Shown: positions 1 through 64,000 of the stretch, one piece after another
How the letters are laid out: the number at the start of each line of letters is the position of its first letter
Position numbering within the stretch: the first letter of the stretch is position 1
Assembly (NCBI GenBank): GCA_030524105.1
Contig: JAUNHE010000001.1
Coordinates: forward strand, 124,001-188,000
Origin: Rothia sp. (in: high G+C Gram-positive bacteria)
GTDB lineage: Bacteria > Actinomycetota > Actinomycetes > Actinomycetales > Micrococcaceae
DNA: 64,000 nt
Direction: 5' to 3'
Translations under genes and position numbers: made by a program
The notes under the pieces: generated by a model
Told to the model about the DNA's origin: nothing
Seen by the model: the letters and a program-made list of their open reading frames with translations, nothing else
Database searches by the model: none

Positions 1-1
1 A

Positions 2-814
2 CAAACACAGGTTAAAGGAATCTACCTAGACGGCGGCTTTGGTGTAGGCAAAACCCACCTGCTGGCCTCACTATGGCACAGCGTGCAAGGCCCCAAAGCC
101 TTCGGCACCTTTGTGGAATACACCAACCTGGTGGGAGCACTCACCTTCCGTAAAGCCCTCACAGAACTAAGCCAATACAAGCTAGTGTGCATTGATGAAT
201 TTGAGCTTGACGATCCAGGAGATACGGTGCTCATGTCCCGGCTGATGCGTGAACTCACCGATGCCGGAGTTAAAATTGCAGCCACCTCTAACACCCTGCC
301 CGGAGCCCTAGGAGAAGGCCGCTTCGCCGCAGCAGATTTTAAACGTGAAATACAGGTCTTAGCCAACCAATTTCAAGTCCTCCGAATCGACGGAGAAGAC
401 TACCGGCACCGCGGCCTACCCCAAGCCCCCCAACCCCTCAACCCCGGCCAAGAAGAAGCCAGCATAGCCCAAGTCTTTAACCCCCAAGCCCACATAGCTG
501 TCGATGACTTTGCTGAACTTATTGATCACCTGGGGCAAGTACACCCCTCCCGCTACCGCCAGCTACTAGAAGGAATAGAAGGCATCTGCTGGAAAAACGT
601 ACAACCTATTACCCAGCAAGCTATTGCCCTACGATTTGTGGTACTAGCAGATAGACTCTACGACAAAGACCTACCCATTCTGGCCTCAGGGGTTCCCTTC
701 GACCAAGTCTTCACCCCAGAAATGCTCAGCGGCGGCTACCAGAAAAAATACTACAGGGCAGTTTCCAGGCTAACCGCACTAGCCAGACAAGCAAGCCTAG
801 GAGAAGACTCCTAA
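2..814 (+). CDS. zapE: ZapE/AFG1-family P-loop ATPase, 5' end missing
   Basis: This is the C-terminal part of an AFG1-like ATPase (the ZapE family, linked to cell division in proteobacteria; its role in actinobacteria is less clear). The reading frame is open from base 2, so the true start lies outside the window. The Walker A motif GFGVGKTH falls at bases 38-61, upstream of any start codon inside the window. Walker B follows as LVCIDEFELDD, and a sensor-like AATSNT is present. The C-terminus GYQKKYYRAVSRL is typical of the family. The internal GTG at base 83 is not the start because it would remove the P-loop. The stop is TAA at 812-814, and a perfect palindrome AAGCTTGCAAGCTT (836-849) lies just after it. 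Confidence 0.88.
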   Translation, partial: QTQVKGIYLDGGFGVGKTHLLASLWHSVQGPKAFGTFVEYTNLVGALTFRKALTELSQYKLVCIDEFELDDPGDTVLMSRLMRELTDAGVKIAATSNTLPGALGEGRFAAADFKREIQVLANQFQVLRIDGEDYRHRGLPQAPQPLNPGQEEASIAQVFNPQAHIAVDDFAELIDHLGQVHPSRYRQLLEGIEGICWKNVQPITQQAIALRFVVLADRLYDKDLPILASGVPFDQVFTPEMLSGGYQKKYYRAVSRLTALARQASLGEDS

Positions 815-953
815 GCTAAGCACCCTCAACTAGAGAAGCTTGCAAGCTTTTACACTACCTTGCGTTTCGATTTGGCAGCGCCGGTAAATATGTGTAAAGT
901 GTTTACCTGTCAGCCAGCCAGCTTCTCAATAGAACAAGCTAAAAAGCTGACCC

Positions 954-1026
<73 letters not shown>

Positions 1027-1077
1027 CGCATGCTGCTCCAATTGCTGGAGCACACGCCCTAGCTTGACGCAAGGTAC

Positions 1078-1148
1078 GGTGAGGTGGTCGAGTGGTTAGG
1101 CAGCGGCCTGCAAAGCCGTGTACGCGGGTTCAAATCCCGTCCTCACCT
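1078..1148 (+). tRNA. tRNA-Cys (GCA)
   Basis: A 71-nt cloverleaf. The acceptor GGTGAGG pairs with CCTCACC. The anticodon loop is CTGCAAA, so the anticodon is GCA. The T-arm CGGGTTCAAATCCCG is canonical. The Gly-Cys-Val array is close-packed. Confidence 0.95.
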
Positions 1149-1174
1149 CGCAACAATACGAGTATTGTTTTGAT

Positions 1175-1246
1175 GCGCGATTGGCGCAGCGGTAGCGCGC
1201 TTCCCTGACACGGAAGAGGTCACTGGTTCGATCCCAGTATCGCGCA
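1175..1246 (+). tRNA. tRNA-Val (GAC)
   Basis: A 72-nt cloverleaf. The acceptor GCGCGAT pairs with ATCGCGC. The stem CTTCC/GGAAG encloses CTGACAC, so the anticodon is GAC. Its T-arm 3' half and acceptor 3' strand are repeated 141 bp downstream (see the repeat at 1230-1493). Confidence 0.95.
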
Positions 1247-1254
1247 CGGATAGT

Positions 1255-1286
1255 CCCCGGCCCTGTGTGGGTTGGGGCTTTCTTGT
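1255..1286 (+). terminator. Terminator of the tRNA array, duplicated downstream
   Basis: CCCC-GG-CCC, the loop TGTGT and GGG-TT-GGGG form a 9-bp stem if two G-T wobbles are allowed, followed by CTTTCTT. It lies directly behind tRNA-Val. The same hairpin recurs at about 1396-1427 in the second repeat copy, so the array ends in two tandem terminators. Confidence 0.7.
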
Positions 1287-1317
1287 GTCTGTTTATTTTT
1301 TTTGTGGGGTTTACTGC

Positions 1318-1358
1318 AGGGAATTCTTTTTTTCCTCGCTTGCTCGGAAGAATTCCCT
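1318..1358. repeat. Perfect 11-bp inverted repeat with EcoRI-like arms
   Basis: AGGGAATTCTT (1318-1328) and AAGAATTCCCT (1348-1358) are perfect inverted arms around a 19-nt loop containing a T-run. It could act as a bidirectional terminator between the tRNA array and the opposing lipoprotein gene. The second repeat copy keeps only the left arm. Confidence 0.55.
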
Positions 1359-1494
1359 TTCGTCTGGTTTGATCCCAGTATCGCGCACGGATAGTCCCCG
1401 GCCCTGTGTGGGTTGGGGCTTTCTTGTGTCTGCTTATTTTCTGTGGGTTTTGGTTTTTACTGCAGGGAATTCTTTTTTTCCTCGCTTGCTCGGC

Positions 1495-2145
1495 CTAGGA
1501 AGGGCAGCTAGCAAAACCCCTACTAAAATCTGGATCAAGATCCAGCCGGTAAGAACCATCCTGGCCAGCAACCACATCAATTTTAAAAACTTCAGCCGCA
1601 CTATAAGACTGGCCATCATTAGCTGACAAAACACTCATGAGGGACCTCTTATCAACAGTAACCTTAGACAGATCAAGACAGGTATAAAAACTAAAAGAGT
1701 CAGCACCCTGCCGGCCCGCATCAGCGACAGCAAACTCAGGCGCATACCTAGAATGCCCAGACGGATAATAGACAGCCCTAGCCCGGCCAGCAACCTGCTT
1801 CCCAAGCTCAACCTGCTCCAAACCCAAGCCAGCGTAGCCAGCAATCAAGCCCCGCACATGCTGACCAACCAACTCCGGCGACTGCTCATCCAAAGCCTGA
1901 ACATCCTGGTCAGAAAACTGGCCATGAAGCCCCGCGTCAAGAGGAGTCAAAACCCGCTCCTCAAAACCCTCCTGAACCACAGTCAAATCCCGCCCCCGAT
2001 CACCAGTCAGCGAAGAATCCCCAGCCACATCAGCAGAAGCGCAACCGGTAAAACCAAGAAACAGCAGCAGCACCACCGCAAGACAGCATTTTTGTCGTAG
2101 CACCCTCAACCCCCAGACCCATAACAGCAAGAACCTACAAAACAT
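1495..2145 (-). CDS. Putative lipoprotein of unknown function
   Basis: I do not recognise the family. The N-terminus has a hydrophobic stretch (AVVLLLFLGF) ending in a lipobox-like FTGC, so export and lipid anchoring are likely. The mature part is about 180 residues and acidic, with no motif I can name, and it ends ...ASCPS with a cysteine close to the C-terminus. The start is uncertain: ATG at 2145 is used here, but GTG at 2103, preceded by a G-rich stretch, would give a more ordinary signal peptide (VLRQKCCLAVV...). The gene runs against the tRNAs, lies between the two identical tRNA-Gly genes, and its stop codon sits at the edge of the second tandem repeat copy. Confidence 0.6.
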   Translation of the reverse strand: MFCRFLLLWVWGLRVLRQKCCLAVVLLLFLGFTGCASADVAGDSSLTGDRGRDLTVVQEGFEERVLTPLDAGLHGQFSDQDVQALDEQSPELVGQHVRGLIAGYAGLGLEQVELGKQVAGRARAVYYPSGHSRYAPEFAVADAGRQGADSFSFYTCLDLSKVTVDKRSLMSVLSANDGQSYSAAEVFKIDVVAGQDGSYRLDLDPDFSRGFASCPS

Positions 2146-2294
2146 GGTAGGTGGCCCCAAGAGGAATGATCAAGGAAGCCAGCTAGCTAGCTCAACCCCA
2201 GCAACAAATCCAGCAGTAAAAGACAAAAACAAGTGCTACTGATAAAAATAAGTTGCGAACTTATGTCAGAGTGTGTATAGTCTTTTCTCGTTGC

Positions 2295-2367
<73 letters not shown>

Positions 2368-2598
2368 CCAAGTAAAAATCTATCCTGTGCCTACAAAAGT
2401 AGGCGCAAGTAGCGCGCTTTGTTCGTTTGGTTTTATTGCAGGGAATTCTGTTTTGCTCTCACCTGCACCCTTCTAGGAACCTAAAATCCAGTTTGCTAGT
2501 ACAAACATCTGCTAGGATCCCCCTAGACAGGCCCTATCTCAATTGCTCAACAGCTAAGAACAGGCACTGTCACCAGAACAAAACAGAACAGGGCGATC

Positions 2599-3548
2599 AT
2601 GAATAAAAAGAAAAAATCTGGCTATCCATCGGCGGCGGCTTCCTAGCTCTTGCACTTACAGCAGGCCTCTTCGTCTGGAACAACCTTTCACCACTATCAG
2701 GCTACGGCAAACTCTCCGAAACCATCAGTGCAAGCGACATCAAAGACGCTCGCGCCAAATTCACAACCGAAGACTACACCGACCAAGAGAGCGGTCTGAC
2801 CATCTCCTACAACATCTACGTTCCCGAGAACTACGATGCAAACAAACAATACCCCATGATGGTCTCCATCGCAGACGCAAGCTCAGTTGGCACCGACACC
2901 ACCGCCCCTCTCAACAAAAACTTTGGCGGAGCCGTCTGGGCAACCGACAGCGAACAAGCCAAACACGAAAGCTTTGTGATTGTTCCTAACTACCCAGAAA
3001 TCATCATCGACGACAACAACGGATCCAACAAAACAGAATACCTAGACGCAACAGCCCGTATGATCAAAAACCTCAGCGAGAAATACAGCATCGACACAAA
3101 CCGCATCTACGGTACCGGCCAATCCATGGGCGCTATGACCACCATGTACCTGGCATCCCAGAACCCCGACCTCTACGCAGCCATCCTCGTTGTTGACGGC
3201 CAATGGAAAACGGAAGAACTTCAAGGCCTCACAGAGGTCCCCTTCGTCTACTTTGCAGCTGCCGGTGACGCCAAAGCCTCAGCTGGTCAAGAAGAAATCA
3301 AAACCATGCTCAGCGACAAAGGCATCGAATACGGAGAGCTCAGCGACATCAAGGCCTCAGACTCAGCAGCCTCCCTCGACTAACAGGTACAACCTATGCT
3401 GCAAGAAGGCTACAAGCAAAACTTCATCACCTGGAAAGCCGGAACCGTCACCAACTTCACCCTCAGGGGAGACGAACACATGTACTCCTTCCGATTCGGC
3501 TACAAGGTTAACGCCGTGAGAGACTGGATCTACGAGCAAAGCAAATAA
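2599..3548 (+). pseudogene. Disrupted secreted alpha/beta hydrolase (esterase-like)
   Basis: The intact ancestor would start with ATG at 2599 (MNKKKK...), followed by a membrane/signal segment (LSIGGGFLALALTAGLF). Two lesions break it. An A-run at 2611-2616 is one base short, so the ATG frame stops early and the rest is in another frame. A TAA at 3381-3383 also lies in frame, after which the same frame continues for 54 codons (QVQPMLQEGYKQNF...) to TAA at 3546. The core carries the nucleophile motif GQSMG (G-x-S-x-G) and ends in a region like secreted esterase/prolyl-oligopeptidase-type hydrolases. A translated fragment from ATG 2856 is possible but would lack signal and tail. Homopolymer slippage could in principle be a sequencing error; the internal stop is a separate defect. 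Confidence 0.7.
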
Positions 3549-3756
3549 GAAAAACAGCCTACTCAAACTCCTAACAAACTACCGGCCACGCAACCAGCGC
3601 GGTGAACCCCTGGCCGGAGTCTACGCCCGCCCCCTACTCCAAGAGCCAGCACCGGGGCGTATACTTGATGAAGCGCACTAGTTAGCCCCTCATACTAGAC
3701 CAGCTGGCAAGTGCCCACCAACCCTTGCCAACCCGATACGTCAGGACCTACCACCT

Positions 3757-4605
3757 ATGACCACACCCATGTTGGCGCAGGCCACCAACCACGGCCGCAT
3801 GTACGCGCGTACCATGGGCGGGGAACTATTAGTTCCCTCCATCACCACCGTCATTGGACAACAAGCCAGCGACCTCTCAGGCTGGCACGGCTACATGGCA
3901 GCCAAAGCAGCCCTAGAAGACCAACGCTCCTACCGGGCATCCTCATCGGGAGGACTCAAATACGCCATCATCCGAGACGCCGCAACAGCCTCCGAACGCT
4001 ACCGCGACGACGCCGCAGCCAGAGGAGACAGGGTCCACAACTATGCAGAACAAGTAGCCTTAGAAGCCATGGGCCTACCCCACCAGCTAGAAGACTGCCG
4101 CAAAAAACTCATCACCCACGGCGAACAAGCCTACGCCGACCGCTTTGACGAATGGTGGGAGCTCTACCGACCCAGACCCCTCGCCACCGAAGTAACCATC
4201 TGGAACGAAACAGTAGGCTACGCAGGAACCCTCGACCTTGTAGCAGAAATTGCCGGACACACCTGCATCATCGACTACAAAACCAAAGGCACCGACAAAC
4301 AAGGACGAGTCAAAGCCCTAGACCCCAAAGTCGTCATGCAACTAGTAGCCGGCCTTAAAGCAGAAGAATCACTGGTAGACGCCTCCACCGGAGCCTGGGA
4401 ACCCTGGAAACACGGCCAAGCCCCCATCCTCATGGGAGTAGCTATCGGGCAAACACAAGTACTACCCCTCCAAGCCAACCCGGCCATCCTCGAACACAGC
4501 TGGTACAAATTCTGCGCCCTCAAAAAAGTCTGGGACTACAACAAAATCCTAGAATCCAAGACAGACCAGCTACTGATGCCACTAGTTCCACCCCCAGCTC
4601 CATAA
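3757..4605 (+). CDS. PD-(D/E)XK nuclease-superfamily protein
   Basis: A 282-residue cytoplasmic protein. The catalytic signature of the PD-(D/E)XK (RecB-like) fold is readable: an upstream Glu in ATEVTIWN, then GYAGTLDLVAEI (the D motif) and CIIDYKTKG (D-x-K). A conserved Gln (KVVMQLVAGL) follows at the usual distance. Proteins of this type in actinobacteria are generally uncharacterised, and a DNA-processing role is inferred only from the fold. It stands alone, with 208 bp upstream and 72 bp before def. Its codons are strongly A/C-ending, like the genes either side. Confidence 0.75.
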   Translation: MTTPMLAQATNHGRMYARTMGGELLVPSITTVIGQQASDLSGWHGYMAAKAALEDQRSYRASSSGGLKYAIIRDAATASERYRDDAAARGDRVHNYAEQVALEAMGLPHQLEDCRKKLITHGEQAYADRFDEWWELYRPRPLATEVTIWNETVGYAGTLDLVAEIAGHTCIIDYKTKGTDKQGRVKALDPKVVMQLVAGLKAEESLVDASTGAWEPWKHGQAPILMGVAIGQTQVLPLQANPAILEHSWYKFCALKKVWDYNKILESKTDQLLMPLVPPPAP

Positions 4606-4677
4606 AATAAAGACCAAAGACAAAACCACACAACACCACCACAATCGCCCGGCCAACCCCACCAAGAAAGAAGACCT

Positions 4678-5247
4678 ATGACCATACTGACGATACGAAC
4701 CATAGGAGACCCCGTACTACGCACCACCTGCGAGCCCGTCACCACCTTTGACGACCACCTCAAAAAACTGATTGAAGACATGTTTGAAACCATGTACCAA
4801 GTACAAGGAGTTGGCCTGGCAGGACCACAAGTAGGAGTCAACAAACGTATCTTCACCTTTGGAAATATTGATAATCGTCAGGGCTATATCATCAACCCAG
4901 TACTAGAAACAGGAAACGAAAACCAAGAAGGCGGCGAAGGCTGCCTATCCGTACCGGGCCTCTCATCAGAAACACCGCGCAAACAATGGGCCAGAGTCCG
5001 TGGAGTAGACAGCAAGAACCAGCCCCTGGAATGGGAAGGCCAAGGCCTCTTTGCCCGGATGCTCCAACACGAAAGTGACCACCTGAACGGCAAACTCTTC
5101 ATAGACCGAGTACAAGGAGAAGACAGAAAAAGAATCATGCAAACAATCCGGCAGAGCAACTACAACCAAGTCAGCGCTGCCGTGCGCTCGCAACGCTCAG
5201 AATCCGTCTCCTCTGGCTTTGTTCCGCCAGCTTTTAGAGGGAAATAG
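4678..5247 (+). CDS. def: Peptide deformylase
   Basis: Removes the formyl group from the N-terminal methionine of new proteins; a metal enzyme of the cytosol. All three family motifs are present: GVGLAGPQVG (residues ~42-51), EGCLSVPG with the metal-binding Cys (~83-90), and QHESDHLNG with the HExxH zinc/iron site (~127-135). At 189 residues it has a short C-terminal extension rich in Ser, Arg and Gln. It is followed after 3 bp by fmt, the gene for the opposite step, so the two are almost certainly co-transcribed. Confidence 0.97.
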   Translation: MTILTIRTIGDPVLRTTCEPVTTFDDHLKKLIEDMFETMYQVQGVGLAGPQVGVNKRIFTFGNIDNRQGYIINPVLETGNENQEGGEGCLSVPGLSSETPRKQWARVRGVDSKNQPLEWEGQGLFARMLQHESDHLNGKLFIDRVQGEDRKRIMQTIRQSNYNQVSAAVRSQRSESVSSGFVPPAFRGK

Positions 5248-5250
5248 TTC

Positions 5251-6183
5251 ATGGCCATGAAAGTACTTTTTGCCGGAACCCCCCAGTTAGCCACCAAAAC
5301 CTTAGCGGGGCTCCTGGACAGTGAACACAGCGTCGTAGGAGTACTCACCCGCCAGGATGCCCCCCAAGGTAGAAAAAGACAGCTAACCCCCTCACCGCTT
5401 GCCAGCTACGCCCAAGACAAAGGACTGCCGGTTATCAAAGCCAACCGCTGGGATAGCCGGGTGGCACAAGAAATCAGCGAACTAGGAGCAGATATAGCAA
5501 GCGTGGTGGCCTACGGAACCTTGCTACCGCCAGCCGCCCTAGAATTACTACCCCACGGCTGGATCAACCTACATTTTTCAGATTTACCGCACTGGCGAGG
5601 AGCCGCGCCGGTGCAACGGGCCCTGATGGCAGGGGCAGAATATATTCACTCCTGCACCTTCAAAATAGAGCCAAGCCTAGATACCGGGCCAGTCTTTATG
5701 ACAGAAAAAACCGCGGTAGCAGCAGAGGACACTGCCGGGGAAATTCTCAACAGGTTAGCAACAAGCGGTGCCAGGCTACTAGCTGAGACCATTGAGGCTA
5801 TCGCTAGGGGACAGGCAGGCAAACCCCAGCAAGGTGAACCCAGCTACGCCCCCAAGCTAACCCTGGCAGATGGGCGAATCAACTGGAATCATAAGGCAAG
5901 CGAAATCCTGGCCCGCTACCGTGCCGTTAGCCCGGAACCGGGCCCCTGGTGCCAGTTACAGGAACAAAAAATCAAGCTCGGCAAACTCAGACTAAGCCAG
6001 GAAAAAGCGGCTGCAAGCCCGGGAACGGTGGAAGTGAAACAGCAAACCTGCCTGGTGCACTGTGCGGATTACTGCCTGGAACTAGAACTTGTACAACCGG
6101 CAGGAAAAAAAATGATGAAGGCAGCAGACTGGGCCCGTGGACTGGGGCCAGAGCTTAAAAATAAGAAAGTGGTACTGAAGTGA
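5251..6183 (+). CDS. fmt: Methionyl-tRNA formyltransferase
   Basis: Formylates Met-tRNAfMet with 10-formyl-tetrahydrofolate. The N-terminus MKVLFAGTPQLA and the region LHFSDLPHWRGAAPVQ carry the formyltransferase fold and catalytic loop. The C-terminal OB-like domain begins around residue 205 (LADGRINWNHKASEI). The ATG at 5251 is chosen because GAGGGA lies 8 bases upstream; ATG 5257 is possible. The stop overlaps the GTG of rsmB (GTGA), giving a tight def-fmt-rsmB operon. Confidence 0.97.
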   Translation: MAMKVLFAGTPQLATKTLAGLLDSEHSVVGVLTRQDAPQGRKRQLTPSPLASYAQDKGLPVIKANRWDSRVAQEISELGADIASVVAYGTLLPPAALELLPHGWINLHFSDLPHWRGAAPVQRALMAGAEYIHSCTFKIEPSLDTGPVFMTEKTAVAAEDTAGEILNRLATSGARLLAETIEAIARGQAGKPQQGEPSYAPKLTLADGRINWNHKASEILARYRAVSPEPGPWCQLQEQKIKLGKLRLSQEKAAASPGTVEVKQQTCLVHCADYCLELELVQPAGKKMMKAADWARGLGPELKNKKVVLK

Positions 6184-7799
6184 CCGGCTATGGATCAGAT
6201 CAGCGACCCAGAGGCGGCCGCACAGCTCAAGGCCGAGATTTTGGCCCTAAACACAGCCGTCGGAACGCACGAGGGCATGAGAGAAACCGGCCTAAACAGC
6301 ACCAACGTAGCTTTTCCCAGCAGGCCCCTAGCGCTAGAAAGCGTAAGTCTGACCCAGCTCGACTCACCGCCTATCAAGCCATTAACGCGGTGGTTACCGA
6401 CGATGCTTACGCCAACCTTGTGCTGCCCCAGCTGATTCGTAAAAATAGGTTAGACCGCCGTGATGCGGCCTTTGCCACCGAATTAGCCTACGGTACCTTA
6501 CGACACCAGGGCCGTTACGACGCTATTTTGGCCCATTGTTCAGATAGGCCCCTGGACAAGACAGGTAGCCAAATCCTTACCGCCCTGCGGATGGGTTTGC
6601 ACCAGCTCCTTTCGATGCGGGTACCTGCTCACGCAGCCTTAGACTCAACGGTGGCCCTAGCTAGGGCAGAAATTGGTTCCGGCCCAGCTAGTTTTATTAA
6701 CGCCGTGCTGCGCCGGGCCAGTGAACGCAGCGATCAGCAGTGGCAGCAGCAGCTGGACCAGCAGGCCCCGGACGAAATATCCCAGTTAGCCCTAGCCCAG
6801 TCCCACCCGGTTTGGGTTGTGCGGGCCCTCAGGCAGGCCTTGGTAGCACACGGGCGGTCGGCCCAGGAGATAGAGGACCTGCTGGAAGCTAATAATCAGG
6901 CTCCTCTGGTTCACCTTGTTGCCTTGCCAGGCATTGGGGATCTTACTGAAGCTCTAGAGCAGGGTGCTCAAGAAGGCCAATTGGTTCCTGGTTCCGCTAC
7001 CTACGCCAGTGGAGACCTGGGCCGCCTACAGGACGTGCGCCAGGGCCGGGTACGGGCCCAGGACATTGGCTCACAGCTTGTGGCCCGTGCCTTAGCCCAG
7101 GCCCCCTTGGAGGGGGAAGACCGCTTCTGGCTTGATCTATGTGCTGGTCCTGGAGGCAAGGCTGCCCTGCTTGCCGCCTTAGGGGCTCCCAGAGGGGTGC
7201 AGCTGCTTGCAAATGAGCCTACTGCCCACCGGGCAAAACTAGTGGAAAAATCCTTGCAGGCCATAGACCCGGCTTACTATCGGGTGATCTGCGCTGACGG
7301 TAGGCAGATTGGCTCCTGCTTGCAGGATCCTGCCCGCCGGCCGCTAGATATGCCGGCAGGCAGGCTCTTTGACCGGGTGCTGGTTGATGTTCCCTGCTCT
7401 GGGTTAGGGGCCCTACGGCGCCGCCCCGAAGCGCGTTGGCGTAAGTCTCCCAGCGATATTGGAGACTTGTTAAAGCTGCAGCGTCAGCTTCTTGAGGCGG
7501 CCATTGAGGTAACCAGAGCCGGGGGCCTGCTGGCCTACTCCACCTGCTCGCCACACATGGCTGAAACTCAAAATATTGTGGCCGATATTCTAGGCGCTGG
7601 CCGGGTTCAGCTCCTGGACTCTGCTGCCGCTTTGGCTGCGGTAGCTCATCAGGATGAGGCCGGCCAGTCCCTGCTTTCTGCTGCTATGGAGACTGCCTAC
7701 CGGGCTGACGCTGCTAACCCGGCTGCTAGCACCGCCCAGTTATGGCCGCACATCCATGGCACCGACGCCATGTTTTTTGCCCTTTTCCGTAAAAAATAG
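6180..7799 (+). CDS. rsmB: 16S rRNA m5C methyltransferase RsmB/Sun
   Basis: Makes 5-methylcytosine in 16S rRNA using SAM. A basic, low-complexity N-terminal extension of about 50 residues precedes a NusB-like RNA-binding domain (AYQAINAVVTDDAYANL). The methyltransferase domain follows: DLCAGPGGKAALLA (SAM loop), VLVDVPCSGLG (motif IV, catalytic Cys) and AYSTCSPHMAE (motif VI, second Cys). Both catalytic cysteines are present. It starts with GTG overlapping the fmt stop. Codon choice changes within the first ~250 bp, from A/C-ending to G/T-ending (see findings). Confidence 0.95.
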   Translation: MTGYGSDQRPRGGRTAQGRDFGPKHSRRNARGHERNRPKQHQRSFSQQAPSARKRKSDPARLTAYQAINAVVTDDAYANLVLPQLIRKNRLDRRDAAFATELAYGTLRHQGRYDAILAHCSDRPLDKTGSQILTALRMGLHQLLSMRVPAHAALDSTVALARAEIGSGPASFINAVLRRASERSDQQWQQQLDQQAPDEISQLALAQSHPVWVVRALRQALVAHGRSAQEIEDLLEANNQAPLVHLVALPGIGDLTEALEQGAQEGQLVPGSATYASGDLGRLQDVRQGRVRAQDIGSQLVARALAQAPLEGEDRFWLDLCAGPGGKAALLAALGAPRGVQLLANEPTAHRAKLVEKSLQAIDPAYYRVICADGRQIGSCLQDPARRPLDMPAGRLFDRVLVDVPCSGLGALRRRPEARWRKSPSDIGDLLKLQRQLLEAAIEVTRAGGLLAYSTCSPHMAETQNIVADILGAGRVQLLDSAAALAAVAHQDEAGQSLLSAAMETAYRADAANPAASTAQLWPHIHGTDAMFFALFRKK

Positions 7800-7829
7800 T
7801 GACTAAGACAAGCTAACGAGGAGCCTCTT

Positions 7830-8498
7830 ATGACCTGCCGTATACACCCTTCGATCCTTAGCGCTGACTTTGCTGAACTCGGCGCCGAACTGGCCAAGGT
7901 AGCTTCAGCGGACGCTATTCATGTGGATGTCATGGATAATCATTTTGTTCCTAATCTCACCTGGGGCTTGCCAGTGGTCAAACGGATCCGTCAAGTGAGT
8001 CCGCTTCCCTTTGACGTCCACCTGATGATTTCTGATGCTGATCGTTGGGCACCTGACTATGCAGAAGCTGGCTGTGAATCCGTCACCTTTCATGCTGAGG
8101 CTGCCAGGGCACCGGTTAAGCTCGCCCGCCAGCTGCGCCAGGCTGGGGCACAGGCCGGTATGGCCTTGCGTCCGGCTAGCCCGGTTGAACCCTACTTGGA
8201 CATGCTGGGTGAGTTAGATATGTTGCTAATTATGACTGTTGAACCCGGCTTTGGAGGGCAGGAGTTCTTAGACTTGACCCTACCTAAAATCCAAAAAGTA
8301 GCCCAAGCTGTTCAGGGCTCAGAGCTGCAGTTACGCCTGCAGGTGGATGGAGGGATCACCCAGGAAAGTATTGTGAAGGCAGCACAGGCCGGGGCAGATA
8401 CTTTTGTGGCGGGTTCTGCTATTTACGGTGCGGCAGATATTCCTGAGGCTATTGACCGCCTGCGTCAGGCCGCTACCTCGGTAAAAGGGCAGCCATAA
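7830..8498 (+). CDS. rpe: Ribulose-phosphate 3-epimerase
   Basis: Interconverts ribulose 5-phosphate and xylulose 5-phosphate in the pentose phosphate pathway. It is a TIM barrel of 222 residues with PSILSADF (residue ~6), [12 protein letters not shown] (metal ligands and catalytic Asp), [10 protein letters not shown] and VDGGI. A GAGGAG ribosome site lies upstream of the ATG. It ends the def-fmt-rsmB-rpe series and is followed by a terminator. Ribulose 5-phosphate is also the substrate of RibB, encoded 3 kb downstream. Confidence 0.97.
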
Positions 8499-8501
8499 AA
8501 C

Positions 8502-8534
8502 CCGGCAGAAAATGTGCCGGTCCTTACTTTTTAG
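8502..8534 (+). terminator. Terminator after rpe
   Basis: CCGGCA (8502-8507) and TGCCGG (8515-8520) form a 6-bp stem, followed by a T-rich tail TCCTTACTTTTT. Confidence 0.65.
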
Positions 8535-8564
8535 GCTGATCTAATCCAAAAACATGACGAAGGA

Positions 8565-8605
8565 CTCAAACTCACGTAGTTTAGGGTGAAGGTCACTAGT
8601 TTGAG
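8565..8605 (+). repeat. Inverted repeat overlapping the RBS of the TPR gene
   Basis: CTCAAACT (8565-8572) and AGTTTGAG (8598-8605) are perfect 8-bp arms. The right arm runs into GAGGAG, the ribosome site of the gene starting at 8615. If transcribed, this stem could mask the RBS. Whether the promoter lies upstream of the left arm is not known. Confidence 0.4.
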
Positions 8606-8614
8606 GAGAAGTCA

Positions 8615-9463
8615 GTGCCTAGCAAGCAGCGCGCTGCCCACACCCCGCGGGGTTATGCCTGGGAAACATTTACGCGGGCCAAACAGGCCTTTAACCTGGG
8701 GCTCTACACTGCTAGTATCTGTATTTTTCAGCAGGCGCTCGACCAATTTAACCAGCTCCTTGACGATGAGGGGGCCGCCATGTGCAAGGGGGCTATTGCG
8801 GCTGCTCTTAATAACACGGGGGATCCTAAGCTTGCCGTCTCCTATGCTATTGACTCACTGGACTTTTACCAGCGTCAGGATCTTAAACCGCAGCTGGCTG
8901 AACAACGGCAGAACATTGCAATCATGTTTACCTCCCTTGGCTTAGCTCAGGAGGCAGAGAAATACTATGTGCTTGCTTCTGGTGACTACGAATCCTTAGA
9001 ACAGTTTGAACAAGCCGGTAAAAATAAGCACACAGCCGCTAATCTCTACGCCCGCCGCAAGCAGCCTGCCGAAGCTCGACAGTATTTTGTGGAAGCTATT
9101 GATCTTTTTCAGCGGGCTGCTACCAGCACGGCCCAACAGTTACAGGCAACAGCCCTGATGCAGCTGGCTTATTTAGAGAATTTGGTCAAGAACCCAGATG
9201 CTTCCCGGCTGCTCTACGTTGAAGCTCTAGAAATATTTGAAGAGCTGTACTGCTACTGGGAACTGGCAACCTGCCTGGAGGGTTTAGCGGCTGTGGAATT
9301 TGATGTTGATGAGCCAGAGCATGCTGCGGTTCATGCCCGCCGTGCCTTGGAAGTATTTACAGCACACGGCTACGATGACGACGCTAGCCGGGCGGCAGCA
9401 AACTATCGGGCAACCCTGCGGGCCTGCCGGGTCAAACAGCAGCGGGATGAAGAACTCTTTTAA
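8615..9463 (+). CDS. Tetratricopeptide-repeat-like protein
   Basis: A 282-residue, all-helical, soluble protein with several TPR-like helix pairs: an alanine- and tyrosine-rich periodicity recurs from about residue 20 to 265, for example ARQYFVEAIDLFQRA and HAAVHARRALEVFTAHGY. No enzymatic motif, signal peptide or membrane segment is visible, so it is probably a scaffold or regulatory partner; its partner cannot be told. The start is GTG with GAGGAG 7 bases upstream. It is a single gene between the rpe terminator and the FMN riboswitch, and an RBS-overlapping inverted repeat precedes it. Confidence 0.75.
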   Translation: MPSKQRAAHTPRGYAWETFTRAKQAFNLGLYTASICIFQQALDQFNQLLDDEGAAMCKGAIAAALNNTGDPKLAVSYAIDSLDFYQRQDLKPQLAEQRQNIAIMFTSLGLAQEAEKYYVLASGDYESLEQFEQAGKNKHTAANLYARRKQPAEARQYFVEAIDLFQRAATSTAQQLQATALMQLAYLENLVKNPDASRLLYVEALEIFEELYCYWELATCLEGLAAVEFDVDEPEHAAVHARRALEVFTAHGYDDDASRAAANYRATLRACRVKQQRDEELF

Positions 9464-9546
9464 GGGCCAAATGCCAGGGGTTTTGCCCTCATAGTGAGAC
9501 TAATGCGGCTAGATTAAAGCAAGCTGTGCCATAATCAAGAAGGTAA

Positions 9547-9683
9547 TCGTGCTCCGGGGTCGGTGAGAGTCCGAACCGGCGGTATAGTCCGCGAACCAAA
9601 ATTTACCCAGTGCTGGGTTAAGTTTTGGCCGATCCGGTGAAATTCCGGAACCGACAGTACAGTCTGGATGGTAGGCAGCACGA
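9547..9683 (+). promoter_or_regulatory. FMN riboswitch (RFN element)
   Basis: The closing stem P1 is TCGTGCT (9547-9553) with AGCACGA (9677-9683). The conserved core is readable in order: CCGGGGTCGGTGAGAGTCCG, AACCGGCGGTATAGTCCGCGA, a variable stem, GATCCGGTGAAATTCCGG, AACCGACAGT and GGATGGTAGGCAGC. It precedes ribM by about 100 bases and should shut the whole rib operon when FMN is plentiful. The expression platform is not obvious by eye; no strong T-run terminator is seen, so translational control is possible. This element fills most of the 319-bp gap between the TPR gene and ribM. Confidence 0.95.
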
Positions 9684-9782
9684 GCAAAACGTCGCAGGGC
9701 AGAGGTATGCGGGGCTAGTTTGCTGAGCATACTCTTGCTGCATCGCTTTGTTCTCCCCGGAGCCTCCGCGAAAGGGAAAACA

Positions 9783-10502
9783 ATGGAATTTCTGCGGTGG
9801 CTCTTCGATGCTCAATGGCATATTGCTGATCAATCTGTCCTTGTGCGTGAAGTCCTCGGCAACTTTTTTGGTCTGGCTAGCGCTCTTGGCGGCATGCGCC
9901 GTAAAGTGTGGGCCTGGCCGGTTGGTATTGCCGGTAATCTACTTCTCTTGACCGTTTTTTTAGGTTCACTTTTTGGATCAAGTCAACTGGCCACGATGGT
10001 GGGCCAGGCGGGCCGGCAACTGATGTTTATCGCTGTTTCGCTCTGGGGATGGTACCGCTGGAGAAGGGCCCAGGATTCAAGCGGTTCTGCGGTTCTGCCC
10101 GAGTGGGCCACCTGGAAAGAACGGGTTTTTATGCTGGCTTTTATGCTGCTGGGAACCGCTGGGCTCACCCCTCTTTTTAGGCTGTTAGGTTCCTACGAGC
10201 CGGTTTGGTCTGATGCCTGGATTTTTACGGGTTCCTTGCTGGCCACCTACGGTATGGCCAAGGGCTGGGTTGAGTTTTGGCTGGTTTGGGTTGCCGTAGA
10301 TCTGGTAGGTACGCCTCTGCTGTGGTCTGCCGGTTACTACGCTACGGCTTTGATGTACATCTTTTATGGTTGCTTTACTTTAACCGGTTTTTTTGTCTGG
10401 TGGCGAACCCGCAATCAGGAGCAGGCCAGGGTTCAGGTTCAGACCTACCACCTTGACCCCACGGTAGATCTAGTAGGTGATGATGGCGACCGTAACCGCT
10501 GA
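9783..10502 (+). CDS. ribM: Riboflavin transporter RibM/PnuX (PnuC-like)
   Basis: A PnuC-family membrane protein of 239 residues. The motif LVREVLGNFFGLASALGGMRRKVWAWPVG matches the N-terminal region of actinobacterial RibM/PnuX riboflavin uptake proteins. About seven membrane helices follow, for example from AGNLLLLTVFLGSLF to FYGCFTLTGFFVWW. ATG 9783 is preferred: it has AAAGGGA upstream and gives MEFLRWLFDAQWH, as in homologues; an in-frame ATG at 9720 lies within the leader. As first gene after the riboswitch it links vitamin uptake with synthesis. Its stop overlaps ribD. Confidence 0.9.
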   Translation: MEFLRWLFDAQWHIADQSVLVREVLGNFFGLASALGGMRRKVWAWPVGIAGNLLLLTVFLGSLFGSSQLATMVGQAGRQLMFIAVSLWGWYRWRRAQDSSGSAVLPEWATWKERVFMLAFMLLGTAGLTPLFRLLGSYEPVWSDAWIFTGSLLATYGMAKGWVEFWLVWVAVDLVGTPLLWSAGYYATALMYIFYGCFTLTGFFVWWRTRNQEQARVQVQTYHLDPTVDLVGDDGDRNR

Positions 10503-11520
10503 TGATTCTTGGATGCAGCTGGCTGTAGAGCTGGCTAAAAAAGGGGTGCGTGGGGCTAACCCCCTTGTAGGTGCGGTCCTTGTTGATCGGTTTGGTAACA
10601 AGCTGGCAGAAGGCTGGCATCGTGGGGCCGGTAGTGAGCATGCAGAAATAATGGCCTTAAGGGCTGCTCAAAAAATTAAGGGCGATCTTAGTGACTGCTG
10701 CCTTTATGTGAGCCTAGAACCCTGCCATCATACTGGCCGAACACCGCCCTGTAGCCGGGCGCTGCTTGCCAGCGGGATTGGTCGAATAGTGTACGGCCAG
10801 ACGGACACTACGGCTGCCGCTGGTGGGGCCACCTTTTTAGCGGCAGCCGGTCTTGAGCTTGTTCAGCACCGGGCTGGTGCAGCTGCCAGCGAGCAGCTCA
10901 ATAGGCGCTGGATCAGGCGAATGCAGGAAAATCGGCCTTGGGTACTGGCTAAGTTAGCCTCAAGCCTGGACGGCTTCTGCGCTGCCGCAGACGGAACAAG
11001 CCAGTGGATCACCGGCCGCAGTGCCCGAGAAGACGGGCATCGCTTGCGGGCTAAATCCGCCGCAATTTTGGTGGGCAGCCAAACAATTTTTACCGATAAT
11101 CCCCGTCTTTCTGCCCGAGATGGGGAAGGCCAGTTATTGGAGCAGCAGCCGATACCGGTGGTCATGGGCTACCGGCAGTTGCCCAAGCAGGCAGCTATTT
11201 TTGCAGATAAACGTACTATACTTTTGCGGACCCATTCTCCGCGGCAGGCTCTGGCCCAGCTCAAAGAGCGGGGGATAGAGCAGCTTCTGATTGAAGGCGG
11301 CCCTACGGTACTTTCTGCTTTTTTAGCCCAGGACTTGCTGGATGAGCTCTACTGGTATCTTAACCCCAGCCTGCTGGGGGCTGGATTAGCCAGTGTGGCA
11401 GATATTGGGGTGGGCAGCCTGGCCCAGGCCCAGCGCTGGGTCCTTGATGATCTGGAGCAGAGCCCTGCCCTGCGTCAACTGGGCCAGGATCTTTGCCTGC
11501 ATATGCTGGCTCCTAGATGA
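10480..11520 (+). CDS. ribD: Bifunctional riboflavin deaminase/reductase RibD
   Basis: Catalyses the second and third steps from GTP: deamination of the pyrimidine and reduction of the ribosyl chain. The N-terminal deaminase domain has GSEHAEIMAL and the zinc site LEPCHHTGRTPPC (residues ~55-90). The C-terminal NADPH-dependent reductase domain begins near residue 145 (WVLAKLASSLDG) with SQWITG and GSQTIFTDNPRL. Three starts lie together (GTG 10477, ATG 10480, ATG 10483), all overlapping the end of ribM. Confidence 0.96.
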   Translation: MMATVTADDSWMQLAVELAKKGVRGANPLVGAVLVDRFGNKLAEGWHRGAGSEHAEIMALRAAQKIKGDLSDCCLYVSLEPCHHTGRTPPCSRALLASGIGRIVYGQTDTTAAAGGATFLAAAGLELVQHRAGAAASEQLNRRWIRRMQENRPWVLAKLASSLDGFCAAADGTSQWITGRSAREDGHRLRAKSAAILVGSQTIFTDNPRLSARDGEGQLLEQQPIPVVMGYRQLPKQAAIFADKRTILLRTHSPRQALAQLKERGIEQLLIEGGPTVLSAFLAQDLLDELYWYLNPSLLGAGLASVADIGVGSLAQAQRWVLDDLEQSPALRQLGQDLCLHMLAPR

Positions 11521-11529
11521 GAGGGAAGA

Positions 11530-12798
11530 ATGTTCACAGGAATCATTAAAGCAAAGGCTAGCCTGGAGAAAGTTGAGTTCATGGCCCAGGACGGCCAGCA
11601 AGCCCAGGGAGCGGTTATCACCCTCAAAGCCGGGGATATTGTTGCGGATTTAGAGCAGGGAGGCTCCCTGGCTGTTAACGGGGTCTGCCTGACGGCCCGT
11701 AACAGCAAAAGACATGCTGAGGGTATCTTTGAGGCAGCCTTAATGGGGGAAACGTTAAGGCGAACCACTCTTGCCAGCCTGGCTCCCGGTAGCACCGTTA
11801 ACGTGGAGCGATGTTTAAGCAGCCAGGGACGTTTTGACGGGCATCTGGTTCAGGGGCATGTGGACGGGCTAGGAAGGGTAAGCGCTCTTGAGGACTTTAC
11901 CTCCTGGCGGCGTTTGAGGATCGAACTTGATCAGCAGCTGGCTCCTCTGGTTGCTGCCCAGGGTTCTATTGCAGTGGATGGAGTGTCTTTGACCGTTAGC
12001 GCCGTCAGCCCGGCACACCAGCTACCGGCCTGGTTTGAGGTGTCTCTAATAGCACAGACTATGGCAGCAACTAACCTGGCTACCTTAAAACCGGCAGACA
12101 CAGTTAATCTTGAGCTGGACCTGCTGGCCCGTTATACACAGCGCATGCTGGACTGGAGCCAAAAACCAGAGACTACTACCGCTGACTTAGCACAAGAAAA
12201 CAGGGTAGATCAGGCGGTGGCAGCCCTGGCCCGGGGGCAGGCTATTGTGGTGGTTGATGCCGCTGACCGTGAAAATGAGGGGGACCTCATCTTTGCAGCA
12301 GAGGCTGCCACTGTTGATTTACTTGCTTTGACGATTCGTTACACGTCAGGGGTGATTTGCGCCCCTATGCCGGCGGCTAGGGCTGACCTGTTAGGGTTGG
12401 AAGCGATGGTTAAAGTCAATAAGGACCCTAAGGGAACTGCCTATACGGTTTCCTGCGATGCGGCTAGCGGGGTGACAACCGGTATTTCTGGCGCTGACCG
12501 AGCACAAACCCTGCGGGTCCTGGCTGATCCCAAGAGCGATCAGGACTGCCTGACTCGTCCTGGCCATATTTTTCCCCTACGAGCTCACCCGGATGGGATA
12601 GCTGGTCGGGCCGGTCATACCGAGGCTGCGGTTGAGCTGTGCCAGCTGGCGGGTTTTTCCGGGGTGGCAGCCATAGCTGAGCTAGTCCGGGACGATGGAT
12701 CGATGATGCGTCAGAAAGACCTAGCTACTTTTGCCCAAGAGCAGGGTTTGGTGATGATCAGTATTGCAGCCTTACAGGAGTGGATGGAACAAAGATGA
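11530..12798 (+). CDS. Riboflavin synthase (alpha) fused to DHBP synthase
   Basis: One 422-residue reading frame holds two enzymes. Residues 1 to ~200 are riboflavin synthase (RibE): MFTGIIK start and two lumazine-binding barrels (VNGVCLTA, DGHLVQGHVDG; then VDGVSLTVSAV). Residues ~215-422 are 3,4-dihydroxy-2-butanone-4-phosphate synthase (RibB): VVVDAADRENEGDLIFAAE (metal/substrate loop), TSGVICAPM, VTTGISGADRA and HIFPLRAHPDGIAGRAGHTEA. The linker is ~15 residues. In most actinobacteria RibB is fused to GTP cyclohydrolase II (RibBA) and RibE is separate; here ribA is a separate, overlapping next gene. Both halves look complete, so the fusion joins the enzyme making one lumazine precursor with the enzyme finishing riboflavin. 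Confidence 0.93.
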   Translation: MFTGIIKAKASLEKVEFMAQDGQQAQGAVITLKAGDIVADLEQGGSLAVNGVCLTARNSKRHAEGIFEAALMGETLRRTTLASLAPGSTVNVERCLSSQGRFDGHLVQGHVDGLGRVSALEDFTSWRRLRIELDQQLAPLVAAQGSIAVDGVSLTVSAVSPAHQLPAWFEVSLIAQTMAATNLATLKPADTVNLELDLLARYTQRMLDWSQKPETTTADLAQENRVDQAVAALARGQAIVVVDAADRENEGDLIFAAEAATVDLLALTIRYTSGVICAPMPAARADLLGLEAMVKVNKDPKGTAYTVSCDAASGVTTGISGADRAQTLRVLADPKSDQDCLTRPGHIFPLRAHPDGIAGRAGHTEAAVELCQLAGFSGVAAIAELVRDDGSMMRQKDLATFAQEQGLVMISIAALQEWMEQR

Positions 12799-13472
12799 CC
12801 TTAAGCAAGATACCCGATTTTAAGGTGGCACCCCAGCGGCTGCTACCGCAGGTTTCTGGCCAGCTACTCGATTCTAGTGCAGCCGTTGATCTGCCCACTA
12901 CCTACGGGGTTTTCTCTGTTCGAGCCTGGGCTTTTGCCGATGGGTCTGAGCATCTTTCTTTGCAGGCGTCCAGCAAGCAATCTCTGGCTGCAGATAGCAA
13001 GCAACCGGCTCTGGTAAGAGTGCATTCTGAATGCGCTACCGGGGATATCTTTGCTTCTTTACGCTGTGACTGCGGCCCGCAGCTCCAGCAGGCTTTGCAG
13101 AAAATCCAGCAGGAGGGTGGGTTTTTACTCTATGTTCGCCAGCAGGAGGGCCGCGGGATTGGCCTGCTGAATAAACTGCGGGCTTACGCTTTGCAGGATC
13201 AGGGGCTGGACACGGTGGAGGCTAACCTGGCCCTAGGTTTACCAGCCGATGCCCGCAATTATCAGCAGGTTGGCCACATCTTGCGGAGCTTAGGCCTAGA
13301 TCAGATTAGGCTGCTTTCTAACAATCCGCTTAAAGCTGAGCTCTTAGAAAAGGTTGGTATCAAGGTTAGCCAGCTTGTTTCGCATCAAATACCGGCTCAG
13401 GCGGAAAATCGCAGATACTTACAGACAAAACGTGACAGGATGAGTCACCGGCTCACCAGTTTGGAGGATTAG
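12795..13472 (+). CDS. ribA: GTP cyclohydrolase II, stand-alone
   Basis: Opens the GTP ring in the first step of riboflavin synthesis. The zinc site SECATGDIFASLRCDCG has the three expected cysteines (mature residues ~78-93). The nucleotide-binding and catalytic part is YVRQQEGRGIGLLNK, and LLSNNPLKAELL lies near the end. ATG 12795 overlaps the previous TGA (ATGA); an in-frame GTG at 12780 is less likely. The N-terminal ~50 residues are not a RibB domain, so this is a true single-domain RibA, consistent with RibB sitting on the preceding fusion. Confidence 0.95.
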   Translation: MTLSKIPDFKVAPQRLLPQVSGQLLDSSAAVDLPTTYGVFSVRAWAFADGSEHLSLQASSKQSLAADSKQPALVRVHSECATGDIFASLRCDCGPQLQQALQKIQQEGGFLLYVRQQEGRGIGLLNKLRAYALQDQGLDTVEANLALGLPADARNYQQVGHILRSLGLDQIRLLSNNPLKAELLEKVGIKVSQLVSHQIPAQAENRRYLQTKRDRMSHRLTSLED

Positions 13473-13949
<477 letters not shown>

Positions 13950-13994
13950 ATATGAACAGTACTACTGGTCTGTGCCCCTGCATGCTTTAGAGTA

Positions 13995-14264
13995 GTGGAT
14001 GTGAAAACATTTGATTCGCTTTTTGCTGAATTGGCTCAGAAGGCCCGGCAGCGTCCGCAGGGCTCGGGCACTGTAGCTGAATTAGATTCTGGGGTGCACG
14101 GTATTGGTAAAAAGATTGTAGAAGAGGCTGCCGAGGTCTGGATGGCTGCCGAATTTCAGTCGCAGGAGGAGTTTGCCCAGGAGGCTTCGCAGCTGATCTA
14201 TCATCTTCAGGTGATGATGCTGGCTAAAGGGCTTAAACCTGAGGATATTTATCGTTATCTCTAA
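13995..14264 (+). CDS. hisE: Phosphoribosyl-ATP pyrophosphatase
   Basis: Second step of histidine synthesis. An 89-residue all-alpha protein of the MazG-like family: [22 protein letters not shown] carries the E-x2-E metal site, followed by [14 protein letters not shown]. The start is GTG. It is separated from ribH by 45 bp and heads the hisE-hisG-hisF group. HisE and HisI are separate proteins here, not fused. Confidence 0.94.
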
Positions 14265-14278
14265 ATGGTAAGGAGCGC

Positions 14279-15127
14279 ATGATGTTGCGTGTGGCAGTGC
14301 CCAATAAGGGTTCGCTTTCTGAGGCGGCTAGTAAGCTGCTCAGGGAGGCCGGTTACTTACAGCGTCGTGATTCACGGGAGCTGGTGCTGGTGGATCAAGA
14401 GAACCGGGTAGAGTTTTTTTATTTGCGGCCCCGCGATATTGCCGTTTACGTAGGTAAGGGCACCTTGGATCTTGGTATTACCGGCCGGGATCTACTGCTA
14501 GATTCCCAGGCCCCTGCCCGGGAGGTGCTGGGCCTGGATTTTGCCCGCTCCACCTTTCGTTTTGCTGGGCCGGCAGGCCTCTTTTCTGAGCCTGCCCAGC
14601 TTGAGGGCAAACGGATTGCTACCTCTTACCCGCACCTGCTGGCCGCTCACTTAGAGCAGCTGGGCTTGCAGGCTAGCATTATTCGTCTGGACGGTGCCAT
14701 TGAGTCTGCCATTCGTTTGGGGGTTGCTGATGCGATTGCCGACGTGGTTGAGACCGGAAATACTATGAGGGCTGCAGGCCTAGAACCATTTGGCCAGCCA
14801 CTTTTGCACAGTGAGGCTCTTCTGATTGCCGGGGCCGATCTGGGGCAGAGCGCCCAGCTGGATCAGCTGCGGGAGCGTTTGCAGGGAGTGCTGATTGCCC
14901 GCCAATATGTTTTGGTTGATTACGATATCCGTCAGGACCTTTTGCCAGAGGCCAGCGCGATTACACCGGGTTTGGAAGCCCCCACGCTTTCTCCTTTAGA
15001 ACGTGAGGGCTGGGTTGCGGTTCGTTCTATGGTGCCGCGCAAGGCCGTCCATAAGATTATGGACGATCTTTACGCCGTTGGTGCGCGGGCTATTTTGGTT
15101 TCTTCGATTGAGGCCGCACGGATCTGA
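14279..15127 (+). CDS. hisG: ATP phosphoribosyltransferase, long form
   Basis: First, feedback-controlled step of histidine synthesis. [15 protein letters not shown] opens the first lobe, and [18 protein letters not shown] is the PRPP-binding segment. At 282 residues it is the long form with a C-terminal ACT-like histidine-binding domain (from ~residue 210), so it needs no HisZ. ATG 14282 has better spacing to AGGAG than ATG 14279; the difference is one residue. Confidence 0.95.
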
Positions 15128-15152
15128 TTTTTGGGATTGGGGTGTTTTTGTC

Positions 15153-15920
15153 GTGAGTCTTGCCGTGAGGGTTATTCCTTGTTTAGACGTTGATGCCGGT
15201 CGAGTTGTTAAGGGCGTCAATTTTAAAGATTTGCAGGATGCTGGGGATCCCGTAGAGCTGGGAGCCGGTTACGGTGCTGCCGGTGCTGATGAGCTTACTT
15301 TTTTGGATATCACTGCCTCTAGTGCCCAGCGGCAAACAACTTTTGATGTGGTCAGGCGGACGGCAGAGACCGTTTTTATTCCTTTAACAGTGGGTGGCGG
15401 GGTGCGCACCCTTGCTGATGTAGATCAACTTTTGCGTACCGGTGCAGATAAGGTTTCTATCAATACGGCAGCCCTTGACCGGCCCCAGCTGATTGATGAG
15501 ATTGCCGGCAGATTTGGCTGCCAGGTTTTGGTACTTTCTGTGGATGCCAGGAGGTCTAGCTCTTTTCCTTCCGGCTTTGAGGTGACAACGCACGGTGGGT
15601 CTCGCTCTGCGGGTATGGACGCTTTGGCCTGGGTAAGCCAGGCAACGGAGCGGGGCGTAGGAGAGATCCTACTTAACTCGATGGATGCTGATGGCACCCG
15701 GGAGGGGTTTGATCTTGAGCTGATCAGCGCGGTTCGAGAAACAACTCATCTTCCTTTAATTGCTTCGGGCGGAGCCGGCTTGCCGGAACATTTTCCACCC
15801 GCTGTTGCTGCCGGAGCCGATGCTGTTTTAGCGGCCTCTATTTTCCATCGGGGCCAGGTAACTATCAGTCAGGTAAAACAGGAACTTGCCCGGGCTGGCT
15901 ACCGGGTGCGTTTGCCTTAG
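15153..15920 (+). CDS. hisF: Imidazole glycerol phosphate synthase, cyclase subunit
   Basis: Makes imidazole glycerol phosphate and AICAR from PRFAR with ammonia from HisH. It is a TIM barrel of 255 residues with the two catalytic aspartates in [15 protein letters not shown] and VLSVDAR, and the phosphate loops LTVGGGVRT and IASGGAG. The GTG at 15153 is chosen because it gives the conserved N-terminus; longer in-frame starts run into hisG. hisA, hisB and hisH are not in the window. Confidence 0.95.
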
Positions 15921-16033
15921 GCTCAGTCGGGCTGCTTAAGACATGCTGTCCATAAGTGTCGATTATTTTAAGAAGATGGGGCTAAACTAAACCTTGGTTC
16001 TTATTCCTGAGGAGAAAGCGAAGGTTTGGTTCA

Positions 16034-16699
16034 GTGGTGGACAAACAAGAAATTAAAGATTTACTGCTGGAAGCTAGCCGGCGTCGGCGCGCCATTAAAC
16101 AGTTTGATCCCGAACAGAAAATTGCTCGGGAAGATATGGACTATATTCTTGAAATTGCCCGGCTTAGCCCTAGCTCGGTCGGTATGGAAGGCTGGCGTTT
16201 TCTGGTTCTGGAGGATCCACAGATCAAAGAGGCCCTTAAAGATATGAGCTGGGGTGCAGCCCGTCAGCTTGCCGGTGCCAGTCATTTTGTTTTGCTGCTG
16301 GCCCGCCGGGATGTCCGCTACGACAGTGAGCTGCTCCTGGATTCCCTGGCTAAAAGGAAGCTTTCGCCCCAGGCCCACCAGCAGGCTCTGGACATGTATA
16401 AGAGCTTCCAAACCCAAGACCTTAAACTCGATACCGATAGGGCTCTTTTTGACTGGTCTGCTAAGCAGACCTATATTGCGCTGGCTAATATGATGACCGC
16501 CGCGGCGCTGATCAAGATTGATTCTTGCCCCATTGAAGGCTTTAACGTAGAGAAGGTCAATGCCTTACTGGGCCAGCACCAGCTGATTAACCCAGAAAAA
16601 GAGGGCATTGTGACCATGCTGGCCCTAGGGTACAGGCAGCAAGACCCGGCCTGGGAACAGACACGTAAGGCTAGCCAGGATATTATTAGCTGGTTTTAG
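16034..16699 (+). CDS. Nitroreductase-family FMN oxidoreductase
   Basis: A 221-residue nitroreductase-fold flavoprotein. RRRRAIKQFDPEQKI binds the FMN phosphate, LSPSSVGMEGWRFLVL is the standard second motif, and MLALGYRQQDP comes near the end. Such enzymes use NAD(P)H to reduce nitro compounds, quinones or flavins; the natural substrate cannot be read from sequence. The start is GTG with an RBS-like GGAGAAAG about 20 bp upstream. It stands between hisF and hisI, which are often neighbours in actinobacteria, so it is probably an insertion in the his/trp series. Confidence 0.88.
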   Translation: MVDKQEIKDLLLEASRRRRAIKQFDPEQKIAREDMDYILEIARLSPSSVGMEGWRFLVLEDPQIKEALKDMSWGAARQLAGASHFVLLLARRDVRYDSELLLDSLAKRKLSPQAHQQALDMYKSFQTQDLKLDTDRALFDWSAKQTYIALANMMTAAALIKIDSCPIEGFNVEKVNALLGQHQLINPEKEGIVTMLALGYRQQDPAWEQTRKASQDIISWF

Positions 16700-16896
16700 A
16701 GCCTCACCCTGACTTCGTAAGATAAGTCATATTTACTTTATATAAATTCTGCCGCCTTTTCCTCTAGTGCTTTGAATCCCAGAGGGGTAGAGTTAACGGT
16801 GTATTAATCCTACTAATTATTTAGGTTAACGCAGGAAAGCATAGATAAGCCCAAGAAGGTTTTATCTTTATTTCTGGGTTGATTATGAGGGAAGCT

Positions 16897-17994
16897 ATGA
16901 AAGCAGAATATCGTACAATAGGTGCCGCTTTACTTATGGCTGTTACTATTGTCGGGAGTTTACCCAGCGGTAGCTATGCTGGAGGAACTTCGCGGCAGAA
17001 TCTCACCAGTCCCCAGGCTACCTATACTGCTCCGGCAGGAGTAGAGGCGGAAGTTGCGGCAGGGATTGCTAATCTGCAGTCAAGGACGCAGGAATTTAAT
17101 GCCGGCCTGCCTCTGGGGGAGCCGGTACAGGTTGATTCCAATTTTTATATACAGGATTTCAATAACAATATCTCTGCCCTGTATAGTGTGCAGCAGAAAT
17201 TTGCACTATGGATTAATAAGAATGCCTTTGAAAAGTACTTACTTAATCCAGAAAAATATGGACAATATTTATATAGTAATCGTTATGAAAATAATGCTAA
17301 AACTGGTGAACTATACGTTATTGCCCAATTTTCGCATAGTCCAGATAATACAACATGTGATTATTCATTAGAAACAGACAAAAACGGATACGGGCTTTTT
17401 TCCAGCCCGGACGGGCGTGCGGTGCTAAGCCACTACTATCGTTTAGAACCGCGCGGTGACGGATGTGCCTATTATTTTGGGCAGGCAGCTGGCTTAGAAG
17501 GGGGCTTCCCTCAGCTAGTTCCCCAGGCCGATACGGTCCAGCCTGGTCCGGTAGATACCTCCTTTGACTGGTCTAAGGCTAGGTTTATTGAGTTACAGCA
17601 AGTATTGGAGTACACAGACCAGGCGACCGGCAATACCTGGTATCTTAAGGCTCTGCCCAACGGTAGCCCCATGCCGGGGGCTCGGCCCGTCCTATCTAAT
17701 GACCTCCTTATCGCCAGTAATCTCATGAACCAGCCAGGGCTGAGTAACTACGACAAGTGGGTTGATGGCGGCAGCTACCGCATGTATAGCAGCTACACCA
17801 TGCTCGGTGCCCCCTTGGCGGCGCCTATCCCTTTTACTACCGATGATGGCAGGGCCTTTAAAGCCCAGCAGTTTGAGGGAGGCACCCTCTATTCACCCCT
17901 TGAAGTAACCATTGACAACTACTGGGAGATCTACCTGAGTCTTAATGAGCAGGGCCAGGCCAAGAGCATCTGGTTTGACTCCTTAGGGCTTTAA
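16897..17994 (+). CDS. Secreted protein with an LGFP-like repeat
   Basis: A 365-residue exported protein. The signal peptide is AALLMAVTIVGSLPSGSYAGG with likely cleavage after SYA. The middle part contains FALWINKNAFEKYL and two Cys-containing segments (TTCDYS, DGCAYYF) that could form a disulfide. Near the end, MLGAPLAAPIPF...AFKAQQFEGGTLY resembles a single LGFP repeat, a motif found in actinobacterial cell-envelope proteins. ATG 16897 is supported by GAGGGA 6 bases upstream. Bases ~17200-17390 are much more AT-rich than the surroundings (AAT, AAA, TAT codons), suggesting that this segment has a different origin. The function is unknown. Confidence 0.7.
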   Translation: MKAEYRTIGAALLMAVTIVGSLPSGSYAGGTSRQNLTSPQATYTAPAGVEAEVAAGIANLQSRTQEFNAGLPLGEPVQVDSNFYIQDFNNNISALYSVQQKFALWINKNAFEKYLLNPEKYGQYLYSNRYENNAKTGELYVIAQFSHSPDNTTCDYSLETDKNGYGLFSSPDGRAVLSHYYRLEPRGDGCAYYFGQAAGLEGGFPQLVPQADTVQPGPVDTSFDWSKARFIELQQVLEYTDQATGNTWYLKALPNGSPMPGARPVLSNDLLIASNLMNQPGLSNYDKWVDGGSYRMYSSYTMLGAPLAAPIPFTTDDGRAFKAQQFEGGTLYSPLEVTIDNYWEIYLSLNEQGQAKSIWFDSLGL

Positions 17995-18067
17995 AGCTAG
18001 AAGTTTGGCCCGAGCCGAGCACCGTGGTCGGGCCAGGCTTCACTGCTGCCAGGGTAGGATAAAAGCC

Positions 18068-18430
18068 ATGCACTTAGATCCAGCAATAGCTCAAAAGCTC
18101 AAACCGGACGCCCAAGGGCTGGTCGCAGCCATTATTCAAGAACAGGGCAGCGGTCGGGTCCTTATGCTGGGGTGGATGGATGCTGAAGCTCTTCGCAGGA
18201 CCCTTGCTGAGGGCAGGGTTACCTTCTGGTCCCGTTCTCGCCAGCAGTACTGGCGTAAGGGCGATACCTCCGGGAACTATCAGCAGCTTGTCTCCTTAGC
18301 CATAGACTGTGACGGTGACTCCCTGCTGGTCACGGTCCGGCAAAAGGGCGCTGCCTGCCATACCGGCAGTAAAAGCTGCTTTGACGCCGGGGGAGAGCTC
18401 TTGCCAGCGGCACAAGAAACGATAGGCTAG
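18068..18430 (+). CDS. hisI: Phosphoribosyl-AMP cyclohydrolase
   Basis: Third step of histidine synthesis, a zinc enzyme. 120 residues with MLGWMDAEALRRTL, VTFWSRSRQQYWRKGDTSGN and the metal ligands D-x-D-x-D (DCDGD) and CHTGSKSCF. ATG 18068 has AGGGTAGGAT upstream. It leads the trpE cluster, as is usual in actinobacteria. Confidence 0.95.
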   Translation: MHLDPAIAQKLKPDAQGLVAAIIQEQGSGRVLMLGWMDAEALRRTLAEGRVTFWSRSRQQYWRKGDTSGNYQQLVSLAIDCDGDSLLVTVRQKGAACHTGSKSCFDAGGELLPAAQETIG

Positions 18431-18461
18431 ACAAAAAGCAGTGACGCAAACAGGGAGAAAA

Positions 18462-20036
18462 ATGGCAGCTAAGGTTCAGATAAGGCCAGATTTAGAAGAG
18501 TTTCGGCGCCTGGCCCAAGACCGACGGGTCATTCCGGTGCGAACCACCATCCTGGCTGATTCCCTGACCCCCATTGGAATCTACCGGGTCCTGGTCGCCG
18601 ACCAAGACCAGCCGGCTGCCGGAACCTTCCTCTTAGAGTCCGCAGCCGAGGGGGCTCAGTGGTCCCGTTATTCTTTTATTGGTGTCAGCTCTAAGGCCAC
18701 TCTCACTACCAAGGACGGCCAGGCCTACTGGCAGGGCAGCCTACCGGTTGGTGCCCCTCAGGGCGGGGATCCGGTAAAGGCTATCCAAAAAACATTAGAA
18801 ATATTGCACACTGAGCCTCTGGAAGACTTGCCGCCGCTCACCAGCGGCCTGGTAGGTTATCTGGGCTGGGATCTTGTGCGGCACTGGGAAAAACTTCCTG
18901 ATCGGCCCCAGGACGATGTTAACCTACCGGAGTTTGCCCTTAACCTTGTTTCTGATATGGCCATTCACGATAACGCTGACGGCAGTCTTACCCTGGTGGC
19001 CAATGCGGTTAACTTTAACAATACGGCCGAAAACGTAGATCAGGCTTACCAGGACGCCCTGAGCAGATTAGAAGCTATGCTGGCCAAACTGGCCCGACCA
19101 GCCCAGCAGACTGGCGTGAGCCGGCTAAAGGATCAGCCAGAGCGGCAGCCAGAAGACGCTGCCGTCAAACATACCTGGTCTGAACAGGGCTTCTTGGACG
19201 CGGTTGAAAAATCAAAAAAGAATATTGTAGACGGCGACGTTTTTCAGATTGTTATCTCTCGCCGCTTTGAGGTGGAGAATCGGGCCAGTGCCCTTGATGT
19301 CTATCGGATGCTACGCCGGGCTAACCCCTCACCCTACATGTACCTCTTTAACTTTGCCGACAGCAGCGGCCAGCCTTTCCAGGTTGTGGGCTCCTCCCCA
19401 GAAGCCTTAGTAACCCTCAAAGACGGCCTGGCCAGCACCCATCCTATTGCCGGATCTCGCCCCCGTGGAGCAAGCTATGAAGAGGACCAGGCTTTAGCGC
19501 AGGAACTCCTAGCTGACGACAAGGAACGCTCCGAGCATCTTATGCTTGTTGATCTAGCCCGCAATGATATTTCCCGCATTGCAGTTCCGGGCACCGTTAA
19601 CGTTTCCCAGTTTATGAAGATTGAGCGTTTTAGCCATATTATGCATATCAGCTCTACCGTAACAGCCCAGCTGCACCCAGACTGCGGTGCCTACCATGTT
19701 CTGCGGGCCTGCTTTCCGGCTGGAACTCTCTCTGGCGCGCCCAAACCGCGGGCTATGCAGCTTTTGGACGACTACGAACCAACTGCCCGCGGCATCTATG
19801 GCGGGGTCTGCGGGTATTTTGATTTTGCCGGCAATATGGATATGGCTATTGCCATCCGTACAGCCGTCCTTAAGGCGGGTAAGGCCTACGTGCAGGCAGG
19901 TGCCGGCATCGTCATGGATTCCCAGCCGGCGCTTGAGGCTGAGGAGACCGTCAATAAGGCAGCAGCACCGCTACGGGCAATCTTTGCCGCGTCTGAGCTG
20001 AAGCCGCTGCTAGTCAACCAGGAGGAGCAGCCGTGA
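18462..20036 (+). CDS. trpE: Anthranilate synthase component I
   Basis: Converts chorismate to anthranilate with ammonia from TrpG (not in the window). The tryptophan feedback site LLES with a following Ser is present (FLLESAAEGAQWSRYSF, residues ~50-66). The catalytic C-terminal domain has PSPYMYLF, HPIAGSRPRG, LVDLARNDISR, CFPAGTLSGAPK and GIVMDSQPALE. ATG 18462 has AGGGAGA upstream and is preferred over GTG 18441. 524 residues, normal length. The stop overlaps the next gene by 4 bp. Confidence 0.96.
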   Translation: MAAKVQIRPDLEEFRRLAQDRRVIPVRTTILADSLTPIGIYRVLVADQDQPAAGTFLLESAAEGAQWSRYSFIGVSSKATLTTKDGQAYWQGSLPVGAPQGGDPVKAIQKTLEILHTEPLEDLPPLTSGLVGYLGWDLVRHWEKLPDRPQDDVNLPEFALNLVSDMAIHDNADGSLTLVANAVNFNNTAENVDQAYQDALSRLEAMLAKLARPAQQTGVSRLKDQPERQPEDAAVKHTWSEQGFLDAVEKSKKNIVDGDVFQIVISRRFEVENRASALDVYRMLRRANPSPYMYLFNFADSSGQPFQVVGSSPEALVTLKDGLASTHPIAGSRPRGASYEEDQALAQELLADDKERSEHLMLVDLARNDISRIAVPGTVNVSQFMKIERFSHIMHISSTVTAQLHPDCGAYHVLRACFPAGTLSGAPKPRAMQLLDDYEPTARGIYGGVCGYFDFAGNMDMAIAIRTAVLKAGKAYVQAGAGIVMDSQPALEAEETVNKAAAPLRAIFAASELKPLLVNQEEQP

Positions 20037-20650
20037 CCTCTGAATCCTCCGTGCAGGAGCCGGATCAGCAGCAGGCTGATCAAAGGGGCAAAAGATTAGC
20101 CAGTCGTACAGGAGTGGTCTCTCTGATGCTGCTGGTAGCGGCGGCAGTTTTTGCCACTAGTCTTTGGGATTGGATAGAGGTTGAACTGCACAGCTCCCTG
20201 ACAGCTAGCCATCTTAAGGTGACGGGCTCTGATGCTGCCCCCGCAGTTAGTTCACTGGCCCTGGTCTGCCTGGCAGGGGCTATCACGGTGGCTATTGCCG
20301 GGCCCAGGGTACGCCAGCTTGTTTGTATCGTGATGATTTTAGCCGCCCTGGGTATGCTTCTTTCGGTCATCCAGACCTTGCTGGATCCCGCTGCTGCGGC
20401 CCAAAGTCAGGTGGGACAGCGGACCGGTCTAGAGCAGGTAGCGGCTGATTACCGGATACTGGCCTGGCCTTGGTGCTGCCTGCTGGCGGCACTGGCTAAT
20501 ATGGCGGTGTCCGGCTGGGCTTTATGGGTGAGCAGATCCTGGCCACTAAGGCGTAAATATGAGAGATCCAGCCCTGCTGCCGGCCGGAGTAGGGACGAAA
20601 TAGATAGCTGGGATGCGCTGACTGCTGGGGTGGATCCAACCCAGGACTAA
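20033..20650 (+). CDS. Trp-operon-associated membrane protein (TIGR02234-type)
   Basis: A 205-residue membrane protein with about four hydrophobic segments (VSLMLLVAAAVFATSLWDWI, VSSLALVCLAGAITVAIA, LVCIVMILAALGMLL, AWPWCCLLAALANMAV). Position between trpE and trpC and topology match the conserved actinobacterial family TIGR02234, whose function is not established. It overlaps trpE by 4 bp and is thus co-translated. Confidence 0.8.
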   Translation: MTSESSVQEPDQQQADQRGKRLASRTGVVSLMLLVAAAVFATSLWDWIEVELHSSLTASHLKVTGSDAAPAVSSLALVCLAGAITVAIAGPRVRQLVCIVMILAALGMLLSVIQTLLDPAAAAQSQVGQRTGLEQVAADYRILAWPWCCLLAALANMAVSGWALWVSRSWPLRRKYERSSPAAGRSRDEIDSWDALTAGVDPTQD

Positions 20651-20784
20651 GGCAGGAGAGTACAATCTGCTTAATGAGCGGCAACATTGTGGATAAATCA
20701 CCACAGTAAGGCTGGAATACCTTAGAATCTAAGGGAAGCTTTGGTCTGCCGGTTGCGGCAGGCACACACCTACAAGGAGAAAAA

Positions 20785-21036
20785 ATGGCAGAAAAGCAGG
20801 CCGTGCTTGAGTCGCCGCTACCGTATCCCAATCACGGTAACACCGTGGCCTCCTGGGTCATGGTCTCTATCATGCTGGTTGGCATCATTATTGCTGCCGT
20901 AGGTTTTGATAGTTTCCATTGGCCGGTGGTGTTTGTAGGGGCAACGGTCACGGTGCTCGGTATTATTTCCGGTCTGGTTCTCAAAATGATGGGCTTTGGC
21001 CAGGGCGGTGCAAAAACCAAGTATAAAAAGCACTGA
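20785..21036 (+). CDS. HGxxPAAW-family small membrane protein
   Basis: 83 residues with an NHGNTVASWVMV motif and two membrane helices (VMVSIMLVGIIIAAVGF and VFVGATVTVLGIISGLVL), matching the small membrane family seen beside trp genes in actinobacteria. A good RBS (AAGGAG) precedes the ATG. A strong terminator follows, so it ends the hisI-trpE transcript. The function is unknown. Confidence 0.8.
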   Translation: MAEKQAVLESPLPYPNHGNTVASWVMVSIMLVGIIIAAVGFDSFHWPVVFVGATVTVLGIISGLVLKMMGFGQGGAKTKYKKH

Positions 21037-21051
21037 CACCGGTAAATGGGT

Positions 21052-21084
21052 AAGCGCCCCGCATAGCAGCGGGGCGCTTCTTTA
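21052..21084 (+). terminator. Strong terminator between trpE and trpC groups
   Basis: AAGCGCCCCGC (21052-21062) and GCGGGGCGCTT (21069-21079) form a perfect 11-bp stem with a 6-nt loop and TCTTTAC after it. It splits the trp genes into hisI-trpE-... and trpC-trpB-trpA-lgt transcripts. Confidence 0.85.
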
Positions 21085-21103
21085 CATTAGAGTAGGTTAG
21101 ATT

Positions 21104-21928
21104 ATGGTAACGGTTTTAGAGAGCATCATCCACGGTGTTCGTGAGGATCTGCAAGAACGTAAGCAGCAGCGCCCCATCAAGCAGCTTGAGGAAGAGGTGG
21201 ATCAGCTAGCGCCGGCTTTGGATACCCGGGCTGCTTTAGCTTCAGGCGGGCAAGAGGCTGTTCATATTATTGCCGAAGTAAAACGTTCCTCCCCATCAAA
21301 AGGGCAGTTAGCCAGTATAGCTGATCCTGCCAGCCTGGCTAAAAGCTACCAGCAGGGCGGAGCAGCGCTTATTTCTGTCCTGACCGAGCAGCGCCGTTTT
21401 AAGGGTTCTTTGGCGGACTTGCAGGCGGTACGGCAGGCAGTTACCATACCGGTCTTACGTAAGGACTTTATGGTTGATCCCTACCAGATTTGGGAGGCCA
21501 GAGCCTACGGGGCGGATCTCATTCTTTTGATAGCTGCCGCCCTTGACGATAACCAGTTAAAAGACCTGTATGACCTTACCTATAGTCTGGGTATGCAGGC
21601 CCTGGTAGAAACCCATACTGTCCAGGAGATCGAACGAGCCGCTCAGCTGGGCGCAGAGCTTATTGGGGTTAACGTCCGTAATCTTAAGACCTTGGAGGTT
21701 GACCGGTCCCATTTTGCCTCCTTGGCCCAGCACCTGCCGGCAACCGCGCTGGCCGTTGCGGAGTCTGGGGTTAGTTGCGCAGCCGACTGTGCTGACTATG
21801 CCCGGCAGGGGGCTAAGGCTGTGCTGGTGGGGGAGGCTCTGGTTCGGTCGCCAGACCCGCAGAGAACAGTTCGTGATTTTAAAGTTGCTGGGGCACAGGC
21901 CCGGCAAGAATACCTCAATCTCTTGTAA
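21104..21928 (+). CDS. trpC: Indole-3-glycerol phosphate synthase
   Basis: Closes the indole ring from CdRP. A TIM barrel of 274 residues with IIAEVKRSSPSKG (catalytic Lys and phosphate contacts), VLRKDFMVDPYQ, ALVETHT, IGVNVRNLKTL and VAESGV. TrpF and TrpD are not in the window. It starts 25 bp past the terminator, so its promoter must lie within or just after it. Confidence 0.96.
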   Translation: MVTVLESIIHGVREDLQERKQQRPIKQLEEEVDQLAPALDTRAALASGGQEAVHIIAEVKRSSPSKGQLASIADPASLAKSYQQGGAALISVLTEQRRFKGSLADLQAVRQAVTIPVLRKDFMVDPYQIWEARAYGADLILLIAAALDDNQLKDLYDLTYSLGMQALVETHTVQEIERAAQLGAELIGVNVRNLKTLEVDRSHFASLAQHLPATALAVAESGVSCAADCADYARQGAKAVLVGEALVRSPDPQRTVRDFKVAGAQARQEYLNLL

Positions 21929-21959
21929 GGCTGGCAGCAGATAGGAAAGGGTTCAGCAG

Positions 21960-23285
21960 ATGAGCGATCGGCTAGTGGATAGTTTTTTGGCAGGCCAGAC
22001 CGGTTCTTTAAAGGAAGCGCCGGGGCCCTATTTTGGCCCCTACGGAGGCCAGTGGATGCCTGAGTCTTTAATGGCAGCTATGGAGGAGTTAGAAGAAACC
22101 TTCTCTAAAGCCCGCCAAGATCCAGAATTTATGGATGAATTTAGGCTGCTCTCCCGGCAGTATTCCAACAGGCCCTCTTTATTGACCGAAGCGGTAAGGT
22201 TTTCTGAACATGCTGGTGGGGTCCGGTTTTTTCTCAAACGTGAGGACCTTAACCACACCGGTTCCCATAAGATCAACAATGTGATTGGTCAGGCTCTGCT
22301 GGCCCGCCGGATGGGTAAAACCCGTCTGATAGCAGAAACCGGGGCAGGCCAGCACGGGGTGGCTACGGCAACAGCGGCTGCTCTGTTTGGGATGGAATGC
22401 GTCATCTATATGGGTGAAGAAGATACAAATCGGCAGAGTCTGAATGTGGCCCGTATGCAGCTTTTGGGGGCCAAAGTTATTGCGGTGCAGACCGGCTCTC
22501 GCACCCTCAAAGACGCCATTAATGAGGCCTTGCGGGACTGGGTTGCTAACGTTGACTCAACCCACTACCTCTTGGGCACCGCTGCCGGAGCCCACCCTTT
22601 TCCTGCCATGGTACGGTTTTTTCACGATGCCATTGGCAGTGAAGCCCGGGAGCAGATTCTTGCAGCGACCGGAAGGTTACCGGATGGACTGGCAGCCTGC
22701 GTGGGGGGAGGGTCCAATGCTATTGGGCTTTTCCACGCTTTCTTGGATGATGAGCAGGTAAAAATATTTGGTTTTGAAGCAGGCGGTGACGGCATAGATA
22801 CGCCCCGGCATGCGGCAACTATTAACCTGGGTAAGCCAGGGGTTCTGCACGGGGCCTTAACCTATCTGATGCAAGATGACGATGGGCAAATTATTGAGTC
22901 TCATTCCATTTCTGCTGGCCTGGATTATCCAGGCGTTGGCCCGGAGCATTCCTATCTCAACGATATTGGCCGGGTTAGCTATGAGCCTGTCACCGACCGG
23001 GAGGCTATGGATGCCTTGCGTTTACTGTGTCAAACAGAAGGCATTATTCCAGCTATCGAATCTGCTCATGCCCTTGCGGGGGCCTTGCGGGTGGCGAAGA
23101 CCTGGGCGCAGCAGGATCCCCAGAAGGCCTCGGAAAAAATAATGCTGGTCTGCCTTTCTGGTAGGGGGGATAAGGACATGGAAACTGCCTTAACCTGGTT
23201 TGGCTTGGGTAAAGCCATTGCCAGCTCAACACTAACAACCGGTAATAGCCAAGCTCTAGAGCAGACTGACCTAGCAGGAGAGTAA
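21960..23285 (+). CDS. trpB: Tryptophan synthase beta chain
   Basis: Joins indole and serine using pyridoxal phosphate. HTGSHKINN contains the PLP lysine, [18 protein letters not shown] is the conserved core, and GGGSNAIG binds the phosphate. 441 residues, with a normal TrpB1-type N-terminus ([14 protein letters not shown]). It is 31 bp after trpC and 4 bp before trpA. Confidence 0.97.
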
Positions 23286-23289
23286 ACCA

Positions 23290-24141
23290 ATGACCTACCA
23301 GGATAAAATAGCCGGCGCTGCCCGCTATTCAGTGCTTAACCAGCAGCTGCCCTCGGCACGGGCGGATTCGCCGCTGTCCTTAAAGCTAGAAGAATGTCGG
23401 CAAGAGGGCAGGGCAGCCCTGATCGGCTACCTTCCGGTGGGTTACCCCAGCCTGGCTGAATCTATTGAAGCAGCTATTGAGCTGGGCCGGCAGGGAGCGG
23501 ACGTTATTGAGCTGGGTGTTCCCTACTCTGACCCTGTGATGGATGGCCCGGTTATCCAGCGAGCTAGTGAGCAGGCTTTAGCTGCCGGCTTCCGTCTTAA
23601 AGATATTTTTGAGGCTGTCGCTAAGATCAGTGCAGCCAGCGATGCGGTGGTTGTGGTCATGTCTTACTGGAATCCCATTATGCGCTACGGTGTTGCTGCC
23701 TTTGCCCGTGATCTGGCTAAGGCCGGCGGGGCGGGTATTATTACTCCGGATTTGGTTCCGGATGAGGCCTCAGCCTGGTTTGAAGCCTCTGAACGATACG
23801 GGCTGGACAGGATTTTCTTGGCCGCTATCTCTAGCTCAGCTGAGCGTTTAAGCATGATTTCTGCTGCCTGCTCTGGCTTTGTTTATGCTGTTTCTGTGAT
23901 GGGGGTGACCGGGGCTCGCTCCAGCGTTAACCGGGCAGCTCAGCAGTTGGTGGAGGACCTACGCTTGGCCGGTGCTCCCAGGGTTTGTGTTGGTTTGGGA
24001 GTCTCCACCCGGGAGCATGTGCAAGAAATTGGGGCCTATGCTGACGGGGTGATTGTGGGAACCGCCCTGGTGCAGGCTTTAGAGGAGGGGGGCCCGGCTA
24101 GGGTGGGAGCCTTGGCTGCTCAATTAGCCGGTAGGGCATAA
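23290..24141 (+). CDS. trpA: Tryptophan synthase alpha chain
   Basis: Cleaves indoleglycerol phosphate and channels indole to TrpB. The catalytic Glu and Asp are in VIELGVPYSDPVMDGP. It also has LVPDEASAWF, VYAVSVMGVTGAR and VGLGVSTREHV. 283 residues, with an N-terminal extension of about 30 residues. Its last base is shared with lgt (TAATG). Confidence 0.96.
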   Translation: MTYQDKIAGAARYSVLNQQLPSARADSPLSLKLEECRQEGRAALIGYLPVGYPSLAESIEAAIELGRQGADVIELGVPYSDPVMDGPVIQRASEQALAAGFRLKDIFEAVAKISAASDAVVVVMSYWNPIMRYGVAAFARDLAKAGGAGIITPDLVPDEASAWFEASERYGLDRIFLAAISSSAERLSMISAACSGFVYAVSVMGVTGARSSVNRAAQQLVEDLRLAGAPRVCVGLGVSTREHVQEIGAYADGVIVGTALVQALEEGGPARVGALAAQLAGRA

Positions 24142-24992
24142 TGTTTGGACAGATACTGGCGGCCCTGCCGTCTCCGGCCAGTAGTTTTTTTTCCTTGGGT
24201 CCTGTGACAATCCGCTATTATGCCCTGTGCATTTTAGCCGGTATTGTTGCCTGCCTGTGGCTGACTGCCAGACGCTGGAAGCAGCAGGGGCAGGATCCTG
24301 AGCAGGTTTGGGACATTGCCCTGTGGGCTATACCTGCGGGAATTATTGGGGCCCGGGCTTACCACGTGCTTATTACGGATCCCGCCACCTATTTTGGCCC
24401 GGATGCTGGTCCTTGGGATTGGATCAAAATTTGGGAGGGCGGGATTGGCATCATGGGTGCGATTTCTGCCGGTGCTTTGGGTGCTTGGCTGGCAGCCCGT
24501 CATTATGGGGTCTCCCTGGCTCATTTTGCCGATGCTGCCGCACCGGGTATTCTGCTGGCCCAGGCAATCGGCCGCTGGGGAAATTGGTTTAATCAGGAGC
24601 TTTTTGGCAAGCCAACCACCCTACCCTGGGGGTTAAGTATTGCTAGTGACTCCTATAATTTTCCGCATCAGTACCCGGTGGGGACCCTTTTTCATCCCAC
24701 CTTTTTATACGAATCCTTGTGGAATCTTGTGGGGGTTGCTCTGCTCCTCTATATGGGGCGGCGCTCTCTTTTGAAGCTGGGCCAGACTTTCTGGCTTTAT
24801 GTGCTCTGGTACTCGGTGGGCCGTTGCCTGATCGAAATATTCTTACGGATTGATAGCTCTCAGCTCTTTTTAGGGCTGCGGGTGCACGTGTGGACGTCAG
24901 CCTTCCTGATTGTTTTGGGCCTGGCCGGTCTGCTTATTGCCGGAAAACGGGCTGCTCAGAGCAAGGATAAGGATCAAGCTTCTTCTCTTTAA
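24141..24992 (+). CDS. lgt: Prolipoprotein diacylglyceryl transferase
   Basis: Adds diacylglycerol to the lipobox Cys of prolipoproteins, such as the two lipoproteins encoded in this window. An integral membrane protein with about seven helices. It has the Lgt signature GRWGNWFNQELFGKPT near residue 145 and the conserved GARAYHVL and EGGIGIMGA segments. It is translationally coupled to trpA, an arrangement common in actinobacteria. Confidence 0.96.
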   Translation: MFGQILAALPSPASSFFSLGPVTIRYYALCILAGIVACLWLTARRWKQQGQDPEQVWDIALWAIPAGIIGARAYHVLITDPATYFGPDAGPWDWIKIWEGGIGIMGAISAGALGAWLAARHYGVSLAHFADAAAPGILLAQAIGRWGNWFNQELFGKPTTLPWGLSIASDSYNFPHQYPVGTLFHPTFLYESLWNLVGVALLLYMGRRSLLKLGQTFWLYVLWYSVGRCLIEIFLRIDSSQLFLGLRVHVWTSAFLIVLGLAGLLIAGKRAAQSKDKDQASSL

Positions 24993-25029
24993 GTGTTTTC
25001 TTTCCCAACCGAATAGCCTAGACTGGACC

Positions 25030-25047
25030 TTGTGATTGTTATCACTG
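25030..25047 (+). promoter_or_regulatory. Candidate Rex redox-repressor site
   Basis: TTGTGATTGTTATCACTG fits the Rex pattern TTGTGA-N6-TCACAA at 10 of 12 defined bases, and contains the perfect arms GTGAT/ATCAC. It lies 33 bp upstream of an alcohol dehydrogenase, a typical Rex target. Whether a rex gene exists in this genome cannot be told. Confidence 0.4.
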
Positions 25048-25079
25048 TTTTTGTTGGTAGATCTTAGATTGGGATTGCT

Positions 25080-26111
25080 ATGACTATGAAAGCGGTTGTT
25101 GTCAATGAGGCTAGCGATGGCAGCATTAGTGTGGTTGACCGTCCTGTTCCCACGATTGGCAGCGGGCAAGTTTTGGTTAAGGTGGAGTACTCGGGTGTTT
25201 GCCACACGGATCTGCACGTAGCCCTGGGTGATTTTGGGCAGCAGCCGGGCCGAATCCTAGGACATGAGGGAATTGGCCTGGTCAGCGAAGTTGGCTCAGA
25301 CGTTACCCACCTTAAGGTAGGGGACAGGGTCTCCATTGCCTGGCTCTTTAAGAGCTGCGGCGTCTGTGAGTACTGCGGTAGCGGACGAGAGACTCTGTGC
25401 CGTAGCGTCAGCAATGCCGGTTATAGTGCCGACGGAGCCATGAGTGAATTTGTGGTAGCTGAGGCTAATTATGCTGTTAAGGTTCCTGAAGGACTGGATC
25501 CGGCCCAGGCCTCATCTATTACCTGTGCCGGGGTGACCACCTATAAGGCCTGTAAGGAGTCGGGTGTTCGGCCGGGGCAGTGGCTGGTTGCTTTTGGCGC
25601 CGGCGGTCTAGGAAACCTGAGCGTGCAGTACGCCCATAAGGTGTTTGGTGCCAGGGTGATAGCGGTTGATATTAATGAGGATAAACTAGCTTTTGCCCAG
25701 GAGTCTGGGGCCGAGCACGTTATCAACGCCCTGGACGTTGCCGATGTTCCGGCCAAGATTAAGGAATTGACCGGTGGCGGGGCTCATGCAGTGATTTGTA
25801 CTGCGGTGGCTAAGGCTGCTTTTAACCAGGCAGTGCAGGCGGTGCGTGCTGGCGGCACGGTTGTCTGCATTGGTCTACCGCCGGAAAACATGGAGCTTTC
25901 TATTACCGATACGGTTCTTAACGGTATCCGTATTCTTGGTTCTTTGGTAGGTACCCGGCAGGATCTGGCGGAGGCCTTTGACTGTGGGGCTCGTGGCCTG
26001 GTGGTTCCCAAGGTCACTTTACGTCCGGTTGAGGATGCCCCCGCTATTTTTAAAGAGATGGCTGCTGGTGAGATTACCGGTCGAATGGTGCTGGACTTTA
26101 AGACTGCCTAG
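25080..26111 (+). CDS. Zinc-dependent alcohol dehydrogenase
   Basis: An AdhP-like medium-chain dehydrogenase, 343 residues, NAD-dependent oxidation of ethanol-type alcohols or the reverse. Catalytic zinc ligands are in YSGVCHTDLH and GHEGIG. The structural zinc cluster has four cysteines in SCGVCEYCGSGRETLC. The Rossmann motif is FGAGGLGNLSVQYA. It is a single-gene unit with a Rex-like site in front and a strong hairpin behind. Confidence 0.92.
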   Translation: MTMKAVVVNEASDGSISVVDRPVPTIGSGQVLVKVEYSGVCHTDLHVALGDFGQQPGRILGHEGIGLVSEVGSDVTHLKVGDRVSIAWLFKSCGVCEYCGSGRETLCRSVSNAGYSADGAMSEFVVAEANYAVKVPEGLDPAQASSITCAGVTTYKACKESGVRPGQWLVAFGAGGLGNLSVQYAHKVFGARVIAVDINEDKLAFAQESGAEHVINALDVADVPAKIKELTGGGAHAVICTAVAKAAFNQAVQAVRAGGTVVCIGLPPENMELSITDTVLNGIRILGSLVGTRQDLAEAFDCGARGLVVPKVTLRPVEDAPAIFKEMAAGEITGRMVLDFKTA

Positions 26112-26128
26112 ACCTTAGGCGGGCTGGC

Positions 26129-26168
26129 TTTATAGCTGGGGAATTGAGCTATGCGCCCCAGCTATAAA
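26129..26168 (+). terminator. 13-bp hairpin after the alcohol dehydrogenase
   Basis: TTTATAGCTGGGG (26129-26141) and CCCCAGCTATAAA (26156-26168) form a perfect 13-bp stem with a 14-nt loop. The A-rich left flank and T-rich bases in the arms allow termination on either strand. Confidence 0.7.
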
Positions 26169-26229
26169 GACAGGCCAGAGAAATCTTTAGGTAGAATCCC
26201 CTTAAATCCTATTTTGACTTGGGGGAATT

Positions 26230-26421
26230 ATGTTAAGTAGAAGGGGAAAGCGCCGGCTGCTCATGCTGGCTTTTGCTGGAGGAATCCTCATCCTACTCTG
26301 CTGGCTCAGCGGAAAACTAGACTCGCAGCTGACCCTGATGCTGAGCCTGGCACTGCTGATTAGCGCCAGCATCATCAAAATACTGCCCATCAAGCCCAGG
26401 CCCTACCGATCAAGACACTAA
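26230..26421 (+). CDS. Small two-helix membrane protein, unknown
   Basis: 63 residues: a basic N-terminus (MLSRRGKRRLL), two hydrophobic segments (MLAFAGGILILLCWL and LTLMLSLALLISASIIKIL) and a basic tail. GGGGG 5 bases before the ATG is a plausible RBS. I do not recognise the family. It lies in the gap before gltB, between the hairpin and the GlnR-like site. Confidence 0.5.
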   Translation: MLSRRGKRRLLMLAFAGGILILLCWLSGKLDSQLTLMLSLALLISASIIKILPIKPRPYRSRH

Positions 26422-26457
26422 AGCCGGGTTGAGCTCACCACCTATGCACTGGCATGG

Positions 26458-26496
26458 TTTACAATTCTGTAACAAACCCTGTAACCGAGGCGAAAC
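26458..26496 (+). promoter_or_regulatory. GlnR-like nitrogen box upstream of gltB
   Basis: Four half-sites in a row: TTTAC-n6-GTAAC-n7-GTAAC-n6-GAAAC. The last pair fits the actinobacterial GlnR pattern gTnAC-n6-GaAAC exactly; the middle spacer is one base too long. It is 108 bp upstream of the gltB start. Location before glutamate synthase suits nitrogen control. Confidence 0.5.
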
Positions 26497-26603
26497 AAAA
26501 AAATCGCACAATAGAAAAACTGCCGCCAGCCGCTCATCCGGGAGCGAACCTGCCAGGCACAAAACCCCAAACAGAGCAAACAGGGCACAAGGAGAACAAG
26601 ATA

Positions 26604-29600
26604 ATGGTTCAGGTGAACAGCCCCCAGCATCCAAGCAGTGAGCCGGCAGCCTCACCTTTTAGCACCTTTGCCTCTATTCCCGAAGCCAAAGGCCTCTACA
26701 ACCCAGAACTCGAAAAAGACTCCTGCGGGCTAGCCCTCATAGCCACACTCAGCGGTCAGGCCAGCCACCATATTGTTGACCAAGCCCTGGTTGCCCTGCG
26801 CCGTCTAGAACACCGAGGAGCTGTGGGTGCAGACGAAGGAACCGGCGATGGTGCCGGAATCCTCCTCCAAATACCGGACGCTTTCTTTCGTAAAACCCTC
26901 AGCTTTGACCTGCCAGAACCCGGCAGCTACGCCGCAGGAACCGCCTACCTGCCCACCCAGGGTGCCGAAGCTAGCGAGCTTAAGGCAGCCTTAGTTGACA
27001 TGGCCCGCGACGAAGGACTTAACCTTCTAGGCTGGCGAGAACTACCCCTTGACCTTAACCACGTCGGTCCCTCAGCTCGAGCCGTCATGCCTCACTTTGT
27101 GCAAATGTTTGTCAACCAAGAACGGCCAAACCAAGACAGCAGCAAGGCACAAATAGAACTGGACCAAAAAGCTTTTAGGCTGCGTAAGAGAGCCCAAAAT
27201 AAGCTAGGAATCTACTTTCCCTCTTTCTCTAGCCGAACCATTGTCTACAAGGGTATGCTTACAACTGCCCAGCTAGAGCCCTTCTACCCGGACCTGTCCG
27301 ACCCAGACTTCGCCAGTAAACTAGCTATCGTCCACTCCCGCTTCTCCACCAATACCTTTCCATCCTGGCCCTTAGCGCAGCCCTTCAGAACCATTGCCCA
27401 CAACGGGGAAATCAACACCATTAAAGGAAACCGCAACTGGATGCGGGCCCGCCAGTCCAACATGAAATCCCCCCTGCTGGGGCGCAAGCCAGAAGAGCTC
27501 TTTCCCATCTGCTCACCGGGGGCCTCAGACTCCCAGTCCTTTGACGAAGTTGCCGAACTCCTGCTGCTCTCTGGCAGAACAGCTCCCCAGGTCATGATGA
27601 TGATGATCCCAGAAGCCTGGGAAAAACACGAGACCATGAGCCCGGAACTTAAGGCCTTCTACCGTTACCACTCCACCCTCATGGAGCCCTGGGACGGGCC
27701 GGCAGCAGTTGCCTTCACCGACGGAAACTGCCTGGGGGCAGTCCTGGACAGGAACGGGTTACGCCCCGGCCGCTACTGGGTAACCGACCAGGGTCTTGTT
27801 GTTCTAGGATCCGAAGTGGGAATCGTTGATGTGCCCGAAGAAAACATCGTAGAAAAAGGCAGGGTTAGCCCCGGCCACATGTTCTTTGTAGACACCCAAG
27901 CCGGCAAAATAATCTCAGACCAAGAAGTCAAAGCCCAGCTGGCAGCCCAAGAACCCTGGCAGGAGTGGGCCCAGCAGGCCATTACTAACCTCACCGAATT
28001 ACCCGAACGTGAACACATCCGCTACCCCAGCTCCTCCATCGTCCTTCGCCAACAAACCTTTGGCTACACCACCGAAGAGCTCAGCAAAATACTAGCCCCT
28101 ATGGCACAAACCGGGGCGGAACCCATTTATGCCATGGGCACGGACACCCCCATTGCCGTCCTATCCCAGCGGCCCAGGCTCCTCTTTGACTACTTCATTC
28201 AGTCCTTTGCCCAGGTTACCAACCCGCCCCTGGACTCCATCCGCGAAGAGCTTGTTACCTCCCTGCAAACCTCCATAGGTCCCGACGGTAACCTCCTGAG
28301 CCTGCAACAAGTACGCAGCCGCCATATCTCCATAGACTTTCCCGTCATCAACAACGACGAACTGGATAAAATAGCTCATATCACCGACGAAGACGGCATG
28401 GAAGTAGCCCTTAAAATAGGCGGACTCTACAACCCCAACGGCGGTGAAGAAGCCCTCCGGGCCAAGCTAACAGAAATCTGCGAAAAAGTATCGGCTGCCA
28501 TCAACCGCGGTGTTCAACACATTATTCTTTCTGACCGAAACTCTAACGGCCAGTGGGCCCCCATACCATCCCTGCTGCTCACCGCAGCCGTCCACCACCA
28601 CCTGCTCAGGTCAGCCACCCGAACCCGGGCCTCGCTGATTGTAGAAGCAGGAGACGTGCGCGAAGTTCACCACGTGGCAACCCTCATTGGCTACGGGGCC
28701 TCAGCAGTCAACCCCTACCTGGCCATGGAATCGGTTGAAGAACTGGTCAGGCAAGGAAAAATAAGCGGAGTAAGCGAAGAGCAGGCCGTCAAAAACCTGA
28801 TCAAGGCTCTGGGTAAAGGCCTGCAAAAGATCATGTCCAAAATGGGTATCTCCACGGTATCCTCCTACACCGGTGCGCAAACCTTCGAGGCCCTGGGCCT
28901 GTCCCAGCGCCTTTGCAACGAATTTTTTACCGGCACCAACTCCCAAATGGACGGTGTAGGCTTAGACGTTCTGGCCGCAGAAGTTAAAGCCCGCCACCTG
29001 AGGGCCTACCCCCACGATGGAGTCTCCGTGCCCTACCGCCCCCTAGAAAGCGGCGGCGAATACGACTGGCGCCGAGACGGGGCACCCCACCTCTTTAACC
29101 CGGCCACTATCTTCCGGCTGCAAGAAGCCACTAAAACCGCCAACTACTCCCTCTTTAAGTCCTACAGTGCGCTGGTAGACGATCAAGCCAAAGACCTCAT
29201 GACCCTTAGAGGTCTCTTTACCTTCAAAAAATCCCAACGCCCACCCCTCCCACTTGATCGGGTAGAACCGGTGAGCCAGATCGTCAAACGCTTTAGCACC
29301 GGTGCCATGTCCTACGGCTCAATTTCCCAAGAAGCCCACGAAACCCTGGCCATAGCCATGAACAGCCTGGGAGCAAAATCCAACACCGGTGAAGGCGGCG
29401 AAGACCCCGAGCGGCTCCTGGACCCCCAACGCCGCTCAGCTATCAAACAGGTAGCATCGGGACGTTTTGGCGTCACCTCCCTCTACCTAACCCAGGCAGA
29501 AGATATTCAAATAAAAATGGCCCAAGGCGCCAAACCGGGCGAAGGCGGCCAGCTCATGAGTCAAAAAGTTTACCCCTGGGTTGCCCGAACCAGGCACTCC

Positions 29601-31220
29601 ACCCCCGGAGTAACCCTGATCTCGCCGCCACCTCACCACGATATCTACTCCATCGAAGATTTAGCCCAACTCATCTACGACCTCAAACGAGCCAACCCGG
29701 CAGCCCGAATCCAAGTCAAACTAGTCTCAGAACTAGGCGTTGGCACAGTAGCCGCCGGTGTAGCTAAGGCAAAAGCGGATGTTGTCCTGATCTCCGGGCA
29801 CGACGGCGGAACAGGGGCAGCCCCGCTCAACTCCCTCAAACACGCTGGAGCACCCTGGGAACTAGGCTTAGCCGAAGCCCAGCAAACCCTGCTCATGAAC
29901 GGCCTCAGAGACAGGATAGTGCTCCAGGCCGACGGCCAACTCAAAACCGGTCGAGATGTCGTGATCGCAGCCCTGCTAGGAGCCGAAGAATACGGTTTTG
30001 CTACCGCCCCTCTTGTGGTTGAAGGCTGCATCATGATGCGAAAATGCCACCTGGACACCTGCCCCGTTGGAGTCGCCACCCAAAACCCCCTGCTGCGTTC
30101 ACGCTTTAAGGGTCAGGCTGAACACCTCGTCAACTTCTTTACCTTTATTGCCCAAGAAGTACGCGAATACCTGGCCCAATTAGGGTTTGCCAGCCTGGAC
30201 GAAGCCATTGGGCACGCTGAAGCCCTAGATATGTCTGCCGCTATTTCACACTGGAAAACCCAGGGCCTTGACCTGTCCAAGACCCTGCTCTCCAGCTACC
30301 AACAGTACGGTGGGGAAGGGGTCAGAAACACTACAGTCCAAGACCACAACCTCCAAGATCATATTGATAACCGTTTTATAGCTGGCAGCGCCCAAGCAAT
30401 CTTGGGCGGTCAGCCGGTTACCTTTACTGCCCAAGTGGTCAATACAGACCGCTCCATCGGCACCATGCTAGGGCACACCATCACAAAAACCTTGGCAGAG
30501 CGCCAGCTAGCTCAAGATAGCATCCGCCTTAACCTGACCGGCCATGCTGGCCAGTCCCTAGCAGCCTTTATCCCGGCCGGCTTAACCATCCACCTCACCG
30601 GAGACGCCAATGACTATGCCGCCAAGGGACTCTCCGGGGGCCGGCTCATTATCAGCCTGCAAGACAAAAGCCCCATGCAGGCAGCAGATAACGTCATTGC
30701 AGGTAACGTTATTGGCTACGGGGCAACCAGCGGGGAAATCTACCTCAACGGCCTGGTCGGCGAGCGCTTTTTAGTCCGTAACTCTGGGGCAGTTGCGGTA
30801 GTTGAAGGGATCGGAGACCACGGCTGTGAATACATGACCGGTGGGAAGGCCCTGATTCTAGGTGCGACGGGTAGAAACTTTGGGGCCGGCATGAGCGGTG
30901 GTTATGCTTACCTGCTAGATATCCAGATGAACCGCATCAATAAGCAGGCGGTAGAGAATGAGGATCTGCTTTTCCTCTCCCTGTCTGAAGAAGATAAGCG
31001 GGAAGTGCTTGAGCTTTTAAAGGAGCATGCAGAGCTGACAGGGTCCTCGCTGGCGCGTCAGCTTCTGGCCGATGAGCAGGGAACTTTGCGGCGATTGACA
31101 AAGGTGATACCTAGGGATTTTGCCGCTGTTGAACAGGTTCGTCAGCAGTCGCGTGCGCAGGGGCTTGACCCGGATTCATCCCAGGTCTGGCAGAAAATTT
31201 TGGAGGTTACTCATGGCTGA
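26604..31220 (+). CDS. gltB: Glutamate synthase, large subunit
   Basis: Transfers the glutamine amide to 2-oxoglutarate, giving two glutamates; it works with GltD. 1538 residues. The N-terminal glutaminase has its nucleophile Cys in [11 protein letters not shown] and the motifs [20 protein letters not shown] and [12 protein letters not shown]. The synthase domain has the FMN site and the cysteine-rich 3Fe-4S segment [13 protein letters not shown]. The C-terminal beta-helix ([20 protein letters not shown]) follows. ATG 26604 has AAGGAGAA upstream; a longer in-frame start at 26454 would cover the GlnR-like box. Codon choice turns from A/C-ending to G/T-ending near 30.8 kb, within the gene. Confidence 0.97.
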
Positions 31221-32673
31221 TCCGCGGGGATTTTTGAAGGTAACAAATCGGCAGGATCGGCCTAAGCGGCCGGTTCCGGTGCGCATCATGGACTTTGAAG
31301 AAGTGCAGGTGAGACCGCACCAGGCGGTTCTTAAAGCCCAGGCTAGCCGCTGCATGGATTGTGGGGTTCCTTTTTGCCATGCCGGCTGCCCGCTGGGTAA
31401 TCTCATTCCTGAATGGAACGATGCCATCTGGCGAGGGCTGGAGCGGCAGGCGGTAGAGCGCATGCATGCCACCAATAACTTTCCGGAATTTACTGGGCGG
31501 GTTTGCCCTGCCCCCTGTGAGGCAGCCTGCGTGCTGGGTATTAATCAGCCTGCGGTAACTATTAAACAGGTGGAGTATGCGGTGGGGGAGCTGGGTTTTG
31601 ATCTAGATCTCATTAAGCCTATTATGCCCGAGCGTATGCTGGATAAGACGGTAGCTGTGGTTGGTTCGGGCCCGGCCGGTCTGGCAGCTGCCCAGCAGCT
31701 AACCCAGGCTGGTTTTACGGTGGCGGTCTATGAGCGTGACCCAAAAATTGGTGGTTTACTCCGGTACGGGATCCCGGATTTTAAGCTGGAGAAATCTGTT
31801 CTTGACCGCCGTCTGGCCGTGATGGAAACTGAGGGAACCAGGTTTCGCCCCTCCGTGACGGTAGGCCGCGATATTAGCTGGAAAGAACTAAAACAGCGCT
31901 TTGATGCGGTGATTGTGGCAACCGGTGCACCTGAGCCTCGGCAGCTAGATATTCCTGGTCAGGACCTGGAGGGAGTGCATGTTGCCATGGATTACTTGCG
32001 GGATGCTAACCGGGTTGTTGCTGGTGAGCAGCCCGAGCCCAGGCTTGATGCAGCCGGTAAAAAAGTGGTGATTCTGGGTGGTGGCGACACCGGGTCAGAC
32101 TGTATTGGTACTGCTATCCGGCAGGGAGCCGCTAGCGTTATAACCTTAGCTATTGGCAAGAAGCCGCCCCTGGAGCGGACTGAAAATCAGCCCTGGCCTA
32201 TTTTTCCGCAACTTTTTGAGGTCTCCTCTTCGCACGAGGAAGGTGGCGAACGCCAGTATTTGGCCTCAACAGTGGAATTTATAGGCCGGGAAGGGCAAGT
32301 AAGCGGGGTTAGGTTAGCTAAAACACAGTACATGCCGGATGGTTCCCGGCTTCCCAGTCCTGGGACAGAACACGAAATTGAGGCAGATCTGGTGCTGCTG
32401 GCCCTAGGCTTTACCGGCCAGGATAGCGCTGACTTATCCGAGCAGTTAGGCGTTGAAACTGCGGTAGGGGCTTCGGTGGCCAGGGACCAGACCTATATGA
32501 CCAAGGTGCCCGGTGTCTTTGCCTGCGGCGATGCTGGCCGAGGCCAGTCCTTGGTGGTGTGGGCTATTGCTGAGGGACGGGCCTGCGCCGCCGCCGTTGA
32601 ACGGCATCTGACGGGAGTGACCGTCCTACCCGAACCCGTGAGCCCCACCGACACCGCCATCAGCCTTCCCTAG
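31213..32673 (+). CDS. gltD: Glutamate synthase, small subunit
   Basis: Passes electrons from NADPH through FAD and iron-sulfur centres to GltB. 486 residues. N-terminal cysteine motifs [17 protein letters not shown] and CPAPCEAAC hold the 4Fe-4S clusters. FAD motif [17 protein letters not shown] and NADPH motif [13 protein letters not shown] follow, with [17 protein letters not shown] near the end. It overlaps gltB by 8 bp. It ends 5 bp from the opposing permease gene. Confidence 0.97.
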
Positions 32674-32683
32674 AAGGCCTAGG
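32669..32683. terminator. Shared hairpin containing both opposing stop codons
   Basis: CCTAG (32669-32673) and CTAGG (32679-32683) pair around AAGGC. The TAG of gltD is in the left arm, and the TAG of the converging permease gene is in the right arm. A T-rich stretch TCTTCTTTCT follows on the plus strand. It is a short stem, so termination is only possible. Confidence 0.35.
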
Positions 32684-33686
32684 TCTTCTTTCTGGCGCCG
32701 GCCAGCAGCAACCATAACAGGGCGGGCACCCCAATAAAAGAGGTAACAATCCCAACCGGCAGAGGCTGGGCGAAGGCGTGCTGCGCTAGCTGATCTGAGC
32801 CCAGGACCAGCACCGCCCCCACCAGGGCTGCCGGCCAAGGGGAGGGCCCCTCCGTCTTATAGAGGGCCAAAGCTATCTGCGGGGCCACAAAAGAAATAAA
32901 GGCTACCGAACCAGCGATAGCGGTGACTGCTGAAGCTAGACAGACCGCCAGCAACAGTAACCAGAGTTTTGCCCCCGAGACCCGCATACCCAGGGCTGCC
33001 CCCACCCTGTCGTCGTAGCGCAGCAGACGCAGCTGCCGGCCAGACAAAGCAAGCAGAAGAAGCAGAGGCAGCAGGAGCAGGGCCACCGGCCCCAGCTGGC
33101 TGGGGCTAACATTATTGAGGCTGCCAGAGAGCCAGGCTAGGGACGAAGCAAGACCGGCAGAATCTGAAGAAAGCAAGACCCAAGAAGTGACTGCTGAGAA
33201 AGCAGCGTTAACCCCTAAACCAATTAAAACGAGCCGGGGCGCACTGATACCTTTTTTCCAAGACAGCAAGATCACCAGGACTCCGGCTACTAAACCCCCT
33301 AGCAGGGCTGAGAACGTGAGAGAGAAACCCGCCAGGTAGGTTTGCACCCCCAGCACGGCATTGGCTCCCGCTAAAGAGAGCACAGCCATGGCGCTTGCTC
33401 CCGCCGTCACACCAACAATATCTGGACTGGCCAGGGGGTTACGCAGAATTGATTGGCTAATAGCCCCGGCAGCACCAAAACCAAGCCCAGCCAGCAGAGC
33501 CCCGCACAGACGAGGCAGCCGAAATTCACTGATGATAAAACGGGCTTTTGCCGTGCCCTCACCGGCGAGCGCAGCCAGGATCTCTGAGCCGCTAAGAGAA
33601 GTCTCTCCCAGACTTAAGCTTAGCCAGATAAGGACAAGCAGGCTGGCTATGAGTAAAAAGCTCATACCTGTACGGCGTAAAGTCAT
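32679..33686 (-). CDS. Iron-siderophore ABC transporter permease (FepG-like)
   Basis: A FecCD-family inner-membrane permease of 335 residues with about nine or ten helices. It has the family signatures FRLPRLCGALLAGLGFGAAGA, NPLASPDIVGVTAGA and GSVAFISFVAPQ. It should pair with the permease encoded just upstream (4-bp overlap), the FepC-like ATPase and the FepB-like lipoprotein to import the ferric siderophore. It is the last gene of the minus-strand siderophore operon. Confidence 0.92.
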   Translation of the reverse strand: MTLRRTGMSFLLIASLLVLIWLSLSLGETSLSGSEILAALAGEGTAKARFIISEFRLPRLCGALLAGLGFGAAGAISQSILRNPLASPDIVGVTAGASAMAVLSLAGANAVLGVQTYLAGFSLTFSALLGGLVAGVLVILLSWKKGISAPRLVLIGLGVNAAFSAVTSWVLLSSDSAGLASSLAWLSGSLNNVSPSQLGPVALLLLPLLLLLALSGRQLRLLRYDDRVGAALGMRVSGAKLWLLLLAVCLASAVTAIAGSVAFISFVAPQIALALYKTEGPSPWPAALVGAVLVLGSDQLAQHAFAQPLPVGIVTSFIGVPALLWLLLAGARKKT

Positions 33687-34687
33687 CGGATAGCTCCTCT
33701 GGCCAAAAAAATAAAACCCGGTGCACCAATCAGGGCTATGGTAATGCCAACCGGCAGCTCACCGCTCTGAAGCATCAGCCGGCCCACCGTATCGGCTAAA
33801 ATCAGCAGGGTCGCACCGGTAGGCGCAGCCAGGATAACGGTTTTCACAGCGTGCCCACCAGCCAGATAACGGGCCAGATGGGGAGCCAGCAAGCCTATAA
33901 AAGCAACCGGTCCGGCAAGAGCGGTAGCTGCCGCCGCCAGAAGGACAATAGCAGCAACCCCCACAAGACGGTCACGGGCTACATTGCGGCCATGACTTTG
34001 AGCCAGCCTATCTCCTAGGCTGATGCTGGGCCAGGCGGCAGCGTTAATAACCGTCAGAACAAGTCCCGCTAAGAGGAAAGGACCAATAACCCACAAGAGT
34101 TCAAGAGGACGGCCAATCAGAGAGCCCGTTAACCAGCCCTGAAAATTAGCCGATATTTCTGGGTTCAGCAGAGAAATAGCGCTGGTGGCCGCCCCCAGCA
34201 AAGACCCCGTCACAGCACCGGTCAAGATCAGAGAGGTGGTAGCATCCAGGGAAGGAATCCGGTCAGCCAGCAGCAGCACCAGAGCACCAGCCGCAGTGGC
34301 ACTGAGCAACCCGGTCCAAATATACTGGTCGGCACTGGTCAAGCCCAGCAAAGCCATACCGGCCACAATGCCAAAGCCAGCCCCAGAAGTAATACCCAAC
34401 AAACCAGGATCGGCCAGAGGATTGTGGGTATATATCTGAGTGAGAGCCCCCGCCAAGCCAAGGGCAGCACCCACCGCAAAACCTAGAACAGTGCGCGGAA
34501 GGCGCAAACCAAAAATCAAAGCATGGAGCTCGCTGGCCTCTGGACCGCTTGTAGCACCCCCCAGGCCCGCTAGGATGCTAGCAGGAGAGTAAGCCTGGCT
34601 GCCAAAAAATAGGCTGGCCAGACAAGCAGCCCCCAGCGCAGTAAGTACAAGGGTTAAAGTAAAAGAAAATTTCACAGTAGCAGACAA
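33683..34687 (-). CDS. Iron-siderophore ABC transporter permease (FepD-like)
   Basis: The second FecCD-family permease, 334 residues. It has GLRLPRTVLGFAVGAALGLAGALTQ, NPLADPGLLGITSGAGFG and GPVAFIGLLAPHLAR, the segment that contacts the ATPase. The end overlaps the next permease gene by 4 bp, so they are translated together and probably form a heterodimer. Confidence 0.92.
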   Translation of the reverse strand: MSATVKFSFTLTLVLTALGAACLASLFFGSQAYSPASILAGLGGATSGPEASELHALIFGLRLPRTVLGFAVGAALGLAGALTQIYTHNPLADPGLLGITSGAGFGIVAGMALLGLTSADQYIWTGLLSATAAGALVLLLADRIPSLDATTSLILTGAVTGSLLGAATSAISLLNPEISANFQGWLTGSLIGRPLELLWVIGPFLLAGLVLTVINAAAWPSISLGDRLAQSHGRNVARDRLVGVAAIVLLAAAATALAGPVAFIGLLAPHLARYLAGGHAVKTVILAAPTGATLLILADTVGRLMLQSGELPVGITIALIGAPGFIFLARGAIR

Positions 34688-34737
34688 TAAGAAGTCCTTG
34701 GACTAGCCTTTGTTCAGGAAGAAGAGGGGCCTAGAAT

Positions 34738-35604
34738 CTAATCTTGATCCGTATGGTGATCATGGTTGCTAACACCCCGGCGCCAGTAACCGTCCACATC
34801 CCAATGGTCCCGTTCGAGCTTAAGCTCATTCTTAATCCAGCGACGGATCGGTTTTATAGTCATAGCTTCCCCAGCAACCCAAACGAAGCCATCCCGGTTT
34901 GGGTAGTTGTGGTTAAGAATAGCCTGGGGCAGAAGCTGGCTTTCCCCAGCCGGGCTATCCTGCCGATCAAGCCAATGCAGACTCAGATCCGCCCGGGTGG
35001 GCAGACTTATACGGCTATGCCGGTTAGCCACCTCAATATAGGCAGTCACCGGAACCTCGGGACGCAGAACTTCAAGCCAGCGGGCCAAAGCCGGTAGAGA
35101 GGTCTCATCAGCACCCAAAACGTACCAGTCAAAAATATCTTTAATCAAAAAAGCACCCCGGGGGCCCAGAGCACCCAGCTGATCACCAACCCTTGCCCGA
35201 CTAGCCCAAAGCCCCGCAACCCCGTGATCATGGAGGACAAAATCAATATCAAGGTAGGCTTGCTGAGCATCAAACCAGCGTACAGTGTAATCCCTAAAAG
35301 TCAGCCCCCGTGAACTCCAGCGGCCATCCTGAAGGCGGGGCAGCACAGGCTGGCCAGCATCCGTCTGATCAAAAAAAAGCTTAATATGGTCAGTGGGGCA
35401 GACAAAGGGAAAGCCGGCAAAACCATCATCGGCACTAAAACGGATACGAACCATGCTTGCGCTGATGCGCTCGCTGGCCTGGACGGTTAGGATTCGGGGT
35501 TTAAGCTCAAAGGAATAGCCGGCTACTTTTTCATTCTCCTCTACCGGCTTCCAGCTGATAGGGGGCATAGGCCGTGCCTGCTGTACTTGTAGTGGCTGGG
35601 TCAT
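34738..35604 (-). CDS. Siderophore-interacting protein (ViuB-type ferric reductase)
   Basis: A cytoplasmic FAD protein of 288 residues that reduces the imported ferric siderophore to release iron. The FAD-binding FRDYTVRWFD carries the R-x-Y-T motif of the SIP family, ALGPRGAF the next loop, LGADETSLPALARWLE the NAD(P)H domain and VWVAGEAMTIKPIRRW the C-terminus. ATG 35604 has GGAGGAAAA directly upstream and overlaps the stop of the exporter gene (ATGA). Longer in-frame starts would run into that gene. Confidence 0.92.
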   Translation of the reverse strand: MTQPLQVQQARPMPPISWKPVEENEKVAGYSFELKPRILTVQASERISASMVRIRFSADDGFAGFPFVCPTDHIKLFFDQTDAGQPVLPRLQDGRWSSRGLTFRDYTVRWFDAQQAYLDIDFVLHDHGVAGLWASRARVGDQLGALGPRGAFLIKDIFDWYVLGADETSLPALARWLEVLRPEVPVTAYIEVANRHSRISLPTRADLSLHWLDRQDSPAGESQLLPQAILNHNYPNRDGFVWVAGEAMTIKPIRRWIKNELKLERDHWDVDGYWRRGVSNHDHHTDQD

Positions 35605-36917
35605 TTTTCCTCCAGTTGGGTTTTGGATGCAGGATAGGTGTAGTTTCTGAGTTCCTTGTTGGTTAACAGGCAGCCCGCACTGAGCAGGGCTGCCAGGGCA
35701 CCACCCAGGGCAATGGCCGGTGCCGCTCCTACCAGCTTGGCCAGCAGAGACAGGGCCGGGCCTCCCAGGGCGTCTCCTACTGTCAGCTGGATCTGCCATA
35801 GGCTGGTAATTTTGCCCCGTAGCCGATCTGGCGTCTGCTCTGAGATGATGGTAAAGCGTACGATTTCGGTCATGACGTCCAGGGCGCCTACCAAAACCAT
35901 AATAGCTAGAGCAAACAGTAGATTGCTGGCTAAGCCTAAGAGCAGGATACCGCAGGCGGAGCAGATAAAAAGAAGTCCGACTAAAAACCCCAGGTGAGGG
36001 TAGGAGCTAACCCAGCCGCTCATAAGCCCGGCGACTAGAGCCCCTAAGGCCGGGGCACTGTACATGAGGCCAACCTGATCGGAACTACCGCCAAAATGCT
36101 GGTTAACCAATTCGGGTATGAGCACGTGGGGTGAGGCACATAAAATCTGGATTAAACCAAGGAAGAGGATAGCAGCAACAACACGGTTGGCTCGGGTAAA
36201 GGCTAGGCTCTGAGCCAGTTCTGCGGCTGTGCTCTTCAGGGCCCTCAGCGCTAGCTTAGGCTGGGTAGGGGCTGCTGCTGTATCCCGGTTCCCGGTCTGC
36301 AGCTGCTGGGGAACTAAGCGGGGTAGGCCAGCAAGGACCAGCAGGGATAGGGCTGAGAGCAGCACTAAGATCCAAAAAACAGCGGCCAAAGAGAAAAAGG
36401 CGATGATGTAACCGGCTAGAGCGGGAGCAAAGACTACGCCTAAGTCCAGGGCTAGGGCCATGAGGGAGGCAGCTGCCGGCAGCTGTGAGGCAGGAACCAC
36501 GCTTGGTATGGCTGCACCGAAGGCTGCGGCTGAGGCTGAACCAAAAGCCGCGTTGAGGGCGCACAGACCATAAATCCAGGCCAGGGAAATACCGTTAGCT
36601 CCGGCGTTAAGGGCTAAACCTACAAAACAGGCAAGGGTGGCGCTGCGGGTGATCAGAATGAGGCTGCGCCGATCGTACCGGTCGGCTAATACTCCGCCCA
36701 CAAGAGAGCCAAAAACGGAGCTGACCCCCAGAACCGTATTAACGAGAGCTACCTGCAAGGAGGAGCCGGTTAGCTGGTAGACCTGAACATTGATGCTTAC
36801 CGTCAGCATGCTCAAAACAAAGATAGAGATGAGCCGCCCCCAAAAGAGAGAGCGAAAAGCTGGGTTGACTCGGAGAAGGCTAGGATCAATGCTGAGCTTT
36901 TTAACCCAGGACAGCAT
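35601..36917 (-). CDS. MFS exporter, EntS-like (siderophore export)
   Basis: A 12-helix major facilitator protein of about 438 residues. The N-terminus (LRVNPAFRSLFWGRLISIF) and the loop GGVLADRYDRRSLILITR resemble the enterobactin exporter EntS. By position it should export the finished siderophore. Start is ATG 36917 (a TTG at 36920 precedes it). It lies directly behind mbtH and overlaps the next gene by 4 bp. Confidence 0.88.
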   Translation of the reverse strand: MLSWVKKLSIDPSLLRVNPAFRSLFWGRLISIFVLSMLTVSINVQVYQLTGSSLQVALVNTVLGVSSVFGSLVGGVLADRYDRRSLILITRSATLACFVGLALNAGANGISLAWIYGLCALNAAFGSASAAAFGAAIPSVVPASQLPAAASLMALALDLGVVFAPALAGYIIAFFSLAAVFWILVLLSALSLLVLAGLPRLVPQQLQTGNRDTAAAPTQPKLALRALKSTAAELAQSLAFTRANRVVAAILFLGLIQILCASPHVLIPELVNQHFGGSSDQVGLMYSAPALGALVAGLMSGWVSSYPHLGFLVGLLFICSACGILLLGLASNLLFALAIMVLVGALDVMTEIVRFTIISEQTPDRLRGKITSLWQIQLTVGDALGGPALSLLAKLVGAAPAIALGGALAALLSAGCLLTNKELRNYTYPASKTQLEEK

Positions 36918-36920
36918 CAA

Positions 36921-37112
36921 CTAGGCCTTAGGTTTGGGCCGGATATCCGTCCAATGCTGCTCTACCCAGTCCAGGGCTTCTTGGCGGCCACTGGCTTCAA
37001 GTACTACCGTCCAACCATCCGGTATGCTGGCAAAAACTGGCCAAAGACTGTGCTGGCCAGCATCGTTGACTAGTACCAGAAATTGGCCTTGAGGATCGTC
37101 AAAGGGATTCAC
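36921..37112 (-). CDS. MbtH-like protein
   Basis: 63 residues. MNPFDDPQGQFLVLVNDAGQ and HSLWPVFASIPDGW contain the conserved N-P-F-D, S-L-W-P and P-x-G-W elements, and WVEQHWTDIRP the family end. MbtH proteins bind NRPS adenylation domains and are often needed for their folding or activity. It lies 46 bp after the NRPS with TE. Confidence 0.96.
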   Translation of the reverse strand: MNPFDDPQGQFLVLVNDAGQHSLWPVFASIPDGWTVVLEASGRQEALDWVEQHWTDIRPKPKA

Positions 37113-37158
37113 GGGTAACTCCTTACCGGGTCTTGTTCATAAAATTGGGTGGAAAAAG

Positions 37159-40100
37159 TTAAAAATCTATCAATTGTGCCAGCTGTTCGGCAGCCCAGGG
37201 GCTGGTCATGCCTTCATGGTCGGTCTCAAGGCGTAGACAGCTCAGCCCAGGAACCAGTCCGGTCCAGCTGGCCTCAATCTGCTCTACTTCCTGGCTGGAT
37301 TTATCGGCTGTGGCAGTGACCAGATACACCCTGCCGGCAGGCTGAACCGGTTTTGCTTCTTCTAGAAGCAGGGAATTGACCCGGTAGCAGTCCACCAGGG
37401 CAGCAAGCTGCTGGTCCGAAAAATAGGAGTAAAGGCTGCTGCCTTCGTGCAGATGCTCCAGCACGTCCTCTGCCCGGTAGGGGGGCTGACCCAGCCAATC
37501 TGGAATGGGGCGGCCGTCAGCGCGGAGCAGAAAATTCAGGGCCTCTTGCTGGGCTAGGTTAGCTAGCTCCTGCTCAGAGCCTGCTAGCTTGGCCGGGTTT
37601 TCCTGCCCCTGAGGGGGGCGCCAACCGGTAGCAAAGCCGGGATCTAATAGGACGGACTGCGCTACCTCTATCCCGTGTTCTGCTAAAGACTGGCCCAGCG
37701 CAGCCAGCAGGTGAGCCCCAAAAGACCAGCCCACAAGCCGTATCTGCCTGGGGGCGCAGCTAGCAATAGCCTGGGCTAACTGCTGGGCTAGCTGGCCAAG
37801 ATTTTCTGGCTGCCCCTGCGGCCAGCCCAATAATCCTGGCGACTGCACCGCCCAGGCAGCCGGCCTGCCGGGTAGCCTGGCTGCCAGGGTAGAAAAAGAC
37901 CAGCCTAACCCCAGCGCCGGGTGAAGATAAAAAACCGGTAATTCAGAGCCCTTGTCCTGACCTCCCAAAGAAAGGAGCAGGCCCTGTTCGTCCTGGCCGC
38001 CTTCAAGACGAGCTGCCAAAGCCCGGGCTGTACCAGCCTGCATAAGGCTGGCAACAGAGACCCGCCGCCCCCACTGCGCCCCGATGCTGGCGGCAGCCTT
38101 CATGGCCAGCAGAGAATGACCTCCCAGGGCAAAAAAATCGTCCTCGGCCCCAAAGTCTTCTAAACCTAAAACGTCAGCAAAGGCCGCACAAATAACTGCT
38201 TCTAAGGGTGTTTGAGCGGGCTGCTTGCTGTGGGCAGAAAAATCGGGTTGGGGCAGGGCGGCTGTATCTAACTTGGAGTTAGCTGTCAGGGGCATGCTCT
38301 CTAACGGAACAACAAAGGCCGGAACCAGATGATCCGGAACCTGCTTCCGTAGCCGGGCCCGGAGCAGCTCAGCCTCTTGTGATTCCGGCTGATCGCCGGC
38401 ATCGGCCCAGACGACGTAGGCAACTAAAACTTTTGTTCCACCCGGGCCCAGCTTTGCTAGCACAGCGCACTGGCGCACCCGGCTGTCCTGCTCAATCAGG
38501 GCTTGAACTTCAGCCGGTTCTACCCGAAAACCGCGTATTTTAACCTGCTCATCGTTGCGTCCCAAAAAGTCAATCAGCCCGTTAGCTCGGCGGGAAACAA
38601 GATCACCGGTGCGGTACATGACTTGGCCGGCCTCACCAAAGGGGCAGGCCACAAACCGGCTGGCCGTCAGCCCCGTCTGTGACTGGTAGCCGTTGGCTAA
38701 GCCGGCGCCGCTTACCCACAACTCACCGGGTACCCCATCGTCTACGGGGGCCAGGGAAGAGTCCAAGACAAAGACGGCGGTATTATCAATAGGGTAGCCT
38801 ACGATAGGGCTGGAGCTCTCAAGCGTTCCGCCGCCCAGGGTATTGATGGTGTACTCGGTGGGGCCGTAGAGGTTGTAGCCCACAGTACCTTGAGCATGGT
38901 AGAGGGTAGACCAGATGCTCTTGCTGACAGCCTCTCCACCCAGCAGGACCAGTTTGGGTTTAACCCGGCGGAGCAGGCCTTGTTCTAGGAGGGCCTGGCA
39001 GAGCGAGGGGGTGACGTTGAGGACGTCGATCCGGTGTTTCTCTAGGAAATCAACCAGGTCAGCAGCGTCGAGCCTGGTTTGCTCATCGACAATCGTTACC
39101 TTGTGCCCATCAAGTAGCCAGAGGAGTTCTTCCCAGGACATATCAAAGGCAAAGGAAACAATATGGGCAATGTTAAAGGGGCGCTGCCAACTGGCGCCGC
39201 TGGGTTCAAAAATTTTACGGCGGTGGTTAGCCAGCATATTAACAAGACCGCGGTGAGCTACCTGAACAGCCTTGGGGTTGCCGGTTGATCCTGACGTAAA
39301 AATGAGGTAGGCCAGATCATCCGGGCTGTAACGGTCGTACAGTTGGCTTGCGCTCAGGCCAGGCTCGGCCGGGTCGCTGCTTATAAGCAGGGGCAGGGAG
39401 GGCAGGTTGGCTGGCTTGAGGTCCCCCCTTGCGTCGGTGATCAGGGCTGCAACTCCGGTTTGTTCAAGCAGCTGTTTGCGTCGTGCCGGCGGGTGGGACC
39501 TATCCAGAGGCAGGTAGGCTGCTCCGATAGCTAAAACGGCAAAGAGAGCAAGAACGCTGCCTACGCCACGCAGCAGATCAATAGCTACCAGATCCCCGGG
39601 CTTTACCCCAGCTTCTTTAAGCTGCTTGGCGTTAGCACTGATGCTGGACCAGAACTGACTGTAGGTGAGCTCCCGCTGCCCATCTGCCAGGGCCACACGA
39701 TGGGGCACTTGAGCTACGGTCTTCTCCAACTCTTGCAGGATTGATAGCTGGGATAAACTGTGCTGCTCACCCTGGCCCTGCTCCAGGGCGCGACGGTAAT
39801 CGTAATCCTGCAAAGTCTGTAAGGAACCCATCTTAGCTTGAGGGTTTGCAACCAGCTGACTGAGGAGAAACTTTGCTCTAGCTAGGAGTTTCTCTGCCTG
39901 CTGCTGGCTGATTATATCGTGCCGGTAGCTGAGAATGAGCCGGTAACCCTGTGGGTCCGGGTGCACAATAAAGGTGAGCGGATAGTGGGTGGCATCTCCG
40001 CCGCTTAAGTCCTCTAAGGATGTTTCTGCTTGCAGCTGGGCAAAAGCCTGATCATCCTGGGGGGTGTTGCGCATAATGTAGAGGGTGTCAAAAAGCTGGC

Positions 40101-41121
40101 CTATTCCCAGGGCCTGCTGGATGGCGCTTAGACCGCAGTGGTGGGCTTTGACTACCTGCCCCTGATGCTGCTGGGAGCGCTGTAAAAATTCCTGCACACT
40201 GGCAAAGGGATCAAACTGGACCCGCTGGGGCAGGGTGTTGAGGAAGAGGCCTATCATGGCTTCTACCGCGGCTACCTCGGCTTCCCTGCCCGAAACCGTG
40301 GTCCCAAAGACCAGGTCGTCGGAGCCCGTCAGTGAGCGCAATAGCAGGGCCCAGACGGCTGAGTAGACCGTTGACTCGGAGACAGCGCAGGTACGGGCTA
40401 GGTTTTTGATATCCTGGCAGAGCTGACTGCCTAGGTTTAGTTCGGTGACGCTGGGCAGGATTGCTTCTGTGTCTGCTTGGGCTGGGCCGACGAGGGTGCC
40501 GTGTTCTAGTCCGGCCAGGGCCTGCTTCCAGGTCTTGAGGGCCTGTTTGCTGTCTTGCTCCTGGAGCCAGGCCAGATAGTTGGCAAAGGGGGCCGGAGCT
40601 TCCAAGCTGTGGTCTGTGCCACCTGCACGAATATGGCTTAAGAGCTCAACAATAATAAGCGATTCTGACCAGCCGTCAAGCAGAATATGGTGGTTGGTGA
40701 CGACCAGTGCCGCCCTGCCTTGGGGCAGGAGCAGGTAGACAAAACGGATAAGCGGGGGTTTATCCATGTCGAAGCGTTGCTGGCGTTGGTCGCGTTCTAT
40801 GCGGTGGAGCTCATCCTGGGCCTGCTGCCAGCTCTGGTCTTCAAGGTGGTGCAGGCTAAAGTCTAGGCGGACTTGGTCGGTGATGAACTGTACTGGGTGT
40901 TGGGCAACAGAAACAGTAAAGCCTGCTCGGAGCATATCGTGCCTCTCTAGCAGGGTTTGGCAGGCGGCTTGAACGATGGCGGGCTCGGGTGCCTTGCTAA
41001 AGGTGTAGGTTGATTGCATGGAATAGACATCGAGGCTGGAGTCGTTGCCGAGGGCGTGGAAAAGCAGTCCTTCTTGGAGTGGTGCCAGGGGTAGGACTTG
41101 GATGTTTGCCTGCTGGGGCAT
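37159..41121 (-). CDS. NRPS, C-A-T-TE; predicted to load N5-hydroxyornithine
   Basis: 1320 residues, the terminal module. Condensation domain with HHILLDG (~residue 146). Adenylation domain with FTSGSTGNPK (~612), NLYGPTEYTIN and YRTGDLVS. Carrier domain with GGHSLLAM (Ser ~1001). Thioesterase with G-W-S-F-G (~1132). Aligned by eye to GrsA, the ten specificity positions read D-M-E-N-L-G-L-I-N-K, which I recall as the published (hydroxy)ornithine code. That agrees with an N-hydroxylase gene in the same operon. The TE should release or cyclise the chain. In the operon this gene follows the NRPS with two A-less modules, whose carriers this A domain might also load. Confidence 0.9.
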   Translation of the reverse strand: MPQQANIQVLPLAPLQEGLLFHALGNDSSLDVYSMQSTYTFSKAPEPAIVQAACQTLLERHDMLRAGFTVSVAQHPVQFITDQVRLDFSLHHLEDQSWQQAQDELHRIERDQRQQRFDMDKPPLIRFVYLLLPQGRAALVVTNHHILLDGWSESLIIVELLSHIRAGGTDHSLEAPAPFANYLAWLQEQDSKQALKTWKQALAGLEHGTLVGPAQADTEAILPSVTELNLGSQLCQDIKNLARTCAVSESTVYSAVWALLLRSLTGSDDLVFGTTVSGREAEVAAVEAMIGLFLNTLPQRVQFDPFASVQEFLQRSQQHQGQVVKAHHCGLSAIQQALGIGQLFDTLYIMRNTPQDDQAFAQLQAETSLEDLSGGDATHYPLTFIVHPDPQGYRLILSYRHDIISQQQAEKLLARAKFLLSQLVANPQAKMGSLQTLQDYDYRRALEQGQGEQHSLSQLSILQELEKTVAQVPHRVALADGQRELTYSQFWSSISANAKQLKEAGVKPGDLVAIDLLRGVGSVLALFAVLAIGAAYLPLDRSHPPARRKQLLEQTGVAALITDARGDLKPANLPSLPLLISSDPAEPGLSASQLYDRYSPDDLAYLIFTSGSTGNPKAVQVAHRGLVNMLANHRRKIFEPSGASWQRPFNIAHIVSFAFDMSWEELLWLLDGHKVTIVDEQTRLDAADLVDFLEKHRIDVLNVTPSLCQALLEQGLLRRVKPKLVLLGGEAVSKSIWSTLYHAQGTVGYNLYGPTEYTINTLGGGTLESSSPIVGYPIDNTAVFVLDSSLAPVDDGVPGELWVSGAGLANGYQSQTGLTASRFVACPFGEAGQVMYRTGDLVSRRANGLIDFLGRNDEQVKIRGFRVEPAEVQALIEQDSRVRQCAVLAKLGPGGTKVLVAYVVWADAGDQPESQEAELLRARLRKQVPDHLVPAFVVPLESMPLTANSKLDTAALPQPDFSAHSKQPAQTPLEAVICAAFADVLGLEDFGAEDDFFALGGHSLLAMKAAASIGAQWGRRVSVASLMQAGTARALAARLEGGQDEQGLLLSLGGQDKGSELPVFYLHPALGLGWSFSTLAARLPGRPAAWAVQSPGLLGWPQGQPENLGQLAQQLAQAIASCAPRQIRLVGWSFGAHLLAALGQSLAEHGIEVAQSVLLDPGFATGWRPPQGQENPAKLAGSEQELANLAQQEALNFLLRADGRPIPDWLGQPPYRAEDVLEHLHEGSSLYSYFSDQQLAALVDCYRVNSLLLEEAKPVQPAGRVYLVTATADKSSQEVEQIEASWTGLVPGLSCLRLETDHEGMTSPWAAEQLAQLIDF

Positions 41122-41166
41122 TGCTGCTCCCTTCCGTGGAGGGCTGGTTGTAGGATGTGCTCTTTA

Positions 41167-44100
41167 TTAACTGTCGAGACCTTGGATGAGTTGGTTGAGG
41201 GCATCCATATCTACGGGTTCTAGTTGGATTGTGGGCTGGGCGGTGTTACCGGTCTTTTCTGCTAGCGGCCTGATGTGGCGGGCTAGCTGCTCAAGGACGG
41301 GGTTGGCAAAGATATCTGCAGGGGTAAGTGTGAGACCCTCTTTTTTCAGGTGGCTGACAAGTGACATAGCGGTGATGGAGTCTGCTCCTAAGGCAAAGAA
41401 GTTTGCCTTAGGATCGGGTTCATCGGTGTGGAGGATTTCTGCTAAGGCTGCTTGTAGCTGGGGCAGATACTGCTGGCCTGCTGTGCCGGTTGTTTCGGAT
41501 TCTTGTTTTTGCTGCTGACGCAGTTGGCTGGCGCAGGCGCGGGCCCGGGGGCTGAGCACTGCTGCGGCCTGGCTGATGAGCTCTGCCGGGCTGCTCTTAC
41601 TGCCTGCTAGCAGGGTTAGTACCCTGTTGCAGGCTAGCAGGATGCTTTCGGCATCTTGAGGGGTCAGCGCTGAAGCCGGGTAGTCTAAGCTTAGTTGGCC
41701 TGCTCCTATATCTGCTGTGAGGGCAAAGGGGTAGTGGGTGTCGTCTTGGCCGCTGATCTGGCTGGCAACCAGGTTGGCTGCTAGCTGCTTGCTACTGGGT
41801 TTGGGGTAGTTTTCTAGCACGATCAGGGTGTCAAAGAGGACGGTTTTGCCGGTGCGCTGTGCTAGGTCGGTCAGCGCTGGCCAGGGGTTGCTGCTACCTA
41901 GGCGTAGGCAGCTGGTCAGTAGGTCGAGGGTTTCTTGGGTTTGTTCTGTTTGGGCGTTAAAAGCTAGCGGTATGGTGCCCAGGAACATGCCAATACTGGA
42001 CTGGCTGTTTTGGTCTCTGCCGGAGACCACTGTTCCTAGCATAAGTTGGTTTTGCCCACTCATTGCTGCCAGGACAGTTGCCCAAGCCAGGGCAGTAATT
42101 TCTGCTAGGCTACTCCTGTTTTTACGGGCTGCCTGGGCGGCTTGGGGGTTTAGTTGCCGGCTAAGGCTGTGGTGTGCGCCCTGCCAGGAGCCAAAGAGTT
42201 CTCCCTCATAGCGGGGGAGGAGGTCGTACCAGTCGGATTGCTGCTGCTGCGGGTGGGTGAGTAGGTAGGTGCAGTAGTCACTGTCGATCAGACTGGTCTG
42301 GGGTTTCTTGCGACTGGCCTGAGTCTGTTCTGCGTCAATGAGGGCACGGTAGTGGCTAAAGAGCCGGTCTATGATCACCGGCACGGACCAGCCGTCCAGG
42401 ATAAGGTGGTGGTCGTAGAAGATCAGCTGGTGCTCTTCTCCCGGCTGCTCGGCCTGAATCAGGGCCCAACGTAGCGGGATTTCGGTGTGGAGGTTGAGGG
42501 GCTGGTTGAGCCAGGCTAGGGCGCTGCTTTCTTCTTTAAAGACCTTAAACTGTGGCTGCTGCTGCGGGTGGGAGAAGAGGTAGAGTTGCTGGTCGTCCTG
42601 GCCTAGCCTGAGTCTTAGCTGGGGTTGCTGGCTAGCCAAGTCGGTGATGGCTTGGGCCAGGTGGGTTTGGCTGAGCTCTCCGGTCAGGGTTAGCCTGGTC
42701 CAGGACAGGTAAGGGTCCTCTTGGGCTGGCAGGGATTGGATGGCAATTCCTGTTTGGGCTGGGGTGAGCGGCCAGATTCCGTCTGCTCCTTGCTCCAAGG
42801 CCGTCTGCAGGCCTTGATCGCTGAGACCAAGTAGATCTAGGGGTAGGTGCTGCTCTGCCGGGGGAATCTCCTGTTGGGCTAGGTCTTCTAGGTAGGCTAG
42901 GGCCCGGTCGATAATCTGCTCCGTTTGGTCTGCTAGAGCTGGGGCCAGCTGCCAATGCAGGGTGAGCTGGTCTTGAACCAGGGAGGCGTTGACTTCAAGA
43001 GGATGGGAGATGGGCAGACTCTGGCCAAGCTGGGCGGCTTGTTCTAGTTCTATCGAGGAGTCGGCTAGGTGCCAGGGCTGGTCCTGGTCGGCCTGGCCTT
43101 CTTTGCCTAGGTAGTTGACCAGTATGTCGGCCTTAAAGAGAGTGTGCAGTTGGGTCAGGCAGATCTGGTCAAAAAATTTTTTGACTCGTTCGGTTCTGCG
43201 CTGGGCCTGTACCAGGTGTTCCTGGCTGCTTTTTCCCCGAGCGGAGGGAAGGGGAACCTGCCAGGTTTTGGTCCACCAGCCAACGACGCTGGACCAGTCA
43301 ACCTGGTGCTTGCCGGCTTTAAGAAGCCGGCCATGGGATTCAAATTCCACGACGCAGGCCCTGCCTATGCCAGCCGCTGTAGCCGCCGCCAGGATCAGGT
43401 CCATGCTGTAGCCGCTGCTGGCAAGTTTGATAAGTTGTGCGCTGGTTTCTCGCGGCAGAAGGCTGCGGGTTCGCTGGGCCTGTGCTACGGTGTCTTGCCG
43501 GCTGAGCTGGATAGGGTCGGGAGCCTTAACCGAGGTGGTGGCAGGCTTCTTGTCTTGGTCGGCTAGTCGGGTGAGGAAACCTTTAATGCTGTCTACTTCT
43601 TTGCTGTAGGCCTGTGCGGCTGCCTGCTCAGCTGCTGCCGCTGCCATCCAGGATTGGGCTGGTGCCAGTGTGCGTCCCTGGCAGAGGGCTTTGAGGTCTT
43701 CGATGATGATGGGCCAGGAAATTGCATCAACCCCCAGGTGGTGGGCCACTAAGAGAAGCTGGTTCTGCTGGACTCGTCCGGCAAAAAATAGTCTGCCCCG
43801 GTCTGGGTCTAGGCGGCCAGCTAGGTGTTTTACCCAGGCTGCTTTTGCAGGCTTGTCAGCTGCTAGCTCTTTTTCCTCCAGCAGGGGCTGGTAGGGGGAG
43901 GCCAGTTTAAGCTGGGCAGGTTGATCGTCGGTTATGGTAACCGCCAGGCGTAAACTTTGGTGGCGTTCTAGCACAGTTTTAAGGGCAGCGGCAAGTTGTT
44001 CCTGCCTGAGCTGGGCCGGTATCGTGATCAGCCGCGCTTGGATAAAAGGATCCTGGGTCTTGCCAATATGCTGGCAGTACCATCTGAGGGCGGCAGGCAG

Positions 44101-47100
44101 GGCCAGCTTGTAGATGTCTTTGTCAGCCAGGCTGGAGGGTTCAAGAGCTGGCTCTTGGATAGTTTGGGCTTCTTGGGCGAGGGCCCGGGCGGTTCTGCCG
44201 GTAAAAATGCTGGCAATACTGATCTGGTAACCAGCTTGGCGTAGCAAACCAACCAGCTGCATGGCAGCAATAGAATCTGCCCCGCTAGCAAAAAGATCCT
44301 GGTCTGCCCCAATATCTGTCTCTAAAATCTGCCGGCAGGCCTTAAGGACAGCTTTGAGTGCCGGGCTGTCTGTTTCAGCTCCTTTAGGTTGTGCTTTTGC
44401 TGGGCCTCGATTGTGCTGCTCTGCTGCCAGTTGCTGTGCCTTATCTTGTGCCAGCCAGGGGGCTGTCTTAAGCTGCTGCCTATCTGGCTGGGGCAGCTTA
44501 AGGTCTGTTTTGTCTAGGCCCAGGAGATCGTAGAGGTGGCCAAGGAAGGTGGAAAGAAGCTGCTGGGCCCAGGCTGGCTGGGCCTGGGGCAGGTCAAGTT
44601 CAACCTGGACCTTAATCTGCCCTTTAGCTTCGGCTACAGTCAGTGCTACCGGGAAGCCGGCGCGGTCTTGCCCAGAAAGAGCGCGCACTTGTGCCTGGCC
44701 GGACTGGGTTTTTTCTTCTAAGGGATAGTTTTGCACCACAAGCAGGGTGCAGAAGTTGACGCCGGTTTCGCGGCGGATTTGGGCCGCTCCTAGGTGGGAG
44801 GCATACTCGGTATCGGCTATCCAGCGCTTGATGCTAGCCAGCAGGTTTTTGGTTGACTGTTCGGTGTTGAGGTAGACCGGCCGGGTGCTAATAAAAGAAC
44901 CCATTGCTTGTTCTAGATCAAGCGGTAGATCTCGGCCGGAGGAGGTCAGGCCATAACAGACGCGGGAGGAGCCGGTAAGTTCTGCCAGGCTTAAGGCCCA
45001 GGCTGCCTGGGCTAGGCTGGCAAGAGTGGTTTCAGCTTGCTTAAGCTGGTCTGCAAGTGTGCTGCTCTTTTCTTTACTGGACCAGGTGGCCTCTACTGTA
45101 GTGCTTGAGCCAAGGAGCTGCTGCTGTGTGAGAAGGTCGGGCACATCCTGGGCCTGGGCTAGATGCTGCCGCCAGAGTTCACGCCAACTCTCTTGGTCTT
45201 GTTGTTCTAACCAATTAAGGTAGGTAAACCAGCCTAGGTCTTGGCTCAGAGGCTGGTGGGCGAGCAGCTGTTCTAAACTGTTGGCCATGACGGCATTGCT
45301 CCAACCATCGGCTAGCAGGTGGTGGGTGCCCAGGTAGAGTTTAAGCCGGCCGGGGCCCTGCCGTAGCCAGACCGGTGCAAGTAGACGGTGCCGGTTAAGA
45401 TCTAGGTTTTCTATGGCTAGGGTTCGGGCTTGCTGATCCAGGGCTGCTAAGTCTTGGTCAGAAAGTTTAGCGCCAGCTAAAAAGATGTGTTCATACTGCT
45501 GGGGTTGGACTTGAACCGCCCAGGGCTGCTTGTGCTGGCCCTGAATAAAGACAGTGGATAGGACCGGGTGGGCTCCTATAAAGTCGGCAAAAATTTCTTT
45601 AAGCCTGGCATCTGAGATCTCTTCTGGGCTGCTGAGCTCAAAAACGGTTAGCGTGCGATACGGGTCCTCTTGGGCTCGGAGGGCGTCAATATAGATACCT
45701 AGCTGGGAGCCGCTCAGTCGACAGTAGCTGCTGGCCTTTGTGTTGGGCCCCAGGGCTTGCTCAAGTTCGGCGGCTAGTAGCTGATTCTTAGCTAGAGCGC
45801 TGTCTGCCTGCTCTCTTGGGTTAACCTGCTCGGCACCGGTCAGCTTGCCGGTCTGCCTGCTGGCTTGCATGAGGCGTCCGGCGGCGGCTAGTGTAGGGGC
45901 GTTGATGAGCTGGGCGGCAGCTAAAAAGTAGCCGCGTCTACTTAACCCGGCACAAATACGTACTGCGCTAATAGAGTCTCCACCGGCAGCAACAAGAGAA
46001 AGATCGGTCTTGACCGGACCTCCTAGAACCTTAGCGGCAGCATCTGCTAGGGCGGCTAGCTGCTCTGACGTTTCATGGCTGTTTTGCTGAGCTTCTAGCT
46101 GGGTGCTCCAGGCTGGTTGAGGGAGGGCAGCGCTATCTAGTTTGCCGCTGCTGGTCACCGGAAAATGATCTGTTTTGAGTATGGTTCTTGGAACCATATA
46201 TGCTGGAAGCTGTTTGCTTAACTCGGCTTCCACCTCGTCCACCGCGCGCTGGCCAATAATCCAGGCTAGCAGCCTGCGCCCACCTAAGGGATGCTCTAGC
46301 GCACCAACGTGGGCACGCTCTACCCCATCCACCCGCAGTAAAGCAGCGGCCACCTCTCCGGGTTCAATCCGGTAGCCATTAATAGAAAGCTGATCATCGC
46401 TGCGGCCCAAGAGTTCCACTAAACCGCTGGCCCCCACTCTGGCTAAGTCTCCGGTGCGATAAAGCCGTTCGCCGGCTTTGGCCAAGTGCTTGGGGGCAGC
46501 CACAAACCGGCTGGCTGTTACTGCTGGCATACCCAGGTAGCCCTGGGCTAGCTGCTGGCCAGCAAGATAAAGTTCACCAATGGCACCTAGGGCTACAGGC
46601 CGTAAAAGACGGTCTAGAATATAGGCTCGCGTAGCCCCGACCGTTCGTCCCACTACCGGTTTCTCAGACTCAGCTACCTGAGCTGCCAGCGCATCAACCG
46701 TATTCTCTGTTGGGCCGTAAGCGTTAATGACCAAAGCCTGCTCAAGCTGGCTGCGTTCGCGCATTTGACTCCAGAGGGCCGGTGGAAAATTTTCACCGCC
46801 AGCCACACAGACCGGGGGCAAACTAGCTAGCTGATCCGCCTTAAGGTGAGCCGCCCACAGGGCAGGCCCTAAATCAAGATAGTCAATAGAGTGCTCCGCT
46901 ACAGCCGCAGCCATAGCGGCTGTATCCAAGAGGAGGTCCTCAGCAAAAACAAAAACCTGGTGGCCGGCAAAGATAGCTAGCAGGGCGTCCCAGTGGGCAT
47001 CAAAATGCAGGGCATTGCTGTGGGCAACCTGCTTCTTGGGTCCCTGCCATAGCTTTTTAAGCTGGTAGCTTGCAAGGTGAGCCATAGCCTGCTGGCTAAT

Positions 47101-48942
47101 GGCTACCGGCTTTGGCAGGCCGGTAGAACCGGAGGTGAGCACCACAAAAACAGTCGAATCAGCTTCTAAGGGATCGGCCGGATCAAAAAGGGGCTGATCG
47201 CTTACTAAATCGCTGCCTCTTCCGGCCAGTAGGCCCCGGTCCGTAATAATAAGAGCCGGATTCAGCTGCGCTAAAATCTCTTGTTTACGCCCGTCGGGTA
47301 GGGCGTGGTTAATAACTAAAGTCTGTACCGGTAGTCTCATTGCCGCAAAAATCCAGCAGATGGCCGGCAGGCTCCGGGGCATATCTAACACGAGCAGCGG
47401 ATGACGCTGGCAGGACCGGTTTATAAGGAAGTCGCTTAACTGCTGGCTTTTTTCCCGCACCGCTTCATCCATCTGGGCAAAGGTTAGTTCTTGACCCAAC
47501 CCTTGGGTGTCAAGCCAGCTTAAGGCGGGACGGTCAGCAAATTTCAGGGCAGCCTGCTCCCAGAGCTGGCCTAAAAAGTCGCCGGCCGAACCCGGTGGGG
47601 GCTCCTGCTCCAAGTTTTGGGCACAGAGCTCTTGGTTAGCCTTGGTGCGAAGGTCAAGATCGGCCAGCAGGGGGTTATTAGCTTGGGCCCAGAGCTGCAA
47701 AATTTTAATAAAACCCTCCAGCAAACCGTTCACGGCTAAACGATCAACCCGCTGGTCATCAAAGTCAAGCTGCAGCTGGGCCGGCTTATGCTGACGCTGC
47801 TGCCCAGCCGGTAGGAGCACCGTGAACATGAGAGGGTAGTGGGAGGAGTCTTCCAGGTTAGTTAGCTTGATTTCTGCCCGGCTAGCATCAGCAAGAGTGC
47901 AGTGCGCCCGGCTGGGGCCGTGATCATGCTCCACAGCAAAGAGTACCTGAGCCGGGTCTTTGCTAGCCAGCGCAGTTAAAATGCCAGACAAACCCAGGTG
48001 CTGGTGCTGCTGGCTGTACTGCCAGCGACTATAGAGATCTTCTATAGCCCCATCCAGGCTGGCAGCATCCTGGCTGGGAAAGCCCGCTAAAACGGAATCC
48101 GTTAACAAACCTAGAGTGTGGGTGATGCCGGCAATTTCCGGGTTTCTTCCGTGAACGGGCACCACAAATGCGGTTCCATTCTGTCCGGTTAACCAATCAA
48201 GTGTTAGGGCAAAAGCTGCCTGCAAAACTCCGGCAAGAGACAGCGATAAATGCTGAGCTCGCTGGGTAAGATCCTTAAAAAGCTGCTCATCAAGAAGGCC
48301 TTTCTGTTGGACAAGAGAACCGGGGGAGCCAGCAAGGCGCCACCAGGGCAGGGGCTGGTCACTTAGGTGAGCCAGCTCTTTCTGCCAGAATTTTTGGGCG
48401 GCGTCCTTATCAGCTGCCTGAAGCTGCGCCAGATGCTCCTGGTAGGGGGCAGCTTGTGGAAAAGGATCCTGGGACAGGGCCAGGGCAAGATAATCAACCA
48501 GCAAACGCATGGACCAGGCGTCCATGACCGCATGATGGGCGCTTACTAGCAGAATCGTGCGTGAGGGTGAATGGAAGCTGTCCCAGCGGACGAGGGCTGG
48601 CCTGTCTAAGTGGAAGGGTTCTAGGCGACGCTGCCTGCTCACCCGGGCCCAGCCAGCCTCTAGCTGGGCATCAGCAAGACGATGAGAAGAAAAGTCTAGG
48701 TCCTCAGCGGTGAAGTCGTTAACAAACTGGACCGGCTCAAGGTCTTCATCTACCAGAAAACCAGCCCGCAGCTGTGGAGCAAATTCAAGAATCTGCTCTA
48801 GGGCACGTTTCAGCATCTCGGGTTCTAAGGCGGCAGCAATGTCAATTCTGCCCTGTCCTATATAGGAGCTGGCAAATTGGCCTTCTTGCTGTACCAAAAA
48901 AGCAGTTTGTAGAGCAGTTGTGGGCCAAACCTGGGTATTCAT
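41167..48942 (-). CDS. NRPS, C-A-T-C-T-E-C-T with two modules lacking A domains
   Basis: 2591 residues. Module 1: C domain (HHAVMDAWS, ~136, with Ala in place of the usual Gly), A domain (LTSGSTGLPK ~597, NAYGPTENTVD, YRTGDLA), carrier GGDSISAV (~985). Module 2: C domain (HHLLADGWS ~1208), carrier GADSIAAM (~1555), then an epimerization domain (HHLGVDAISW ~1736, EFESHGRL, VVGWWTKTW, VNYLGKEG). Module 3: C domain (HHLILDGWS ~2181), carrier GADSITAM (~2520), then the C-terminus. No adenylation core motifs lie between C and T in modules 2 and 3, so these carriers must be loaded in trans. My reading of the A-domain code is DADDVGAVDK, which resembles Glu/Gln-type codes but is not assigned. Confidence 0.9.
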   Translation of the reverse strand: MNTQVWPTTALQTAFLVQQEGQFASSYIGQGRIDIAAALEPEMLKRALEQILEFAPQLRAGFLVDEDLEPVQFVNDFTAEDLDFSSHRLADAQLEAGWARVSRQRRLEPFHLDRPALVRWDSFHSPSRTILLVSAHHAVMDAWSMRLLVDYLALALSQDPFPQAAPYQEHLAQLQAADKDAAQKFWQKELAHLSDQPLPWWRLAGSPGSLVQQKGLLDEQLFKDLTQRAQHLSLSLAGVLQAAFALTLDWLTGQNGTAFVVPVHGRNPEIAGITHTLGLLTDSVLAGFPSQDAASLDGAIEDLYSRWQYSQQHQHLGLSGILTALASKDPAQVLFAVEHDHGPSRAHCTLADASRAEIKLTNLEDSSHYPLMFTVLLPAGQQRQHKPAQLQLDFDDQRVDRLAVNGLLEGFIKILQLWAQANNPLLADLDLRTKANQELCAQNLEQEPPPGSAGDFLGQLWEQAALKFADRPALSWLDTQGLGQELTFAQMDEAVREKSQQLSDFLINRSCQRHPLLVLDMPRSLPAICWIFAAMRLPVQTLVINHALPDGRKQEILAQLNPALIITDRGLLAGRGSDLVSDQPLFDPADPLEADSTVFVVLTSGSTGLPKPVAISQQAMAHLASYQLKKLWQGPKKQVAHSNALHFDAHWDALLAIFAGHQVFVFAEDLLLDTAAMAAAVAEHSIDYLDLGPALWAAHLKADQLASLPPVCVAGGENFPPALWSQMRERSQLEQALVINAYGPTENTVDALAAQVAESEKPVVGRTVGATRAYILDRLLRPVALGAIGELYLAGQQLAQGYLGMPAVTASRFVAAPKHLAKAGERLYRTGDLARVGASGLVELLGRSDDQLSINGYRIEPGEVAAALLRVDGVERAHVGALEHPLGGRRLLAWIIGQRAVDEVEAELSKQLPAYMVPRTILKTDHFPVTSSGKLDSAALPQPAWSTQLEAQQNSHETSEQLAALADAAAKVLGGPVKTDLSLVAAGGDSISAVRICAGLSRRGYFLAAAQLINAPTLAAAGRLMQASRQTGKLTGAEQVNPREQADSALAKNQLLAAELEQALGPNTKASSYCRLSGSQLGIYIDALRAQEDPYRTLTVFELSSPEEISDARLKEIFADFIGAHPVLSTVFIQGQHKQPWAVQVQPQQYEHIFLAGAKLSDQDLAALDQQARTLAIENLDLNRHRLLAPVWLRQGPGRLKLYLGTHHLLADGWSNAVMANSLEQLLAHQPLSQDLGWFTYLNWLEQQDQESWRELWRQHLAQAQDVPDLLTQQQLLGSSTTVEATWSSKEKSSTLADQLKQAETTLASLAQAAWALSLAELTGSSRVCYGLTSSGRDLPLDLEQAMGSFISTRPVYLNTEQSTKNLLASIKRWIADTEYASHLGAAQIRRETGVNFCTLLVVQNYPLEEKTQSGQAQVRALSGQDRAGFPVALTVAEAKGQIKVQVELDLPQAQPAWAQQLLSTFLGHLYDLLGLDKTDLKLPQPDRQQLKTAPWLAQDKAQQLAAEQHNRGPAKAQPKGAETDSPALKAVLKACRQILETDIGADQDLFASGADSIAAMQLVGLLRQAGYQISIASIFTGRTARALAQEAQTIQEPALEPSSLADKDIYKLALPAALRWYCQHIGKTQDPFIQARLITIPAQLRQEQLAAALKTVLERHQSLRLAVTITDDQPAQLKLASPYQPLLEEKELAADKPAKAAWVKHLAGRLDPDRGRLFFAGRVQQNQLLLVAHHLGVDAISWPIIIEDLKALCQGRTLAPAQSWMAAAAAEQAAAQAYSKEVDSIKGFLTRLADQDKKPATTSVKAPDPIQLSRQDTVAQAQRTRSLLPRETSAQLIKLASSGYSMDLILAAATAAGIGRACVVEFESHGRLLKAGKHQVDWSSVVGWWTKTWQVPLPSARGKSSQEHLVQAQRRTERVKKFFDQICLTQLHTLFKADILVNYLGKEGQADQDQPWHLADSSIELEQAAQLGQSLPISHPLEVNASLVQDQLTLHWQLAPALADQTEQIIDRALAYLEDLAQQEIPPAEQHLPLDLLGLSDQGLQTALEQGADGIWPLTPAQTGIAIQSLPAQEDPYLSWTRLTLTGELSQTHLAQAITDLASQQPQLRLRLGQDDQQLYLFSHPQQQPQFKVFKEESSALAWLNQPLNLHTEIPLRWALIQAEQPGEEHQLIFYDHHLILDGWSVPVIIDRLFSHYRALIDAEQTQASRKKPQTSLIDSDYCTYLLTHPQQQQSDWYDLLPRYEGELFGSWQGAHHSLSRQLNPQAAQAARKNRSSLAEITALAWATVLAAMSGQNQLMLGTVVSGRDQNSQSSIGMFLGTIPLAFNAQTEQTQETLDLLTSCLRLGSSNPWPALTDLAQRTGKTVLFDTLIVLENYPKPSSKQLAANLVASQISGQDDTHYPFALTADIGAGQLSLDYPASALTPQDAESILLACNRVLTLLAGSKSSPAELISQAAAVLSPRARACASQLRQQQKQESETTGTAGQQYLPQLQAALAEILHTDEPDPKANFFALGADSITAMSLVSHLKKEGLTLTPADIFANPVLEQLARHIRPLAEKTGNTAQPTIQLEPVDMDALNQLIQGLDS

Positions 48943-48950
48943 TGTGGTCC

Positions 48951-51900
48951 CTATCCTTTCCCTGGGCGGTGACGGCGGGCAAGAAGCTGACGAACAGCAG
49001 CTACTTGCTGCTCATCCTGGACCAGGCTGCTGGCGGTAGCTGCCTGGGTGTGCACCTTAGCCTGCATAGAGCGGGCAATGTCTTTGAGGCGTCGATCGTT
49101 AAAGATGCTTGTGACTGAGCTCTGCCAGCCTAGGTTTGCTAGCTCGGCAACAACCCGGATAGCTAGGATGGAGTCTCCACCGAGAACAAAAAAATCATCC
49201 TGAATAGACGGGTTCTTCACTTTAAGAACCCTTTCAAAAACCTGGGCTAAAACTTTTTCTTCTTGGGTCTGTGGCGGCTCTGTCTGGCTGCTTAGCTGGG
49301 GGATCTCCAGCTGATCCAAGGCCACCTTGCCGTGTGCCGTGTAAGGAAAATTTTCAAGCGGAATCAGCAGGTGGGGCAGGAGGTGGGCCGGCAGCTCTTG
49401 GGCTAGTTCTTCTCTGAGTTGCTGGGCTGGGTACTGGCTGATAACCCAGGCTATAAGCCGGTCTGCCTCAGCTTTAACCACAGCCTGGCTGATATGGGGG
49501 TTGGCTTCTAGGGCCGCTACGATTTCTCCGGGTTCAATGCGGTAGCCTCTCACTTTAACCTGCTGGTCGGCCCGGCCCACATAGAGGAGGCCTCCTCTTG
49601 GGAGTTTACGCACTAGATCGCCGGTGCGGTACATTCGCTGGCCCGCTTTGCCCCAGGGGCAGGCAAGAAAACGTTCGGCAGTTTTAGCGGGCAGGCCCAG
49701 GTAACCTAAGGCAAGCTGGGGTCCAGAAAGATAGAGTTCACCCAGGCTACCCTCCGCTACCGGCTGTAAGGTTGGGTCCAGCACATGGGCGTCAAAGCCG
49801 GCCAGGGGCCAGCCGATAGGGGAGCCACCCCAGTAGGAAAGATACTGGTTTATTTCTTGCTCCTGCTGGCTTGTCAGTTCTTTCTTGGACAGGCCAAGAG
49901 CATTAACCGTTGTTTCGGTTGGTCCGTAGAAATTATGGCTAGCCAGTTGTCCTTGGCTTATGCTGTTCCACAGTTCGCTTGAGCAGGCTTCCCCGCCAAC
50001 TTCTATGAGGGCCAGCTCCTGGTCACCGTCCAGCAGTCCTTCATTGACCAAGGATTGCACCACTGTTGGTGTGCTGTGAATACTGTTGATTCCGTACTGG
50101 CCAATATACTGGCAGGCCGTGTGGGGATCTCGCAGGTCTTCTTCGGAAATTAGGTATAGCTGCCAGCCCCAGAGCAAGGAGCCTAAGGCATCCCAACTGG
50201 CATCAAAGGTTAGCGGTGCGCTCAGCAGGGCTTTTGCCGGTTTCTGGTGCTGCCAGAGACTTAGCCAGTGATTATGTAGATGGTTTGCCAGACTAGCCTG
50301 GCTAACCAGTACCGGTTTTGGCTGGCCGGTTGAACCGGAGGTATGAATAATGTAGGCCGGGGCGTCTTGGCTTATCTTAACCGGTTCGGCAGGGGAGCTG
50401 TCTTGCTGGTCTTGCTGGTCAGTCCAGCTGCGGATCTGATCTTGATTAATGGTTATGGGAGTCAGAGGCAGGCTGCGGTTAAGGTGGTCTCGTATACTGT
50501 TTTTTCGCGCTAGGGGCCACTTGTCATCCAGCGGTACAGCAATGCGGCCACAGCTTATGCTAGCCAGTAGCCAGCAGAGAGCATCAATACTGCGTTCCAG
50601 GTCTAAAATCAGGGCCTGACCGGCCTGGCTGTGTTTCTCTAGTAGGTTTTGAATGCTCTGGATGCGTTGAGCTAATTGGCCGTAGCTTAAGGTTTCTAAC
50701 TGTCCATTGGGTTTTTTTATGCTTAAGGCTGGCTGCTGGGAGTGCTGCCTGCAACTTTCTGCCAGCAATTGCCCTAAAAGTTTTTTAGTTTCAGGCGCCT
50801 GCCTGGCCTGGGTCCTGTGCTTGCTGTGAGCTTGCTCGGCTGCTGGGCGGAGCTTGATCCTGCCCAGGCGTCTTGTGCCGTGAGCAGGGTTGGTCAGTTC
50901 TAGCAGTGCGGTGTTAAGATCCCTGATTCTTTCTGCCACATAGGTTTGGTTCAGTCCGGTGGGGTAGGTGGCCTTCCAGCTGGATTCTTTGCCAAGGGTG
51001 GCTAAGAAGTTGAGGTCTTTAATGGGGCCTTGGTTGAGGTTAATAATTTCTGGTTGGCAGCCAGCAACCCGGGGGAGCTGGTTAAACATTTTGATATTGA
51101 GCTCGGTAGCAAAGGGCTGACTGCCGCGGGCATGGTGGCCGTGGAGGGTCAGCAATTTTTCTGCTGGGTAGCGGCTATGCTTTTTGATGTCGCTCAGACG
51201 GCTGGCAACGCTATGCAGATAGTCCGAGACGCTCATGGCCGGATCTATGCTCAGGTGCAGGGGTAGAACGTTCACGGTACTGCTGAGGGTCCGGGCAGCT
51301 AGCGAGTCCTGACGGTTCATCATGGGCAGGCCAATAGCTACCTCAGAAGCGCAGGTATTTTTAGCCAGCACAAGTCCGTAGGCGGCCAGCAGTAGATCGG
51401 CCGGTCCTAGCTGTTCTTGAGCTGCTGCCAGACTCAGTTCCCGTAAGGAGAAAGGTAATTTGGCTTGCAGGCTAGTTTTTTGCTGAATCCTTGTTTGTCT
51501 GCTCTGGGGGCTAAAGCCAGTTACTACTGTTTCTGCTGGCTCCTGACCTGCCCAGAAGTTATGATCTAGCTGGAACTGTTCTGAGCTTAGGTAGGCAGCT
51601 TCTGCCTGGAGTAGTTCACTGGGCTCAGCCCAGGGCTCTGGCCCAGTCTGACTAGGGTCTAAGGCTGCCTTGAGGTGGCCCAGAAAGGCTTTTAAGAGCA
51701 GCGTTATTCCGTAGCCATCAATCAAAATATGGTGGGTTACTAGGCTCAGAGCGCAGCCAGCCGCACCTAAATTAAAGAGTTTTATTCTGATCAAACAGTC
51801 AGAAGTAAGGTTTATAGGCCTTTGTGTATCCTCTAGGGCAAGGGCTTGTGCCTGTTCTAAGGCGGTTGGGGAGGAGGCCAGGTTGTGTCTGACAATGTGA

Positions 51901-52139
51901 GGGGACTGACCGGGGACTAAAGAGGCCTGGCCACCGGGCCCCTGGGCTAGGCGGTAGCTCAGGTAGGGGTTTTGGGCAAGAGTTTTTTCTAGGGCCTGGT
52001 AGAGAGTCTGTTCAGCTAGTTGTTGAGGAATATAAAGCAGATCTCCAACAAGGAGCTGGTAGGAATCTGGCTCCAGCAGCTGTGCTGAGAGTATACCGGC
52101 CTGGCTGGTTGTCAGCGCTAGTTCTTGCGGTTGTGGCAT
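48951..52139 (-). CDS. NRPS, C-A-T (probable starting module)
   Basis: 1062 residues. A condensation domain leads (HHILIDGYG, ~residue 139), then an A domain (HTSGSTGQPK ~600, NFYGPTETTVN, YRTGDLVR, VRGYRIEPGE) and a carrier domain (GGDSILAI ~989). As first NRPS of the operon it should begin the chain. An N-terminal C domain in a first module often attaches an acyl cap or acts on an acylated residue. By-eye specificity residues are DADHEGFVNK, which I cannot match to a known substrate. It starts 30 bp after the lipoprotein gene and ends 8 bp before the next NRPS. Confidence 0.88.
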   Translation of the reverse strand: MPQPQELALTTSQAGILSAQLLEPDSYQLLVGDLLYIPQQLAEQTLYQALEKTLAQNPYLSYRLAQGPGGQASLVPGQSPHIVRHNLASSPTALEQAQALALEDTQRPINLTSDCLIRIKLFNLGAAGCALSLVTHHILIDGYGITLLLKAFLGHLKAALDPSQTGPEPWAEPSELLQAEAAYLSSEQFQLDHNFWAGQEPAETVVTGFSPQSRQTRIQQKTSLQAKLPFSLRELSLAAAQEQLGPADLLLAAYGLVLAKNTCASEVAIGLPMMNRQDSLAARTLSSTVNVLPLHLSIDPAMSVSDYLHSVASRLSDIKKHSRYPAEKLLTLHGHHARGSQPFATELNIKMFNQLPRVAGCQPEIINLNQGPIKDLNFLATLGKESSWKATYPTGLNQTYVAERIRDLNTALLELTNPAHGTRRLGRIKLRPAAEQAHSKHRTQARQAPETKKLLGQLLAESCRQHSQQPALSIKKPNGQLETLSYGQLAQRIQSIQNLLEKHSQAGQALILDLERSIDALCWLLASISCGRIAVPLDDKWPLARKNSIRDHLNRSLPLTPITINQDQIRSWTDQQDQQDSSPAEPVKISQDAPAYIIHTSGSTGQPKPVLVSQASLANHLHNHWLSLWQHQKPAKALLSAPLTFDASWDALGSLLWGWQLYLISEEDLRDPHTACQYIGQYGINSIHSTPTVVQSLVNEGLLDGDQELALIEVGGEACSSELWNSISQGQLASHNFYGPTETTVNALGLSKKELTSQQEQEINQYLSYWGGSPIGWPLAGFDAHVLDPTLQPVAEGSLGELYLSGPQLALGYLGLPAKTAERFLACPWGKAGQRMYRTGDLVRKLPRGGLLYVGRADQQVKVRGYRIEPGEIVAALEANPHISQAVVKAEADRLIAWVISQYPAQQLREELAQELPAHLLPHLLIPLENFPYTAHGKVALDQLEIPQLSSQTEPPQTQEEKVLAQVFERVLKVKNPSIQDDFFVLGGDSILAIRVVAELANLGWQSSVTSIFNDRRLKDIARSMQAKVHTQAATASSLVQDEQQVAAVRQLLARRHRPGKG

Positions 52140-52169
52140 CCTTCTTTAGTCCCCTGGATCGTCGTGGTT

Positions 52170-53183
52170 TTAGGACAGAGATTGCAGAATCTCTTCTAAC
52201 TGGTTAAGGACCAGTAGCCCGGTTTCGTAGCGGTCTGCAAAAAAGTAGCTGACTCCGTAGGCATGCCCCTCTTTGACTGGTGCTAGTGATTGATAGGTAG
52301 GAACTTGGGCCAGCTCTTGGGCTCCTAATCCGGCTTCTCCAGCTACCGTTTTTTCGGTCAAAATAACGGTAGCGCCCTTAAGCTGGCTGAGTTCTTCGCT
52401 GGATAGATCCACCCCGTTGGTATCGCTAACTCCGGCTGCAGGCTGGGCAAGGTGGGCACCGGCATCGGTGAGGATGCCGCCAATCCAGGAGACCGGTGTA
52501 TAAACCGTTGTGGTACCTTCAAAATAGTCCAGGGCTGCAAAAGTATTTTTCTCTAGCACAGTGGCATATTTTTCTTTAATAGCGGCAGCCTTAGCCTCGT
52601 ACTTTTCCTTACTTTCCTTGGCTGCTTCTGCATCCCCCAGAATTTCGGAGATTTGCAGGGTCGCTTCTTTGGTAGAGGCGCCACCCTTGGAAAGGATAAA
52701 GACGGTGGGCGCTATTTTTGAAAGCCGCTCATACTCTTGTTTAGCTTGATCTGAGATGGTCTGCCCTTTACCGGAGCGGACAAAGCCGATCAGCAGGTCG
52801 GGGTTTTCTGCCGCAATTTTTTCGTAGTCCCAGCCGTCAGAACCTAAAATGAGGGGCAAGTCTTGTACCGCCTGGGCTTCTTCTTCTAGCAAGGAATCAA
52901 CCTTGTTAGCATCAGCAGTGGCCACCGGAGTTTTCCCGGCATGAAGAAGCGGCCCAATAGCGCCCTCAAGAGCAACAATACGCTCCGGTGAGAGGGGAAT
53001 ATCTACCGGTCCAAAGGCCGTCTCAACGGTTTTAGTTTCCTGGCTTGAAGCCTCCGAATCGGCAGAGGAGCTCTGGTGTTGATTAGCGTTTTGCCCGGCT
53101 GAGCAGCCGGTGACAAGGAGGGTGAGGCAGACCAGGAGTAGGGCCAGGAGCCGCCTTAAGCCGGTATTGGCAGATGTAGACAC
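52170..53183 (-). CDS. Iron-siderophore binding lipoprotein (FepB-like)
   Basis: A 337-residue substrate-binding lipoprotein. The signal peptide LLALLLVCLTLLVTGC ends in a lipobox (V-T-G-C), so Lgt acts on it. The mature protein has a Ser/Gln-rich linker, then the class III binding-protein fold: PERIVALEGAIGPLLHAG, GWDYEKIAAENPDLLIG, SWIGGILTDAGA and VILTEKTV. It captures the ferric siderophore for the permease pair. GTG start with AAAGGAA upstream. A stable hairpin lies in the 82-bp gap before it. Confidence 0.92.
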   Translation of the reverse strand: MSTSANTGLRRLLALLLVCLTLLVTGCSAGQNANQHQSSSADSEASSQETKTVETAFGPVDIPLSPERIVALEGAIGPLLHAGKTPVATADANKVDSLLEEEAQAVQDLPLILGSDGWDYEKIAAENPDLLIGFVRSGKGQTISDQAKQEYERLSKIAPTVFILSKGGASTKEATLQISEILGDAEAAKESKEKYEAKAAAIKEKYATVLEKNTFAALDYFEGTTTVYTPVSWIGGILTDAGAHLAQPAAGVSDTNGVDLSSEELSQLKGATVILTEKTVAGEAGLGAQELAQVPTYQSLAPVKEGHAYGVSYFFADRYETGLLVLNQLEEILQSLS

Positions 53184-53237
53184 TTACCGTTCCTTTCGTG
53201 AGAAGTAATCAATGTGGTGTGTTATGGTGCGAGTTTG

Positions 53238-53270
53238 ACTAGTTGCCGGACAGGCGTGTCAGGAACTAGT
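53238..53270 (-). repeat. Stable intercistronic hairpin inside the siderophore operon
   Basis: On the coding strand ACTAGTT-CC / GG-C-AACTAGT pair with one bulged base, closed inside by GACA/TGTC around a 4-nt loop. It begins at the stop codon of the ATPase gene (53266-53268) and is not followed by a T-run. It looks like an mRNA processing or stability element, or an attenuator, between the low-copy ATPase and the abundantly needed binding lipoprotein. Confidence 0.55.
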
Positions 53271-54057
53271 GGACAGTGGGCAGAACCAAGGGAACTGCGG
53301 TATCGGGGTGGAGAATAGTTTCGGCTTGTAAACCAAAGGCTTCTGCCAGAACCGGTTGGGTGAAGCACTGCTGGGGGTTTCCCTGCACATAAACTCCTCC
53401 CTGGTGGATGACAATAATCTTGTTGGCAAAGGCGGCTGCCAGGTTTAGATCGTGCAGGACGGCCAGGACAGTCTTACCTTCCCTGGCCAAAGATCGGCAA
53501 ATATTGAGCAGGCAGGCCTGATAGGCCAGGTCAAGAAAGGCTGTGGGTTCATCCAGCAAAATAATTTCGGTTTGCTGAGCCAGGGTCATGGCAAGCCAGA
53601 CCCGCTGGCGCTGACCACCAGAGATACTGCTTAAGAGCTGCTCATCCATCTGGTCCAGGTCCAACCGGGCCAGAGCGCCATCAACAGCACTGTGATCGGC
53701 AAGAGTCAGCGGTAAAAAGGCTCGCCGATAAGGGTCACGGCCCCGCTCTACCAGACTGCGCACCCGCACTCCTTCAGGAGCAAGCGGGTTCTGCGGTAAA
53801 AAGGCCAGCTCTCTGGCATACTGCTTTGCCGTTAAGGAGGCGGCATCCTGGCCCCCTAAATAGACCTTGCCCCGGTAGGCAAGCTGGCGGGCTAGGGCCA
53901 GGAGTAGGGTTGATTTGCCGCAACCGTTAGCCCCAATAATGGCGGTAAAGCTACCGGACTCTATCTGCAGATTAACATCGGTAAGAATAGGGTGATTCTT
54001 GCGGTAGCCTACCTGTAATTTATGAGTTGATAAGGCTATAGTCATGCGGATTAGCAT
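53266..54057 (-). CDS. Iron-siderophore ABC transporter ATPase (FepC-like)
   Basis: A 263-residue ABC ATPase: Walker A GANGCGKST, Q-loop LAFLPQNP, signature SISGGQRQRVWLAM, Walker B IILLDEPTAFLD and the H-loop VLHDLNLA. The spacing and ERGRDPYRR segment are typical of FepC/FhuC siderophore ATPases. It can start at ATG 54057 or ATG 54045 (MTIALSTHKL); both overlap the end of the hydroxylase gene, so the two are translationally coupled. Confidence 0.93.
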   Translation of the reverse strand: MLIRMTIALSTHKLQVGYRKNHPILTDVNLQIESGSFTAIIGANGCGKSTLLLALARQLAYRGKVYLGGQDAASLTAKQYARELAFLPQNPLAPEGVRVRSLVERGRDPYRRAFLPLTLADHSAVDGALARLDLDQMDEQLLSSISGGQRQRVWLAMTLAQQTEIILLDEPTAFLDLAYQACLLNICRSLAREGKTVLAVLHDLNLAAAFANKIIVIHQGGVYVQGNPQQCFTQPVLAEAFGLQAETILHPDTAVPLVLPTVH

Positions 54058-55333
54058 CCTTTACTGCTGTTAACGAGGAGAGAACTTCTCCGGCCCGTAG
54101 TGCGATGTTGGACAAGAGGGTCACGGATAGGCCGTGTCGCTGCTCAGATGTACCTAGCATCACTAGTTTTCCATCGGAGGGAACCTTCCATTCCAGGGCG
54201 TAGCCGCGTCCGATCACGAGATCACCGCTCTGATCCCGCGCTAAATCCAAATGGCTGGGGCCCAACCAGCTTTGCGGACTCTGTGGCCGGTAACCGGTCG
54301 CAAGAACCACAAGATCAGAAGAGATCGTTTCTTGTGTGTCATCAAGATGGTGGCTGACCGTTACATCAACCGTCTTCTCTTGTGCACTCATGGCGTAGAT
54401 ACTTGACGCATCATGAAAACGTAGCCGAGTTTTACCTAGCCAGCTGTCTGAATACCAGGCGTCATAAAGGGCCTGAATGGTTTCAACGTTAACAACTGAA
54501 TAGTTGGTGTTCTTGTGCTGTGCCAAAATACTCTCCCGAAAAGACTTGGGAGCGTTAAAAAGCTTTGTGACTGCAGAATTATCAAAAATTCTATTAACAA
54601 AGGGGGTTTCATCGGCCGGGGTTAACCCAAAGCGTGAATGCACCAGGTTTATTTCAGCTTCAGGGTAGCGGGACCGTAAATCCAGTACCACTTCAGCCCC
54701 GCTCTGACCGCCGCCAATAACCGTTGCAGTCTTAACCGATCTATGCTGGCCGATTTCATGGAGGTACTGGGAGGAATGGATAATACGCTTGTCCTTGGGC
54801 CACTCTTGCGGAATAGAAGGAACAAGACCGGCAGCAATAATAACGTTGCGACCGGTAAAGACCTGGCTCTGCTGGCCCTGACGTACGCTAACTTGGTAGT
54901 GATCAATTCGTCCAGCCCGATAAACCGGCAGCACCTGCTCAACCGTGTGTCCGTAGCGTACATAGTTGGCTAGCTGCTTGGCGGCCCACTGCAGGTAGGC
55001 CACAAACTCTATTCGTAAGGGAGCAGCGGAACCTCGATTAAAAAAGTCGTGGATGCGACCCTGTGAAACAAGAAAGTTAAGAAAACTCAGCGGCGAGGTA
55101 GGGTTGCGGAAGGTAACCAGGTCTTTGGCAAAGCAGACCTGGAGATTAGCGTCGGGAAAAAGCATGCCAGAATGCCAGCTTGTGTGGCTATTAGCCTCAA
55201 AGAAAAGGGCGCGTGGTCCGGCCTCTTGCTCAGAACAGGCGGCGGCAATAGCCATATTAGCCGGTCCAAAACCAACCCCAATAATGTCGTAGTCGAGCTC
55301 TTCTTCTGCCCGGCCTGTCTGAGCCTGCACCAT
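54020..55333 (-). CDS. L-ornithine N5-monooxygenase family (lysine N6-hydroxylase-like)
   Basis: A 437-residue FAD- and NADPH-dependent N-hydroxylase of the SidA/PvdA/IucD family, making the hydroxylamine from which hydroxamates are built. It has FAD motif GVGFGPANMAIA, substrate region SWHSGMLFPDANLQ with FAKDLVTFRNP, NADPH motif VIGGGQSGAEV and the ATGYRPQ segment. Lysine and ornithine enzymes are hard to separate by motif; ornithine is preferred because the last NRPS A domain reads as an ornithine code. It is the first gene of the operon, with AGGAAC before the ATG and an iron box upstream. Confidence 0.92.
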   Translation of the reverse strand: MVQAQTGRAEEELDYDIIGVGFGPANMAIAAACSEQEAGPRALFFEANSHTSWHSGMLFPDANLQVCFAKDLVTFRNPTSPLSFLNFLVSQGRIHDFFNRGSAAPLRIEFVAYLQWAAKQLANYVRYGHTVEQVLPVYRAGRIDHYQVSVRQGQQSQVFTGRNVIIAAGLVPSIPQEWPKDKRIIHSSQYLHEIGQHRSVKTATVIGGGQSGAEVVLDLRSRYPEAEINLVHSRFGLTPADETPFVNRIFDNSAVTKLFNAPKSFRESILAQHKNTNYSVVNVETIQALYDAWYSDSWLGKTRLRFHDASSIYAMSAQEKTVDVTVSHHLDDTQETISSDLVVLATGYRPQSPQSWLGPSHLDLARDQSGDLVIGRGYALEWKVPSDGKLVMLGTSEQRHGLSVTLLSNIALRAGEVLSSLTAVKDANPHDYSLINS

Positions 55334-55399
55334 GTTCCTACCCTCGATACCGTAAGCTGCCTGGAATCCTAGCTAGAGCCTATTAGGCTATGCTTAATA

Positions 55400-55418
55400 T
55401 TAGCTAAGGCAAACCTAA
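55400..55418 (-). promoter_or_regulatory. DtxR/IdeR-like iron box upstream of the siderophore operon
   Basis: TTAGCTAAGGCAAACCTAA matches the DtxR/IdeR consensus TTAGGTTAGCCTAACCTAA at 15 of 19 positions by my count. It ends 67 bp upstream of the hydroxylase ATG and overlaps a possible -10 (TAATAT on the minus strand). With iron, DtxR would repress the eleven-gene block. Confidence 0.75.
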
Positions 55419-55518
55419 ATAAATAGACTCAATCATGGGATAGTAGTCGGCTTAAGCTACGGAGTCAATAGAAAGACCCGGTCAGGGCAGGGTAAAAAAG
55501 ACTACAAAAAACCTGAAT

Positions 55519-56103
55519 TTATGCCGAGTCCGCCGGGCTGAACCGCTCCTGAACAAGGTGAATAAGATCGGCCAGGGCACTGCGCTGGCTATAGTCCACG
55601 GTTTTTTGTTCAAAGCTGTCCAGCATCTGCTGGTTGGCAATATTTTTCTTGGGCAGGGCTGAGATCCCGGCTCGAATACCCACCATAATGCTTTTGTGTT
55701 TAAGGGACAGCCTGGTATGGTCCAGACCGCCCCGATAATGGAAGATAGGGCTCTGGCTGGTGAGTTCCTTGCCATAATTTTTCGTAACGATGGCATCTAG
55801 CTTTTCCTGGCTTGCTCCCGCTAGGCCACTAAAGGAGACAGTAAAGAAGATACGCTGGCGTTCCAAGAGTTCCTTTTTAAAGGCTTTAAGCTGGTTAGCC
55901 CCGCTGAGAAGACCGCCGTAGTCAGCTGCTCCGACAATGACCATAGCTGCTGAGCTGATGTCCTGGCTCTTAACCTGTCCGGTTTGTAAGAGTTTGATCT
56001 TGAGATCTATGGCAGACTTAAGATCTTGGGCAAGCCACTGAGCATACTGGCGGGTATAGCCGTACTGGCTGGAGTAAAGGATGAGAACTGTTGGTGTAGG
56101 CAT
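55519..56103 (-). CDS. Flavodoxin-like protein, paralogue 2
   Basis: 194 residues with a flavodoxin/HemG-like start: VLILYSSQYGYTRQYAQWLA provides the FMN phosphate loop, VIVGAADYGGLLSG the second loop and FFTVSFSGLAG the third. Probably an electron carrier or oxidoreductase of the cytosol. It shares architecture and many residues with the neighbouring gene (24 bp away), so the two are a tandem duplication. It ends 186 bp before the siderophore operon, which has its own iron box, so co-regulation is not shown. Confidence 0.78.
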   Translation of the reverse strand: MPTPTVLILYSSQYGYTRQYAQWLAQDLKSAIDLKIKLLQTGQVKSQDISSAAMVIVGAADYGGLLSGANQLKAFKKELLERQRIFFTVSFSGLAGASQEKLDAIVTKNYGKELTSQSPIFHYRGGLDHTRLSLKHKSIMVGIRAGISALPKKNIANQQMLDSFEQKTVDYSQRSALADLIHLVQERFSPADSA

Positions 56104-56127
56104 AAGGTTTCCTGCTTGTTCTGCTAG

Positions 56128-56709
56128 CTAACTTTCGAGGGCTGTAAGGGCATCCTGGACTAAAGGAAGAATATCTTCCCTGTTGCTGTAGTCTCCGCCA
56201 CCGCTATCAAAAGACTCCACCATTTGGCGGTCGTACTCGTTAGCTTGGGGTTTAAGTTTGTAAGCTGTGCGCACGGTAGCTAAAACGGTTTTGTGGGTTT
56301 TGGTCATCTGGGATAAATCAAGTCCACCCCGAAAATGATAGGTGGGACAGCCCGCAGCCACATCTTCTTTATAGGATTTGAGTACTCGTTTATCTAAGTA
56401 CTCTCGGGGGTAGACGGCCAGTCCGTTAAAACAGACGGTAAAGAAAATGCGGTGTTTGACGGTGAGCATAGCGTCACGGCGTTTGCGTAGGGTGGGGGCT
56501 CCGGTCAGGAAGCCACCCAGATAGCTGGCCCCTACAATCAGCAGGTCAGCTGCTTGGATGAGCTCGTCATCTGCCTGGTTGATGGGGCACAGGCTTAGCT
56601 GTAGGTCCTGATTTTTTGTCTGTAGGTCTTCGGCAATCCATTGGCAATACCGTTCTGTAAAACCATAATTGGAGCCAAAAAGTATGACCACCTGCTTGCT
56701 GCCTGCCAC
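56128..56709 (-). CDS. Flavodoxin-like protein, paralogue 1
   Basis: 193 residues. VVILFGSNYGFTERYCQWIA is the FMN phosphate loop, LIVGASYLGGFLTGAP and FFTVCFNGLAVYP are the other flavin loops. The segment TYHFRGGLDLSQM matches FHYRGGLDHTRL in the downstream paralogue. The start is GTG 56709. The pair could supply electrons to the hydroxylase or reductase steps nearby, but this is only an inference from position. Confidence 0.78.
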   Translation of the reverse strand: MAGSKQVVILFGSNYGFTERYCQWIAEDLQTKNQDLQLSLCPINQADDELIQAADLLIVGASYLGGFLTGAPTLRKRRDAMLTVKHRIFFTVCFNGLAVYPREYLDKRVLKSYKEDVAAGCPTYHFRGGLDLSQMTKTHKTVLATVRTAYKLKPQANEYDRQMVESFDSGGGDYSNREDILPLVQDALTALES

Positions 56710-57045
56710 GAGCTACCTTACCTATCTTGTTCTTGACGTTCTTTTTTGGGGGCAAAAAACACTTTACGCAGTCGGGGTCTTAGAATAAAGTCCGGTCCGG
56801 TCTTACGCTTCAGGTTTACGCCCATGTGTGTTTTTGTTGGAAACATAGGTTCAATCTGCCAGAAGTACCCTATTGTCACCTGTTAACACAGATTCTAAGC
56901 ATATAATAAGAGGGAACACCGTGGGTTTTTGCCAGGCTTACTTGTGAATATGTGGGATTTTTCCTGCTGCTGCTTGCATTTCCTATTCTCCTGGACCGCT
57001 AAAGCCCCCTTGTTGTAACTTCACAGCTGATTTAAGGTTAGATGC
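56710..57045. other. Divergent intergenic region, flavodoxin genes / pyk
   Basis: 336 bp between two divergent units, so it must hold both promoters. I see no iron box and no clear structured RNA. A short inverted pair TTTTTTG/CAAAAAA around GGGG lies near 56740. Confidence 0.5.
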
Positions 57046-58524
57046 ATGAGACGCGCTAAAATTGTTTGTACTATTGGCCCCGCAATTTCAACACCCGAGA
57101 AGATTTCTGCAGCTATTGAAGCTGGTATGAATGTGGCCCGCCTTAACATGAGCCACGGTGATCACGAGGTACATACCAACTCTTACACCATGATTCGTCA
57201 GCAAAGCGAAGAATTGGGTAAAAATGTAGCGATTCTTGCAGACCTGCAGGGCCCCAAAATTCGTTTAGAGACCTTTAAAAATGGCTCAGAGATTCTTGAG
57301 CCGGGAGCTACCTTTAAAATCACTACAGAGCCGGTAGAGGGTAGCAAAGACATCTGTGGAACAACCTTTAAGGGACTTCCGGCTGATGTTTCACCGGGGG
57401 ATGTTCTTCTCTTAGATGATGGGAAGATCAGACTTGAGGCTATTGAAGTGAGCGATACGGTAGTAACTACCCGGGTCATTGTCGGCGGCCCTATTTCAAA
57501 CAATAAAGGCATCAACCTGCCCGGTGTGGCGGTGTCTATTCCTGCCTTGACTGAAAAGGACGAGAAGGACCTTCGCTTCTCCCTGCGGCTGGGGGTAGAT
57601 ATTATCGCCCTCTCTTTTGTTCGTTCTGGTGACGATGTTAACCGGGTTCACGAAATCATGGCTGAAGAGGGTATTCGGCTACCGGTTATTGCTAAGGTCG
57701 AAAAACCTCAAGCGGTAGAGAATCTGCAAGACGTTGTCGATAAGTTTGATGGCATTATGGTTGCTCGTGGTGATCTTGGGGTGGAGTTCCCGCTCGAAGA
57801 AGTTCCTCTGGTTCAAAAACGGGCTATTGAACTAGCTCGGCGTTGGGCTAAACCCGTTATTGTGGCAACCCAGGTTCTTGAGACCATGATCAGTAATCCC
57901 ACTCCTACTCGTGCAGAGGCCTCGGACTGTGCTAACGCTATTTTGGATGGGGCAGATGCTGTCATGCTCTCGGGTGAGACTTCGGTGGGTAAGTATCCCA
58001 TCATTACGATCCAGACCATGGCTCGTATTATTGCTTCTACGGAGGAGCGGGGGCTCTATAGGGTTCCAGAATTGGGAACCTCGCCAAGAACTCGTGGTGG
58101 TGCTATCACCCTGGCTGCTGTCAACGTTGCCCAGCAATTAGACGTTGACTACATTACTGCCTTTACTCAATCTGGTGATACTGCCCGCCGCCTAGCCCGT
58201 TTGCGCCCACCAAAGCCGGTGATCGCCTTTACCCCGGATCCTAAGGTTCGTGCTTTCCTGGCCCTCTTATGGGGGGTGCAGACAGTGCAAACCGATTTGG
58301 CTAGCAATACGGATGAGATGACAAGCTTGGTCGATAATTTCTTACTTTCCCGAAAGATTGCTCAAGCCAACGACCTTATTGTTATGGCTGCCGGTTCACC
58401 TCCGGGTGTGGCAGGTTCAACCAATCTGCTTAAAGTGCATCGGGTAGGAGATCTGGACGATGCGGGTTCTGTGCTGCCCGAAGAGCGGGAGAAGCTATCA
58501 CCCTGGATTGAAGAAAACGACTAA
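57046..58524 (+). CDS. pyk: Pyruvate kinase
   Basis: Last ATP-forming step of glycolysis. 492 residues. MRRAKIVCTIGPA and ARLNMSHGDHE open the barrel; KVEKPQAVENL holds the catalytic Lys and substrate contacts; GIMVARGDLGVEFP is the metal and PEP site; MLSGETSVGKYP follows, then the C-terminal regulatory domain. Single gene with its own promoter region. Confidence 0.97.
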   Translation: MRRAKIVCTIGPAISTPEKISAAIEAGMNVARLNMSHGDHEVHTNSYTMIRQQSEELGKNVAILADLQGPKIRLETFKNGSEILEPGATFKITTEPVEGSKDICGTTFKGLPADVSPGDVLLLDDGKIRLEAIEVSDTVVTTRVIVGGPISNNKGINLPGVAVSIPALTEKDEKDLRFSLRLGVDIIALSFVRSGDDVNRVHEIMAEEGIRLPVIAKVEKPQAVENLQDVVDKFDGIMVARGDLGVEFPLEEVPLVQKRAIELARRWAKPVIVATQVLETMISNPTPTRAEASDCANAILDGADAVMLSGETSVGKYPIITIQTMARIIASTEERGLYRVPELGTSPRTRGGAITLAAVNVAQQLDVDYITAFTQSGDTARRLARLRPPKPVIAFTPDPKVRAFLALLWGVQTVQTDLASNTDEMTSLVDNFLLSRKIAQANDLIVMAAGSPPGVAGSTNLLKVHRVGDLDDAGSVLPEEREKLSPWIEEND

Positions 58525-58551
58525 ATTCGATCCACTCCTGTGAGATAGATC

Positions 58552-58600
58552 GGTTAGGTTGCTAACTTTATGAATATGATTCTCAACTAACCTTTTTATT
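58552..58600 (+). terminator. Probable pyk terminator
   Basis: GGTTAG...TT (58552-58560) pairs with AACTAACC (58585-58592) with one bulge, followed by TTTTTATT. A competing small stem GTTAG/CTAAC lies inside. Confidence 0.5.
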
Positions 58601-58646
58601 ACGCAGGGTGTACTCAGAAAAATTGTATATTTGACCACAATAAAAC

Positions 58647-58695
58647 TAAAGGCTTATTTTCTTTGTAAAGTATTTTACGGGAAAATAAGTCTTTA
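58647..58695 (+). repeat. Long AT-rich hairpin between pyk and ureA
   Basis: Bases 58647-58661 and 58681-58695 form a 15-bp stem (one G-T wobble), with an inner GTAAA/TTTAC stem and a 4-nt loop. It is unusually AT-rich for this genome. It may be a protein-binding palindrome or an RNA element of the urease leader. The 468-bp gap pyk-ureA holds this hairpin, the terminator before it, the GlnR-like site after it and presumably the ure promoter. Confidence 0.55.
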
Positions 58696-58719
58696 CCTTT
58701 TAAATTAAATTTGTTACCT

Positions 58720-58746
58720 GAAACACATTCGTTACAGATCTGTCAT
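58720..58746 (+). promoter_or_regulatory. GlnR-like half-sites upstream of urease
   Basis: GAAAC-n6-GTTAC-n6-GTCAT. The first two half-sites and spacing fit the GlnR pattern (GaAAC-n6-gTnAC); the third is poor. It is 247 bp upstream of ureA. Urease is a known GlnR target in other actinobacteria. Confidence 0.42.
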
Positions 58747-58992
58747 ATCGACCCAAAATAAATGTGACTAAAGAGACTCAATGCCGGCTAATTTACTGGG
58801 AAAAACCACTAAAATACCGACAGAGCAACCGGGGGAAATCCTAGGTATAGACCGTGAAAAATCTAAGTAAATTTTTTATTTTCCCAAGTCAAACAAGAGA
58901 CTTGCCTCATAAGACTTAAGCGGATGAAAAAAACACGCTTCCGATGGGTGTATAACAGAAATGCACAGCGAAAGAAATGAAGGTCAATCAAA

Positions 58993-59295
58993 ATGCATTT
59001 ACAACCCAGAGAACAAGAAAAGTTAATGGTTGTTGTTGCTGCTGATCTAGCCAGAAGGCGCCAGCAACGCGGACTTAAACTCAACTACCCAGAGGCTATC
59101 GCCATCATCACCTACGAACTCTTAGAGGGAGCCCGGGACGGTAGAACAGTGGCAGATCTCATGAGTTGGGGCAGCACTATCCTGAGCCGGCAGGACGTGA
59201 TGGAAGGCGTTCCCGAGATGATTCCCGATGTCCAGGTAGAGGCTACTTTTCCTGATGGCACCAAGCTAGTTACCGTTCACGAACCTATCCGGTAA
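58993..59295 (+). CDS. ureA: Urease gamma subunit
   Basis: Structural subunit of urease, 100 residues, normal length: [43 protein letters not shown] and VEGVPEM-like [20 protein letters not shown] are all family hallmarks. First gene of the urease operon; gamma and beta are separate, as in most bacteria outside Helicobacter. Confidence 0.97.
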
Positions 59296-59306
59296 GGAGA
59301 AAACTC

Positions 59307-59726
59307 ATGATTCCTGGCCAATATATTCTCAAAGACAGTCCGGTGATCTGTAACCGCGGTCGTCAAAGCAAGGTCTTAGAAGTTATCAATCGGGGAGACC
59401 GGCCGGTACAGGTTGGTTCCCACTACCATTTTGCTGAAGCAAACCGGGCCTTAGAGTTTGATCGGGAGGCTGCTCTGGGCTACCGGCTGGATATTCCTGC
59501 TGGGACGGCTGTTCGCTTAGAACCGGGCGATAAAACCAGCGTCAGACTTATTCCTCTTGGTGGAGACCGTATTGTCTACGGTTTTCGAGATCAGGTTGAT
59601 GGATTTTTGGATTTACACCAGCCAGTTCCCTTTAAAAAGGATGAGGGCAGTGCGCGCAGATCAACCCGTTACCAGTCAGCGGCAGGGGATGCGCCGCAAC
59701 CACTACAGAGTATTGAAGACAAGTAG
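59307..59726 (+). CDS. ureB: Urease beta subunit
   Basis: 139 residues. [20 protein letters not shown] and [15 protein letters not shown] are the conserved core. The C-terminal 35 residues ([15 protein letters not shown]...) extend beyond the typical ~100-residue subunit and are basic and Ser-rich. It lies 11 bp after ureA and 20 bp before ureC. Confidence 0.97.
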
Positions 59727-59746
59727 TCTTTGGAGAGCAGTTAAGA

Positions 59747-61462
59747 ATGAGTTTTGAACTAAGCAGGGAACGCTACGTTAGCCTCTACGGCCCCACCACT
59801 GGAGACGCTATTCGGCTGGCAGATACCGAACTTTTTGCCGAAGTTGAAAAAGACCTCACCACTGCGGGAGAAGAAGCCGTTTTTGGCGGTGGAAAAGTGA
59901 TCCGCGATGGTATGGGCCAAAACAGCCAGTTGGTACGGGATGTAGGGCTACCGGATCTTGTGATCACCAACGTTGTTGTGATTGACTATACCGGCATCTA
60001 CAAGGCCGATATTGCTGTGCGAGATGGGCATATTCAAAAAATTGGTAAAGCCGGTAACCCCCACACCATGGAGGGGGTTAACATCACCATTGGTGTGGCA
60101 ACGGATGTTGTTTCGGGTGAAGGAAAAATCCTGACAGCTGGTGGAATAGATACCCATATTCACTTTATTAGCCCTGACCAGGTGGAGACTGCCCTCACCT
60201 CCGGTATTACTACTATGTTTGGTGGCGGTACCGGCCCCAGCGAGTCCACAAAGGCCACCACCATCACCCCGGGTGAGTGGAACATCCACAATATGCTGCG
60301 TTCTTTTGAACAGTTTCCTATGAATTTTGGGGTTTTAGGTAAGGGGCACGGATCCTCCATTTCCCCTCTTGCTGAACAAATTCGTGCCGGTGCCGTAGGA
60401 CTTAAGGTGCATGAAGACTGGGGGGCCACTCCGTCATCCATTAATAGTTCCCTGCAGGTGGCCGATGAGTACGATGTTCAGGTGGCTATCCACACCGACA
60501 CCCTTAACGAAGCGGGATTTGTGGAGGATACCCGGGCAGCTATTGCCGGTAGGGTTATTCATACCTTTCACACAGAAGGGGCAGGCGGGGGACATGCTCC
60601 AGATATTATTGAGTTAGCTGGGGATGCAAACGTTTTGCCAGCTTCTACAAACCCTACGCTTCCCTTTACCAATAACACCATTGAAGAGCATCTGGATATG
60701 CTCATGGTCTGCCACCACCTTAATCCCTCAATTCCGGAAGATGTTTCTTTTGCTGATTCTAGGATCAGGCAAGAAACGATTGCTGCCGAAGATGTCCTGC
60801 AAGATATGGGGGTCTTCTCCATGACCTCTTCGGATTCGCAGGCTATGGGACGAGTTGGTGAGGTTATTATGCGAACCTGGCAGGTGGCGGATTCGATGAA
60901 ACGTCAGCGCGGAAAACTAGCAGAAGACCAAAATAGCCTGGGGGACAACTTCCGCATTAAACGCTACATTTCAAAGTACACCATCAATCCAGCCTTAGCC
61001 CAAGGTATTGCCCACGCGGTAGGTTCGGTAGAGGTAGGAAAATTTGCTGATCTAGTGCTCTGGGAGCCCAAGTTTTTTGGAGTTAAACCCGACCTCATTA
61101 TTAAGGGCGGCCAAATGGTTAACAGCGTCATGGGCGATCCTAATGCTTCCATACCGACGCCGCAGCCGCGCACCTACCGGATGGCCTGGGGAGCCTATGG
61201 ATCTGCTGTTTCCCGGTCGTCTATTACCTTTATGTCCCGAACCTCCATTCTTGGTGGGGTTCCTTATCAGCTAGGACTGACTAAGCTGGTGAGGGCTTGT
61301 AAAGATATTAGAAATATTAGAAAATCAGACCTGAAATTTAATGGGCAGACCCCTCAGATTAAGGTTGACCCAGAAACCTACGAGGTCAGGGTAGATGGAG
61401 AGCTGATTGCCGCCCAGGCACAGGAACGCCTTGCCATGGCACAGCGATACTTTATGTTTTAG
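59747..61462 (+). CDS. ureC: Urease alpha subunit (catalytic)
   Basis: Hydrolyses urea to ammonia and carbamate with two nickel ions. 571 residues. Nickel ligands: the H-x-H of [12 protein letters not shown], the carbamylated Lys of [13 protein letters not shown], histidines in [12 protein letters not shown] and [15 protein letters not shown], and the metal Asp of [13 protein letters not shown]. The flap His and active Cys are in MVCHHLNPS. All key residues are present, so it should be active. Confidence 0.98.
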
Positions 61463-61470
61463 GGGTAAGA

Positions 61471-61962
61471 ATGATTGTTCATAAAATTCTTGGCAACATT
61501 TATGCTAGCGACTGTGTTTGGGCCCAGAAACCCCACCAAGAAGAGAAGGTAATTCTGACTAGCCAGGATTTAGTCAAACGGATCCAGCGGCTTCGCAGTG
61601 AGCGGGGCCGAGAGCTGGGACTGCGCCTGAGCGCCCAGGCCCCGGATCTTAAGGACGGCGATATTTTAGCTGTTGATGAGTCCGGGGAGCTGCCCCGGGT
61701 TCTGCTGGTTTCGGTAGAAAAGAGCGATGTCTTGGTTATTGCTGCCAAGAGCATTGTTCAGATGGCTTTTGTAGCCCACAGCTTAGGCAACCGTCATCTG
61801 CAGGCCCAGTTTTTTGACCGGGACAGCGAGTATGGTCAAGAAGTCATGGTTGTTCAGTACGATCACACCGTTTCAGATTTTTTGCAGCAGCATGGGGTAC
61901 CGTACAGCCGGCAGCAGCGGCTGATGCCGGTTCCCTTCCGGCATGCAGAGCATACCCACTAA
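61471..61962 (+). CDS. ureE: Urease nickel chaperone UreE
   Basis: 163 residues, delivers nickel to the UreDFG complex. The N-terminal domain (SERGRELGLRLS) and metal-binding domain (SLGNRHLQAQF, QYDHTVSDFLQQHGVPY) are recognisable. The C-terminus is only RHAEHTH, a very short His tail compared with His-rich UreE proteins. Confidence 0.93.
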   Translation: MIVHKILGNIYASDCVWAQKPHQEEKVILTSQDLVKRIQRLRSERGRELGLRLSAQAPDLKDGDILAVDESGELPRVLLVSVEKSDVLVIAAKSIVQMAFVAHSLGNRHLQAQFFDRDSEYGQEVMVVQYDHTVSDFLQQHGVPYSRQQRLMPVPFRHAEHTH

Positions 61963-61963
61963 G

Positions 61964-62662
61964 ATGGGGCAGATTTTTAACCCGCAGCTGCAGAGCCTCT
62001 TGGCCATGATGCAGCTGACAGATTCTGCTTTGCCGACGGGGGCTTTTAGCCATTCTTTAGGTTTTGAATCCTACCTAGAGCGCGGTTTAGTGAGTGACCA
62101 GGCTTCCTTCGCCAACTGGCTGCAGATGTTTGTTGAGCAGCAGCTGACCTTTACGGATGCCCTGGCCATTCGCTGCCTCTATGCAGCTAGTGATTTTGCT
62201 GACTTAGTGGACCTGGATGAGCTAATCACCGCCCAGGCCCTACCTGCTCAGATACGAAATAGCGGTATCACCATGGGAAAACGCCTGCTTGACTTGGGGG
62301 CACAGTCTTATCCGGGAGACTGGATACTGGGCTACCAAGAGCAGGTTAAGCAGGGCAGGATGTATGCCCACCAAGCCCTGGTCTGGGCTGTCTTGGCTCG
62401 GTCTTTACAGATAGACCTGGAAGAGGCTATTGCCAGTAACCTCTATAGCACCGTGATATCGCTGACGCAAAACGCTGTTCGAGCTATTCCGCTGGGACAA
62501 AATGCTGGGCAGGTGATTATTCGGCAGGCTCAGGTCTGGGTGCAGCAGGCAGTACTGGACTCTGCAGAGTTAGGTTATCAGGATCTAGGGGCTATATCGC
62601 CCGGTTTGGAAATTGCCCAAATGAATCATGAGGTTCAGCGGGCCAGACTTTTTATGAGTTAA
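61964..62662 (+). CDS. ureF: Urease accessory protein UreF
   Basis: An all-helical activator that gates UreG on the UreD-urease complex. The family start MMQLTDSALPTGAFSHSLGFE and SLTQNAVRAIPLGQ near the end are clear. ATG 61964 follows the ureE stop by one base; an in-frame ATG at 61943 inside ureE would add seven residues. About 232 residues. Confidence 0.93.
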   Translation: MGQIFNPQLQSLLAMMQLTDSALPTGAFSHSLGFESYLERGLVSDQASFANWLQMFVEQQLTFTDALAIRCLYAASDFADLVDLDELITAQALPAQIRNSGITMGKRLLDLGAQSYPGDWILGYQEQVKQGRMYAHQALVWAVLARSLQIDLEEAIASNLYSTVISLTQNAVRAIPLGQNAGQVIIRQAQVWVQQAVLDSAELGYQDLGAISPGLEIAQMNHEVQRARLFMS

Positions 62663-62680
62663 GCAGCGAGGAGAAAGAAT

Positions 62681-63316
62681 ATGGATAGGCAGAACAGAGT
62701 GGATGCGGACCCGGTTATCATCGGTATTGGCGGGCCGGTAGGTTCCGGTAAAACCCAGTTGATTGAACGAATCACACGGGCCCTGCATCGGGATATATCT
62801 ATGGCGGCTATTACCAACGATATATACACCATTGAGGATGCCAAGATTTTGGCGCGGAATTCTGTGCTTGAGCAGGAACGCATTATTGGGATTGAGACCG
62901 GAGGCTGCCCTCACACAGCTATTCGTGAAGATACCTCAATGAATGCGGCTGCAATTGAGCAGCTTAAAGAAAAATTTCCCGAACTACAGCTTATTTTTGT
63001 GGAGTCCGGTGGGGACAATCTTTCGGCAACCTTTAGCCCGGAATTAGTTGATTTTTCTATTTATATTATTGATGTTGCTCAGGGGGAAAAGATCCCTAGA
63101 AAAGCTGGTCAGGGTATGATCAAGTCGGATCTTTTTATCATCAATAAGACCGACTTGGCTCCGTTTGTTGGGGCCGATCTTGCTGTTATGGAAAAGGATT
63201 CTAAGGTTTTTCGGAAAGATAAACCTTTTGCGATGACTAACTTGCAAACAGATGAAGGTTTAGATGCCGTGCTGGACTGGATTAAGCGGGAGGTTCTCCT
63301 GCTTGATTTGGTGTAA
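62681..63316 (+). CDS. ureG: Urease GTPase UreG
   Basis: 211-residue SIMIBI GTPase driving nickel insertion. P-loop [13 protein letters not shown], nickel motif [13 protein letters not shown] (Cys-Pro-His), switch [18 protein letters not shown] and base motif INKTDLAP. All elements are intact. Confidence 0.97.
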
Positions 63317-63318
63317 CG

Positions 63319-64000
63319 ATGCTCGCTCAGACTAGTCGGTTAGCCGGTCAACTTCAGCTGACGATCGCTCAGCGTCAAGGGCGTTCTGTGGCAACTGCCC
63401 AGTACCATCAGGGTGCCTTACGGATTCTGCGTCCACATTATTTAGATCATGGATCGCAGGTGACTTACACCCTCATTAACCCTGGTGGAGCTTATTTTGG
63501 TGCAGATCGTTACCAGCTGTCTTTAAAGGTGGAAACTGCTGCTGCTCTGGGGCTGACCACTCAATCTGCTACCAAGGTTTATAAGACACCCCAGGGGCCG
63601 GCTGTCCAAGAGATGGAGGTTGATCTTGCTTGCGATAGCGCTTTTGAGTACTTGCCGGATCAGCTCATCGTTTATCGCGGTGGATCTTATCGGCAGCAGA
63701 CTCGGGTGCGCATGAGGCCCTCTTCTTGCCTGACCTTAGCAGAAGTGATTACTCCGGGCTGGTCACCCCAGGGCCAGGAATTTGCTTACCGGGCAATTTC
63801 AGCCCGCACTGAGATTTTAGTGCTTGATGAGGCGGGCAAGGAGCGCCGTCTGGCCTTGGACCAGATCCGCCTGCACCCGGCTGCCGGTACTTCCTTGCAG
63901 TCTTTGGGCTTACTTGAGAATTACAGCCATACCGGCCAGCTCTTTTTTGCCGCTGCTGCTGTAGACCAAAGCTTGATTGACCAGCTGCGCCAGCTCCTTG
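63319..64000 (+). CDS. ureD: Urease accessory protein UreD, 3' end missing
   Basis: An open frame from ATG 63319, two bases after the ureG stop, runs to the window edge (227 codons). It has the UreD/UreH signatures GGAYFGADRYQ and LGLTTQSATKVYKT. UreD is the scaffold that docks UreF and UreG on apo-urease. The end of the gene is outside the window. Confidence 0.93.
   Translation, partial: MLAQTSRLAGQLQLTIAQRQGRSVATAQYHQGALRILRPHYLDHGSQVTYTLINPGGAYFGADRYQLSLKVETAAALGLTTQSATKVYKTPQGPAVQEMEVDLACDSAFEYLPDQLIVYRGGSYRQQTRVRMRPSSCLTLAEVITPGWSPQGQEFAYRAISARTEILVLDEAGKERRLALDQIRLHPAAGTSLQSLGLLENYSHTGQLFFAAAAVDQSLIDQLRQLL

What the first reader, a model, noticed from the sequence alone, without database searches (positions are those of the whole stretch)
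41167..45840. Two consecutive NRPS modules without adenylation domains
In the 2591-residue NRPS, modules 2 (C-T-E) and 3 (C-T) have condensation and carrier motifs but no A3-A10 core motifs between them. Five carriers share three A domains in the operon. Loading in trans, most simply by the hydroxyornithine A domain of the terminal NRPS, would yield up to three hydroxyornithines (a hexadentate trihydroxamate). Trans loading is known in other NRPS systems; this pattern may be new.
Basis: partly seen in the sequence, partly recalled or inferred. Interest (0 to 1): 0.72.

Follow-up and report, generated by a model that had tools for sequence, protein, structure and literature searches.

The report
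Siderophore synthetase with two loader-less modules
A bacterial assembly line for an iron-scavenging peptide has two successive work-stations that cannot load their own building block and must borrow a neighbour's loading domain; the arrangement is old and shared by several bacterial genera, and the product is probably a mixed catechol-hydroxamate iron chelator, not the purely hydroxamate one first proposed.

Summary
Confirmed: the 2591-aa NRPS (41167-48942, minus strand) reads C-A-T / C-T-E / C-T, with no detectable adenylation domain in modules 2 and 3 (only 33 and 26 residues between C and T). The genome holds no stand-alone amino-acid A domain. The A-less modules are not decay: seven other actinobacterial genomes (and a partial eighth) have them at 31-36% identity, with catalytic motifs intact in the five genera aligned. 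The terminal A domain's hydroxyornithine-type code is constant. The trihydroxamate reading is not supported: the first C domain is starter-type; all seven relatives have a dihydroxybenzoate (DHB)-AMP ligase near the NRPS, fused to the N-hydroxylase in at least two; and the window's genome has a DHB gene set at two other loci with iron-box-like sites upstream. Best reading: a DHB-capped catecholate-hydroxamate siderophore whose A-less carriers borrow a sibling A domain, as in fungal SidC. Which A domain (middle, in cis; terminal, in trans) is unresolved. A-domain sharing is known; two consecutive A-less modules with an E domain in a conserved bacterial siderophore line is a new variant.

The parts
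41167..48942 (-). Middle NRPS, 2591 aa, C-A-T-C-T-E-C-T
47629..48942 (-). C1 (condensation), residues 1-438
46105..47577 (-). Only A domain of the middle NRPS, residues 456-946; code DADDVGAVDK (DADDVG[L/A]VDK in all relatives), acidic pocket, suggests a basic amino acid
45853..46074 (-). T1 carrier, residues 957-1030
44473..45762 (-). C2 of A-less module 2, residues 1061-1490, HHLLADG intact
44152..44373 (-). T2 carrier of A-less module 2, residues 1524-1597, GADS intact
42850..44136 (-). E (epimerisation) domain, residues 1603-2031, HHLGVDAISW / VNYLG
41560..42810 (-). C3 of A-less module 3, residues 2045-2461, HHLILDG intact
41257..41481 (-). T3 carrier of A-less module 3, residues 2488-2562, GADS intact
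48951..52139 (-). First NRPS, 1062 aa, C(starter-type)-A-T; A code DADHEGFVNK
37159..41121 (-). Terminal NRPS, 1320 aa, C-A-T-TE; A code DMENLGLINK (hydroxyornithine type)
54020..55333 (-). Lys/Orn N-hydroxylase (PF13434, 345 bits); nearest solved relatives MbtG, KtzI, PvdA
53266..54057 (-). Siderophore ABC transporter ATPase
52170..53183 (-). Siderophore-binding lipoprotein (PF01497)
35601..36920 (-). MFS transporter, probable siderophore exporter
   Evidence: conserved in relatives
34738..35799 (-). Siderophore-interacting (ferric reductase) protein; the listed start overlaps the MFS gene and the true start is probably further in
33683..34687 (-). FecCD-type permease
32679..33686 (-). FecCD-type permease
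55400..55418 (-). DtxR/IdeR-like iron box TTAGGTTTGCCTTAGCTAA, 67 bp upstream of the hydroxylase start
   Evidence: (1 match, 0.01 expected)

Best explanation
The operon makes a 2,3-dihydroxybenzoyl-capped mixed catecholate-hydroxamate siderophore. DHB activated by the DHB-AMP ligase and held on the free aryl carrier (both encoded elsewhere in the genome) is joined by the starter-type C domain of the first NRPS to residue 1. The middle NRPS adds residues 2, 3 (epimerised) and 4. The terminal NRPS adds N5-hydroxyornithine and releases the product. Carriers T2 and T3 have no A domain of their own and are aminoacylated by a sibling A domain; my first choice is the A domain of the same polypeptide reaching one and two modules downstream, as SidC A3 does in fungi. 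Shown here: domain anatomy, absence of other amino-acid A domains, conservation of the architecture, linkage to DHB genes. Inferred: that T2 and T3 are loaded at all, which A domain loads them, and the chemistry of the product.
For: A-less modules certain. No stand-alone amino-acid A domain and no other NRPS module in the genome. Same two A-less modules in seven other genomes and a partial eighth, at about 31-36% identity to the window protein, with C2, T2, E, C3 and T3 motifs kept in the five genera aligned; each C and E position forms its own orthologous clade, so the modules are ancient and kept. The middle A and the two A-less modules stay on one polypeptide in all eight homologues that could be read through. 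The A codes of middle and terminal NRPS are invariant while that of the first NRPS varies, as expected if the first is not a shared loader. DHB link: ligase near the NRPS in all seven relatives, fused to the hydroxylase in at least two; dhbB-dhbA-dhbC-PPTase and fes-dhbE-ArCP in this genome with iron-box-like sites just upstream; no other NRPS there to use DHB. Precedent for n+1 and n+2 loading in a C-A-T-C-T-C-T layout: SidC (PMC10192304).
Against: Nothing here distinguishes the middle from the terminal A domain. T2 and T3 are most like each other (39% within species) and about equally far from T1 (29-33%) and the terminal T (28-30%). The C-domain neighbour test failed its own control. Chelation logic favours more hydroxyornithine than one, which speaks for the terminal A: if the middle A loads a plain basic residue at positions 2-4, DHB plus one hydroxamate gives only four iron ligands unless side chains are acylated or the TE oligomerises. 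In this genome the DHB genes are unlinked to the operon, and the ligase is nearer to the genus's enterobactin-type ligase (51-62%) than to those near the NRPS in other genera (39-45%).
Confidence: 0.5

Rival explanations
1. One reading: the terminal hydroxyornithine A domain loads T2 and/or T3 in trans, giving two or three hydroxyornithines; with the DHB cap the product is a catechol plus two (or three) hydroxamates, formed by acylation at the delta-N-OH.
For: DMENLGLINK is invariant; the terminal A (56%) and its C (55%) are the most conserved domains of the line; DHB plus two hydroxamates would be hexadentate; trans loading of an A-less module by another protein's A domain is shown for CmnI/CmnA-A1 (PMC12400406).
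Against: The terminal T is the carrier most unlike the others (own clade, one-residue insertion, GGHSL in three of four). The terminal C is as conserved as its A although it would play no part in trans loading. No PF13523 acyltransferase to make ordinary hydroxamates.
Confidence: 0.34
2. The A-less modules add no residue: they are passed over or only hand the chain on, and T2-E serves to epimerise a chain translocated from T1.
For: Skipped or optionally used modules are known in NRPS lines (review PMC8949500). A genus-mate NRPS coded basic-Gly-hydroxyornithine, reminiscent of the tripeptide heterobactin (from memory), also has one A-less C-T module after its E domain.
Against: Both A-less modules keep full acceptor-side machinery (C active site and phosphopantetheine Ser) in five aligned genera; a useless C-T pair would be expected to decay or be deleted at this divergence.
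Confidence: 0.1
3. A stand-alone or distant A domain that was missed, or another non-A source, loads T2 and T3.
For: Draft genome in 11 contigs; stand-alone A domains serve A-less modules in syringomycin, WS9326A and others (PMC8949500, PMC9943842).
Against: Genome reported 100% complete; all 12 AMP-binding matches are accounted for, none a free amino-acid A domain.
Confidence: 0.05
4. Assembly error or recent deletion of two A domains, making a pseudo-assembly line.
For: None found.
Against: Same boundaries and short linkers in seven homologues from independent genomes; motifs intact.
Confidence: 0.01

Closest known systems
SidC, ferrichrome/ferricrocin synthetase of Aspergillus (PMC10192304)
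   Same: One A domain followed by two A-less C-T modules on the same chain; A3 shown to load T4 and T5; siderophore; hydroxylated ornithine building block
   Different: Fungal, cyclic hexapeptide trihydroxamate, terminal CT domain; no E domain in the A-less modules, no DHB cap; here the adjacent A code is not hydroxyornithine type
CmnA-A1 / CmnI (VioI) in capreomycin/viomycin biosynthesis (PMC12400406)
   Same: Bacterial A-less module loaded by another module's A domain; actinobacterial
   Different: Separate single A-less protein, MbtH-assisted, antibiotic not siderophore; only one A-less module
Fungal SidD / Nps6 (fusarinine) synthetases (PMC10192304)
   Same: Downstream carrier loaded by the upstream A domain; hydroxamate siderophores
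   Different: The second module keeps a truncated A domain; fusarinine ester chemistry
Heterobactin / rhodochelin-type actinobacterial siderophores (PMC5550956; structures from memory)
   Same: DHB plus hydroxyornithine; rhodochelin genes also spread over three loci; a genus-mate NRPS coded basic-Gly-hydroxyornithine has one A-less module (L038)
   Different: Three-gene line with two A-less modules and no Gly-coded A domain; I could not inspect the heterobactin synthetase itself
Enterobactin genes of Rothia (PMC7190385 by title and abstract; loci L166, L167 of genus-mates)
   Same: fes-dhbE-ArCP block and DHB use; own ligase 62% identical to those of G002 and G101
   Different: Those genomes have an EntF-type C-A-T-TE next to it; the window's genome has none and has the A-less line instead
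SyrE/SyrB1 (syringomycin) and other A-T in-trans cases (PMC8949500)
   Same: Module without A in the main line
   Different: Served by a dedicated stand-alone A-T protein, absent here

Membership tests
NRPS lines with A-domain sharing (inter-modular loading), SidC/CmnI type | C-T module(s) without an A domain but with intact catalytic motifs | tested here: met
NRPS lines with A-domain sharing (inter-modular loading), SidC/CmnI type | No dedicated stand-alone A domain in the genome | tested here: met
NRPS lines with A-domain sharing (inter-modular loading), SidC/CmnI type | An A domain of another module charges the A-less carrier | not testable with these tools
   needs a loading assay by intact-protein MS
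NRPS hydroxamate siderophore synthetase | Hydroxyornithine-type A domain plus flavin N-hydroxylase and siderophore transport genes in one operon | tested here: met
   the A code assignment itself is from memory
   only one A domain has the code; loading of T2 and T3 not known
Catecholate-hydroxamate siderophore (DHB-capped) | DHB biosynthesis genes, DHB-AMP ligase and aryl carrier present | tested here: met
   own genome, two loci; ligase and DhbA are best hits but below the NCBIfam equivalog cut-offs; relatives
Catecholate-hydroxamate siderophore (DHB-capped) | Starter-type first C domain | tested here: met
   first C groups 100/100 with first C domains of NRPSs that begin a line
Catecholate-hydroxamate siderophore (DHB-capped) | Product structure | not testable with these tools
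   no metabolite data
Heterobactin synthetase | Modules coding Orn-Gly-hydroxyornithine | tested here: not met
   no Gly-type code in the three A domains
Enterobactin EntF | Ser-specific C-A-T-TE | tested here: not met
   terminal A code is DMENLGLINK, not Ser type; no other C-A-T-TE in this genome

The most novel reading that the evidence does not exclude
A bacterial counterpart of fungal SidC that arose separately: one A domain charges three carriers along its own chain, including an epimerising A-less module, in a DHB-capped siderophore line conserved across actinobacterial families; in the window's genome an enterobactin-type DHB supply that has no EntF appears to have been re-used by the incoming line.
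Probability: 0.35. Interest if true: 0.65.

Novelty: new variant of a known kind. Interest (0 to 1): 0.52.

Why it matters
Product prediction from NRPS genes assumes one A domain per module; this family breaks that rule twice in a row and has kept doing so while its members diverged to about 31-36% identity. It offers a bacterial, operon-encoded set of natural variants in which the choice of carrier by an A domain over a distance can be tested, and it predicts an uncharacterised catecholate-hydroxamate siderophore in Glutamicibacter, Brevibacterium, Mycetocola, Kineosphaera and a Rothia-like bacterium.

Tried and rejected
Loader identity from C-domain neighbours: failed its control, since the terminal C, whose A code is known, did not find hydroxyornithine modules. 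Carrier tree: unresolved for T2 and T3; carrier identities only show that T2 and T3 resemble each other. Literature look-up of the A codes: no paper in the library prints them. Search for the double A-less form in the wider class: two searches gave no answer. Attempt to reach the heterobactin synthetase through a Rhodococcus locus: the genome record is 12.4 Mb, probably mixed, so not used. Literature searches for A-less siderophore modules by phrase: nothing on this cluster. Trihydroxamate product: dropped as the leading idea because of the DHB linkage. Assembly artefact: rejected because of homologues. Structure prediction was not run: the tool returns no coordinates or interface scores, so it could not tell which A domain reaches T2 and T3.
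Full report
What was checked. The 2591-aa ORF at 41167-48942 (minus) was translated and scanned. Pfam gives four condensation-family stretches, one AMP-binding domain and three carriers. A purpose-built A-domain HMM with filters off scores below zero there and 678 bits on the real A domain. The order is C-A-T-C-T-E-C-T with C-to-T linkers of 33 and 26 residues. All catalytic motifs of the A-less part are intact.

Operon. Upstream on the same strand lies a C-A-T NRPS (48951-52139) and downstream a C-A-T-TE NRPS (37159-41121). Around them are an N-hydroxylase, ABC ATPase, binding lipoprotein, MFS transporter, siderophore-interacting protein and two FecCD permeases. Nearest solved relatives of the hydroxylase are MbtG, KtzI and PvdA, i.e. 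lysine and ornithine N-hydroxylases. A DtxR/IdeR-like iron box lies 67 bp upstream of the hydroxylase start (one match, 0.01 expected). The genome is 2.19 Mb in 11 contigs, in the same family as Glutamicibacter uratoxydans; some genus-mates carry a fes-dhbE-ArCP-entF block, like the enterobactin producers known in Rothia, so Rothia is my inference for the genus, not a test.

Insertion. In all 16 genus-mates where both genes were placed on one contig, gltD and pyk lie 0.8-2.0 kb apart; here they are 24.4 kb apart. In G059 the gap holds just two flavodoxin-like genes. The siderophore operon is therefore an insertion between gltD and the flavodoxin pair. None of the 24 genus-mates shown gave a comparable match (best 100 bits, from a differently built NRPS). 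The operon was gained here or lost elsewhere; gain is the simpler reading.

No hidden A domain. The genome has 12 AMP-binding matches: the three NRPS A domains; a DHB-AMP ligase; MenE and an OleBC fusion; and six others, five of which match acyl-, acetate- or propionate-CoA ligases, the sixth (L007) reading like a long-chain acyl-CoA ligase but without an NCBIfam match at 1e-60. Carriers in the genome: five NRPS, one ACP, one free aryl carrier. No PF13523 hydroxamate acyltransferase. So if T2 and T3 are used, a sibling A domain must serve them.

Relatives. G536 proved to be B. gallinarum again. In L056-L059, L035 (G201) and the window the three-gene order C-A-T | C-A-T-C-T-E-C-T | C-A-T-TE is seen, except that the carrier of the Brevibacterium terminal protein was not detected and the first C of the G201 middle protein is on a separate ORF. 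The operon order hydroxylase-ABC-PBP-NRPSx3-MFS-SIP-FecD-FecC holds in Brevibacterium, Mycetocola and Kineosphaera, while in Glutamicibacter the PBP lies after the MFS gene. Identity of the middle proteins to the window's is 31-36%. Each C and E position forms its own clade across the five aligned genera, most with strong support. The layout is therefore ancestral to the family and kept, not decay.

Substrate codes. Terminal A: DMENLGLINK in every relative whose terminal NRPS was read; from memory this is the hydroxyornithine code of exochelin-type modules. Middle A: DADDVG[L/A]VDK in all eight homologues read; two pocket Asp suggest a basic residue. First A varies: DADHEGFVNK here, DGDDNGYVDK, DGDDSGFVDK and DGCDSGLVDK elsewhere. 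The alignment puts a one-residue gap at positions 235-239, so position 239 was read ungapped, and the match to the remembered code depends on that. Invariance of the middle and terminal codes against variation of the first fits the first A not being a shared loader; this is an inference.

A catechol in the product. In this genome dhbB-dhbA-dhbC and an Sfp-type PPTase lie at C11:50-53 kb, and an enterochelin-esterase-like gene, a DHB-AMP ligase and a free aryl carrier at C11:272-275 kb. NCBIfam scores for the ligase (573 of 723) and DhbA (232 of 300) are best hits but below the equivalog cut-offs; the isochorismate synthase passes its subfamily cut-off (277 of 225). The only iron-box-like site with four or fewer mismatches in that 30-kb stretch lies just upstream of the esterase gene, and a weaker five-mismatch site lies just upstream of dhbB. 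No other NRPS is there to use DHB. In all seven relatives a ligase lies on the same contig within about 10-20 kb of the middle NRPS (G201, G246, G393, G445, B. gallinarum, K. limosa, M. reblochoni); in G445 and B. gallinarum it is one reading frame with the N-hydroxylase, and frames of 1234-1435 aa in G393, K. limosa and M. reblochoni suggest the same, not read. The first C domain groups with C domains that open other lines. The leading product class is thus catecholate-hydroxamate, not trihydroxamate. Genus-mates G002 and G101 have fes-dhbE-ArCP-entF; the window's genome keeps fes-dhbE-ArCP without entF, so the DHB supply looks re-used.

Which A domain? For the middle A: same chain, same topology as SidC, where A3 loads T4 and T5 and the C domains help (PMC10192304); A and both A-less modules stay together in all homologues read through. 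For the terminal A: iron chemistry (DHB plus two hydroxamates would be hexadentate), and CmnA-A1/CmnI shows bacterial trans loading (PMC12400406). Sequence tests did not decide. I put 0.5 on the shared-A line with the middle A favoured, 0.34 on the terminal A.

Novelty. A-less modules and A sharing are known (PMC8949500, PMC9943842, PMC11446937). Two in a row with an E domain, in a DHB-linked bacterial siderophore line conserved over several genera, I did not find described; the library lacks most subscription journals, so this is not proof of absence.

Noticed in passing
L040:16982-17000 and L041:42-3408 (own genome C11 ~272.0-275.4 kb): Esterase (fes-like), DHB-AMP ligase and aryl carrier genes sit inside the ribosomal protein operon, between rpsQ (S17) and rplN (L14), with an iron-box-like site in front.
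   Followed up: partly
L160 (G445) and L161 (Brevibacterium gallinarum): DHB-AMP ligase and ornithine N-hydroxylase fused in one reading frame; I know of no described case.
   Followed up: partly
window 32673-55519: Siderophore operon inserted between gltD and a pair of flavodoxin-like genes that in genus-mates lie between gltD and pyk.
   Followed up: yes
L038:3858-18113 (genus-mate G294): NRPS C-A(basic code DADDVGLVDK)-T-E-C-T-C-A(Gly)-T-C-A(hydroxyornithine)-T-TE: a heterobactin-like line with one A-less module, carrying the same code as the middle A here.
   Followed up: partly
L069, L079, L082, L100, L106, L112, L113, L118, L128 (Streptomyces): NRPSs ending C-A-T-E-C-T, i.e. an A-less last module, some with a C-A-T-C-A-T-TE partner; different family.
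   Followed up: no
L010:380-5283 (own genome C1 ~38-43 kb): OleA, OleB-OleC fusion and OleD-like genes, i.e. a long-chain olefin pathway.
   Followed up: no
window 55519-56709: Two tandem Flavodoxin_5 proteins on the minus strand, conserved in G059; probably unrelated to the NRPS.
   Followed up: no
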